Source of the DNA: an uncultured Clostridia bacterium | GTDB lineage: Bacteria > Bacillota > Clostridia > Oscillospirales > Oscillospiraceae | DNA length: 34,080 nt | Reading direction: 5' to 3' | NCBI GenBank assembly: GCA_947365965.1 | Contig: CANAZG010000024.1 | Coordinates: 1 to 34,080, forward strand | Shown: piece after piece, positions 1-34,080 of the stretch | How the letters are laid out: every line of letters begins with the position of its first letter | How positions within the stretch are numbered: the stretch's first letter is position 1 | Made by a program: the position numbers and the translations under genes | Notes under the pieces: generated by a model | Seen by the model: only the letters and a program-made list of their open reading frames with translations | Databases searched by the model: none | Told to the model about the DNA's origin: nothing

Positions 1-14
1 CCTTGCTGCATCAT
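1..14 (-). CDS. possible start of a CDS running off the left edge
   Basis: On the minus strand an AAGGAAG-like ribosome binding site sits just before two tandem ATG codons (14..12 and 11..9), followed by codons for Gln, Gln and the start of Gly. Only about four codons are inside the window, so no function can be assigned. If real, it lies downstream of the membrane protein at 87-509 on the same strand. Confidence 0.3.
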
Positions 15-86
15 TTGTCTTCCTTTTTCTTCGTTTAACTATTGATTCACACTATCAAATACATTTTTATTTATCATCATTCTATA

Positions 87-509
87 TCATGTATTTACTG
101 AAAATTGGATGAATGGTGGAATTCCTGCTTCGGGCAACAAAAATATAATAATCGTACTCATCACCTGAAGTATAGCAATAAACATAAGCAGATATTCTAT
201 TCCATGCTTAAACTTTGAAAAAGGCAGCAACATCCAGCCAGACATCAAAATACATATGATGGAAACAACAGCACAAATTCCAAATGCAATATATACATTG
301 ATTTGAGCTATTTTCTCCAATAATCCTGTCAAATACAATATGATATGAACCGCTTGTAGAGCCCCTGCCACAATATATATTCTTTTACTATTTTCAGATT
401 TGAAGGAATTGCGTCTTATCAAAATAAGTAATCCGATGATCGTTAAAACAAGTAAAATTCCAATTCCCGCGTGGACAGTAAAATTTATAATCTCACACCT
501 CTCTTCCAA
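87..509 (-). CDS. hypothetical four-helix integral membrane protein
   Basis: About 140 residues, with four strongly hydrophobic stretches (roughly residues 12-31, 44-63, 72-96 and 107-126) separated by short charged loops. I do not recognise the family; no catalytic motif is visible. The start is uncertain. The longest reading begins at a TTG (509..507) with no convincing ribosome binding site, whereas a GAGAGGTG stretch lies a few codons inside, so the true N-terminus may be at a later non-ATG codon. The gene is clearly more AT-rich than everything beyond ~1.9 kb and has no functional partner nearby, which fits horizontally acquired or decaying DNA. Confidence 0.55.
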   Translation of the reverse strand: MEERCEIINFTVHAGIGILLVLTIIGLLILIRRNSFKSENSKRIYIVAGALQAVHIILYLTGLLEKIAQINVYIAFGICAVVSIICILMSGWMLLPFSKFKHGIEYLLMFIAILQVMSTIIIFLLPEAGIPPFIQFSVNT

Positions 510-649
510 AGCTAAGCCCCGATATTAGATGCAAATTGTCGCTCCTTACCATGCATGGCGTCCCTAACAAATAATGTATTCCAAATCCTATTGCACAGCC
601 TTAATAATTAAGCCCGAATGTTTATCGATGAATTGATAGAAAATGGAGC

Positions 650-1501
650 TTATTCCGCGCTGCCAATGCTCTGTTTGAACGTATTCCAAATCCTGTCATA
701 AATAGACTGGAACAGTGATCCCCGTTGAACAGCGTCGGTAGCCGCTGTCTCCTGATCTTCCAAGTGAATTTCTTCCCCCTCCTCTACGCAGCCCCGCCGC
801 TTCAACTCAGACAACATGCTGGAGGCCCCCTTTTGGAACGTGGACGTTATGCCATGTGCGGAGGAAAGAGCGCGGTCAATTTCGCTGTAAATATCGTCTG
901 CGGAGGTGTCGATCTGCCAATGGGTATCTTTCGCGCTGTTCTCCGCCCACTCTGCGGCCATGCTGTAAGCCTTGCCCATGTAGCCCTCCTGGGTGGGGTT
1001 GTGATCCGATACCCGGTTCAGCTCCGCCGCGCCCTGCTGCATAAACTGCTCACGCGCTGCCTTGGTTGCGTCCAGCAGCTTGGAAACGTCCTCCAGCTTC
1101 ATCTGCTCCGGCAAAGCCTTGTTGCCGTCCAGCATATCCTGATATTCTTGAATGGTTTGGTCGAAGGCGGAGAGCTGATCCCGGTATTCCATCAAAGACG
1201 CTTCATGCTGCTGGCTCAAATACGCGCCCACTTTACACTGGTTTAAGTAGAAGTGCAGCAGGCCCTCCGGCATCTCCTCCAGAGAGGAATTTTTCTTACC
1301 CTCCGTGGCCTCCGCCGACAGCTCCAACGTATCAAACCGGGTTTTTATATCTTTTGCCTGATTTTTCGCATCCAGCAAATTTTCGGACAGCCGGTGCAGC
1401 GTGTCATTGATCGGCGGCTGAACAAGTTTCTGCCCCAGCGGTTTATTCTGATGGAAGATGCTGTTTTGGTGAAAAAGATTTGCGAAGTTTGTTACATTCA
1501 T
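650..1501 (-). CDS. hypothetical coiled-coil-rich cytoplasmic protein
   Basis: 283 residues starting at ATG 1501..1499, chosen because GAGGTAGAAAAC precedes it; the reading frame stays open upstream to 1624, but that part overlaps a pseudogene scar and reads as non-protein-like sequence. The protein is hydrophilic, with no signal peptide or membrane segment. It has long Glu/Lys/Gln/Leu-rich stretches (about residues 30-60, 85-125 and 130-155) likely to form helices or coiled coils, and short FHQN repeats near the N-terminus (LFHQNSIFHQNK, residues 8-19). I do not recognise the family. A sigma-A-like promoter at 1780-1808 on the same strand could drive it through the scar. It has no recognisable neighbour. 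Confidence 0.6.
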   Translation of the reverse strand: MNVTNFANLFHQNSIFHQNKPLGQKLVQPPINDTLHRLSENLLDAKNQAKDIKTRFDTLELSAEATEGKKNSSLEEMPEGLLHFYLNQCKVGAYLSQQHEASLMEYRDQLSAFDQTIQEYQDMLDGNKALPEQMKLEDVSKLLDATKAAREQFMQQGAAELNRVSDHNPTQEGYMGKAYSMAAEWAENSAKDTHWQIDTSADDIYSEIDRALSSAHGITSTFQKGASSMLSELKRRGCVEEGEEIHLEDQETAATDAVQRGSLFQSIYDRIWNTFKQSIGSAE

Positions 1502-1569
1502 GTTTTCTACCTCATTTCTGCGCCTCATTTTAATCGTCCTAACAGGGACCGCAAATATCTGTAATGCGC

Positions 1570-1680
1570 CTATTGCACCGCCTCCACGCGCTCCGCTGTT
1601 TTGATTAATTCTTCGTCCGAGCAATGCGCTGATATTGCCAAAAAGGCATCTTTTTCATCATCATCCCACACAAGTATGCT
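1570..1680 (-). pseudogene. C-terminal remnant resembling a DUF4367 protein
   Basis: Reading 1680 to 1570 on the minus strand gives 36 codons ending in a proper stop. The peptide includes ILVWDDDEKDAFLAIS and DEELIKTAERV, which resembles the end of DUF4367 domains (a hydrophobic 'W' strand, then 'ELIKIAE'-like helix) found in membrane-anchored anti-sigma-like proteins of Firmicutes. There is no upstream part of the gene: the reading frame is preceded directly by a GNAT start in another frame. I call it a 3' gene fragment left by a deletion. The family assignment comes from pattern memory only. Confidence 0.5.
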
Positions 1681-1745
1681 TCGTCTTGACACCACGATAA
1701 TATCGCATCTACATCTGAAGCCTTATATGGACTTATTCTAATCAT
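1605..1745 (-). pseudogene. truncated GNAT acetyltransferase start fused to foreign sequence
   Basis: From ATG 1745..1743 the frame reads MIRISPYKASDVDAILSWCQ and then DE, typical of the N-terminus of a Gcn5-related N-acetyltransferase. After about 22 codons the family resemblance stops, and the frame runs on in a non-homologous, Met/Arg-rich tail to a stop at 1605-1607. The shift coincides with the start of the DUF4367-like fragment in a different frame, so a deletion has joined the 5' end of one gene to the 3' end of another. A good promoter (1780-1808) remains upstream. Confidence 0.5.
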
Positions 1746-1779
1746 ATGTTTTCCGTACAAATTGGAATCTGTTGAGCCG

Positions 1780-1808
1780 ATTATAGCATAAGACTCCTGT
1801 TATATCAA
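1780..1808 (-). promoter_or_regulatory. sigma-A-type promoter upstream of the GNAT remnant
   Basis: On the minus strand TTGATA (1808..1803), a 17-base spacer, then TATAAT (1785..1780). It points at the truncated acetyltransferase and, beyond it, the coiled-coil gene at 650-1501, which may now use it. Confidence 0.6.
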
Positions 1809-1881
1809 TGTACCTTTGTAAAAATCGCCGAAGTGATATCCCAGTGACACCTTCCTGAAAAGGGACTCCGGAGAATAATGC

Positions 1882-1910
1882 TGTACAGCCGGCGGAATTT
1901 ATGATATAAT
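1882..1910 (+). promoter_or_regulatory. promoter of the xdh operon
   Basis: TGTACA (1882-1887), 17-base spacer, TATAAT (1905-1910). About 75 bases of leader follow before xdhA. The -10 is consensus; the -35 is weaker, which is compatible with an activator or inducible control. No obvious operator was seen. Confidence 0.55.
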
Positions 1911-1992
1911 CACAACAATCAAGAGATACGGAGGCCGATTTCTGTGCTTCTGTCCAATTTTATCCACCCTACAGACAGGAGGTTGAGGCCCT

Positions 1993-4281
1993 ATGAGTAA
2001 AAGTGCAGGCCAGAGCAAAATCCGTGTGGACGCCTTTGACAAGGCCACGGGCCGCGCCAGATACACCGATGACCTCTGCGCCGCCGACGCGCTGGTCACC
2101 CGGCTGGTCCATGCGTCCGTGGCCCACGGCCTGGTGAAGGCCATCGACACTTCGGCGGCGGAGCGGGTCCCCGGCGTGGTGAAAATCTTCACCTGCTTCG
2201 ACGTGCCGGAGTACCGCTTCCCCACCGCCGGACACCCCTGGTCCACAGACCCCGGCCACCAGGACGTGGCGGACCGGCTGCTGCTGAGCCGCCATGTGCG
2301 CTACTACGGCGACGACGTGGCCGTGGTGGTGGCGGACAATGAGGTGGCCGCCGCCCAGGCCGCAGAGCTGGTGCGGGTGGAGTACGAGCCCCTCCCCTTT
2401 GTGCTGGATGTCCAGGAGGCCATGGCCCCCGGTGCGCCCCAGCTCCACGAGGAGTACCCGGGCAACCTCCTGGCCCACACCCAGATCCGTATGGGCGACT
2501 ATGCCGCCGCCAGCGCCGAACCGGGCCTCATCCGGGTGGAGGGCTGGTACGACACCCCCACGGTCCAGCACTGCCACATTGAAAACCACATCTGCGCCGC
2601 CCACATGGAGGGGGGACGCATTACCGTCGTCTCCTCCACCCAGATCCCCCACATCGTCCGCCGCATCTGCGGTCAGGCCCTGGGCGTCCCCTGGGGGCAG
2701 GTGCGCATTGTCAAGCCCTACATCGGCGGCGGCTTCGGCAACAAGCAGGACGCCCTCTACGAGCCCCTGTGCGCCTGGCTCACCACCAGACTGGGGGGCC
2801 GGCTGGTGAAGATCGACTGCCGCCGGGAGGAGACCTTTGTCAACAACCGGGTCCGCCACGCCATCCGCACCCACATCGTCTCCTGGGTCCGGCCCGACGG
2901 CTCCTTTGCCGCCCGGAAGATCGAGTGCTTCTCCAACCAGGGAGCCTACGCCTCCCACGGCCACGGCATCGCCGCCAAGGGCATGGGGGCCTTCCCCCAG
3001 ATCTACCCCTGCCCCAACGTGGAGGGGGACGCGTACACCGTGTTCACCAACCGCCCCGCCGCCGGGGCCATGCGGGGCTACGGCATCCCCCAGGCCATGT
3101 GGGCCGGGGAGAGCCACATCGACGACGTGGCCCGGGCCCTGGGCCGGGACCCGGTGGAGTACCGCCGCCAGATCGCCATGCCCCGGGGCTACGTGGACGG
3201 CTTCAGCAAAAACGAGAACTACTTCGACACCTTCCGTCAGGCCATGGACCGGGGCGAGGCGGCTATCCGCTATCAGGAGAAGCGGAAGGCCTATGAAAAC
3301 CAGACCGGCCCGGTGCGCCGGGGGGTGGGCATGGCCCTCTTCTGGTACAACACCGCCGTGTGGCCCATCTCCCTGGAGTCCTGCTCCTGCCGGATGGTCC
3401 TCAACCAGGACGGGTCCCTCCAGGTCCAGACCGGGGAGACGGAGATCGGCCAGGGCTGCGACACCGCCTTCGCCCAGATGGCGGCGGACGCGGTGGGCGT
3501 GCCCTTTGAGGCGGTCCACGTGATCTCCACCCAGGATACCGACATCACCCCCTTCGGCACCGGGGCCTACGCCTCCCGCCAGACCTACGTGGGCGGCTTC
3601 GCCATCCGGCAGACCGGGGAGCTGCTGCGGGAGAAGATCCTCACCTGCGCCGCCCAGCTCACCCGGCAGATGCGGGAGAACCTGGACCTTGCCGGCGGCA
3701 GGATCCTCCGCATCTCCGACGGCCGGGACCTGATGGGCCTGGGGGAGCTGGCCACCCAGGTCCTCTACAGCCTGGACCACTCCCAGCACATCACCGCCGA
3801 GAGTACATACCAGATCAAGAACAACGCCTACTCCTTCGGCTGCACCTTCGCGGAGGTGGAGGTGGACATCCCCCTGTGTCAGGTGAAGCTGCTGGACATT
3901 GTCAACGTCCACGACTGCGGAAAGCTCATCAACCCCGCCCTGGCGGAGGCCCAGGTCCACGGCGGCATGTCCATGGGCATCGGCTACGGCCTGAGTGAGC
4001 AGCTCCTCTTTGATGAAAAGACCGGAAAGCCCCTGAACAACAACCTGCTGGACTACAAGCTCTCCACCTTCATGGACCACCCCAACCTCCGGGCGGAGTT
4101 CGTGGAGAACCCGGAGCCCACCAGTCCCTTCGGCACCAAGGCCCTGGGGGAGCCCCCGGCCTGCTCCCCGGCTCCGGCCATCCGCAACGCCATATTGCAC
4201 GCCACCGGGGTGGCACTCAACGACGCGCCCATGACGCCCCATGTGCTGTTTGCGCGATTCAAGGAGGAGGGGCTTTTGTAG
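1993..4281 (+). CDS. xdhA: xanthine dehydrogenase, molybdenum-binding subunit XdhA
   Basis: 762 residues. This is the large catalytic subunit that hydroxylates purines (hypoxanthine/xanthine to urate) at a molybdopterin-cytosine-dinucleotide centre. It starts at an ATG nine bases after AGGAGGT (1977-1983). The N-terminal hammerhead domain (about residues 10-130, RVDAFDKATGRARYTDD) is followed by the cofactor-binding domains. Visible motifs are IGGGFGNK (244-251), AGAMRGYG (357-364), GETEIGQG (481-488), STQDTD (512-517) and GTKALGEPP, whose Glu720 matches the family's catalytic glutamate. Segments such as STQIPHIVRR and NVHDCGKLINP closely resemble E. coli XdhA, and the length fits (about 750). 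With xdhB and xdhC it makes a complete heterotrimer. The family also contains other aromatic-heterocycle hydroxylases, so the exact substrate is inferred. Confidence 0.93.
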   Translation: MSKSAGQSKIRVDAFDKATGRARYTDDLCAADALVTRLVHASVAHGLVKAIDTSAAERVPGVVKIFTCFDVPEYRFPTAGHPWSTDPGHQDVADRLLLSRHVRYYGDDVAVVVADNEVAAAQAAELVRVEYEPLPFVLDVQEAMAPGAPQLHEEYPGNLLAHTQIRMGDYAAASAEPGLIRVEGWYDTPTVQHCHIENHICAAHMEGGRITVVSSTQIPHIVRRICGQALGVPWGQVRIVKPYIGGGFGNKQDALYEPLCAWLTTRLGGRLVKIDCRREETFVNNRVRHAIRTHIVSWVRPDGSFAARKIECFSNQGAYASHGHGIAAKGMGAFPQIYPCPNVEGDAYTVFTNRPAAGAMRGYGIPQAMWAGESHIDDVARALGRDPVEYRRQIAMPRGYVDGFSKNENYFDTFRQAMDRGEAAIRYQEKRKAYENQTGPVRRGVGMALFWYNTAVWPISLESCSCRMVLNQDGSLQVQTGETEIGQGCDTAFAQMAADAVGVPFEAVHVISTQDTDITPFGTGAYASRQTYVGGFAIRQTGELLREKILTCAAQLTRQMRENLDLAGGRILRISDGRDLMGLGELATQVLYSLDHSQHITAESTYQIKNNAYSFGCTFAEVEVDIPLCQVKLLDIVNVHDCGKLINPALAEAQVHGGMSMGIGYGLSEQLLFDEKTGKPLNNNLLDYKLSTFMDHPNLRAEFVENPEPTSPFGTKALGEPPACSPAPAIRNAILHATGVALNDAPMTPHVLFARFKEEGLL

Positions 4282-4779
4282 ATGAAATTCACGGCAAGCC
4301 CGAAACACCTGCGCCGGGCGGCCGGGGCGGTTCTGGCCGGTCTGGTCCTTCTTGGGATCTGGTACCATGTTCCGCTCCGCCGCACCCTGGAGACGGAGGT
4401 CCGCTGCAGCGACGGCACGTCCGCCGTCCTCCGGATGGACATCACCCTCCACCGCTCCTTTTTCCGGGAAACGATGGTGCGGGGGACGATGGAGCTGGAC
4501 GGCGCGTCCTATGTGTCCGCACCCAGGATGGAGGGACAGCCGAGTTCGTTTCTGGAGGGCCTGCGGGGCAAGTGGTCCGGCAGCATCTCCTCCGGTTACT
4601 TTGTGGAGGCTGAGCGGCTGGCCGGACGCGGGACCGCCATCCACATGAAGGAGGATTCCCTCCGGATTTACGACGTATCCTTTCGCGGTTTTTACGAGTC
4701 CATTGCGCATTTGTTCCTGATCCGGTGGAGGCCGGACGCGCACAGTGTGGTGTACACAGTCGAGCCACCCACTTACTAG
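4282..4779 (+). CDS. hypothetical membrane-anchored protein inside the xdh operon
   Basis: 165 residues. The ATG follows the xdhA stop with no spacing, and a purine-rich AAGGAGGAGGGG (4261-4272) inside the end of xdhA serves as ribosome binding site, so it is co-translated with xdhA. It ends 13 bases before xdhB. Residues ~10-28 are a single hydrophobic segment after a basic N-terminus (signal anchor, no lipobox). The remaining ~135 residues look like a mostly beta-strand outer domain with no cysteine-rich or catalytic motif. I do not recognise the family. XdhA, XdhB and XdhC are normally cytoplasmic, so a membrane anchor between them is unexpected; its role is unknown. Confidence 0.75.
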   Translation: MKFTASPKHLRRAAGAVLAGLVLLGIWYHVPLRRTLETEVRCSDGTSAVLRMDITLHRSFFRETMVRGTMELDGASYVSAPRMEGQPSSFLEGLRGKWSGSISSGYFVEAERLAGRGTAIHMKEDSLRIYDVSFRGFYESIAHLFLIRWRPDAHSVVYTVEPPTY

Positions 4780-4792
4780 GAGGAATTGTTCC

Positions 4793-5677
4793 ATGTATGA
4801 TATCAAAGCATTCTACGAGGCCCAGAGCGTCCAGGACGCGGTGCGCCTGCGCCTGGAGCACCCCCAGGCCCAGATCCTGGCCGGCGGCACCGACGTACTG
4901 GTCCAGGTGCGGGAGGGGCGGCGGGCCGGGGCGGAGCTCATCTCCATCTACAGCCTGGATGCGCTCCGGGGCGTGACCCTGGACGGGGAGGAGAATATCC
5001 GCATCGGGTCCCTCACCAGCTTCAGCCACATCACCCGGGACCCCATCATCCAGAAGTACATCAACGTCCTGGGACAGGCGGTGGACATGGTTGGCGGGCC
5101 CCAGATCCGCAACGCCGGCACCATCGGCGGCAACACCTGCAACGGCGTCACCAGCGCCGACTCCGCCTCCACCCTCCTGGCCTGGGACGCGGTGGTGGAG
5201 CTGACCGGGGCGGAGGGGATCCGGCGGCTGCCCATTCAGGACTTCTACCTCTCCGCCGGGCGGGTGGACATCCGGCCCGACGAGATCCAGACCGCCCTCC
5301 TCATCCCCAAGGCCAGCTATGAGGACTGCTTCGGCCACTACATCAAGTACGCCATGCGCTCGGCCATGGACATCGCCACTACCGGCTGCTCGGTGAACGT
5401 GGTCCTCACCCAGGACCGCTCCGCCATTCGCCGCTGCCGGATGGCCTACGGCGTGGCCGGTCCCGTGCCCCTGCGCTGCCCTGCCGCCGAGGCGGCGGCG
5501 GAGGGGAGGCCCCTGACCGGGGAGACCGTGGAGACCTTCGCCCGGGCGGCCCTGGAGGATATCCGCCCCCGGGACAGCTGGCGGGCCAGCAAGGCCTTCC
5601 GGGAGCACGTCGCGGTGGAGATGGCGCGGCGGTGCCTCATTGAGTCTGTGAAGCTGGCGGGAGGTGTGATGGCATGA
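4793..5677 (+). CDS. xdhB: xanthine dehydrogenase, FAD-binding subunit XdhB
   Basis: 294 residues, starting at the ATG preceded by AGGAGG (4778-4783) rather than at upstream in-frame ATGs. It carries the FAD of the complex and passes electrons from the iron-sulfur subunit to NAD+. The PCMH-type FAD-binding motifs are present: LAGGTDVLVQ (29-38) and IRNAGTIGGNTCNG (105-118), followed by TSADSAS. The C-terminal CO-dehydrogenase-flavoprotein domain ends with RASKAFREH. The N-terminus (MYDIKAFYEAQSVQDAV) and length match E. coli XdhB (292). Its stop overlaps the xdhC start by four bases (ATGA), which points to translational coupling and fixed stoichiometry. Confidence 0.93.
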   Translation: MYDIKAFYEAQSVQDAVRLRLEHPQAQILAGGTDVLVQVREGRRAGAELISIYSLDALRGVTLDGEENIRIGSLTSFSHITRDPIIQKYINVLGQAVDMVGGPQIRNAGTIGGNTCNGVTSADSASTLLAWDAVVELTGAEGIRRLPIQDFYLSAGRVDIRPDEIQTALLIPKASYEDCFGHYIKYAMRSAMDIATTGCSVNVVLTQDRSAIRRCRMAYGVAGPVPLRCPAAEAAAEGRPLTGETVETFARAALEDIRPRDSWRASKAFREHVAVEMARRCLIESVKLAGGVMA

Positions 5678-6162
5678 GTACCCAGTACAAGCTGATTCGC
5701 TGCACCATCAACGGCAAAGCCGTGGAGCGGATGGTGGACGTGCGGGCGTCTCTCACGGACATGCTCCGCAGCGACTTCCGCCTCACCAGCGTGAAAAAGG
5801 GCTGCGAGGTGGGGGAGTGCGGGGCCTGCAACGTCATCATTGACGGGGAGTGCTTCAACTCCTGCCTGTATCTGGCGGCCTGGGCGGATGGCAGGACCAT
5901 CCGCACCCTGGAGGGCCTGCTGGGCCCGGAGGGGGAGCTGTCGGACATCCAGCAGGCGTTCATGGACGAGGCTGCCATTCAGTGCGGCTTCTGCACGCCC
6001 GGTTTCATCATGACTGCGGTGGAGATCCTGGAAAGCGGACGGGAGTACACGGACCAGGAGCTGCGCAAGCTCCTCTCTGGCCACCTGTGCCGCTGCACCG
6101 GGTACGAGAACATCCTCCGGGCCGTGAAGAAGACCATGCTCAGGCGGCTGGGGAAGGCATAG
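5674..6162 (+). CDS. xdhC: xanthine dehydrogenase, 2Fe-2S subunit XdhC
   Basis: 162 residues, the small electron-transfer subunit with two [2Fe-2S] clusters linking the molybdenum site to FAD. The plant-ferredoxin-like cluster ligands are Cys44, Cys49, Cys52 and Cys64 (GCEVGECGAC then Cys64). The second, all-helical cluster is CGFC (104-107) plus CRC (139-141), the usual CxxC...CxC arrangement. Length fits E. coli XdhC (159). The start overlaps the xdhB stop by four bases. No molybdenum-cofactor insertion chaperone of the XdhC/CoxI type (a different protein despite the name) is visible next to it, so maturation factors must lie elsewhere. Confidence 0.94.
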   Translation: MSTQYKLIRCTINGKAVERMVDVRASLTDMLRSDFRLTSVKKGCEVGECGACNVIIDGECFNSCLYLAAWADGRTIRTLEGLLGPEGELSDIQQAFMDEAAIQCGFCTPGFIMTAVEILESGREYTDQELRKLLSGHLCRCTGYENILRAVKKTMLRRLGKA

Positions 6163-6179
6163 CCCTATAGAACGAAAAC

Positions 6180-6214
6180 GCGCCCGGCATCCGCTCTCTG
6201 CGGATGCCGGGCGC
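6180..6214. terminator. bidirectional hairpin between xdhC and the 33-residue gene
   Basis: A perfect 15-bp GC-rich stem (6180-6194 with 6200-6214) and a 5-base loop, lying between convergent genes. The minus-strand side is followed by GTTTTCGTT, a fair U-tract; the plus side has only a C/T-rich tail. Confidence 0.8.
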
Positions 6215-6231
6215 TCCTCTTCGCGCTCCAT

Positions 6232-6333
6232 TTACGCCTCCATGTAGTCCAGGTAGTCGCTCTCGCTGGCGAACAGCATCCAGCGGCCCTCCACGTACCC
6301 CATGTATCCGGCGTTGTTGTAATACCCTTTCAT
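6232..6333 (-). CDS. 33-residue Tyr/Gly-rich microprotein
   Basis: A short reading frame from ATG 6333..6331 to TAA 6234..6232, preceded by AAAGGAG at good spacing and followed by a strong hairpin (6180-6214). The peptide begins MKGYYNNAGYMGYVEGRW and ends SDYLDYMEA. It is acidic, rich in Tyr, Gly and Met, and has no signal peptide. Similar 'MKGYY...GY' microproteins occur in Firmicutes as far as I recall, with no known function; this recollection needs a search. It is shorter than usual gene-caller thresholds, so it may be missing from automated annotation. Confidence 0.65.
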   Translation of the reverse strand: MKGYYNNAGYMGYVEGRWMLFASESDYLDYMEA

Positions 6334-6450
6334 AGTCCGCTCCTTTCTCAGAAAACCTGGCGTTTTTTGCTTCTGAGATAAGGATACCGGATATATTGTC
6401 CAAAAAAACGGACAGTGACGGGCCTTTCGGGAAAAAGTGAAAATTTCTGC

Positions 6451-6834
6451 CTATTGGAAAGCTACAAACAGGGCCTCCTCGGCGGTGAAATAGTCGTCCA
6501 TATTGCTGCTCAGGCCGCTGGCCCTCCAGGCCCGCTCAAAGGGGATATCCCCCACGTTGCTGAGGATGATATAGGTGGTGTCCTTGTTCGCGTTGCGCAG
6601 CCTTCCTGTGACCACCAGCCGCTGCTGGTAGATGCGGCCGTCCGCCTGCCAGGTGCCGTCGCTCATCTCGTAATAGGTGCACTGCACGATCTCCTGGCCG
6701 TTGGCAAGCAGCTCCTCGCTCTGCTCCAGGGGCGTCTTCTCAATGGTGGTCTTCACCACTGGCTCCCCCTGGGCGCAGCCCGCTGCGGCCAGAATCAGCG
6801 CACATGCCAAAATTGCCGTCATCCATCGTCTCAT
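6451..6834 (-). CDS. hypothetical lipoprotein
   Basis: 127 residues from the ATG at 6834, chosen because AAAGGAGA precedes it. The N-terminus is a lipoprotein signal: basic MRRW, a hydrophobic core, and an ILAAAGC lipobox with Cys20 as the expected lipidated residue. The mature part is about 107 residues and mostly beta-like (QRLVVTGRL, TTYIILSNVGDIPF). I do not recognise the family. It is the last gene of the minus-strand run that begins with the ABC exporter at 11044, 40 bases after the XpaC-family gene, so it probably works at the membrane with that protein. Confidence 0.8.
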   Translation of the reverse strand: MRRWMTAILACALILAAAGCAQGEPVVKTTIEKTPLEQSEELLANGQEIVQCTYYEMSDGTWQADGRIYQQRLVVTGRLRNANKDTTYIILSNVGDIPFERAWRASGLSSNMDDYFTAEEALFVAFQ

Positions 6835-6874
6835 CGGTTCTGTCTCCTTTCGTCGCGTCACAGGTTCCTGCTTC

Positions 6875-8275
6875 CTACAGCTGCAAGGTGATGCCCCCGT
6901 CTTCGTCCTCCTCCGTGTCGCCGTCCGTCTTGGGACGGACCCTGGGCGGCGGATCGTAGCCGAAGTCCTTGGCCGCAGAGGCGGTGTCCCGGTTGAGCAT
7001 GGCCTCCATCACCTGGATGTCGCTGACCACGTCCATGGCGTCGGAGGAGTACAGCTGGTCCAGCTGGTGCTCAAAGCCGTCCACGATCATGTCCATGGTC
7101 TGCTCAATGCGCTCCTTGGCCTGGCGCAGGTGCTCCCCCTCCACTCCCGTCTCCTCGAAGTCGGCGTAGGTGTCCAGCAGCTTCTGGGTGGTGGGCAGGT
7201 AGTAGTCAAAGAAGGTGCGGATGGAGTTGCGCTTCTCCGGGTGCTCCTCCACCTCCTTGAAGATGAGGCCGCTGATCTGCTCCAGGCGGTCTATCTTCCG
7301 GCTGAGCACCGGGTCCGCGATGCGGTCATTGGCGTGGCGGATGCTGCGCAGAATGCCGGAGTAGCCCTCCTGGGTCTCCCTGGGCTCAGGGACGGTCTCC
7401 CGGACCGGCGGCTCCGGCTCCTCCTCCAGGGTGGCCCCGAAGCGGAGGAAGTAGCCCTTCTCGTGGTCAATGTAGGCGTCCTCCCCCAGGTAGCCCTTGT
7501 CGATGAGCTTTTGCAGCTCCTTGGCCGCCTTGGCGGGGGTGCGGTTCACCCGCTTGGCGATCTCGTCCAGGGGCATGGCGTCCACGTTGCCGATGGCCAG
7601 AATGTAGCGCTGGCTGCGGCGGTTCATCTTGTTGAGGTAGTGGCCCCGGAAGAACATGGCCCCGCCGGAGATCAGGAAGCCCAGTCCGGCGAAGAGCTCA
7701 TCAAACTCGGTGAAGTAGCCCTGAAAGACGGAGGCAATAAAATCCAGGGTGATTGTGCCGCCCGCAAAGAGGAAGACAGCGCCCAGGATCCGCAGCAGCA
7801 CGCCGGCGGGCTTGGCCTTGGCCGGCTTCGCCTTCTTGGCCGCCTTGGGGGCCGGCTTGGGAGGCGGCGGCGCGGCGCGCCGCGCCTGCTCCACCTGCCG
7901 GGCCGTGCGGTCAATGGTCCGCTCCACCTGGGCCGCGGCCCGGCGGAGGGCCTGATCGGTCTTGTCCACAGCCCGGTCCGCCCGGGCCTCGGCGCTGCGC
8001 ATGGCCCGCTCCACGGCGCTCTCCCCCTGCCGGGCGGCGGAGGACTGCCGGGTCCCGCCGGGATTCTTCCGCCGGCCGCTGTCGCCGAAGATGTTCAGAA
8101 ACAGCAGCACCAGGGCCACCGGCCAGATGCCCAGGGAGAAGAGGATGATAATCACCGGCCAGCTGTACCAGCCGGCGTTGTTCTGCTGGGGGGGACGCTG
8201 GGGCGGGCGGGGCGGAGGCGGGGTTTTGCCCTGGCCGCCGCCGGTGAATTTGTCCTTGTCAAAGTAGTCGTCCAT
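6875..8275 (-). CDS. XpaC-family membrane protein with winged-helix-like middle
   Basis: 466 residues. In order: a Pro-rich cytoplasmic tail (17-33, PPPPRPPQRPP), a hydrophobic hairpin (~37-63), a long charged Ala/Arg/Glu helix (~80-135), a Pro/Ala/Lys linker (136-157), two further membrane helices (~158-183 and 192-211), a small domain resembling a winged helix (~225-280, DEIAKRVNRTPAKAAKELQKLIDKG), and a C-terminal helical domain (~305-440) resembling the 5-bromo-4-chloroindolyl phosphate hydrolysis (XpaC) family. XpaC proteins often neighbour TelA-like toxic-anion-resistance genes; none is seen here. Despite the family name, enzymatic activity is not established. It is the only protein here joining XpaC, four helices and a helix-turn-helix-like segment. 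Confidence 0.75.
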   Translation of the reverse strand: MDDYFDKDKFTGGGQGKTPPPPRPPQRPPQQNNAGWYSWPVIIILFSLGIWPVALVLLFLNIFGDSGRRKNPGGTRQSSAARQGESAVERAMRSAEARADRAVDKTDQALRRAAAQVERTIDRTARQVEQARRAAPPPPKPAPKAAKKAKPAKAKPAGVLLRILGAVFLFAGGTITLDFIASVFQGYFTEFDELFAGLGFLISGGAMFFRGHYLNKMNRRSQRYILAIGNVDAMPLDEIAKRVNRTPAKAAKELQKLIDKGYLGEDAYIDHEKGYFLRFGATLEEEPEPPVRETVPEPRETQEGYSGILRSIRHANDRIADPVLSRKIDRLEQISGLIFKEVEEHPEKRNSIRTFFDYYLPTTQKLLDTYADFEETGVEGEHLRQAKERIEQTMDMIVDGFEHQLDQLYSSDAMDVVSDIQVMEAMLNRDTASAAKDFGYDPPPRVRPKTDGDTEEDEDGGITLQL

Positions 8276-8485
8276 TTACTGCTCCCCTTTCCACCGCAGC
8301 TTGCTCTTGCGTCCCTTCTCGTCCACAACGTAGGTGTTCTCCAGCTCCCCTTTGAGGCTGCCCACCACGGCGTCGATGTACTCCCGCCGCAGCTGCTCCC
8401 GCTCCAGGGTCTCCGCCTCTGTCAGGCCCTCCGTCTTGGCCTTCCGCGCCAGGGCGTTGATCCGGTCAATCCTGCTCTGTTCCAT
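8276..8485 (-). CDS. DUF896 (YnzC-like) small protein
   Basis: 69 residues from ATG 8485, preceded by AAAGGAGG. It is almost all helix: RIDRINALARKAKTEGLTEAE then EREQLRREYIDAVVG, the typical DUF896/UPF0291 helical-hairpin pattern, followed by a charged tail (KSKLRWKG). Members are about 65-80 residues, and some are in the SOS regulon of Bacillus; the molecular role is unknown. The next gene downstream follows without spacing (stop at 8276, XpaC-family start at 8275), and the start lies within 17 bases of the ylmH end, so all are co-transcribed. Confidence 0.85.
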   Translation of the reverse strand: MEQSRIDRINALARKAKTEGLTEAETLEREQLRREYIDAVVGSLKGELENTYVVDEKGRKSKLRWKGEQ

Positions 8486-8501
8486 GGTGCCTCCTTTGAC
8501 A

Positions 8502-9296
8502 CTACAAATATCGCTCAATCACGATGCCCACGCGGCCCTTCTTCGTCAGGCCGCCCACCTCGATCAGCTTCGCCTTTCCCAGGCCCCGGGCCGTAAGGAC
8601 CGCCCCCTGGACCACCTGCTTATCCGGCTTGAGGCAGGCCGCGTGGTCCAGATTCACCCGGCCGGCGGCGATGAGCTCCGCCGCCCTGCCCCGGCTCAGG
8701 CCAAAGGCCGAGGCCGCCACCGCGTCCAGCCGCAGGGAGGACACCGTGTCCCGGACCGTCTTCACCTGGGCCTGCGGGACCTCCAGGTCCTCCCGGCCGA
8801 TCTCCGTCACCGTCAGCTTCACCCGGCCGGCCTCCCCCCACTCCCGCAGGAAGAAGTCCCGCAGGCTGGACGCGGCCACGATGTCCGCGCTGTGGGCGGA
8901 CACCAGGATGTCCCCCAGCCGGTCCCGCTCCACCCCCAGGCCCATGAGGCTGCCCAGGATGTCCCGGTGGGTGAGGCTGCTGTCCGGGCCGTGGAAGGAC
9001 GCCCGCAGGAACGCCAGCTCCTCCTCCGGCGGCGTGTCCGCCCAGTCCGGGAGGAACACCAGGATTTTCCGCTCCGCCTCCTCGTAGCCGCCGTCGGAGA
9101 GGAAACCGTCCCGGACCCCGGCGGCGGCGAGGAGGGACTGGGCCATGGCCTGCTCCCGGGGGGAGAGGAAGGGCGTGGCGGCGGGGATATTTTTCCGTTG
9201 GCACTGCTCATATTTGTCCAGAACCCGGGCCAGCAGCAGCCGGTCCTCCGGCTCCTGGGCGGCTCTGGCGATCAGTAACGTCTTGTCCATGGTCAT
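8502..9296 (-). CDS. ylmH: YlmH-like S4-domain RNA-binding protein
   Basis: 264 residues. The N-terminal and middle part (about 1-180) has the YlmH layout, and residues ~185-255 form an S4 RNA-binding domain (FGLSRGRAAELIAAGRVNLD, then GLGKAKLIEVGG). YlmH proteins bind stalled 50S subunits and are linked to ribosome-associated quality control and division-cluster genes in Firmicutes. Here it is not in a division cluster. It starts inside the ABC exporter stop codon (ATGA overlap), so translation is probably coupled; a second in-frame ATG two codons later is an alternative start. Confidence in the family is high, in the exact cellular role moderate. Confidence 0.85.
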   Translation of the reverse strand: MTMDKTLLIARAAQEPEDRLLLARVLDKYEQCQRKNIPAATPFLSPREQAMAQSLLAAAGVRDGFLSDGGYEEAERKILVFLPDWADTPPEEELAFLRASFHGPDSSLTHRDILGSLMGLGVERDRLGDILVSAHSADIVAASSLRDFFLREWGEAGRVKLTVTEIGREDLEVPQAQVKTVRDTVSSLRLDAVAASAFGLSRGRAAELIAAGRVNLDHAACLKPDKQVVQGAVLTARGLGKAKLIEVGGLTKKGRVGIVIERYL

Positions 9297-11044
9297 GCGT
9301 GAAGGTTCTGTGTCTGGTAGAGCTGGGCGTAGTCCCCATTCCGGGCCAGCAGCTCCTGGTGTGTCCCCTCCTCGGCGATCACCCCGTCCCGGACCACCAG
9401 AATGCGGCTGGCGGAGCGGACCGTCGAGAGGCGGTGGGCGATGATGAGGGTGGTGCGGCCCCGGGCCAGCTCGTCAAAGGCCCGCTGGATCTTGGCCTCG
9501 GTGACGCTGTCCAGGGCGGAGGTGGCCTCGTCCAGGATCAGCACCGGCGGGTCCTTGAGGAAGATACGGGCAATGGAGATGCGCTGCTTCTGCCCGCCGG
9601 AGAGGAGGGTGCCCCGCTCCCCCACGTATGTATCAAAGCCCTGGGGCATGGCCATGATGTCATCGTAGATCTCCGCCCGCCGGGCCGCCGCCACCACCTC
9701 CTCCGTGGTGGCCCCGGGCCGGCCGTAGCGGATGTTCTCCATGATACTGGCCGCGAAGAGGAACACGTCCTGCTGCACCACGCCGATGTTCCGGCGCAGG
9801 CTCTGCTGCGTCACGTCCCGCACGTCCAGGCCGTCTATCCTGATGCTGCCGGAGCCCACGTCGTAGAACCGGGGGATCAGGCTGCACAGGGTGGTCTTGC
9901 CGCCGCCGGAGGGGCCCACCACGGCGATGGTCTCCCCGGGGGCGACGTGGAGGGACACGTGGTGGAGCACCTCGCTCTCGTCCCGCTCATAGGCAAAGGA
10001 GACGTTGTCCACGTCAATGCGGCCCTTCACCGCCGTCAGCTCCTTAGCGTCCGGCTTATCCTTCAGATCCGGCTCCAGCCGCATCAGCTCCACGAACCGC
10101 CCCAGACCGGCGATGCCGTCGATGAGCATCTCCGAGAGGTTGGAGAGCTTGCGCATGGGGTTGATGAAGGTGCTGGTGTAGAGGCTGAAGGTGATGAGGT
10201 CCTGGTAGTTCATCTCCCCGTCCATGATGAGCCACCCGCTCACGGCGATCACCGCCACGGGCAGGATGCACATGAAGAACTCCATGGAGCACATAAACCA
10301 GGCCATGGCCTTGTACCGCTCCTTCTTGGAGGTCTTGAACCGCTCGTTGGCCCCGTGGAACTTCTCGCTCTCCGCCCGCTCGTTGGAGAAGGCCTTGGCG
10401 GTGCGCATGCCGGAGATGCTGGACTCGATGTCCGCGTTGATGCCCGCCATATTCTGCTTGACCCGGCGGGAGGCCTGGATCATGTTCCGGCGGTTGAGGT
10501 TGACCACGATGAGGAACGTGGGCACCAGCAGCAGCATCACCAGGGCCAGCCGCCACTGGATGGTGAACATGATGGCGATGGCCCCCACCAGGGTGACCCC
10601 GGAGATGAACAGGTCCTCGGGCCCGTGGTGGGCCAGCTCCGTGATGTCAAAGAGCTCTGCGGTCATCCGGCTCATCAGGTGGCCGGTGCGGTTCTTGTCG
10701 TAGAAGCCAAAGGAGAGGGTCTGCAAATGGGTGAAGAGGTCCTGGCGGATGTCCGCCTCCACCAGCACACCGAAGATATGGCCCCAGTAGCACACCACGT
10801 ACTGGAGCAGCGCCCGCAGCAGATAGGCCCCCACCATCACCGCGATGACCGCGAAGAAGGCCCGGTAGCGGCTCTCGGGGATGAGCTCGTACATGCACAT
10901 TCTGGACACGTAGGGGAAGCTCAGATCCACCAGGGATATGGCCAGGGCGCAGACCATATCCAGGGTGAAAAGGCCTAAGTGGGGCTTGAAATAGCTGAGG
11001 AAAATCCCCAGCAGGCTCTGTTTCTGGAAATCGCGGGTCACCAT
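9293..11044 (-). CDS. ABC exporter, fused permease and ATPase
   Basis: 583 residues from ATG 11044, chosen because ACGGAGGA precedes it; an upstream in-frame ATG at 11077 lacks one. Residues ~1-320 are a six-helix exporter-type membrane domain. Residues ~340-583 are the ATPase, with Walker A GPSGGGKTT (377-385), signature LSGGQ (481-485), Walker B VLILDE (501-506) and the switch His537 in IIAHRLST. All catalytic elements are intact. Such half-transporters (MsbA/multidrug type) act as dimers. No second half-transporter is adjacent, so a homodimer is likely. The substrate cannot be read from sequence. It is the first gene of an operon continuing with ylmH. Confidence 0.92.
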   Translation of the reverse strand: MVTRDFQKQSLLGIFLSYFKPHLGLFTLDMVCALAISLVDLSFPYVSRMCMYELIPESRYRAFFAVIAVMVGAYLLRALLQYVVCYWGHIFGVLVEADIRQDLFTHLQTLSFGFYDKNRTGHLMSRMTAELFDITELAHHGPEDLFISGVTLVGAIAIMFTIQWRLALVMLLLVPTFLIVVNLNRRNMIQASRRVKQNMAGINADIESSISGMRTAKAFSNERAESEKFHGANERFKTSKKERYKAMAWFMCSMEFFMCILPVAVIAVSGWLIMDGEMNYQDLITFSLYTSTFINPMRKLSNLSEMLIDGIAGLGRFVELMRLEPDLKDKPDAKELTAVKGRIDVDNVSFAYERDESEVLHHVSLHVAPGETIAVVGPSGGGKTTLCSLIPRFYDVGSGSIRIDGLDVRDVTQQSLRRNIGVVQQDVFLFAASIMENIRYGRPGATTEEVVAAARRAEIYDDIMAMPQGFDTYVGERGTLLSGGQKQRISIARIFLKDPPVLILDEATSALDSVTEAKIQRAFDELARGRTTLIIAHRLSTVRSASRILVVRDGVIAEEGTHQELLARNGDYAQLYQTQNLHA

Positions 11045-11083
11045 GGTTCGTCCTCCGTTTACTCTTCTTGATGGCATTTCTTT

Positions 11084-11112
11084 ATTGTATCATAACTGCA
11101 TGGGGGATGCAA
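11084..11112 (-). promoter_or_regulatory. promoter of the ABC exporter operon
   Basis: Minus strand: TTGCAT (11112..11107), 17-base spacer, TACAAT (11089..11084). About 40 bases before the exporter ATG at 11044. Confidence 0.7.
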
Positions 11113-11167
11113 TGGGCGTTTGTCCGCCATTCTTTAATTTTTCTTGATTCTCAGGGCCCCTGAAAAA

Positions 11168-11196
11168 TTGACAGACCGGCCGGCAGATGCTACAAT
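11168..11196 (+). promoter_or_regulatory. consensus promoter of the malic enzyme gene
   Basis: TTGACA (11168-11173), 17-base spacer, TACAAT (11191-11196). The predicted start of transcription is near 11203, about 55 bases before the ATG. The near-consensus match suggests high, largely constitutive expression. Confidence 0.8.
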
Positions 11197-11257
11197 AGCC
11201 CCTGAGAACAGGCCCGGCCCCGCCGGGACCGGCAGAACAAGAAGGAGAACAACTGCT

Positions 11258-12430
11258 ATGGATTACGCAAAGGAGTCCCTGCGCCTCCACCAGGAGTGGC
11301 GGGGCAAGATCGAGGTGATCGCCACAGTGCCCGTGGAGAGCCGGGACGATCTCTCCCTGGCCTACACCCCCGGCGTGGCCCAGCCCTGCCTGGAGATCCA
11401 GAGAGACCCGGACAAGAGCTATGAGCTGACCCGCCGCCACAACCTCTGCGCCGTCATCACCGACGGCAGCGCCGTGCTGGGCCTGGGGGACATCGGCCCC
11501 GAGGCGGGTATGCCCGTCATGGAGGGCAAGTGCGTGCTCTTCAAGGCCTTCGGCGGGGTGGACGCCTTCCCCCTGTGCGTGAAGACCCAGGATGTGGACG
11601 AGTTTGTCAACGCGGTGTACCTCCTCTCCGGCTCCTTTGGCGGCATCAACCTGGAGGACATCGCCGCCCCCCGCTGCTTTGAGATCGAGCGGAAGCTGAA
11701 GGAGCGGTGCGATATCCCCATCTTCCACGACGACCAGCACGGCACCGCCGTCATCACCCTGGCGGGCCTGACCAACGCGCTGAAGGTGGTGGGGAAAAAG
11801 AAGGAGGACGTGCGGATCGTCACCTCCGGCGCGGGCGCGGCGGCGGTGTCCATTGTGAAGCTGCTCCTCTCCGCCGGGTACCGGCACATCACCATGTGCG
11901 ACCGGGCCGGGGCCATCTACGCCGGACGGGAGGGCCTGAACTGGATCAAGGAGGAGATGGCCCAGTCCACCAACCTGGATCGGCGCTCCGGGACCCTGGC
12001 GGACATGCTGGCCGGGGCGGACGTGTTCATCGGCGTCAGCGCCCCGGGGACCGTGACCACGGAGATGGTCCGGTCCATGGCCCGGGACCCCATCATCTTC
12101 GCCTGCGCCAACCCCACCCCGGAGATCTTCCCCGAGGACGCCAAGGCCGGCGGCGCGGCGGTGATTGCCACCGGCCGCAGTGACTTCCCCAACCAGATCA
12201 ACAACGTGCTGGCCTTCCCGGGCATCTTCCGGGGGACCTTCGACGTGCGGGCCAGGGACATCAACGAGGAGATGAAGATGGCCGCCGCCGGGGCCCTGGC
12301 GGACCTCATCGCCCCGGAGGAGCTCACCGCCGAGTATATCATCCCCAAGGCCTTTGACAAGCGGGTGGGCCCCGCTGTGGCCCAGGCCGTTGCGGAGGCC
12401 GCCCGCCAGTCCGGCGTGGCCCGGATATAG
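11258..12430 (+). CDS. NAD(P)-dependent malic enzyme
   Basis: 390 residues from ATG 11258, preceded by AAGGAGAA; upstream in-frame codons overlap the promoter. It oxidatively decarboxylates malate to pyruvate, giving NAD(P)H. Visible elements are the catalytic Tyr36 in LAYTPGVA, Lys91 in MEGKCVLFK, the metal-binding NLED (131-134) and FHDDQHGTA (157-163 region), and a Rossmann motif SGAGAAAVSI (190-199). The length marks it as the short bacterial type, without the phosphotransacetylase extension. It is a monocistronic gene with its own promoter and terminator. Together with citrate synthase and acetyl-CoA synthase in this window it belongs to pyruvate/acetyl-CoA metabolism, although they are not co-transcribed. 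Confidence 0.92.
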   Translation: MDYAKESLRLHQEWRGKIEVIATVPVESRDDLSLAYTPGVAQPCLEIQRDPDKSYELTRRHNLCAVITDGSAVLGLGDIGPEAGMPVMEGKCVLFKAFGGVDAFPLCVKTQDVDEFVNAVYLLSGSFGGINLEDIAAPRCFEIERKLKERCDIPIFHDDQHGTAVITLAGLTNALKVVGKKKEDVRIVTSGAGAAAVSIVKLLLSAGYRHITMCDRAGAIYAGREGLNWIKEEMAQSTNLDRRSGTLADMLAGADVFIGVSAPGTVTTEMVRSMARDPIIFACANPTPEIFPEDAKAGGAAVIATGRSDFPNQINNVLAFPGIFRGTFDVRARDINEEMKMAAAGALADLIAPEELTAEYIIPKAFDKRVGPAVAQAVAEAARQSGVARI

Positions 12431-12461
12431 GCGCCTGCTGAAAGGACTTGCTGAAACGAAT

Positions 12462-12503
12462 AAGAAAGCATCCCGCCCTCTTCGGAAGGCGGGATGCTTT
12501 CTT
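12462..12503. terminator. terminator after malic enzyme
   Basis: A 16-bp perfect stem (12462-12477 with 12488-12503) whose apex contains a C(UUCG)G tetraloop. The stem base is A/T-rich on both sides, so it can act in either direction: for the malic enzyme on plus and for any transcript from the minus promoter at 12564-12593. Confidence 0.85.
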
Positions 12504-12557
12504 GATGGAGAAGATTGAGGAAAAACGATACAACTGTTTAGGTTTCTCTCCTAAACT
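12462..12557 (-). ncRNA. candidate small RNA between malic enzyme and nagA
   Basis: A promoter-like pair on minus (TTGACA 12593..12588, 18-base spacer, TAAAAT 12569..12564) would start RNA near 12557. The transcript would contain a short hairpin (GTTTAGG / CCTAAAC) and end at the strong hairpin 12462-12503, giving about 95 nucleotides. There is no convincing protein in it. It may equally be an unused promoter next to an inverted repeat; expression data would decide. Confidence 0.3.
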
Positions 12558-12623
12558 GGCTTTATTTTAACAGTTTCAGTCACTTTTTGTCAACGTAGAT
12601 ATTACCTAAATTTTGTATCGTTT
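12523..12623. repeat. nested inverted-repeat element
   Basis: The left arm 12523-12543 (AAACGATACAA then CTGTTTAGGT) is matched in reverse complement by the right arm 12604-12623 (ACCTAAATT then TTGTATCGTTT), with 11 perfect outer bases and a slightly gapped inner part. Within it, GTTTAGG/CCTAAAC (12536-12555) and AAACTG/CAGTTT form further inverted pairs. The element is AT-rich, about 100 bases, and lies between convergent genes. It resembles a small MITE or a structured RNA region; no target-site duplication was seen. Confidence 0.55.
12564..12593 (-). promoter_or_regulatory. possible promoter inside the inverted-repeat element
   Basis: TTGACA (12593..12588) and TAAAAT (12569..12564) with 18-base spacing on minus, pointing at the terminator 12462-12503 and not at any gene. 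Confidence 0.35.
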
Positions 12624-12705
12624 CCCCACCGCTGTCGTGAAAATTGACAAAAGCTTCTCCCTATTTTTGGTGGAAAAGACAGTTGACACTCCTGTTGCCC
12701 ATCCC

Positions 12706-13815
12706 TCACGGACGGCCCTCATAGAGTTTCCCGTCCACAAACACGGCCTTCAGGGCCAGATCCTTGTCCAGCACCAGCAGGTCCGCCGCCCTGCCCTGGG
12801 CGATAACGCCGGCGTCCAGGCCTGCGGCCAGGGCCGGGGCGGTGGAGGCGGCGTAGACCGCGCCGGCCAGGGGCAGGCCGAAGCTGACCACGTTGCGCAC
12901 CGCGTCCAGCAGGGAGATGGAGGACCCGGCCAGGGTGCCGTCCAGCAGGGTGGCCTTGTGGTTCTTCACCACAATGGGCTGGCCCCCCAGCTCATAGTCG
13001 CCGTCGGGCATCCCGGCGCAGCGCAGGGAGTCGCTGATCAGGTTCAGCTTGTCTCCGAAGAGCTGGTAGGTGACCCGGATGACAGAGGGGTGGATGTGGA
13101 GCCCGTCGCAGATGAGCTCCACGCTGGCCCCTGCGTCAAAGGCCGCGCCGATCACGCCGGGGGCGCGGTGGAGCAGGGAGGGCATGCCGTTGTAGAGGTG
13201 GGTGGCGTGGCTGGCCCCCGCCAGGAAGCCGGCCATAGCGGTGTCGTAGTCCGCCGTGGTGTGGCCAAGGGAGACGGCGCAGGTCCGGGAGATCTCCCGG
13301 ATAAAGGGCAGGGCCCCCTCCTCCTCGCAGGCCACGGTCACCAGCTTCACCTGTCCGCCGCTGGCCTCGTTGAGCCGGTGGAAGAGGGCGGGATCCGGCT
13401 TGTGGAGGTTCTCCGCCGCCTGGGCCCCCCGCTTGGCGTAGCTGAGGAAGGGTCCCTCCAGGTGGACGCCGGCGCACTTGGCGCCGCTCTTGGGCTTGAA
13501 GTCCCGGATGGCGTGCATGGCCGGGGTGAGCACCTCCTCCTTCAGGGTCATGGTGGTGGCCAGATAGCTGGTGACGCCGTGGGCGGCGTAGTAGTCCGCC
13601 AGGGGCTGGAGGCCCTCCGGCTTCCCGTCGGAGAAGTCCTCTCCCAGGGCCCCGTGGGTGTGCACGTCCACCAGGCCGGGGATCACGTATCCCCCCTGGG
13701 CGTCCAGGTCCGCAGGGCCCTCCAGACGGCCGATGGCGGTGATGGCGCGGTCAAACTGGATGTCCCCGTCCACAAAGGATTTGCCGATGAGTATTTTCCC
13801 GTTCTTGATTAGCAT
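12706..13815 (-). CDS. nagA: N-acetylglucosamine-6-phosphate deacetylase
   Basis: 369 residues. It removes acetate from GlcNAc-6-phosphate to give glucosamine-6-phosphate, the entry step to glycolysis or cell-wall recycling. It has the amidohydrolase fold: the metal motif VDVHTHG (49-55; His52, His54), the ligand Glu120 in GVHLEGPF, and later GHTTADYD, HLYNGMPSLLHR, ICDGLHIHP and ISDSLR, all typical of NagA. Length fits (about 380). It is preceded by GAGGAGAGG and lies 27 bases after the DUF3795 gene, as the last gene of the ROK kinase-DUF3795-nagA run. There is no nagB in the window. Confidence 0.93.
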   Translation of the reverse strand: MLIKNGKILIGKSFVDGDIQFDRAITAIGRLEGPADLDAQGGYVIPGLVDVHTHGALGEDFSDGKPEGLQPLADYYAAHGVTSYLATTMTLKEEVLTPAMHAIRDFKPKSGAKCAGVHLEGPFLSYAKRGAQAAENLHKPDPALFHRLNEASGGQVKLVTVACEEEGALPFIREISRTCAVSLGHTTADYDTAMAGFLAGASHATHLYNGMPSLLHRAPGVIGAAFDAGASVELICDGLHIHPSVIRVTYQLFGDKLNLISDSLRCAGMPDGDYELGGQPIVVKNHKATLLDGTLAGSSISLLDAVRNVVSFGLPLAGAVYAASTAPALAAGLDAGVIAQGRAADLLVLDKDLALKAVFVDGKLYEGRP

Positions 13816-13842
13816 GAAAAACAGTCCTCTCCTCGAAGTTCG

Positions 13843-14319
13843 TTATTGGTCTTTCCCGCCCTGCCGCTTTTGATACGCGATGATCTCCGGGTCAGACCCG
13901 CCCTGGCCGTAGGCGCACACCAGCAGATGGGCCTCGTCGGCGGCCAGACCGTAGCACCTGGGGCTGCCGCTCAGGCTCTCCAGCTGATTGCCCAGGTAGA
14001 TTTTGTCGTCCTCCAGCAGCTTCACCATCTGTCCGTTGGGGAGCGTGTAGGGGAGGTTGATAAAGGAGCCCGGCAGCGGGTTCAGGTCCGTGACCTCCGG
14101 CATATCCCTGACGCCCAGGGCGTTAAATTCCGCCGCCAGCTGTGATTTCAGCCGGCAGGTCCCGCCGCACGGTCCGCAGGCGTCCCGTCCCTGGCCGGCG
14201 CAGCAGGCCGCCAGGGGGCACTCCCGTCCAAAGGGACGGCCGCCGGTCTCCCGGCACCCGCCGCAGCCGTCCCGGAAGGGACAGCCGGCGCAGTCCGCGC
14301 CGCAGATGGTATCGCTCAT
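13843..14319 (-). CDS. DUF3795 cysteine-rich protein
   Basis: 158 residues. The first ~55 residues hold many cysteines in repeated CxxC-like spacing (ICGADCAGCPF, GCGGC, CPLAACC, ACGPC), the DUF3795 pattern expected to bind zinc or iron. The remainder is an ordinary soluble domain (NLPYTLPNGQMVKLLEDDKIYLG). The function is unknown. It lies between the ROK kinase (9-base gap) and nagA (27-base gap) on the same strand, so it is almost certainly part of the amino-sugar operon. A second, shorter DUF3795 protein is encoded at 29386-29643. Confidence 0.8.
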   Translation of the reverse strand: MSDTICGADCAGCPFRDGCGGCRETGGRPFGRECPLAACCAGQGRDACGPCGGTCRLKSQLAAEFNALGVRDMPEVTDLNPLPGSFINLPYTLPNGQMVKLLEDDKIYLGNQLESLSGSPRCYGLAADEAHLLVCAYGQGGSDPEIIAYQKRQGGKDQ

Positions 14320-14328
14320 GGCCAGATC

Positions 14329-15711
14329 CTACTTTTTCAGCTCCGGCAGGCTGGCGGCGGCCATGGACTGGCCCACCCGGCGGAACTTCTCGTCGGGCAG
14401 CTCCGCCTTGAGGGACTTGGCCGTCTCCGGATACTCGTCCTCCAGCACCTTCTGGGCAGTGGCCAGGATGAGGTCTCCGCCCTTTCCGCTCATGACCCGG
14501 CCCAGCAGCAGCACGTGGCGGCAGCCGTACAGCTCATGATAGTATGCCAGGGTGTGGCCCAGGTATACGCCGATGGACTCATAGACCTTGGCGGCAGCCT
14601 CGCTGCCCTCCTCCATCAGCTTCTGCACCACCTTCAGCTTCTCCGCCGGGCTCAGGCTCTCCTCCAGCGCAATGCCCGCCCGGGGGGCCAGCTTGATGAC
14701 GCCGTCCTGGGAGAAGTACTTCACGCCGCAGCCGATGTCGCCGCTCCACTCGTCCCGCATGGCGTCCGGCTGGGCGTCCACAGGTACGAAGGCCAGCTCG
14801 TTGAGCCAGCCGGTGATGCGCCCGGCCTCGTCCACGTAGCCCACCGCCTCGCTGGTGCCCATGGCGATGCCCAGCACGCTGCTGTCGTCCAGGCTCATGG
14901 CCCCGGCCAGGGCGGACACGTCGCCGTCGTTGATGACGGAGTAGGGCACGTCGCCAAAGGTGTCCCGGATGGCCCGGATGTAGATGTCCTTCACCTTGAC
15001 GTCATAGATGTCCTTGGGGACTTGGAGGAACAGGGAGGCGTTCATGGTCCGGTTGTTGATGAACACGCCGGCGGAGCTGACGCCCACCGCGTCCACCCGG
15101 GGCATGTGCTCGGCAGCGGACTTCAGGCCCGCCACGATGCCCTCGTAGTGGTAGTCCGGATCCGCGGTGATCTTGGGGAACCAGACCACCTCCTCGGAGT
15201 AGACGGTCTCGCCGTCGATGACCGCGGAGACCTTCCGGTCGCTTCCGCCGGCGTCGAAGCCGATGCGGCAGCCCTCCAGGTGGCCGCCCATGGCCTTGGG
15301 ATCGTCCTTGGCCGCCGGGATATCGTCCACCAGCACCACCTCGAAGGGGTGCTCGAAGACGCTGGCCATGTAGTCCCAGTCAAACTCCTGCTCTCCGCCG
15401 GCGCTGTAGGCCTTTTTCAGGTAGTTGAACACGCCCTCGTCCCCGCTGACGTAGATCTTGAAGCCGCCCTTCATCCACAGGATGGTCTTCACCAGCCGGT
15501 TGATATAGTAGTGGTCAGCCTGCTCCATCTCCGGCGTGCCGTGGATGAAGGTGCGGCAGGAGGCCATCTGGCCGTCCGCCCTCTCCACGGCGATGCCCAC
15601 AGGCTTTTTGGCGTCCGCCAGGAAGGCCTGGTTGTAGCGCAGCAGGGGGATAAAGTCCGGGTCCAGGGACGGGACATGCTTGAGCTGTACCGAGATACCG
15701 AATCTGTTCAT
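14329..15711 (-). CDS. ROK-family sugar kinase-like protein
   Basis: 460 residues from ATG 15711, preceded by TTGGAGGAG. It has an actin-fold ATP-binding pattern: IGFDAGGSDRKVSAV as phosphate-1 motif near residue 180, and GIAMGTSEAVGYV as a later phosphate motif. It is longer than standard ROK kinases (about 300), with an N-terminal extension of roughly 170 residues. The usual ROK zinc-binding CxCGxxGC motif is not seen. It diverges from the AGE epimerase and precedes DUF3795 and nagA, so phosphorylation of N-acetylmannosamine or N-acetylglucosamine is the best guess. The substrate is inferred from context only. Confidence 0.75.
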   Translation of the reverse strand: MNRFGISVQLKHVPSLDPDFIPLLRYNQAFLADAKKPVGIAVERADGQMASCRTFIHGTPEMEQADHYYINRLVKTILWMKGGFKIYVSGDEGVFNYLKKAYSAGGEQEFDWDYMASVFEHPFEVVLVDDIPAAKDDPKAMGGHLEGCRIGFDAGGSDRKVSAVIDGETVYSEEVVWFPKITADPDYHYEGIVAGLKSAAEHMPRVDAVGVSSAGVFINNRTMNASLFLQVPKDIYDVKVKDIYIRAIRDTFGDVPYSVINDGDVSALAGAMSLDDSSVLGIAMGTSEAVGYVDEAGRITGWLNELAFVPVDAQPDAMRDEWSGDIGCGVKYFSQDGVIKLAPRAGIALEESLSPAEKLKVVQKLMEEGSEAAAKVYESIGVYLGHTLAYYHELYGCRHVLLLGRVMSGKGGDLILATAQKVLEDEYPETAKSLKAELPDEKFRRVGQSMAAASLPELKK

Positions 15712-15811
15712 ATCGTTCTCCTCCAAACGCATCAATTTACGCCGGCCGTCCTACGCCGGCAGGAGCGCTTCTCTCTGGCCGGATCCCATATTTTTCATCC
15801 GGCTGCCTCCT

Positions 15812-15840
15812 ATTTTACCATAATTTACACCGGCTGTCAC
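15812..15840 (-). promoter_or_regulatory. promoter of the ROK kinase-DUF3795-nagA operon
   Basis: Minus strand: GTGACA (15840..15835), 17-base spacer, TAAAAT (15817..15812). It leaves a leader of about 95 bases before the kinase ATG at 15711, containing a CCGGAT/ATCCGG inverted repeat. Confidence 0.6.
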
Positions 15841-15877
15841 CCCATAATAAAAATCTTTTTCGATTGCGCTCCCGTGA

Positions 15878-15906
15878 TTGAAAAATGATTTTGAAAATGG
15901 TACAAT
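15878..15906 (+). promoter_or_regulatory. promoter of the AGE epimerase gene
   Basis: TTGAAA (15878-15883), 17-base spacer, TACAAT (15901-15906). The predicted transcription start is ~50 bases before the ATG at 15962. It is back to back with the minus promoter at 15812-15840, which allows shared control. Confidence 0.75.
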
Positions 15907-15961
15907 AGGGAAAACCGAAAAGACAGGATTCGCAACACAATCATCATAGGGAGGAACAATC

Positions 15962-17164
15962 ATGGATCGACAGAAACTGGCGGACGCCCAGGCGTGGGTG
16001 CGGGAGGAGCTGAAGAGCTCCGCAGACTTCTGGCTGAAAAACGGCATGGACAGAGAGCACGGCGGCGTGTACACCTGCCTGGACCGGAAGGGGGAGGTCT
16101 ACTCCACGGATAAGAGCGTGTGGATGCAGGGCCGGTGCGGCTGGATTTACGCCTTCCTGTGCCACACCTACGGCGAGAGGCCGGAGTGGCTGGAGGCCAG
16201 CCGCAGCTGCTTGGACTTCATGGAGGCCCACTGCTTCAACCACGCCGCTGGAGACCGGATGTACTTCACCGTCACGGCGGAGGGCCAGCCCCTGCGCCAG
16301 CGGCGCTACTACTTCTCCGAGGCCTTCTGCGCTGCGGCCAACGCAGAGCACTACGGCGTGACCGGGGACCGGAAGCGGCTGGAGAGAGCGAGGCAGTGCT
16401 ATGACCTCTACTGGGACCTGAGCCAGGGCAAGGAGGACCCGGTTCACATGGGCCCCAAGACCATCCCCGAGACCCGCACGGGCCGGGCCTTCGGCATCCC
16501 CATGATTATCCTCAATGTCACGGGCATCCTGCTGCGCACGGACCCGGAGCGGAGGGCGCTCTACGAGGAGCGGGCGAGGCAGTGCGTGGAGGACATCTTC
16601 CGCTACCACGTGAAGCCGGAGCTCAAGTGCGTGCTGGAGAACGTGGCCGAGGACGGCCAGCCCCGGCTCTTCTACACCGAGGGCCGCACGGTGAACCCGG
16701 GCCACGACATTGAGGGCGTCTGGTTCCTGCTGGAGCACGCCAGCCGGACCGGGGACAAGGCGCTGGTGGAGAAGGCGGCCCAGATGTTCGACTGGGCCAT
16801 CGAGGCCGGCTGGGACAAGGAGTACGGCGGACTGCTCTACTTCATCGACGCCCTGGGCAAGCCGCCGGAGGCCTATGAGCACGACATGAAGCTGTGGTGG
16901 CCCCACAACGAGATTCTCATCGCCGCCATGATGCTCTACCGGGACACCGGGAACGAGAAATATCTGGACTGGTTCTATAAGACCCTGGACTACTGCAAGG
17001 CCCACTTCGCGGACCCGGAGTACGGCGAGTGGTACGGCTACCTCCGCCGGGACGGCCTGCCCACGCAGCCCTCCACCAAGGGCAGCACCTTCAAGGGCCC
17101 CTTCCACATGCCCCGGAGCATGATCCTGGTGGATACGATGATTACGGAGATTCTGGGGAGATAG
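15962..17164 (+). CDS. AGE-family epimerase, probable N-acylglucosamine 2-epimerase
   Basis: 400 residues, starting at an ATG preceded by GGGAGGAA. It fits the (alpha/alpha)6-barrel AGE family, which interconverts N-acetylglucosamine and N-acetylmannosamine (some members act on mannose or cellobiose). Active-site landmarks are Arg58 in MQGRCGW, His248 in NPGHDIEGVW and His382 in FHMPRSM, the two histidines being the expected acid/base pair. Length is typical (about 390-400). It faces the ROK kinase, DUF3795 and nagA across divergent promoters. Together, epimerase, kinase and deacetylase could route ManNAc/GlcNAc to glucosamine-6-phosphate. A GC-rich hairpin follows. Confidence 0.88.
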   Translation: MDRQKLADAQAWVREELKSSADFWLKNGMDREHGGVYTCLDRKGEVYSTDKSVWMQGRCGWIYAFLCHTYGERPEWLEASRSCLDFMEAHCFNHAAGDRMYFTVTAEGQPLRQRRYYFSEAFCAAANAEHYGVTGDRKRLERARQCYDLYWDLSQGKEDPVHMGPKTIPETRTGRAFGIPMIILNVTGILLRTDPERRALYEERARQCVEDIFRYHVKPELKCVLENVAEDGQPRLFYTEGRTVNPGHDIEGVWFLLEHASRTGDKALVEKAAQMFDWAIEAGWDKEYGGLLYFIDALGKPPEAYEHDMKLWWPHNEILIAAMMLYRDTGNEKYLDWFYKTLDYCKAHFADPEYGEWYGYLRRDGLPTQPSTKGSTFKGPFHMPRSMILVDTMITEILGR

Positions 17165-17195
17165 GATGGTCCCCGACATAACCGGACAGCGCGAA

Positions 17196-17238
17196 AGCAG
17201 CCGGACCGGAGCCCTTCTGGGTCTCCGGTCCGGCTGCT
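17196..17238 (+). terminator. GC-rich hairpin after the AGE epimerase gene
   Basis: A perfect 16-bp stem (17196-17211 with 17223-17238) and an 11-base loop about 32 bases after the stop. It lacks a clear U-tract, so intrinsic termination may be weak. The rest of the 290-base gap before prfB holds only the prfB promoter and leader. Confidence 0.6.
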
Positions 17239-17306
17239 CAGCCTGTTGAAAAGCGCTCCACAAAGGCCCCGCCCCCGCCTCCGGGAGAGAATCAGCAATT
17301 TTCCCC

Positions 17307-17336
17307 TTTACAGACCCCGCCTGTTTATGGCATAAT
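17307..17336 (+). promoter_or_regulatory. promoter of prfB
   Basis: TTTACA (17307-17312), 18-base spacer ending in TATGG, then CATAAT (17331-17336). It leaves a leader of about 110 bases before the prfB ATG. Confidence 0.55.
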
Positions 17337-17454
17337 ATCCCCAAGGGTCCGGAGCGGGCCCGGAGAAAGACTTTGAAAAGGAATGGAGAATCCCGCTATG
17401 TGACGAGAGAGAAGCCAGCTGATAAAACCATAACGACAATTTGGAGGATTCGCC

Positions 17455-18579
17455 ATGCCCATTATTGAATACGACGTCTACAAGCAGAAGCTCACCGCCC
17501 TGGGCCCCCGCCTGGACAGTCTGGCTGCGGCCCTGGATCTGGAGGGGGCCCGCCGGGAGGTGGAGGAGCTGGAGGAGAAGACCAACGACCCCAATTTCTG
17601 GAACGATGTGTCCGGGTCCCAGAAGGTGCTCCAGCGCACCAAGCAGCTCAAGAACAAGCTGGAGAACCACCAGCGGCTGGTGGGCCAGTGGGAGGATCTG
17701 ACCACCCTGGTGGAGATGGCCATGGAGGAGGACGACGAGAGCCTCCTGCCGGAGGTGAGCGAGGGCTTCAGCCGCCTGGAGGGGGCCCTGGAGGAGGCCA
17801 ATCTGGCCACCCTGCTCACCGGCGAGTACGACAACAGCAACGCCATCCTCAGCCTCCACCCCGGCGCCGGCGGCACCGAGGCCCAGGACTGGTGCCAGAT
17901 GCTCTACCGGATGTACACCCGCTGGGCGGAGCGCCACAACTTCACCGTCAAAACCCTCAACTACGAGGATGACGACGAGGCGGGCATCAAGTCCGCCGCC
18001 ATCTCCATTGAGGGGGAGAACGCCTACGGCTTCCTGCGCAGCGAGAATGGGGTCCACCGGATGGTGCGCATCTCCCCCTTTGACGCCAACGCCCGCCGCC
18101 AGACCTCCTTTGCCGCCGTGGAGGTGATGCCGGAGATTGACGACGACACCAGCGTGGAGATCCGCCAGGAGGACATCGAGATGCAGGTCTACCGCGCCTC
18201 CGGCGCCGGCGGCCAGCACGTGAACAAGACCTCCTCCGCCGTGCGCCTCATCCACCGGCCCACCGGGGTGGTGGTGGCCTCCCAGCAGGAGCGCAGCCAG
18301 GTCCAGAACCGGGAGAACTGCATGAAGATGCTCCGGGCAAAGCTCATGCAGATGAAAGCCCAGCAGCACGCGGAGAAGATTTCGGACCTCAAGGGCGTGC
18401 AGATGAAGATCGAGTGGGGCAGCCAGATCCGCTCCTACGTCTTCATGCCCTACACCCTGGCCAAGGACACCCGCACCGGCTTTGAGAACGGCAACATCAA
18501 CGCGGTGATGGACGGGGACCTGGACGGCTTCATCAACGCCTACCTCACCGCCAGCGCCACCGGGGAGCTGAAGAAATAA
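17455..18579 (+). CDS. prfB: peptide chain release factor 2
   Basis: 374 residues, preceded by TTGGAGGA. It recognises UGA and UAA stop codons and triggers peptide release. The RF2 specificity tripeptide SPF is at 207-209, and the catalytic GGQ at 252-254 (ASGAGGQHVNKTSSAVR). The N-terminal region (DLEGARREVEELEEKTNDPNFWND) aligns by eye with other RF2 proteins. In many bacteria an in-frame UGA near codon 25 needs a +1 frameshift; here the frame is open from start to end through DSLAAALDLEG, so that autoregulation is missing. It is monocistronic, with promoter upstream and hairpin terminator downstream. Confidence 0.96.
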   Translation: MPIIEYDVYKQKLTALGPRLDSLAAALDLEGARREVEELEEKTNDPNFWNDVSGSQKVLQRTKQLKNKLENHQRLVGQWEDLTTLVEMAMEEDDESLLPEVSEGFSRLEGALEEANLATLLTGEYDNSNAILSLHPGAGGTEAQDWCQMLYRMYTRWAERHNFTVKTLNYEDDDEAGIKSAAISIEGENAYGFLRSENGVHRMVRISPFDANARRQTSFAAVEVMPEIDDDTSVEIRQEDIEMQVYRASGAGGQHVNKTSSAVRLIHRPTGVVVASQQERSQVQNRENCMKMLRAKLMQMKAQQHAEKISDLKGVQMKIEWGSQIRSYVFMPYTLAKDTRTGFENGNINAVMDGDLDGFINAYLTASATGELKK

Positions 18580-18603
18580 GAAAAATTTCAGAATCCGTCA
18601 GAC

Positions 18604-18639
18604 AACTGCCGGCAGTCTTCCCATAGACTGCCGGCAGTT
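18604..18639. terminator. terminator after prfB
   Basis: A perfect 15-bp stem (18604-18618 with 18625-18639) and a 6-base loop, containing the CTGCCGGCAGTCT motif. It lies between prfB (plus) and the amidase (minus) and can serve both. A T-run appears ~20 bases later on plus. Confidence 0.8.
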
Positions 18640-18695
18640 ATTAATGGGGTCTGACATCCTTTTTTCTCTCCCGAAAAGGAGCGGCCGCTCAGCCC

Positions 18696-19433
18696 CTACC
18701 GGATGTACTGGGCGGAGGCGTAGCCCACGTAGCCGCCGTAGTGGACCACGTACCAGCCCTCGTACTGGCCGTAAATCTCCACCTTGGCCCCGTCGGGAAT
18801 CACCGCTACCACAGCGGAGCTGGTGTCCGGCCGGGCCCGCAGGTTCAGGTTGCCCCCGCCGGTCTGGACGGTGGCGGTCCAGGGGTCTGTGGGCCAGATG
18901 AAGGGGATGCCGAAGTAGTCCGTCAGGCTCAGGACCAGATTCCGGGCGATCTCCGTGATGTTGTTCTCGATCCAGCGGGCGTCGTCCACGTTGTCGTGAT
19001 ACCCCAGCTCCAGCAGCACGGCGGGGAATTTGGAATCCCGCACCTCCCCCAGGGAGGTGGTGGCCCGGGTGACCACCTTGTCCGGCAGGGGGTAGATGCC
19101 CCGGAGGTTGTTGACAAAGATCTGGGCCGCCCGCTTGCCCTGGGTGCTGGAGGGGTAGTAGAAGGCGATGACGCCCCGGACGCCGCCGTAGTTGTCCTCC
19201 GCCGCGGCGTTGGAGTGGAGGGCCAGATAGAAGTCGTACCAGCCGCTGTTGGCCTGACGGATGGAGCTGCCGGCGGTCATGTCCGGGGAGTTGCGCCGGT
19301 AGCGGATGCCGCAGCTGTTGAGGTAGGGGATCATGGCGTCCGCCAGACGGTTCATCCAGTACTCCTCGCTGCCGCTGCCGGTGACGTAGAGATTGTTCTC
19401 CTGGGTGGAGGGGCTGAGGTACAGAATAGGCAT
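18696..19433 (-). CDS. N-acetylmuramoyl-L-alanine amidase-like protein with SH3 domain
   Basis: 245 residues with a strong GAGGAGGA ribosome binding site. Residues 1-175 are an Amidase_3-like zinc hydrolase domain, and ~185-245 a bacterial SH3 domain (LNLRARPDTSSAVVAVIPDGA, then WYVVHYGGYVGYAS). Glu in the EEYWMNRLAD helix, His in LALHSNA and Glu in VLLELGYHDN match family positions. The first histidine of the usual DPGHGG motif is absent: the sequence there reads YLSPSTQENN. There is no signal peptide, so export would need a phage-, sporulation- or lysis-type route. Similar 'LSPSTQE' proteins occur in Clostridia as I recall. The gene sits alone between two GC-rich palindromes. Confidence 0.82.
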   Translation of the reverse strand: MPILYLSPSTQENNLYVTGSGSEEYWMNRLADAMIPYLNSCGIRYRRNSPDMTAGSSIRQANSGWYDFYLALHSNAAAEDNYGGVRGVIAFYYPSSTQGKRAAQIFVNNLRGIYPLPDKVVTRATTSLGEVRDSKFPAVLLELGYHDNVDDARWIENNITEIARNLVLSLTDYFGIPFIWPTDPWTATVQTGGGNLNLRARPDTSSAVVAVIPDGAKVEIYGQYEGWYVVHYGGYVGYASAQYIR

Positions 19434-19521
19434 ACGGTGTCCTCCTCGTTTTTGTTCTATCGTATGCCGGCCAAGAGGGAAGTGTGATGGGGGACAGGGC
19501 CTGCCGAACGCCCCTGTCTGC

Positions 19522-19567
19522 CCAACAGCTGCCGGCGGTCTGATATCAGACCGCCGGCAGCTGTTGG
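19522..19567. terminator. 46-bp perfect palindrome after acsB
   Basis: Perfectly self-complementary with no loop, centred between 19544 and 19545 (GATATC). It lies 51 bases after the acsB stop on minus and upstream of the amidase gene. As RNA it folds to a long hairpin, so it probably acts as acsB terminator, though no clear U-tract follows. It shares CTGCCGGC(A/G)GTCT with the hairpin at 18604-18639. Confidence 0.65.
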
Positions 19568-19617
19568 TAAATGATTCTAAAGTTTTCTTTTGGCTCCGTG
19601 GACCGCCGTTGCTCGTA

Positions 19618-21747
19618 TTACATCAGCGGCTCCAGATTCAGCACCGGGTGGCCCTTCTCGGTGATGAAGTTCATCAGCTCCTCGGGATCGGAGGTAATGG
19701 TCTCGTCGCCGATCATGTCGCAGAAATTCTCAATCCCCAGCAGCTCCTTGGCCGTGGCGTTGAGCCGGGCGGACACGTCGTCCTTAAGCTCCTTGGGCAT
19801 CCAGACAATCCGGGCAATGCCGCCCTCGGCGGAGGCGAACTTCTTGCTGCCGATGAAATGGCGGCCGTGGCCCATGAAGCCCGGGGTCTGCACGCCGCCG
19901 CCGGTCATGCTGGCCAGCTCGCCGAAGGTCATGCCCGTGGGGGTCATGCCCTTGAACTCCCGGTTGCAGATCACCAGACCGTTGCTGATGGGCTCGATGC
20001 CGCAGATGCACTCGAAGCAGCCGCAGCTGGTCATGGGGTCCTCCATGATGGAGTACAGGCTCACGTGCTCCACCGCGCCCTGGGTGGCCGCATGGACCAT
20101 CCGGTCCACGTCCGGGTAGTAGCCCTTCTTCTCGTCCGTGCAGCCCTCCTTGCTGATGGGCTGGCAGGGGCCGGCGTCGTTGAGCTCCTTGGTGGCCTTG
20201 GCGTCCAGCCAGCTCACCGCGCCGCACAGGCCCAGCCGCTCCGGCGTGACCACGCAGCAGTGGCTGGGGGCGAAGGACTGGCAGAGAATGCAGGTGTAGA
20301 ACTGGTCCACGCTCTCGTCGGTCATGGAACTGAGCCTGTCGTCCCGGGCGCTGTAGGCGGGCATGGCCTCCTCGCTGAGGATCCGCGCCGCCTTCTCCGG
20401 ATCTGTGACCAGGGTGACCTGGCACTTGTCCACCACCGCGTCAAACTCGTCCATAATCATATTGTAGAGCACCTCGCCGAAGTGCTTCATCCGCAGGCCC
20501 TTGTCGTAGGCGTCGTTGGACACCCGGATGCGGAACTGGTTGCGCTGGCCGGTGTGCATCACGCCCTCCATGTAGTTGAACCAGGCGTGGATCTTCCGCT
20601 CGATGACGGACTCGAAATCCTTCTGCATCTTCGCGCCGGCCACCTCGATGTAGGTTGCCAGGGCGTACTCCGTCTCGCCGCTATCGATGTCCGGGCCGTC
20701 CACGGTGATCTTGTGGTCCTCGATCTCGTCCATGGACCGGGTGGTCACCAGCTCGCAGGTGGTGTTCTTGCTGGACCAGAACTCCACCTTCATGTCCGCC
20801 TTGCGGATGATCTCCCCCTCAAAGGCGGCGGCGAAAGCCACGGGAATGGGCAGCTCCTTCACCTTGATCTTGATATTGCGCAGGGCCAGGGAGCGCTTGA
20901 CGGTCTCCTCGTGATTGGTGACCGCCTCCAGTGCGCCGGGGACCTGGAGATCACCGATATCCTGGTCCACGATCACCGGGAAGCCCAGGGCGATAGCCCC
21001 AGCGCCGGCGGAGACCACCACCTCGCTGAGAGCCCCGAAGGTGTTGACAAAGGCGGGCACCCGCTCCTTGGTGTACTTGAGAAGGCCGGCCAGATCCCCG
21101 GGCTGGATGTTGCCGAAGATGAGGGCCGCGCGGATAGCCACGGTGACCACGTGGATGACGCTGGTAACGTCGTGGCCCAGGGGCACCACCCGCAGCTCCA
21201 GGCCCATCTTCACGCCCTCGCCCAGGGCCTGCTCAATGCAGTCCCCGATCATGAAGGTGAGAATGCCCTTGGACTGGTAGTCCTTCACCACCTTGGCTAC
21301 GTCGGCGGCGCTGTCCGCCTTGCCGATGACCACGGCCACGCCGGGGATGTCGCCGGTGACCAGGGGCACGCCCAAGGAGCGGATCACGGGGTCAGGCACA
21401 AAGCCGATGCCGGAGTCCTCAGCGTAGGGGGCCGCGCCGCCCACGTACTTCAGTCCCTCGATGATCTCCGCGCCCACGGCGGTGGCAAGGCCTGCGTTCA
21501 GAGCCTGGGCGATGTCGTCCTGGCCGGTAATCAGGCTCTTGAGTACGTCTACGCAGGCGGGCAGATCCCCCAGCGTCTTCACCTTCACGCCTGTGGCGGC
21601 GTAGATGGTGGGGAAGAAGTAGGCGGTGTCGGGAAAGGCAACAGGGGTGTCAGCGCCGTGCTTGGCAATGGCATCCTTGACGGCCCCCTCGGTCAGGCCC
21701 GCCACAGCGTTGGAACCGGCATAGATCAGATCAGTTAACGCGCTCAT
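19618..21747 (-). CDS. acsB: acetyl-CoA synthase (CODH/ACS beta subunit)
   Basis: 709 residues from ATG 21747 (AGGAGGTTG upstream); earlier in-frame codons are not protein-like. It joins CO, a methyl group from the corrinoid protein and CoA into acetyl-CoA, the last step of the Wood-Ljungdahl pathway. The A-cluster ligands are all present: Cys486, Cys489, Cys498 and Cys508 for the [4Fe-4S] part, and the CGC motif 575-577 for the distal nickel. Their spacings match those I recall for the Moorella enzyme (506/509/518/528/595/597) at a constant offset of 20. Length is near the bacterial type (about 729). Unusually, no CO dehydrogenase, corrinoid protein or methyltransferase gene is nearby. It diverges from citrate synthase. 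Confidence 0.95.
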   Translation of the reverse strand: MSALTDLIYAGSNAVAGLTEGAVKDAIAKHGADTPVAFPDTAYFFPTIYAATGVKVKTLGDLPACVDVLKSLITGQDDIAQALNAGLATAVGAEIIEGLKYVGGAAPYAEDSGIGFVPDPVIRSLGVPLVTGDIPGVAVVIGKADSAADVAKVVKDYQSKGILTFMIGDCIEQALGEGVKMGLELRVVPLGHDVTSVIHVVTVAIRAALIFGNIQPGDLAGLLKYTKERVPAFVNTFGALSEVVVSAGAGAIALGFPVIVDQDIGDLQVPGALEAVTNHEETVKRSLALRNIKIKVKELPIPVAFAAAFEGEIIRKADMKVEFWSSKNTTCELVTTRSMDEIEDHKITVDGPDIDSGETEYALATYIEVAGAKMQKDFESVIERKIHAWFNYMEGVMHTGQRNQFRIRVSNDAYDKGLRMKHFGEVLYNMIMDEFDAVVDKCQVTLVTDPEKAARILSEEAMPAYSARDDRLSSMTDESVDQFYTCILCQSFAPSHCCVVTPERLGLCGAVSWLDAKATKELNDAGPCQPISKEGCTDEKKGYYPDVDRMVHAATQGAVEHVSLYSIMEDPMTSCGCFECICGIEPISNGLVICNREFKGMTPTGMTFGELASMTGGGVQTPGFMGHGRHFIGSKKFASAEGGIARIVWMPKELKDDVSARLNATAKELLGIENFCDMIGDETITSDPEELMNFITEKGHPVLNLEPLM

Positions 21748-22045
21748 TAAAACAACCTCCTGTAAAAAATTGAGGGGAAACAGCTGCCTTTTAATATACC
21801 AAAAAAAGCGTCCCTTGTATAGCCTTTTTCCGCGATTGGGCAGAAATTTTTCCATCCCCTCCCGGGGGATGCCAGGGAGCGAAAATGAGACCGCACCTCC
21901 TCCTTTTTGCATAACAGGCGGACTTCTCTATGCAGGCCGTCTGATAGTTTAGAAAAAATTCGGGAGATTTTACCTTGAAAATGAAAGTTATATGTGATAT
22001 ACTTGCAAAATAGAAGTGCCGCCCAGGGGAAAGGAGTATGCCGCT
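21748..22045. other. intergenic region between acsB and citrate synthase
   Basis: 298 bases between divergent genes. It contains the citrate synthase promoter (21975-22003). On minus, an extended -10-like GGTATATT lies near 21796-21803 with no good -35, which may be the acsB promoter. I see no gene, no riboswitch and no clear operator here. Confidence 0.5.
21975..22003 (+). promoter_or_regulatory. promoter of citrate synthase
   Basis: TTGAAA (21975-21980), 17-base spacer, TATACT (21998-22003). The expected start is ~22010, about 35 bases before the ATG. Confidence 0.75.
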
Positions 22046-23452
22046 ATGATCTGGAACGAAAATCGGGAGAACGCCTACTGCGAGATCACGCCCGCCATCA
22101 TGGCATTGAAGGAGCAGTGGGAGAAGGAGAATTTCATCGATCCCCGACTGTACCGGGAGTACAACGTCAAGCGGGGCCTGCGGGACGAGGACGGCCGGGG
22201 GGTGCTCACAGGCCTGACCCGGGTGGCGGAGATCCAGTCCTACACCGTCACCGCTGACGAGCACATCCTCCCCGCCGACGGCGTGCTCTACTACCGGGGC
22301 ATCGACTGCCGGGAGATCGTGCGGGGGTCCGAGGCCCGGGGACGGTTCGCCTTTGAGGAGGCGGCGTACCTGCTCCTCTTCGGGGAGCTGCCCAGCCGGG
22401 CGCAGCTGGAGGACTTCTGCGGCCAGCTGGCCTCCTACCGCACCCTGCCCACCAACTTCTTCCGGGACATCATCATGAAGGCCCCGCCCAAGGATCTGAT
22501 GAACACCATGCAGCGGGCCATTCTCACCCTGTACTGCTACGACGACAAGGCCAACGACGTGGGGCTGGAGAACGTGCTGCGCCAGAGCCTCCAGCTGCTC
22601 AGCAACATGCCTGTGCTGGCCATCTACGCCTATCAGGCCTGGCGGTACTACGAGGGGGCCAGCCTCTTCATCCACGTGCCCCAGCCGGAGCTGTCCGCGG
22701 CGGAGAACTTCCTGTACATGCTGCGGGAGGATCGATCCTACACGGACCTGGAGGCCCGCACCCTGGACGTGGCCCTGGTGCTCCACGCAGACCACGGCGG
22801 CGGCAATAACTCCACCTTCACCAACCACGTGGTCACCTCCTCCGGCACGGACACCTATTCCGCCATCGCCGCAGCCATGGCCTCCCTGAAGGGCCCCCGC
22901 CACGGCGGAGCCAACAGCAAGGTCATGGACATGATGGCGGACATCAAGGCGCACGTGGAGGACTGGGGGGACCAGGGCGCGGTGGAGGCATACCTGACCC
23001 GGATCCTGGATAAGGAGGCCTTCGACGGCAGCGGCCTCATCTACGGCCTGGGCCACGCGGTCTACACCCGCAGCGATCCCCGATGCGAGGTGTTCCGCAG
23101 CTATGTGCAGCAGCTGGCGGCGGAGAAGGACCGGGGGGCGGATCTGTCGCTGTACGAGAGCGTGGAGCGGACCGGCAAGAGACTGCTCATGGAGCGGCGG
23201 GGCAGGAAGGCCATCTCCACCAACATCGACTTCTACAGCGGACTGGTCTACGAGATGCTGGGCCTGCCCATGGAGCTGTACACGCCTCTGTTTGCGGTGG
23301 CCCGGATCGCCGGCTGGAGCGCCCACCGGATGGAGGAGCTCAGCGCCGGCGGCAAGCTGATCCGTCCCCGGTACGAGTGCGTGGAGGCCCACCGCCCCTA
23401 TGTGCCCATGGAGGAGCGGCAGGGCGGTTTTCCTCCCCCATCCGCTGACTGA
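22046..23452 (+). CDS. citrate synthase
   Basis: 468 residues from ATG 22046, with AAGGAG at 22031 region. It condenses oxaloacetate and acetyl-CoA to citrate. The catalytic triad is visible as His286 (GPRHGGANSK), His337 (GLGHAVY) and Asp395 (NIDFYSG), plus the LHADHGGGNN segment (246-255). It is longer than the 370-430 residues usual for this enzyme, with an N-terminal extension of ~60 residues; 2-methylcitrate synthase is an alternative activity. It diverges from acsB, which makes one of its substrates, so shared regulation is possible, but there is no aconitase or isocitrate dehydrogenase in the window. A strong terminator follows. Confidence 0.9.
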   Translation: MIWNENRENAYCEITPAIMALKEQWEKENFIDPRLYREYNVKRGLRDEDGRGVLTGLTRVAEIQSYTVTADEHILPADGVLYYRGIDCREIVRGSEARGRFAFEEAAYLLLFGELPSRAQLEDFCGQLASYRTLPTNFFRDIIMKAPPKDLMNTMQRAILTLYCYDDKANDVGLENVLRQSLQLLSNMPVLAIYAYQAWRYYEGASLFIHVPQPELSAAENFLYMLREDRSYTDLEARTLDVALVLHADHGGGNNSTFTNHVVTSSGTDTYSAIAAAMASLKGPRHGGANSKVMDMMADIKAHVEDWGDQGAVEAYLTRILDKEAFDGSGLIYGLGHAVYTRSDPRCEVFRSYVQQLAAEKDRGADLSLYESVERTGKRLLMERRGRKAISTNIDFYSGLVYEMLGLPMELYTPLFAVARIAGWSAHRMEELSAGGKLIRPRYECVEAHRPYVPMEERQGGFPPPSAD

Positions 23453-23461
23453 GGAATCGAA

Positions 23462-23511
23462 AAACGCCGGGAGTGCGCATCCACAGGATGTTGTGCGCAC
23501 TCCCGGCGTTT
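23462..23511. terminator. terminator after citrate synthase
   Basis: A perfect 18-bp stem (23462-23479 with 23494-23511), 14-base loop, A-rich entry and T-rich exit. It lies between convergent genes and can act in both directions. Confidence 0.85.
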
Positions 23512-23585
23512 CTCTGCTCTTTGAGAGCCTGTTTGTTCATATGAGATAAACAGGAGATCATCGCCCTGTCAATCGTTTTTCGTTT

Positions 23586-24449
23586 TCAATTCCGCCCCTT
23601 TTCCAACCGAACAAACAGCAGAATAGAGAATACAGCCAAGAACACCATGGAAAGAGCTCCTGTCGGGTTCGGTCCCAACAGACCGTTTTTCATATCATGC
23701 GTCATACAAACAGGGAGCTCGCCTATGACATTCACAACTCCATGCATGATTGCCGCATACATACAGTTGCCTGTCTGTATTGTGATATAGGAAAACATGA
23801 TGCCCGAAACGATACACACCGCCAGCATCAGCGCCATGTTCGTGTAGGGCGCACCCCAGTTGTTCAGGCTGTAATTGAATCCGAAATAGATGAGGGGAAG
23901 ATGCGCCAGCCCCCATTCGATTCCGTTCAGCAGGACCGCCTTTCGTGCGCCATATTTTTCGATCTGAAATCCGAGGAGATACCCGCGCCAACCGATTTCC
24001 TCGCCTAATTCCAGTAATTGTACCGGCAGCATGATGCCGGCGATCACAATACAGATCAACGCAGTCACCATAGGGGATTGGACAGCCGCTCCCGCATCGG
24101 AGCCCAAAAGCAATCCATACCTGAAAACGCCGCTGTACTCATTGGGGAAAATGAGGAAATACAAAACCGCGCCCAATACAATCAATATTCCCGGCGCCAG
24201 CGCGGAAAACAACCATGCCCTTGCGTTTTTCCAAACCCTGAACGAAAGATGGAACGTCCCCTTTCTGCCTGTGACGCGCCGTGTAATAAGCGACATTACC
24301 ACAGGCAAAAACGTAAACGCAACACCTAAAATACGGTAAAACCCTCCCGTTCCGGCCGCAAGCTCAAGCGCTCCAAGCCCATAACATATAAAATAAACCA
24401 GGCCCAGATATATTCTGATCGGGCATCTGCTGCTGTTGCCCTTTTCCAT
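23586..24449 (-). CDS. CPBP-family intramembrane metalloprotease
   Basis: 287 residues with an AGGAGGG ribosome binding site. It has about eight membrane helices. The CAAX-protease/bacteriocin-processing (Abi/CPBP) motifs are intact: EExxxR at 150-155 (ELGEEIGWRGYLL), His183 in GLAHLP, and His236 with Asn240 in MHGVVN. Members cleave substrates within the membrane or confer self-immunity to bacteriocins; no bacteriocin gene is visible here. The gene is noticeably less GC-rich than its neighbours and uses different codons, which suggests recent acquisition. It lies downstream of the nucleotidyltransferase gene on the same strand. Confidence 0.88.
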   Translation of the reverse strand: MEKGNSSRCPIRIYLGLVYFICYGLGALELAAGTGGFYRILGVAFTFLPVVMSLITRRVTGRKGTFHLSFRVWKNARAWLFSALAPGILIVLGAVLYFLIFPNEYSGVFRYGLLLGSDAGAAVQSPMVTALICIVIAGIMLPVQLLELGEEIGWRGYLLGFQIEKYGARKAVLLNGIEWGLAHLPLIYFGFNYSLNNWGAPYTNMALMLAVCIVSGIMFSYITIQTGNCMYAAIMHGVVNVIGELPVCMTHDMKNGLLGPNPTGALSMVFLAVFSILLFVRLEKGRN

Positions 24450-24505
24450 TGCGCTATCCCTCCTGTTTTACCGCGCAGGGGCATTGGGGGCGCCCCGATC
24501 ATGAT

Positions 24506-24898
24506 TTATGAACGGCGGCGGGCGTCTCTCGCTTTTTCTATCAATGCAATGTCCGCGAAATCCTTTTCCCGGCCCAGCTTCCGTTTCATCCGGATCAGTC
24601 CGTCCGCGCTCACAACGGGAACGCCGCTGACGATCTCCACGGTTCCCTCGATCCAGTTTTCAAAGATCTCGATATGTTCAGAATAGGAGAATCTTCTGGT
24701 TCCGTCCCCACATCGGGCGGCGGCGCAGCCCTGTTGCTCCAGCTGATCCGCCAGGAGCGCGGTACAGCCCAGATCAACATCCTGGGTCTGCGGGCGAAAC
24801 CCGTGCAAAACCATAGCGCCGCCGGCGACAACCCAGTATTCCTCTTTGGAAAAGGGGAGGGACCGGAGAAGCTGAAGCAGAGAATATCGATCAAACAT
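24506..24898 (-). CDS. small nucleotidyltransferase-fold protein
   Basis: 130 residues from ATG 24898, with GGAGG upstream; an ATG at 24949 is an alternative start but has a less convincing N-terminus. The nucleotidyltransferase signature is VVAGGAMVLHG (23-33) followed by DVDLG with Asp40 and Asp42, the GG...DxD pattern of metal-dependent nucleotide transfer. Later, ADGLIRMKRKLGREKDFADI resembles the C-terminal helix of AbiEii/MNT-type proteins. It could be an antitoxin/toxin-type or substrate-modifying enzyme. No HEPN or AbiEi partner is adjacent. GC content is intermediate. Confidence 0.7.
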   Translation of the reverse strand: MFDRYSLLQLLRSLPFSKEEYWVVAGGAMVLHGFRPQTQDVDLGCTALLADQLEQQGCAAARCGDGTRRFSYSEHIEIFENWIEGTVEIVSGVPVVSADGLIRMKRKLGREKDFADIALIEKARDARRRS

Positions 24899-24964
24899 GC
24901 CCTGAGCACCTCCGCATCCTGCGTATTGCGGCGGGAATCGCCGTATCATGGGGTAATGGGCGCA

Positions 24965-26260
24965 TCAGCCGCCCGCCGACGATGCAGCCCGCCTCTGCGC
25001 CGCCGCGGCCCGCTTCATCTTGTAGAGCTCCTCTGTGGCAAAGCTCAGCTTGGTCACCACGTTCTGCCGGACGGGATAGCAGTAGAGGCTGTCGTTGTCT
25101 GTGGAGATGTCCACGCAGTCGTCGGGCCGCACGTAGCAGTAGTCGTACTCCACATGGAGGCCGTACATGCCCAGGGGCGGCCGGTGGATCCGGTAGGGCT
25201 GGCCCCGGTAGCTCCCCTCCACCACGAACCCCTGGTCCATGTCGTGGATGAGCCGGGCCCGGCCCAGCTTCTGGAACCGCCAGGCGTTGGGCAGGGAGTA
25301 CACCTCCACCTCGTCCTCAAAGCGGTAGCTCCCCTCCTCCAGCTGCCGCCGCACCTGCTCCCGCTCCCACTCGAACCAGTCCGGGATGTGGGAAAACTCC
25401 GTCTCCCCGGACAGGGCCCGGAGACGGCCCAGGGTGTCCATCTCCCACCGCTTGCCGCAGGCGGCGCAGGAGAGTTCGCTTCCCCGGCTCTCCATCTGGC
25501 TCTCGGTGCGGCAGCTGGGGCACTGGTAGAGGATCTTGTGGAGGCCCTCCGCCCGGAAGGGCTCGGTGATGTGGATCTGGTTCTCCGCCTGCCAGCGGTA
25601 CTCGTCGTAGGTCATGGCGGCGCGGATGATCTCCCCGATCTCCCCGGCGGACTTCTCCGCCACGTCCTGGGCCGTGAGCACCTGGGTCATGGTGGTATAT
25701 AGGGGCACCCTTCGGGGGCGGCGGTAGTTCCAGAAGGGGGTGTGGAGGTAGTTGCCGTGGTGGAGCAGCACCACCACCGGCACCCCCTGCTTCTTGGCCA
25801 GCTTGCCCAGGGAGTCCGGGAGGATGGCAGTGGTGCCCGCCGGGGAGTACCGGGCCTCCGGATACATGCACAGGATATCCCCGTACTCGTGGAGCACCTT
25901 TTTCACAGACCGCAGCAGGGTCATGTCCGTGGTGAACTTCCGCTTGCACAGGCACCCCAGCCACTCCATGATAAAGGGGCGGCGGTAGTAGCCGTCGATG
26001 GTGGCGATGTTGTTCACCCGGTGGGGCCAGGTGGCGATGGAGCAGAGCTTGAAGTCCACAAAGTGCATGTGGTTGCTCAGGAGCAGGTAGGGGGGCTCCA
26101 GGCCCTCCATGTTGATCTTCTCAATGCGGTAGTCCTGGCCCGCCATACTCAGCCCGCACAGGGCCCGCAGCACGGCGGTGAAGAGCAGCCGCTGGCGCAG
26201 AGGAGGTCTGGCGGTGTCGTAGCGCCGCAGAGCGCCGTAGTTGACGTCAATGGATTCCAT
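24965..26260 (-). CDS. glycerolipid acyltransferase with zinc ribbon
   Basis: 431 residues, with an AAGGGAG ribosome binding site. The PlsC-type acyltransferase domain spans about 30-240: NHMHFVD (63-69; His64 and Asp69 catalytic) and PEARYSPAG (134-142) for glycerol-phosphate binding. It acylates a lysophosphatidate-like acceptor at the membrane face. Two features are unusual: a zinc-ribbon with Cys247, Cys250, Cys265 and Cys268 (CPSC...CAAC), and a C-terminal domain (~280-431) of unknown function. It is divergent from the luxE-luxC-type pair, which activates and reduces fatty acyl groups, so all three may serve one lipid pathway. Confidence 0.85.
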   Translation of the reverse strand: MESIDVNYGALRRYDTARPPLRQRLLFTAVLRALCGLSMAGQDYRIEKINMEGLEPPYLLLSNHMHFVDFKLCSIATWPHRVNNIATIDGYYRRPFIMEWLGCLCKRKFTTDMTLLRSVKKVLHEYGDILCMYPEARYSPAGTTAILPDSLGKLAKKQGVPVVVLLHHGNYLHTPFWNYRRPRRVPLYTTMTQVLTAQDVAEKSAGEIGEIIRAAMTYDEYRWQAENQIHITEPFRAEGLHKILYQCPSCRTESQMESRGSELSCAACGKRWEMDTLGRLRALSGETEFSHIPDWFEWEREQVRRQLEEGSYRFEDEVEVYSLPNAWRFQKLGRARLIHDMDQGFVVEGSYRGQPYRIHRPPLGMYGLHVEYDYCYVRPDDCVDISTDNDSLYCYPVRQNVVTKLSFATEELYKMKRAAAAQRRAASSAGG

Positions 26261-26309
26261 GGTCTGTCTCCCTTCCCGTGATGCGCGCGGGGCTTGGCAT
26301 CTTTATTTC

Positions 26310-26338
26310 AGTGTATCACAGGCCAGGGGAGAAAGCAA
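26310..26338 (-). promoter_or_regulatory. promoter of the acyltransferase gene
   Basis: Minus strand: TTGCTT (26338..26333), 17-base spacer, TACACT (26315..26310), about 50 bases before the ATG at 26260. Confidence 0.5.
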
Positions 26339-26418
26339 ATGCCTTTTTCCCCGGCTTGCCGGTAAAACTTCCCTGCGTTTCCCCTGTTTGATACCGGAGC
26401 CCGCGCGCGCAAAAAACC

Positions 26419-26448
26419 TTGAACGCCGCCCCCAAAGCGTGGTATACT
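26419..26448 (+). promoter_or_regulatory. promoter of the luxE-luxC-type operon
   Basis: TTGAAC (26419-26424), 18-base spacer, TATACT (26443-26448). Its position rules out an upstream ATG start for the first gene and supports the GTG at 26482. Confidence 0.7.
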
Positions 26449-26481
26449 CTCCATAAGACAACCACGAGAGGAGGAAGCGCC

Positions 26482-27597
26482 GTGACCCTGCGCGACAAGC
26501 TGTTTCGCTGGCGGGACCCCTACGATCTGGCAGGAACGGAGGACCTCTTTGCCGCCGCCATGGCGGAAAACGCGGCCCTCCAGGCCGCCGGCTGCCCGGA
26601 TTACCGGCGGATCCTGGCCCTGAGGGGCCTGGAGGACCTGACGGGCGTATCCCCCGCCGCCCTGCCCCCCATCCCCACCCTGTATTTCAAGCGCCACGTC
26701 CTGCTGTCCGTGCCAGAGCGCAGGCTGCTGATCCGGGCCACCTCCTCGGGCACCAGCGGGTCCATGAGCCATATCGGCTTCGACGGGGCCACCCTCCGGC
26801 GGGGCGGGCACATGGTGGTGCGCATGGCCCGCCGCCACCAGCTCCTCTCCCCCCGGCCCTGCCACTACCTCATCCTGGGCTACCAGCCCCGGCGGGAGAA
26901 CCAGACCGCCTTCTCCAAGACCGGCTTCGGCTTTACCTTCTTCGCCCCCGCCCTCTCCCGTACCTACGCCCTGGTTTGGCGGGAGGGGGGCTACCGGCTG
27001 GACCTGGAGGGCCTGGAGCGAAAGCTCCTGGCCTGCGCCCGGGGCGGGGCCCCGGTGCGGACCATCGGCTTTCCCTCCTACACCTATCTCCTCCTCCGGA
27101 GGCTGGAGGAGCAGGGGGTGCGCCTGGAGCTGCCCCGGGGGTCCTTGGTCACCATGGGCGGGGGCTGGAAGCAGTTCGAGGGCCAGCAGGTGGAGAAGGC
27201 GGAGCTCTACCGCCTGGCGGAGACGGTGCTGGGGATTCCGGAGGAGGGGTGCGTGGAGTTTTTTGGCGCGGTGGAGCACCCCATTCTCTACACCACCTGC
27301 CGCGCCCACCACTTCCACATCCCGGTCTACAGCCGGGTTGTCATCCGGGACCCGGACACCCTGGAGCCCCTGCCCCCGGGCCGGCCGGGCCTTGTGAACC
27401 TGCTGACCCCCATGGCGGACAGTATGCCCATTCTCAGCGTCATGACCGACGATCTGGGGGTGCTCCACCCGGGAGGGACCTGCCCCTGCGGCATAGCCGG
27501 CCCCTGGCTGGAGATCCTGGGCCGGGCGGGGGTGCGGGACATCGTCACCTGCGCCGCCGGCGCGTCGGAATATCTGAGGGGAGGGGAGCGGGAATGA
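26482..27597 (+). CDS. LuxE-like acyl-protein synthetase
   Basis: 371 residues from GTG 26482, preceded by GAGGAGGAA; the promoter at 26419-26448 excludes upstream starts. LuxE-family proteins use ATP to activate a fatty acid and pass the acyl group to the reductase. It has the adenylate-forming-type Ser/Thr/Gly loop TSSGTSGS (87-94), then typical segments SKTGFGFTFF, GFPSYTYLLLRRL, TMGGGWKQF and EFFGAVEHP, and a C-terminal CPCG. The gene overlaps the luxC-like gene by four bases. No luciferase (luxAB) or thioesterase (luxD) gene is present, so the role is non-luminous: supplying fatty aldehyde is the best inference. Confidence 0.85.
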   Translation: MTLRDKLFRWRDPYDLAGTEDLFAAAMAENAALQAAGCPDYRRILALRGLEDLTGVSPAALPPIPTLYFKRHVLLSVPERRLLIRATSSGTSGSMSHIGFDGATLRRGGHMVVRMARRHQLLSPRPCHYLILGYQPRRENQTAFSKTGFGFTFFAPALSRTYALVWREGGYRLDLEGLERKLLACARGGAPVRTIGFPSYTYLLLRRLEEQGVRLELPRGSLVTMGGGWKQFEGQQVEKAELYRLAETVLGIPEEGCVEFFGAVEHPILYTTCRAHHFHIPVYSRVVIRDPDTLEPLPPGRPGLVNLLTPMADSMPILSVMTDDLGVLHPGGTCPCGIAGPWLEILGRAGVRDIVTCAAGASEYLRGGERE

Positions 27598-28856
27598 TTC
27601 TGGCCCACGGAAATCTCTACGAGGACAGGGAATTGGTCCCCCTGCGGGAGGGGCTGGCGGAGGCCTGCGTCCGGACCATGGCCGGCCCGCCCCTGAAGAG
27701 CGGCGTGGTGGTGGAGGCCTGCGACGAGCTGGCCCGGCGGGTGGAGCGGGGGGACTATGACCGCCTCCTCGCCCCCTTTCTGACCGGCCTTGCCATGGAC
27801 CCCGGCCAGTTTCAGGCCGCAGTGGGCCTCTTCCGCCGGGAGAGCCTCCTCTACAAGCTGGAGACGGAGCTGGGGCCGGAGCTGGTTCCCCTGCGCCGCC
27901 CGGAGGGCGGGCCCATCCGGCGGGTGCGGTATCCCCTGGGGACCCTGCTCCATATCGCCGCCGGAAACGTGGACGGCCTGCCGGCCTATAGCGTGGCGGA
28001 GGGGCTGCTGGCGGGGAATGTGAACATCCTCAAGCTGCCCTCCATGGACCAAGGCGCGTCCATTCTGCTGCTCAAAGAGCTGACGGACCTGGAGCCCCGG
28101 CTGCGGGACTATGTGTATGTCTTCGACGTGCCCTCCACGGACCTGGAGAGCCTGACCGTCTTTGCCCGGGCCGCAGACGCGGTGGTGGTCTGGGGCGGGG
28201 ACGAGGCGGTGCGGGCGGCCCGGCGGCTGGCGGACCCGGACACCCAGGTCATCTCCTGGGGCCACAAGCTCAGCTTCGCCTACGCGGTCCCGGACCCGCC
28301 GGACCGGGACCTGGAGGCCCTGGCCCGCCACGTGTGCCTCACCCGGCAGCTGCTGTGCTCCTCCTGCCAGGGGATCTTTGTGGACACGACGGACATGGGG
28401 GCTGTGGAGGCGGTGGGGGAGCGGTTTTTCGCCGCCCTCCAGGCGGAGAACCGCCGCCACCCGCCGGCGGACCTGGGCCTGCGGGCCAGGGCGGCCCTCC
28501 AAGTGTACAGCATGGAGCTGGAGGAGACCGGGCCCCGGGCGCTGCGCTCCGGCGGCGTGAGCGTGGTCATTGCCCCGGACAGCCGCCTGGAGCTGTCCCC
28601 CCTGGCGGGGAACTGCTGGGTCAAGCCCCTGCCCCGGGAGCGGATCCCGGCGGCGCTGGGGGGAAAGCGGGGATATTTGCAGACCGCAGGCCTCCTCTGT
28701 CCGCCGGAGGAGCGGGCGGCGCTGGGGGACCTGCTGGCCCGGGCGGGGGTGGTGCGGGTGACGGAGCCAGGGGAGATGAGCCGCACCGTCCCCGGGGAGG
28801 CCCACGACGGGACCTATCCCCTGCGGGCCTACAGCCGGGTGGTGGAACTGGTCTGA
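27594..28856 (+). CDS. LuxC-like acyl-CoA/acyl-protein reductase
   Basis: 420 residues; the ATG overlaps the luxE-like stop (ATGA), so the pair is translationally coupled. It has an aldehyde-dehydrogenase-like fold that reduces an acyl thioester with NADPH to fatty aldehyde. Visible elements are HIAAGNVDGLPAYS (120-133) and GNVNILKLPS for nucleotide binding, VVWGGDEAVR, SWGHKLSFAY, and the Cys255 motif LLCSSCQG, the likely acyl-accepting nucleophile. The LuxC family matches by motif and length. It pairs with the LuxE-like synthetase and faces an acyltransferase gene. What consumes the aldehyde (alcohol, wax or ether lipid) is not shown by the sequence. Confidence 0.87.
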   Translation: MILAHGNLYEDRELVPLREGLAEACVRTMAGPPLKSGVVVEACDELARRVERGDYDRLLAPFLTGLAMDPGQFQAAVGLFRRESLLYKLETELGPELVPLRRPEGGPIRRVRYPLGTLLHIAAGNVDGLPAYSVAEGLLAGNVNILKLPSMDQGASILLLKELTDLEPRLRDYVYVFDVPSTDLESLTVFARAADAVVVWGGDEAVRAARRLADPDTQVISWGHKLSFAYAVPDPPDRDLEALARHVCLTRQLLCSSCQGIFVDTTDMGAVEAVGERFFAALQAENRRHPPADLGLRARAALQVYSMELEETGPRALRSGGVSVVIAPDSRLELSPLAGNCWVKPLPRERIPAALGGKRGYLQTAGLLCPPEERAALGDLLARAGVVRVTEPGEMSRTVPGEAHDGTYPLRAYSRVVELV

Positions 28857-29058
28857 GGGGCGATGGGGCTGTGGAGCCCGCACAAATTGCCACTTGGAAA
28901 AATACATAGGGGCGAGCGCTGCTCGCCCCTATGCGGCTGCTTGGCCGCAGAATCAGTCATCAGACCCGAGACCGGATGACGGTCTCAAACACATTGCTGG
29001 AAACGCGCAGGACTTTGATGGCCGTGGGAACTGCTCCACCCTTTCCGCCTCGCTGTCC
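28857..29058. repeat. hairpin-rich intergenic segment, possible dispersed repeat
   Basis: Three successive stems: 28905-28933 (13 bp), a GCGGC/GCCGC stem near 28933-28948, and GAGACCG/CGGTCTC near 28969-28987. The part from ~28947 to 29030 reads on minus as an open stretch (AIKVLRVSSNVFETVIRSRV, then stop) that has no start codon or ribosome binding site. The arrangement looks like a REP/BIME-type or decayed mobile repeat. I see no gene. Confidence 0.45.
28905..28933 (-). terminator. terminator of the rsmI-tfoX-type operon
   Basis: A 13-bp stem (28905-28917 with 28921-28933) and 3-base loop; on minus it is followed by TATTTTTCC. It may also stop luxC-like transcripts on plus, where no U-tract follows. 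Confidence 0.7.
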
Positions 29059-29382
29059 TCACTTAGCCGCTTTCTTCCTGGGCTTTTTCTCCGGCAGGGC
29101 CGCGCACGTCACCCGGGCCAGCTCCATCAGCGTCTCCCGGTCCTCCACGTCCGGCAGCAGCATCTCCCCGCCGCCCTCGTAGGGGACGCCCCGGGGGCAG
29201 TCCGGCAGCAGGGCCTCCCCCGGCGCTGTGATCTTCACCAGCAGCCGGTCATTGCAGACGCAGGCGAAGTACTTCCCGTCGCAGTACAGGCCGTACTCCC
29301 CGAACATCCGCCGGAAGGTGATGGTCCCGGCCCCGGCCAGCTGCTCCATGACAAACTCCACATAGCTCATACTGGAGGCCAT
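29059..29382 (-). CDS. TfoX N-terminal domain protein
   Basis: 107 residues with GGAGGGG upstream. It consists of a single TfoX-N domain: RMFGEYGLYCDGKYFACVCNDRLLVK (25-50) is the typical beta-sheet signature, ended by a Lys-rich tail (EKKPRKKAAK). In gamma-proteobacteria TfoX/Sxy regulates competence with a second, C-terminal domain; the stand-alone N-domain form is common in other bacteria and its function is unknown. It starts 3 bases after the DUF3795 stop and ends the minus-strand run, so its expression is tied to that gene. Confidence 0.85.
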   Translation of the reverse strand: MASSMSYVEFVMEQLAGAGTITFRRMFGEYGLYCDGKYFACVCNDRLLVKITAPGEALLPDCPRGVPYEGGGEMLLPDVEDRETLMELARVTCAALPEKKPRKKAAK

Positions 29383-29385
29383 TGC

Positions 29386-29643
29386 TCATCCCCTCCACTT
29401 CTCGCACTGACGGATTCTCGCGCCGTTGTCCCCCTGCTGGGGATCGTAGGCAAAGTCGTGGAGCGCCTGACAGGGGAAGTCCCCGCACAGGCCGCAGTGG
29501 TCCAGCCGCCGCTCCTCACAGCAGCTCTTCACCGGGCACTTCTCCCCCCAGAAGGGCTTTTCAATGCGCACGCAGCCCTTGCACCCCATGCTCTCCCGGT
29601 ATCCGCACTGGCTGCACAGAAGCCCGCATCTCGATTCCACCAT
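29386..29643 (-). CDS. small DUF3795 cysteine-rich protein
   Basis: 85 residues from ATG 29643, preceded by AAGGGAGGA; the upstream in-frame ATG at 29703 has no ribosome binding site. It has 11 cysteines in the DUF3795 spacing (CGLLCSQCGY, CKGC, CPVKSCC, CGLCGDFPC), suggesting a metal or cluster site. It is followed by ALHDFAYDPQQGDNG. The function is unknown. It lies between the WYL regulator and the TfoX-N protein on the same strand. It is a second, distinct copy of the family found at 13843-14319. Confidence 0.8.
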   Translation of the reverse strand: MVESRCGLLCSQCGYRESMGCKGCVRIEKPFWGEKCPVKSCCEERRLDHCGLCGDFPCQALHDFAYDPQQGDNGARIRQCEKWRG

Positions 29644-29750
29644 GTCAGTCCTCCCTTTCCAGCTCCCCAAGGAGCTTGTCCCATTTTTTCTCCGGGAGGC
29701 CAAGCCGCGCCCCCCTCTGTCCTCCCAGCATACGCCGGAGAATCTGACAG

Positions 29751-30653
29751 CTATTTGTCATATTTCTCCCAAATTTTTTTGCCCAGGTCCGCCATGGCCC
29801 GCCGTGCGCCGGCTGGGGAGAGGATCTCCGCCGCGTCCCCGAAACTCAGCGCCCACCGCACCAGCTCCTCCTGGCCCGGAAAGCTCCGCTCAAAGAGCAG
29901 GCCGCCGTCCGGCTGGACCTGAAAGCTGTCCGCGCCGTACTCGTCCACCAGCCGCCAGCGGGCGGAGGGGGCGAAGCGGACCGCGGCCCGGAGCCTGCCC
30001 GGGTACACCCGCTCCGCCGGGGTGACGGGCCAGGGGGCCGGCCGGGGGGAGAAGGTCTCCTCCAGGGTCTCCAGGGAGAGCATCCGGCCCAGCTTGAAGA
30101 GCCGCCAGTCCTCCCGGTCCCGGCACCAGCCGTGGAGATACCAGCTGGACCAGCGGAACACCAGCTTGTCCGGCTCCACGGTCCGCAGGCTGTCTCCCCC
30201 TGGGGCGCAGTAGGTGAAGCGCACCAGGCGGCAGCCGGCGCAGGCGGCCTTCAGCGCCTCCAGCCGGGGGGCCAGGACAGGGCCGTACCAGGAGGCCAGA
30301 TCGATGACCACGCAGTCGTCCCCCGCCGCCGCCTCCGGCCGGGGCAGACGCTCCATCAGCCGCCGGTAGCAGCCTGTTCCGGACACGCTGTCCAGGCTTC
30401 GCAGCCCCGCCAGAATGGCCCCCCGGTCCGCGTCCGTGAGCACCGTCCGGTCCAGCGCATATCCCTCCATGATGGACACGCCGCCCCCGGCCCCCCGGGC
30501 GGTGCGCAGGGGGATGCCCGCCCGGCAAAGCCGGTCAATGTCCCGCTGGATGGTGCGCACGCTGACCTCGAAGCGGTCCGCCAGACTCCCGGCGGTGACC
30601 TGCCCCTCCCGGAGCAGCACCGCCAGGATGCCGATGAGCCTGTCGATGGTCAT
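29751..30653 (-). CDS. HTH-WYL (YafY-type) transcriptional regulator
   Basis: 300 residues. The N-terminal helix-turn-helix (about 1-60) includes GSLADRFEVSVRTIQRDIDR, the DeoR/HTH-11 recognition pattern. The middle and C-terminal WYL region includes LVRFTYCAP, EPDKLVFRWSSWYLHGWC and FKLGRML, the ligand-sensing part of the family. It probably binds DNA as a dimer in response to a nucleotide or other small ligand. It overlaps the rsmI stop by four bases (ATGA), and two small genes (DUF3795, TfoX-N) follow. Its targets are unknown; the neighbouring small genes are candidates. Confidence 0.88.
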   Translation of the reverse strand: MTIDRLIGILAVLLREGQVTAGSLADRFEVSVRTIQRDIDRLCRAGIPLRTARGAGGGVSIMEGYALDRTVLTDADRGAILAGLRSLDSVSGTGCYRRLMERLPRPEAAAGDDCVVIDLASWYGPVLAPRLEALKAACAGCRLVRFTYCAPGGDSLRTVEPDKLVFRWSSWYLHGWCRDREDWRLFKLGRMLSLETLEETFSPRPAPWPVTPAERVYPGRLRAAVRFAPSARWRLVDEYGADSFQVQPDGGLLFERSFPGQEELVRWALSFGDAAEILSPAGARRAMADLGKKIWEKYDK

Positions 30654-31480
30654 GGCGACTCCCTCTGGAGCGCCGCCTGGTATAGCTCATTGCGTCCCAG
30701 GCCGGTGGCGGCGGCCACCTGCCGCACCGCGTCCTTCATCTTCACGCCCTCCGCCCGGAGGGCCAGGACCCGGGCGGTCCCCTCCTCCAGGGACAGCCCC
30801 GCCTCCGGCTCCCCGCCGGCCAGGACGATGACGTACTCCCCCCGGGGCTCCCGGTCCCGGTAGTAATCCGATGCCTGGGCCAGGGTCAGGCGGAGGGTCT
30901 CCTCGTGGAGCTTGGTCAGCTCCCGGCACAGGGCCGCCGGCCGGTCCCCGAAGGCGGAGAGGAGATCGTCCAGGGTGGCCCGCAGGCGGTGGGGGGCCTC
31001 GTAGAAGATCATGGTCCGCTCCTCGCAGGCGAGCTTTGCCAGCCGCTCCCGCCGCTCCCCCCGGTTCACCGGCAGAAACCCCTCAAAGACGAACCGGCCT
31101 GTGGCCAGACCGCTGACCGCCAGGGCTGTGATGAGGGCGCAGCACCCGGGCACCGCCTGGACCGGCACGCCGTTGTCCGCGCACAGGCGCACCAGATCCT
31201 CTCCGGGGTCGCTGATGGCCGGGGTGCCCGCGTCGGTGACCAGGGCGCAGCTCTCCCCGGCCAGCAGCCGGGCCAGGATGGCCGGGCCGGCGGAGGCCCG
31301 GTTGTGCTGGTGGTAGCTCACCAGGGGCCTGCGCAGCGCCAAATGGTTGAGCAGCTTCATGGACACCCGGGTGTCCTCGGCGGCGATGAAGTCCGCCTCT
31401 GAGAGGACCTGGGCCGCCCGGGGGCTCAGGTCCCCCAGGTTTCCGATGGGCGTGGCTACGAGATAGAGCGTTCCGGACAT
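30650..31480 (-). CDS. rsmI: 16S rRNA (cytidine-1402 2'-O) methyltransferase
   Basis: 276 residues from ATG 31480, preceded by AAGGAGGG. It 2'-O-methylates C1402 of 16S rRNA in the P site. The tetrapyrrole-methylase fold is seen from LYLVATPIGNLGDLSPRA (5-22), AAEDTR, LVSYHQHN, LVTDAGTPAISDPG and EGFLPVNRGERRERL, all typical of RsmI/YraL. Length is typical (about 280). Its promoter at 31509-31537 points left, back to back with the MarR-family promoter, and its leader contains a TTGTTCG half-site that pairs with the MarR-side operator; shared regulation is possible but would be unusual for a rRNA modification enzyme. Confidence 0.94.
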   Translation of the reverse strand: MSGTLYLVATPIGNLGDLSPRAAQVLSEADFIAAEDTRVSMKLLNHLALRRPLVSYHQHNRASAGPAILARLLAGESCALVTDAGTPAISDPGEDLVRLCADNGVPVQAVPGCCALITALAVSGLATGRFVFEGFLPVNRGERRERLAKLACEERTMIFYEAPHRLRATLDDLLSAFGDRPAALCRELTKLHEETLRLTLAQASDYYRDREPRGEYVIVLAGGEPEAGLSLEEGTARVLALRAEGVKMKDAVRQVAAATGLGRNELYQAALQRESP

Positions 31481-31494
31481 AGGCAAATCCCTCC

Positions 31495-31595
31495 TTGTTC
31501 GATAAAAAAGTATACCACGCCTGTCTCCGGTTGGCAAGGACCGGAGCCTTGACAGGCGTGGGGAACTGTGGTATATTATGTTCAAAAACGAACAA
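31495..31595. promoter_or_regulatory. symmetrical divergent promoter and operator region
   Basis: Between rsmI (minus) and the MarR gene (plus). The minus promoter is TTGCCA/TATACT (31537..31532, 31514..31509), the plus promoter TTGACA/TATATT (31549-31554, 31572-31577), both with 17-base spacing. A dyad links them: CCACGCCTGTC (31515-31525) with GACAGGCGTGG (31551-31561), CTCCGGT with ACCGGAG inside, and TTGTTCG (31495-31501) with CGAACAA (31589-31595) outside. A TGTTC-N6-GAACA palindrome (31579-31594) covers the plus transcription start, a likely MarR operator. Confidence 0.7.
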
Positions 31596-31616
31596 TAAAA
31601 AAAGGGGGAATTCCCT

Positions 31617-32066
31617 ATGTTGCCACCTCTCTTTACCCGCTCCCGGGGCCTGGGCAAGCTCTACGGCCAGATGTTTGTCCCGGTGCTGGAGCAGTGGAAG
31701 CTGACCCAGCTGGAGGCGGACATCCTGCTGTTTCTGGCCAACAATCCGGACTACGACACGGCCCGGGACATTGTGGAGCGGCGGTACATCGCCAAGTCCC
31801 ATGTGTCCCTGGGGGTGGAGAGCCTGGCCCGGCGGGGCCTGCTGCTGCGGGCCACCCGGCCGGGCAACCGCAAGACCATCCACCTGGAGCTGACGGAGGC
31901 CGCCGGACCCATTGTGGAGGCGGGCCGGGCCGTGCAGGCCCGCTACGGACGGGCCCTGTTGGCTGGCTTTACGGACCGGGAGCGGGAGACGCTGCTGGAG
32001 CTGCTGAGCCGGGTGGCAAAAAATGTGGACGCCGCCCTGACAGCGGCGGAGGGGGGAACGCCGTGA
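31617..32066 (+). CDS. MarR-family transcriptional regulator
   Basis: 149 residues with an AAAGGGGGAA ribosome binding site. It has the winged-helix layout: LTQLEADILLFLANNP then ARDIVERRYIAKSHVSLGVESLARRGLLLRA as recognition helices, and the wing RPGNRKTIHLELTEAA, followed by a dimerisation helix. It is probably a repressor that responds to a small ligand. The palindrome TGTTC-N6-GAACA at its own transcription start suggests autorepression. Its stop overlaps the GTG start of the TauE/SafE exporter by four bases, so the exporter is the probable regulated function. Confidence 0.88.
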   Translation: MLPPLFTRSRGLGKLYGQMFVPVLEQWKLTQLEADILLFLANNPDYDTARDIVERRYIAKSHVSLGVESLARRGLLLRATRPGNRKTIHLELTEAAGPIVEAGRAVQARYGRALLAGFTDRERETLLELLSRVAKNVDAALTAAEGGTP

Positions 32067-32839
32067 GCTTTCTTTATGTTGTCGTGATTTGCTTTTTTGC
32101 CGGCATGGGGGCCGGACTGGGCACCGGCTTTGCCGGCATGAGCGCCGCCGCCGTCATCACCCCCATGCTGGTCACCTTTCTCCACGTGCCCCCCTATCAG
32201 GCGGTGGGCATCGCCCTGGCCAGCGACGTGCTGGCCAGCGCCGCCAGCGCGTGGACCTACGGCAGAAACAAAAACCTGGATGTGAAAAACGGTCTGGTGA
32301 TGATGGGGACCGTGCTGGTATTTACCCTGGCGGGCAGCTGGGCGTCCAGTCTGGTACCCTCCGGGACCATGGGGAGTTTCTCCGTGTTCATGACCCTGCT
32401 GCTGGGGGTGAAATTTTTGGTCAAGCCCATGATGACCACCCGGGAGGCCATGGAGGCGGCGTCCCCCCGGAGGCGGCTGATCCAGTCCGTAGTCTGGGGG
32501 GCCATGATCGGCTTCATCTGCGGATTTATCGGCGCCGGCGGCGGCATGATGATGCTCCTGGTACTGACCAGCGTGCTGGGGTATGAGCTGAAAACCGCCG
32601 TGGGCACCAGTGTGTTCATCATGGCCTTCACCGCCCTCACCGGCGCGGTGAGCCACTTTGCCATCGGCGGCGTGGCAGACTGGAGGGCGCTGGGGCTGTG
32701 TGTGGCCTTCACCCTGCTGTGGGCCCAGATCGCGGCCCGGTTCGCTAACAAAAGCGCACCAGAGGTCCTCAACCGGGCCACCGGGGCGGTGCTGGTGGCC
32801 CTGGGCGCGGTAATCCTGGGGGTCAACTATCTGACGTGA
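32063..32839 (+). CDS. TauE/SafE-family membrane exporter
   Basis: 258 residues from GTG 32063, which overlaps the MarR stop (GTGA) and follows GGAGGGGGG. It has about eight membrane helices. The paired TauE/SafE repeats are visible: AGMGAGLGTGFAGMSAAAVITPML near the N-terminus and GFIGAGGGMMMLLVL in the second half, with NKNLDVKNG in the loop. The family exports sulfite, sulfoacetate or related anions; the ion cannot be assigned here. Coupling to a MarR regulator suggests induction by the exported compound. No sulfur-metabolism gene is adjacent. Confidence 0.88.
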   Translation: MSFLYVVVICFFAGMGAGLGTGFAGMSAAAVITPMLVTFLHVPPYQAVGIALASDVLASAASAWTYGRNKNLDVKNGLVMMGTVLVFTLAGSWASSLVPSGTMGSFSVFMTLLLGVKFLVKPMMTTREAMEAASPRRRLIQSVVWGAMIGFICGFIGAGGGMMMLLVLTSVLGYELKTAVGTSVFIMAFTALTGAVSHFAIGGVADWRALGLCVAFTLLWAQIAARFANKSAPEVLNRATGAVLVALGAVILGVNYLT

Positions 32840-32852
32840 GGGGGGCGAGGCC

Positions 32853-33596
32853 ATGAGGAACGGGCTCTATATCAGCGCGGCTGCCCTCACTCGGGAGATC
32901 GAGGAGGACGGCTGGCTGCTGGAGCTCCCCGCCGTGGCGGGGCTGCGTGAGCGGCCCCTGGTCTTTCACAGGCCGGTGACCTTCTTTGTGGGGGAGAACG
33001 GCACAGGCAAGTCCACCCTCCTGGAGGCCATTGCGGCGGCCTGGGGGTTTAACCCGGAGGGGGGCACCCGGAACTTCACCTTCTCCACCAGACTCTCCCA
33101 CTCCGCCCTCTGGAGGAGCCTGACGCTGACGAAGCGGGGATTTGCCCGGGACGGGTTCTTTCTCCGGGCGGAGAGCTTCTACAACGTGGCCACCAGTATT
33201 GAGCAGCTGGACAGCCAGCCGGCCTTCAGCCCCCCTGTCATTGACAGCTACGGCGGCGTGTCCCTCCACCGCCAGTCCCACGGGGAGAGCTTCCTGGCCC
33301 TGGTGCAGAACCGATTCGGCGGACATGGGCTGTATCTGCTGGACGAGCCGGAGGCGGCCCTGTCCCCCACCCGGCAGCTGAGCCTGCTGGCGCTACTGGA
33401 CCAGCTGGTGCGGGAGGACAGCCAGTTTATCATCGCCACCCACTCGCCTATTCTGATGGCCCTCCCCGGGGCGGAGATCCTGCAGTTCAGCCAGGATGGG
33501 GTGGAGCCGGTATCCTACAGGGACACGGAGCACTACCAGATCACCCGCCGGTTCCTGGAGGACCCGGACCGGATGCTACGGTATCTGCTGGAGTGA
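32853..33596 (+). CDS. AAA-type ATPase with SMC-like ABC motifs
   Basis: 247 residues, with GAGGGGGGCGAGG upstream. The predicted single ATPase domain has Walker A GENGTGKST (47-55), an SHGES signature (141-145), Walker B LYLLDEPE (159-166) and an ATHSP switch (His196). The motif order is that of RecF/Rad50/OLD-like chromosomal ATPases without a coiled coil or nuclease domain. Members of this short group (DUF/ATP-binding 'AAA_21'-like) are often unassigned. It starts 13 bases after the exporter and shares its promoter. Any link to transport or to DNA repair is inference. Confidence 0.83.
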   Translation: MRNGLYISAAALTREIEEDGWLLELPAVAGLRERPLVFHRPVTFFVGENGTGKSTLLEAIAAAWGFNPEGGTRNFTFSTRLSHSALWRSLTLTKRGFARDGFFLRAESFYNVATSIEQLDSQPAFSPPVIDSYGGVSLHRQSHGESFLALVQNRFGGHGLYLLDEPEAALSPTRQLSLLALLDQLVREDSQFIIATHSPILMALPGAEILQFSQDGVEPVSYRDTEHYQITRRFLEDPDRMLRYLLE

Positions 33597-33645
33597 GCGG
33601 CGTATGAAGGCGTATGAAAATGATTGACGCTTCTTTGACGGACAG

Positions 33646-33685
33646 AAATAAGCGCCGCCCGGCATTTGCCGGGCGGCGCTTATTT
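33646..33685. terminator. bidirectional terminator between the ATPase and secG
   Basis: A perfect 18-bp stem (33646-33663 with 33668-33685) and a 4-base loop between convergent genes. The AAATAA/TTATTT base gives an A-run entering and T-run leaving in both directions. Confidence 0.88.
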
Positions 33686-33687
33686 GC

Positions 33688-33918
33688 TTAGTGCATGATG
33701 TTGAGAACCAGGGTCAGAACGATAAACACAGCCCCGATCCACTTGGTGGCCTTGGCCAGCTTGGCGTCGAAGGTCTTAGCCTTGCCCTTGGACATGAAGG
33801 TGTCGGCCACGCCGCCGATGGCGCCGGACAGACCCGCGCTCTTGCCGGACTGGAACAGCACAGCAAGAATCACTGCCAGACCGCACAGCAGCTGCAAAAT
33901 GGTAACAAAAAGAGTCAT
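33688..33918 (-). CDS. secG: protein translocase subunit SecG
   Basis: 76 residues from ATG 33918, preceded by TGGAGGTAA. SecG is the small, non-essential partner of SecYE in the export channel. It has two membrane helices (about 2-22 and 55-75) joined by the conserved loop LFQSGKSAGLSGAIGGVADTF, the family signature. Length is typical (about 75-80). It has its own promoter upstream and a strong terminator right after the stop, so it is monocistronic here; genes often linked to it (rnr, smpB) are not in the window. Confidence 0.94.
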   Translation of the reverse strand: MTLFVTILQLLCGLAVILAVLFQSGKSAGLSGAIGGVADTFMSKGKAKTFDAKLAKATKWIGAVFIVLTLVLNIMH

Positions 33919-33970
33919 GATCGGATTACCTCCAGAGTGATGGCGGCTGATTCCGCCCCATAGGTATTCT

Positions 33971-33999
33971 ATTATAGCATAGCTTGTACGGGATTGCAA
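33971..33999 (-). promoter_or_regulatory. promoter of secG
   Basis: Minus strand: TTGCAA (33999..33994), 17-base spacer, TATAAT (33976..33971). The predicted start is ~33964, about 45 bases before the ATG. Confidence 0.8.
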
Positions 34000-34080
34000 G
34001 TGTTGATTTACTATTGAAGTGCGAAGGCAGCCGTTACTATTAGTTTGCAGGGAACAAGCACCAGTTAGCTTGCTACCAGC
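34000..34080. other. right edge, no identified gene
   Basis: Upstream of the secG promoter. It contains a short CAAGC...GCTTG inverted pair (34055-34073 region) and an open minus-strand stretch with no start signal. It may be the 3' end of an RNA gene or the tail of an upstream gene; I could not identify it. Confidence 0.3.

What the first reader, a model, noticed from the sequence alone, without database searches (positions are those of the whole stretch)
24965..28856. Non-luminous fatty-acid reductase (luxE-luxC type) facing an acyltransferase with a zinc ribbon
A coupled LuxE-like synthetase and LuxC-like reductase should turn a fatty acid into a fatty aldehyde. With no luciferase genes, and a PlsC-type acyltransferase with extra domains on the opposite strand behind a shared intergenic promoter region, this looks like a lipid pathway to aldehyde-, alcohol- or ether-linked lipids in an anaerobe. 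I know of no described system of this make-up.
Basis: partly seen in the sequence, partly recalled or inferred. Interest (0 to 1): 0.75.

Follow-up and report, generated by a model that had tools for sequence, protein, structure and literature searches.

The report
Stand-alone acid-to-aldehyde reductase gene pair
A probable gut bacterium with no light-making genes found carries a two-gene enzyme related to the one that makes aldehyde for light in glowing bacteria; the pair recurs in many related bacteria, and the acyltransferase gene beside it looks like a chance neighbour.

Summary
The three genes are real. A LuxE-type acyl-protein synthetase (26482-27597, +) and a LuxC-type acyl reductase (27594-28856, +) overlap by four bases. 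A PlsC-like acyltransferase with an invariant Cys4 motif (24965-26260, -) faces them. No luciferase-family gene was found in the 76.6%-complete genome. The proposed three-gene lipid system is not supported: luxE adjoins luxC in 80 of 80 related loci, the acyltransferase in none; within genus and family the two occur independently (Fisher p 1.0 and 0.74), and in six other genomes with both they lie on different contigs. The pair forms a deep, patchy clade of Bacillota and Mycoplasmatota with one Chloroflexota plasmid, and mostly has no constant neighbour. Catalytic-type residues are kept: LuxC Cys255, LuxE SSGTxG loop and C-terminal Cys. LuxE also has an invariant Cys/His plus CxC motif, shared in part with PaaK ligases and absent from the solved LuxE. 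Most likely it is a self-contained ATP- and NAD(P)H-dependent carboxylic-acid reductase that makes an aldehyde; whether the acid is fatty, short or aromatic is open. New variant of a known kind; no paper on the clade appeared in the rows listed by eight searches.

The parts
26482..27597 (+). luxE-type acyl-protein synthetase (AMP-forming); GTG start, 371 aa; SSGTSG loop; C273, H276, H279, C334, C336 and acyl-type Cys C357
   Evidence: PF04443 E 1.7e-39; 7xc6_E (LuxE) E 4.1e-19, profile 1.4e-37; invariant residues; model pLDDT 89
27594..28856 (+). luxC-type acyl-thioester reductase, 420 aa, catalytic-type C255 in CSSCQ
   Evidence: PF05893 E 1.5e-54; 7xc6_A E 4.2e-13; C255 in 76 of 76 rows
26419..26448 (+). 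promoter-like site for luxEC (TTGAAC-18-TATACT, TG before second hexamer)
   Evidence: consensus scan of 26150-26600, 1 found vs 0.1 expected; not evidence of function by itself
24965..26260 (-). PlsC-like acyltransferase with Cys4 zinc-ribbon-type motif (residues 247-268) and C-terminal domain; neighbour, judged not part of the system
   Evidence: PF01553 in 30 of 32 members, invariant HX4D and CxxC...CxxC; unlinked in relatives

Best explanation
luxE-luxC is a self-contained two-gene carboxylic-acid reductase. LuxE activates a free acid with ATP to an acyl-adenylate and takes the acyl group on its C-terminal Cys357. The acyl group passes to LuxC Cys255 and is reduced with NAD(P)H to an aldehyde. 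Shown by sequence: both enzymes, their conserved catalytic-type residues, constant pairing in the loci examined, and overlapping reading frames. Inferred: the reaction, from the luminous LuxC-LuxE complex (recalled). Inferred weakly: a medium- or long-chain fatty acid as substrate, and an alcohol or lipid-bound aldehyde as end product through general enzymes elsewhere in the genome. The acyltransferase opposite is a chance neighbour.
Against: No substrate was shown. NCBIfam luminous equivalog models score far below cut-off (65 of 550 and 48 of 750 bits). The closest solved folds to the LuxE model are ligases of small, mostly aromatic acids. No LuxD-type gene was found, but no control rang either. 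C357 lies in the low-confidence tail of the model. The clade is patchy: 12 of 200 family genomes, so it is dispensable.
Confidence: 0.72

Rival explanations
1. Same reaction, but on a short-chain, branched or aromatic acid rather than a fatty acid: a small-acid detoxifying or electron-sink reductase.
For: LuxE of this clade keeps Cys/His plus CxC residues (C273, H279, C334, C336), of which the CxC aligns with the PaaK-type ligase 4r1l (KCPCG) and is absent from 7xc6_E; best fold matches include phenylacetate, salicylate and aminohydroxybenzoate ligases; related Streptomyces and Salmonella-plasmid cassettes fuse or pair LuxC with PaaK-like ligases and a GNAT.
Against: Overall sequence is closest to LuxE, not PaaK (E 1.4e-37 vs 1.7e-8); LuxC relatives with known substrate reduce fatty acyl groups (recalled). 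A shared fold shows no substrate.
Confidence: 0.3
2. One reading: acyltransferase and luxEC form one lipid pathway to aldehyde-, alcohol- or ether-linked lipids.
For: Divergent neighbours with a 221-bp gap in this genome; both kinds of enzyme handle acyl groups.
Against: 0 of 80 luxEC loci have the acyltransferase, 54 of them with 3 kb or more on both sides; 3 of 7 luxC-bearing genus genomes lack it and 11 of 18 luxC-free ones have it (many of these genomes are incomplete); in six other genomes with both, none lies upstream of luxE; the 10 genus acyltransferase loci compared share little but that gene.
Confidence: 0.06
3. The pair feeds aldehyde into plasmalogens, or replaces the PlsA/PlsR route.
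For: A review reports that long-chain aldehydes, but not alcohols, are used for bacterial plasmalogens (PMC9702350, passages). Three closely related Anaeroplasma-type loci have a short-chain dehydrogenase directly upstream of luxE.
Against: DUF2229, taken here from recall as a proxy for PlsA, occurs in 10 of 12 luxC+ and 133 of 188 luxC- family genomes (p 0.51) and in 38 of 50 genomes of luxEC loci (50 of 80 sent): neither linked nor exclusive. The proxy is loose.
Confidence: 0.15
4. The pair runs backwards, oxidising aldehydes to acids with recovery of ATP.
For: LuxC relatives match the aldehyde-dehydrogenase family weakly, under its cut-off.
Against: Luminous relatives run towards the aldehyde (recalled); no recurring aldehyde-producing neighbour among the genes scanned.
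Confidence: 0.05

Closest known systems
Fatty-acid reductase LuxC-LuxE (PDB 7xc6), part of luminous luxCDABE (luminous origin recalled)
   Same: Same two families, catalytic-type Cys residues aligned
   Different: No luciferase family found in the genome and no LuxD found (the latter search uninformative); luxE-luxC pair alone; far below NCBIfam luminous equivalog cut-offs; extra invariant Cys/His plus CxC motif in LuxE
LuxE-LuxC of Aeromonas polar-flagella glycosylation islands (PMC7874193, passages)
   Same: luxE plus luxC outside a light system
   Different: There they sit with ACP, 3-oxoacyl-ACP reductase, AMP synthetase and glycosyltransferase genes; here the pair stands alone
Other LuxE-like loci outside light systems: Riemerella anatipestifer AS87_03730 (PMC4772473) and Mycobacterium marinum mel2 (PMC1793995)
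   Same: Listings mention acyl-protein synthetase or LuxE similarity (title and start of abstract only)
   Different: Not compared in sequence here
acyl-protein synthetase / acyl-CoA reductase pair on Chloroflexota plasmid CP069395.1
   Same: Same clade in the tree, same order and 4-base overlap; annotated by family name only
   Different: Different phylum and neighbours
Phenylacetate-CoA ligase family (PaaK; 2y27, 4r1l)
   Different: Higher sequence similarity to LuxE; ends in a LuxE-type Cys and is encoded with a reductase
PlsC-like acyltransferases (PF01553)
   Same: HX4D and PEA motifs of the neighbour gene
   Different: Zinc-ribbon-type motif and C-terminal domain; not part of the luxEC unit

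Membership tests
LuxC acyl reductase (PF05893) | Profile match over the curated cut-off | tested here: met
   185.9 bits, cut-off 21
LuxC acyl reductase (PF05893) | Catalytic-type cysteine | tested here: met
   C255 aligned with a 7xc6_A Cys; 76 of 76 rows. That this Cys is the catalytic one is recalled
LuxE acyl-protein synthetase (PF04443) | Profile match and C-terminal acyl-accepting Cys | tested here: met
   136.3 bits, cut-off 24.9; C357 aligned with a 7xc6_E Cys; 80 of 80 rows. Its role is recalled
Luminous LuxC/LuxE equivalogs (NCBIfam) | Score over equivalog cut-off | tested here: not met
   65.2 of 550 and 48.1 of 750 bits
lux bioluminescence system | Luciferase luxAB | tested here: not met
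   PF00296: no match in own genome, control rings in 10 of 14; genome 76.6% complete
lux fatty-acid reductase complex (LuxCDE) | LuxD thioesterase | tested here: inconclusive
   PF02273: no match, but no control genome rang
lux fatty-acid reductase complex (LuxCDE) | Reduction of long-chain fatty acid with ATP and NADPH | not testable with these tools
   needs enzyme assay
PlsC-type acyltransferase (neighbour gene) | HX4D motif and PF01553 match | tested here: met
   H64/D69 in 32 of 32; PF01553 at E 0.01 or better in 30 of 32 members; the window protein alone is below the curated cut-off, 19.6 vs 23
Three-gene acyltransferase-luxE-luxC system | Conserved linkage in relatives | tested here: not met
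   0 of 80 loci; 6 of 6 other genomes with both have them on different contigs, none upstream of luxE
PaaK-like metal site in LuxE | Zinc bound by Cys/His/CxC | not testable with these tools
   Residues invariant in 57 of 57; metal not shown, role recalled

The most novel reading that the evidence does not exclude
A mobile, self-contained acid reductase of anaerobes: a deep LuxE-LuxC clade with a metal-type Cys/His/CxC site in LuxE, passed between Bacillota, Mycoplasmatota and Chloroflexota, that lets gut bacteria living without oxygen turn free acids directly into aldehydes and so opens a CoA-independent route to fatty alcohols or aldehyde-derived membrane lipids.
Probability: 0.25. Interest if true: 0.65.

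Novelty: new variant of a known kind. Interest (0 to 1): 0.4.

Why it matters
If the pair is active, an enzyme type known from light organs has a second life in gut and rumen bacteria, where the origin of aldehydes and of the lipids made from them is only partly explained. It also offers a compact two-protein reductase of free carboxylic acids. Some carriers are named strains whose record titles carry no MAG label (for example Ruminococcus sp. zg-924, L095), so the question can probably be tested in culture.

Tried and rejected
Three-gene lipid system: rejected on linkage and co-occurrence. Common regulator: FabT-, FapR- and Rex-like operators (patterns recalled) upstream of luxE in 81 sequences were on the whole no better than mononucleotide shuffles; two Rex-like sites with 2 and 3 mismatches are a slight excess. 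Riboswitch or other RNA in 22000-34080: none at gathering threshold. Virus carriage: no relative in viral contigs with this single-protein query, which finds close relatives only; the single 'phage' record (MT835565.1) has gyrase-like and MATE-like genes around luxEC and reads as bacterial chromosome (gene names by eye). Plasmids: 37 records match, all under 60% identity; I looked at 5 of the 37. Anti-phage role: no PADLOC match for the window's three proteins. Plasmalogen link through DUF2229: no association. Structure of the acyltransferase from one sequence: failed, pLDDT 39.9, not searched further; its profile gives only weak PDB matches, among them 1-acylglycerol-3-phosphate acyltransferase 5kym at E 0.068. 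7xc6_E is not among the 50 rows shown by either fold search, which says nothing for or against kinship. Literature: eight searches on luxE/luxC terms listed no paper on a clostridial or gut LuxE-LuxC pair; one search (luxC, luxE, plasmalogen) held none; searches held more papers (26, 13 and 2,696) than the 20, 12 and 12 listed, so absence is shown for the listed rows only, and only open-licence PMC papers are searchable. Searches were on plasmalogens and on PaaK zinc sites; the latter gave no support or denial that I read. The mobility claim rests on tree shape and patchiness alone (quick tree with long-branch and composition warnings); no AU test was run. Of the 8 phylum genomes with PF05893, three whose loci I put in the tree (L143-L145) fall in the outgroup, so the window's clade is rare at species level across the phylum.
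Full report
WHAT IS THERE. On the plus strand lie a luxE-type gene (GTG 26482, stop 27597) and a luxC-type gene (ATG 27594, stop 28856) that overlap as ATGA. Facing them on the minus strand, across 221 bp, is a 431-aa PlsC-like protein (24965-26260). Pfam: LuxE 136 bits, LuxC 186 bits, acyltransferase 19.6 bits against a cut-off of 23. NCBIfam's luminous LuxE and LuxC equivalog models are matched only far below their cut-offs. PDB entry 7xc6 is the nearest solved relative of both by sequence (LuxC chain E 4.2e-13, LuxE chain E 4.1e-19). The weak acyltransferase call becomes sound with relatives: 30 of 32 aligned members match PF01553 (best 4.3e-10), and HX4D plus four Cys of a zinc-ribbon-type motif are invariant in 32 of 32 (window plus 31 of 38 relatives).

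WHOSE GENOME. The window lies in a 3.39-Mb draft genome of 230 contigs, 76.6% complete. A same-genus match (G200, 7871-9133) agrees in coordinates with L055, 'Candidatus Pelethomonas intestinigallinarum' (7868-9133), so the organism is most likely a gut Oscillospiraceae of that genus (inference). PF05893 has one match in the genome. The bacterial luciferase family PF00296 has none, with a working control.

IS THE THREE-GENE LAYOUT REAL BIOLOGY? Not on this evidence. (1) Of 80 luxC loci kept from named bacterial genomes (80 of 137 confirmed), luxE adjoins luxC in 80 of 80: 46 with the 4-base overlap, 23 with another gap of 15 bp or less, 9 at 16-100 bp and 2 beyond 100 bp. The acyltransferase is found in 0 of 80 by tblastn at 1e-10; 54 of the 80 loci have 3 kb or more on both sides. 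(2) In 200 genomes of the family, luxC occurs in 12 and the acyltransferase, distant subfamily included, in 54, both in 4 including the window's (Fisher p 0.74). (3) In 25 genomes of the genus, luxC occurs in 7, the acyltransferase in 15, both in 4 including the window's (p 1.0). Many of these genomes are incomplete. (4) In the six other genomes with both (G075, G151, G173, G206, G208, G209) they lie on different contigs, and the 2.5-7 kb read upstream of luxE in each of the six holds no acyltransferase. (5) The acyltransferase itself has no fixed neighbours. In 10 genus loci fetched and the window (18001-34080), blastn hits over 200 bp are the gene itself, apart from one closely related pair (L161, L162), secG in L158 and the window, and one 266-bp hit. 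By tblastn, L157 also has nagA, a sugar-kinase-like gene and an epimerase-like gene beside the acyltransferase that the window holds some 8-12 kb away from it, and L163 has a 38% WYL-type match.

NEIGHBOURS OF THE PAIR. I picked 70 upstream and 63 downstream neighbours, sent 56 and 52 to Pfam, and no family matched more than 3 of 56 or 4 of 52. In high-GC loci my ORF picking is noisy. Closely related loci do share neighbours. The exception worth keeping is a short-chain dehydrogenase directly upstream of luxE in three closely related Anaeroplasma-type loci (L067, L071, L073). The other genes there read as housekeeping by eye.

CATALYTIC RESIDUES. LuxC C255 is invariant (76 of 76 rows: window plus 75 of 80 loci) and aligns with a Cys of 7xc6_A. 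LuxE SSGTxG residues and C357 (358 in P0002 numbering, which carries one extra residue in front) are invariant in 80 of 80 rows and 57 of 57; C357 aligns with a Cys of 7xc6_E. LuxE also holds invariant H266, C273, H276, H279, C334 and C336. The CxC aligns with the KCPCG of the PaaK-type ligase 4r1l and is absent in 7xc6_E. Chloroflexota, Streptomyces and Salmonella-plasmid LuxE share the Cys/CxC pattern and the Priestia one does not. A zinc site is my inference from recall; no metal was tested.

TREE AND SPREAD. In a quick tree of 84 LuxC rows the window sits in a 78-row clade (SH-aLRT 100, branch 2.66 changes per column) apart from the other LuxC used as outgroup. By record titles the clade holds Clostridia, Bacilli, Erysipelotrichia, Mycoplasmatota in two separate parts, and a Chloroflexota plasmid. 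The program warns of long branches and of odd composition in several rows, the window's included. The clade is broad but patchy: 7 of 25 genus and 12 of 200 family genomes. Over the phylum PF05893 was found in 8 of 398 genomes, the window's included, and three of those (L143-L145) fall in the outgroup. Horizontal spread is likely but was not tested formally.

HOW IT PROBABLY WORKS. Shown: two enzymes of the luminous acid-reductase families, side by side in every locus examined, with catalytic-type residues kept. Inferred from established knowledge of LuxC-LuxE (recalled): acid + ATP gives acyl-AMP on LuxE, then acyl-Cys on LuxE, then acyl-Cys on LuxC, then aldehyde with NAD(P)H. Inferred weakly: the acid is a fatty acid, and the aldehyde is passed to general alcohol dehydrogenases (PF00465 is present) or used in lipids. 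A review states that bacteria use long-chain aldehydes, but not alcohols, for plasmalogens (PMC9702350, passages). Yet DUF2229, my recalled and loose proxy for the plasmalogen synthase, is neither linked to luxC (10 of 12 vs 133 of 188, p 0.51) nor exclusive of it (38 of 50 genomes of luxEC loci, 50 of 80 sent).

KNOWN OR NEW. The families are known, and a public record already names such genes 'acyl-protein synthetase' and 'acyl-CoA reductase' (CP069395.1). luxE-luxC outside light systems occur in Aeromonas flagella-glycosylation islands (PMC7874193, passages), in a quite different gene setting. Eight literature searches on luxE/luxC terms listed no description of the stand-alone pair; some held more papers than were listed. 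I rate it a new variant of a known kind: a real and conserved enzyme pair for which I found no study, but not the three-gene lipid system that was proposed.

Noticed in passing
L153 5656-11414 (Salmonella plasmid CP054717.1) and L152 3857-11298 (Streptomyces plasmid NZ_CP108162.1): A shared cassette: LuxE, a LuxC fused to an AMP-binding (PaaK-like) domain (802 and 853 aa), a second PaaK-like ligase and a GNAT acetyltransferase, plus MFS in Streptomyces; same genes in distant hosts.
   Followed up: partly
L154 (MT835565.1): Record labelled 'Bacteriophage sp.' (unverified) reads as bacterial chromosome (gyrase-like and MATE-like genes by eye) with a luxEC pair.
   Followed up: partly
window 19618-21912: acetyl-CoA synthase (CODH/ACS alpha/beta, 999 bits) beside a citrate synthase; a CO dehydrogenase catalytic subunit lies on another contig, C92.
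   Followed up: partly
window 22016-23452: Citrate synthase of the PRK14032 subfamily, divergent from the acetyl-CoA synthase gene.
   Followed up: no
L156-L165: Within one genus the acyltransferase gene is 77-88% identical in DNA but sits among different neighbours in nearly every genome compared.
   Followed up: partly
window 1993-6162: Three consecutive genes that read like a molybdenum hydroxylase (xanthine or aldehyde dehydrogenase type: large, FAD and 2Fe-2S subunits), with one short ORF between; by eye, not searched.
   Followed up: no
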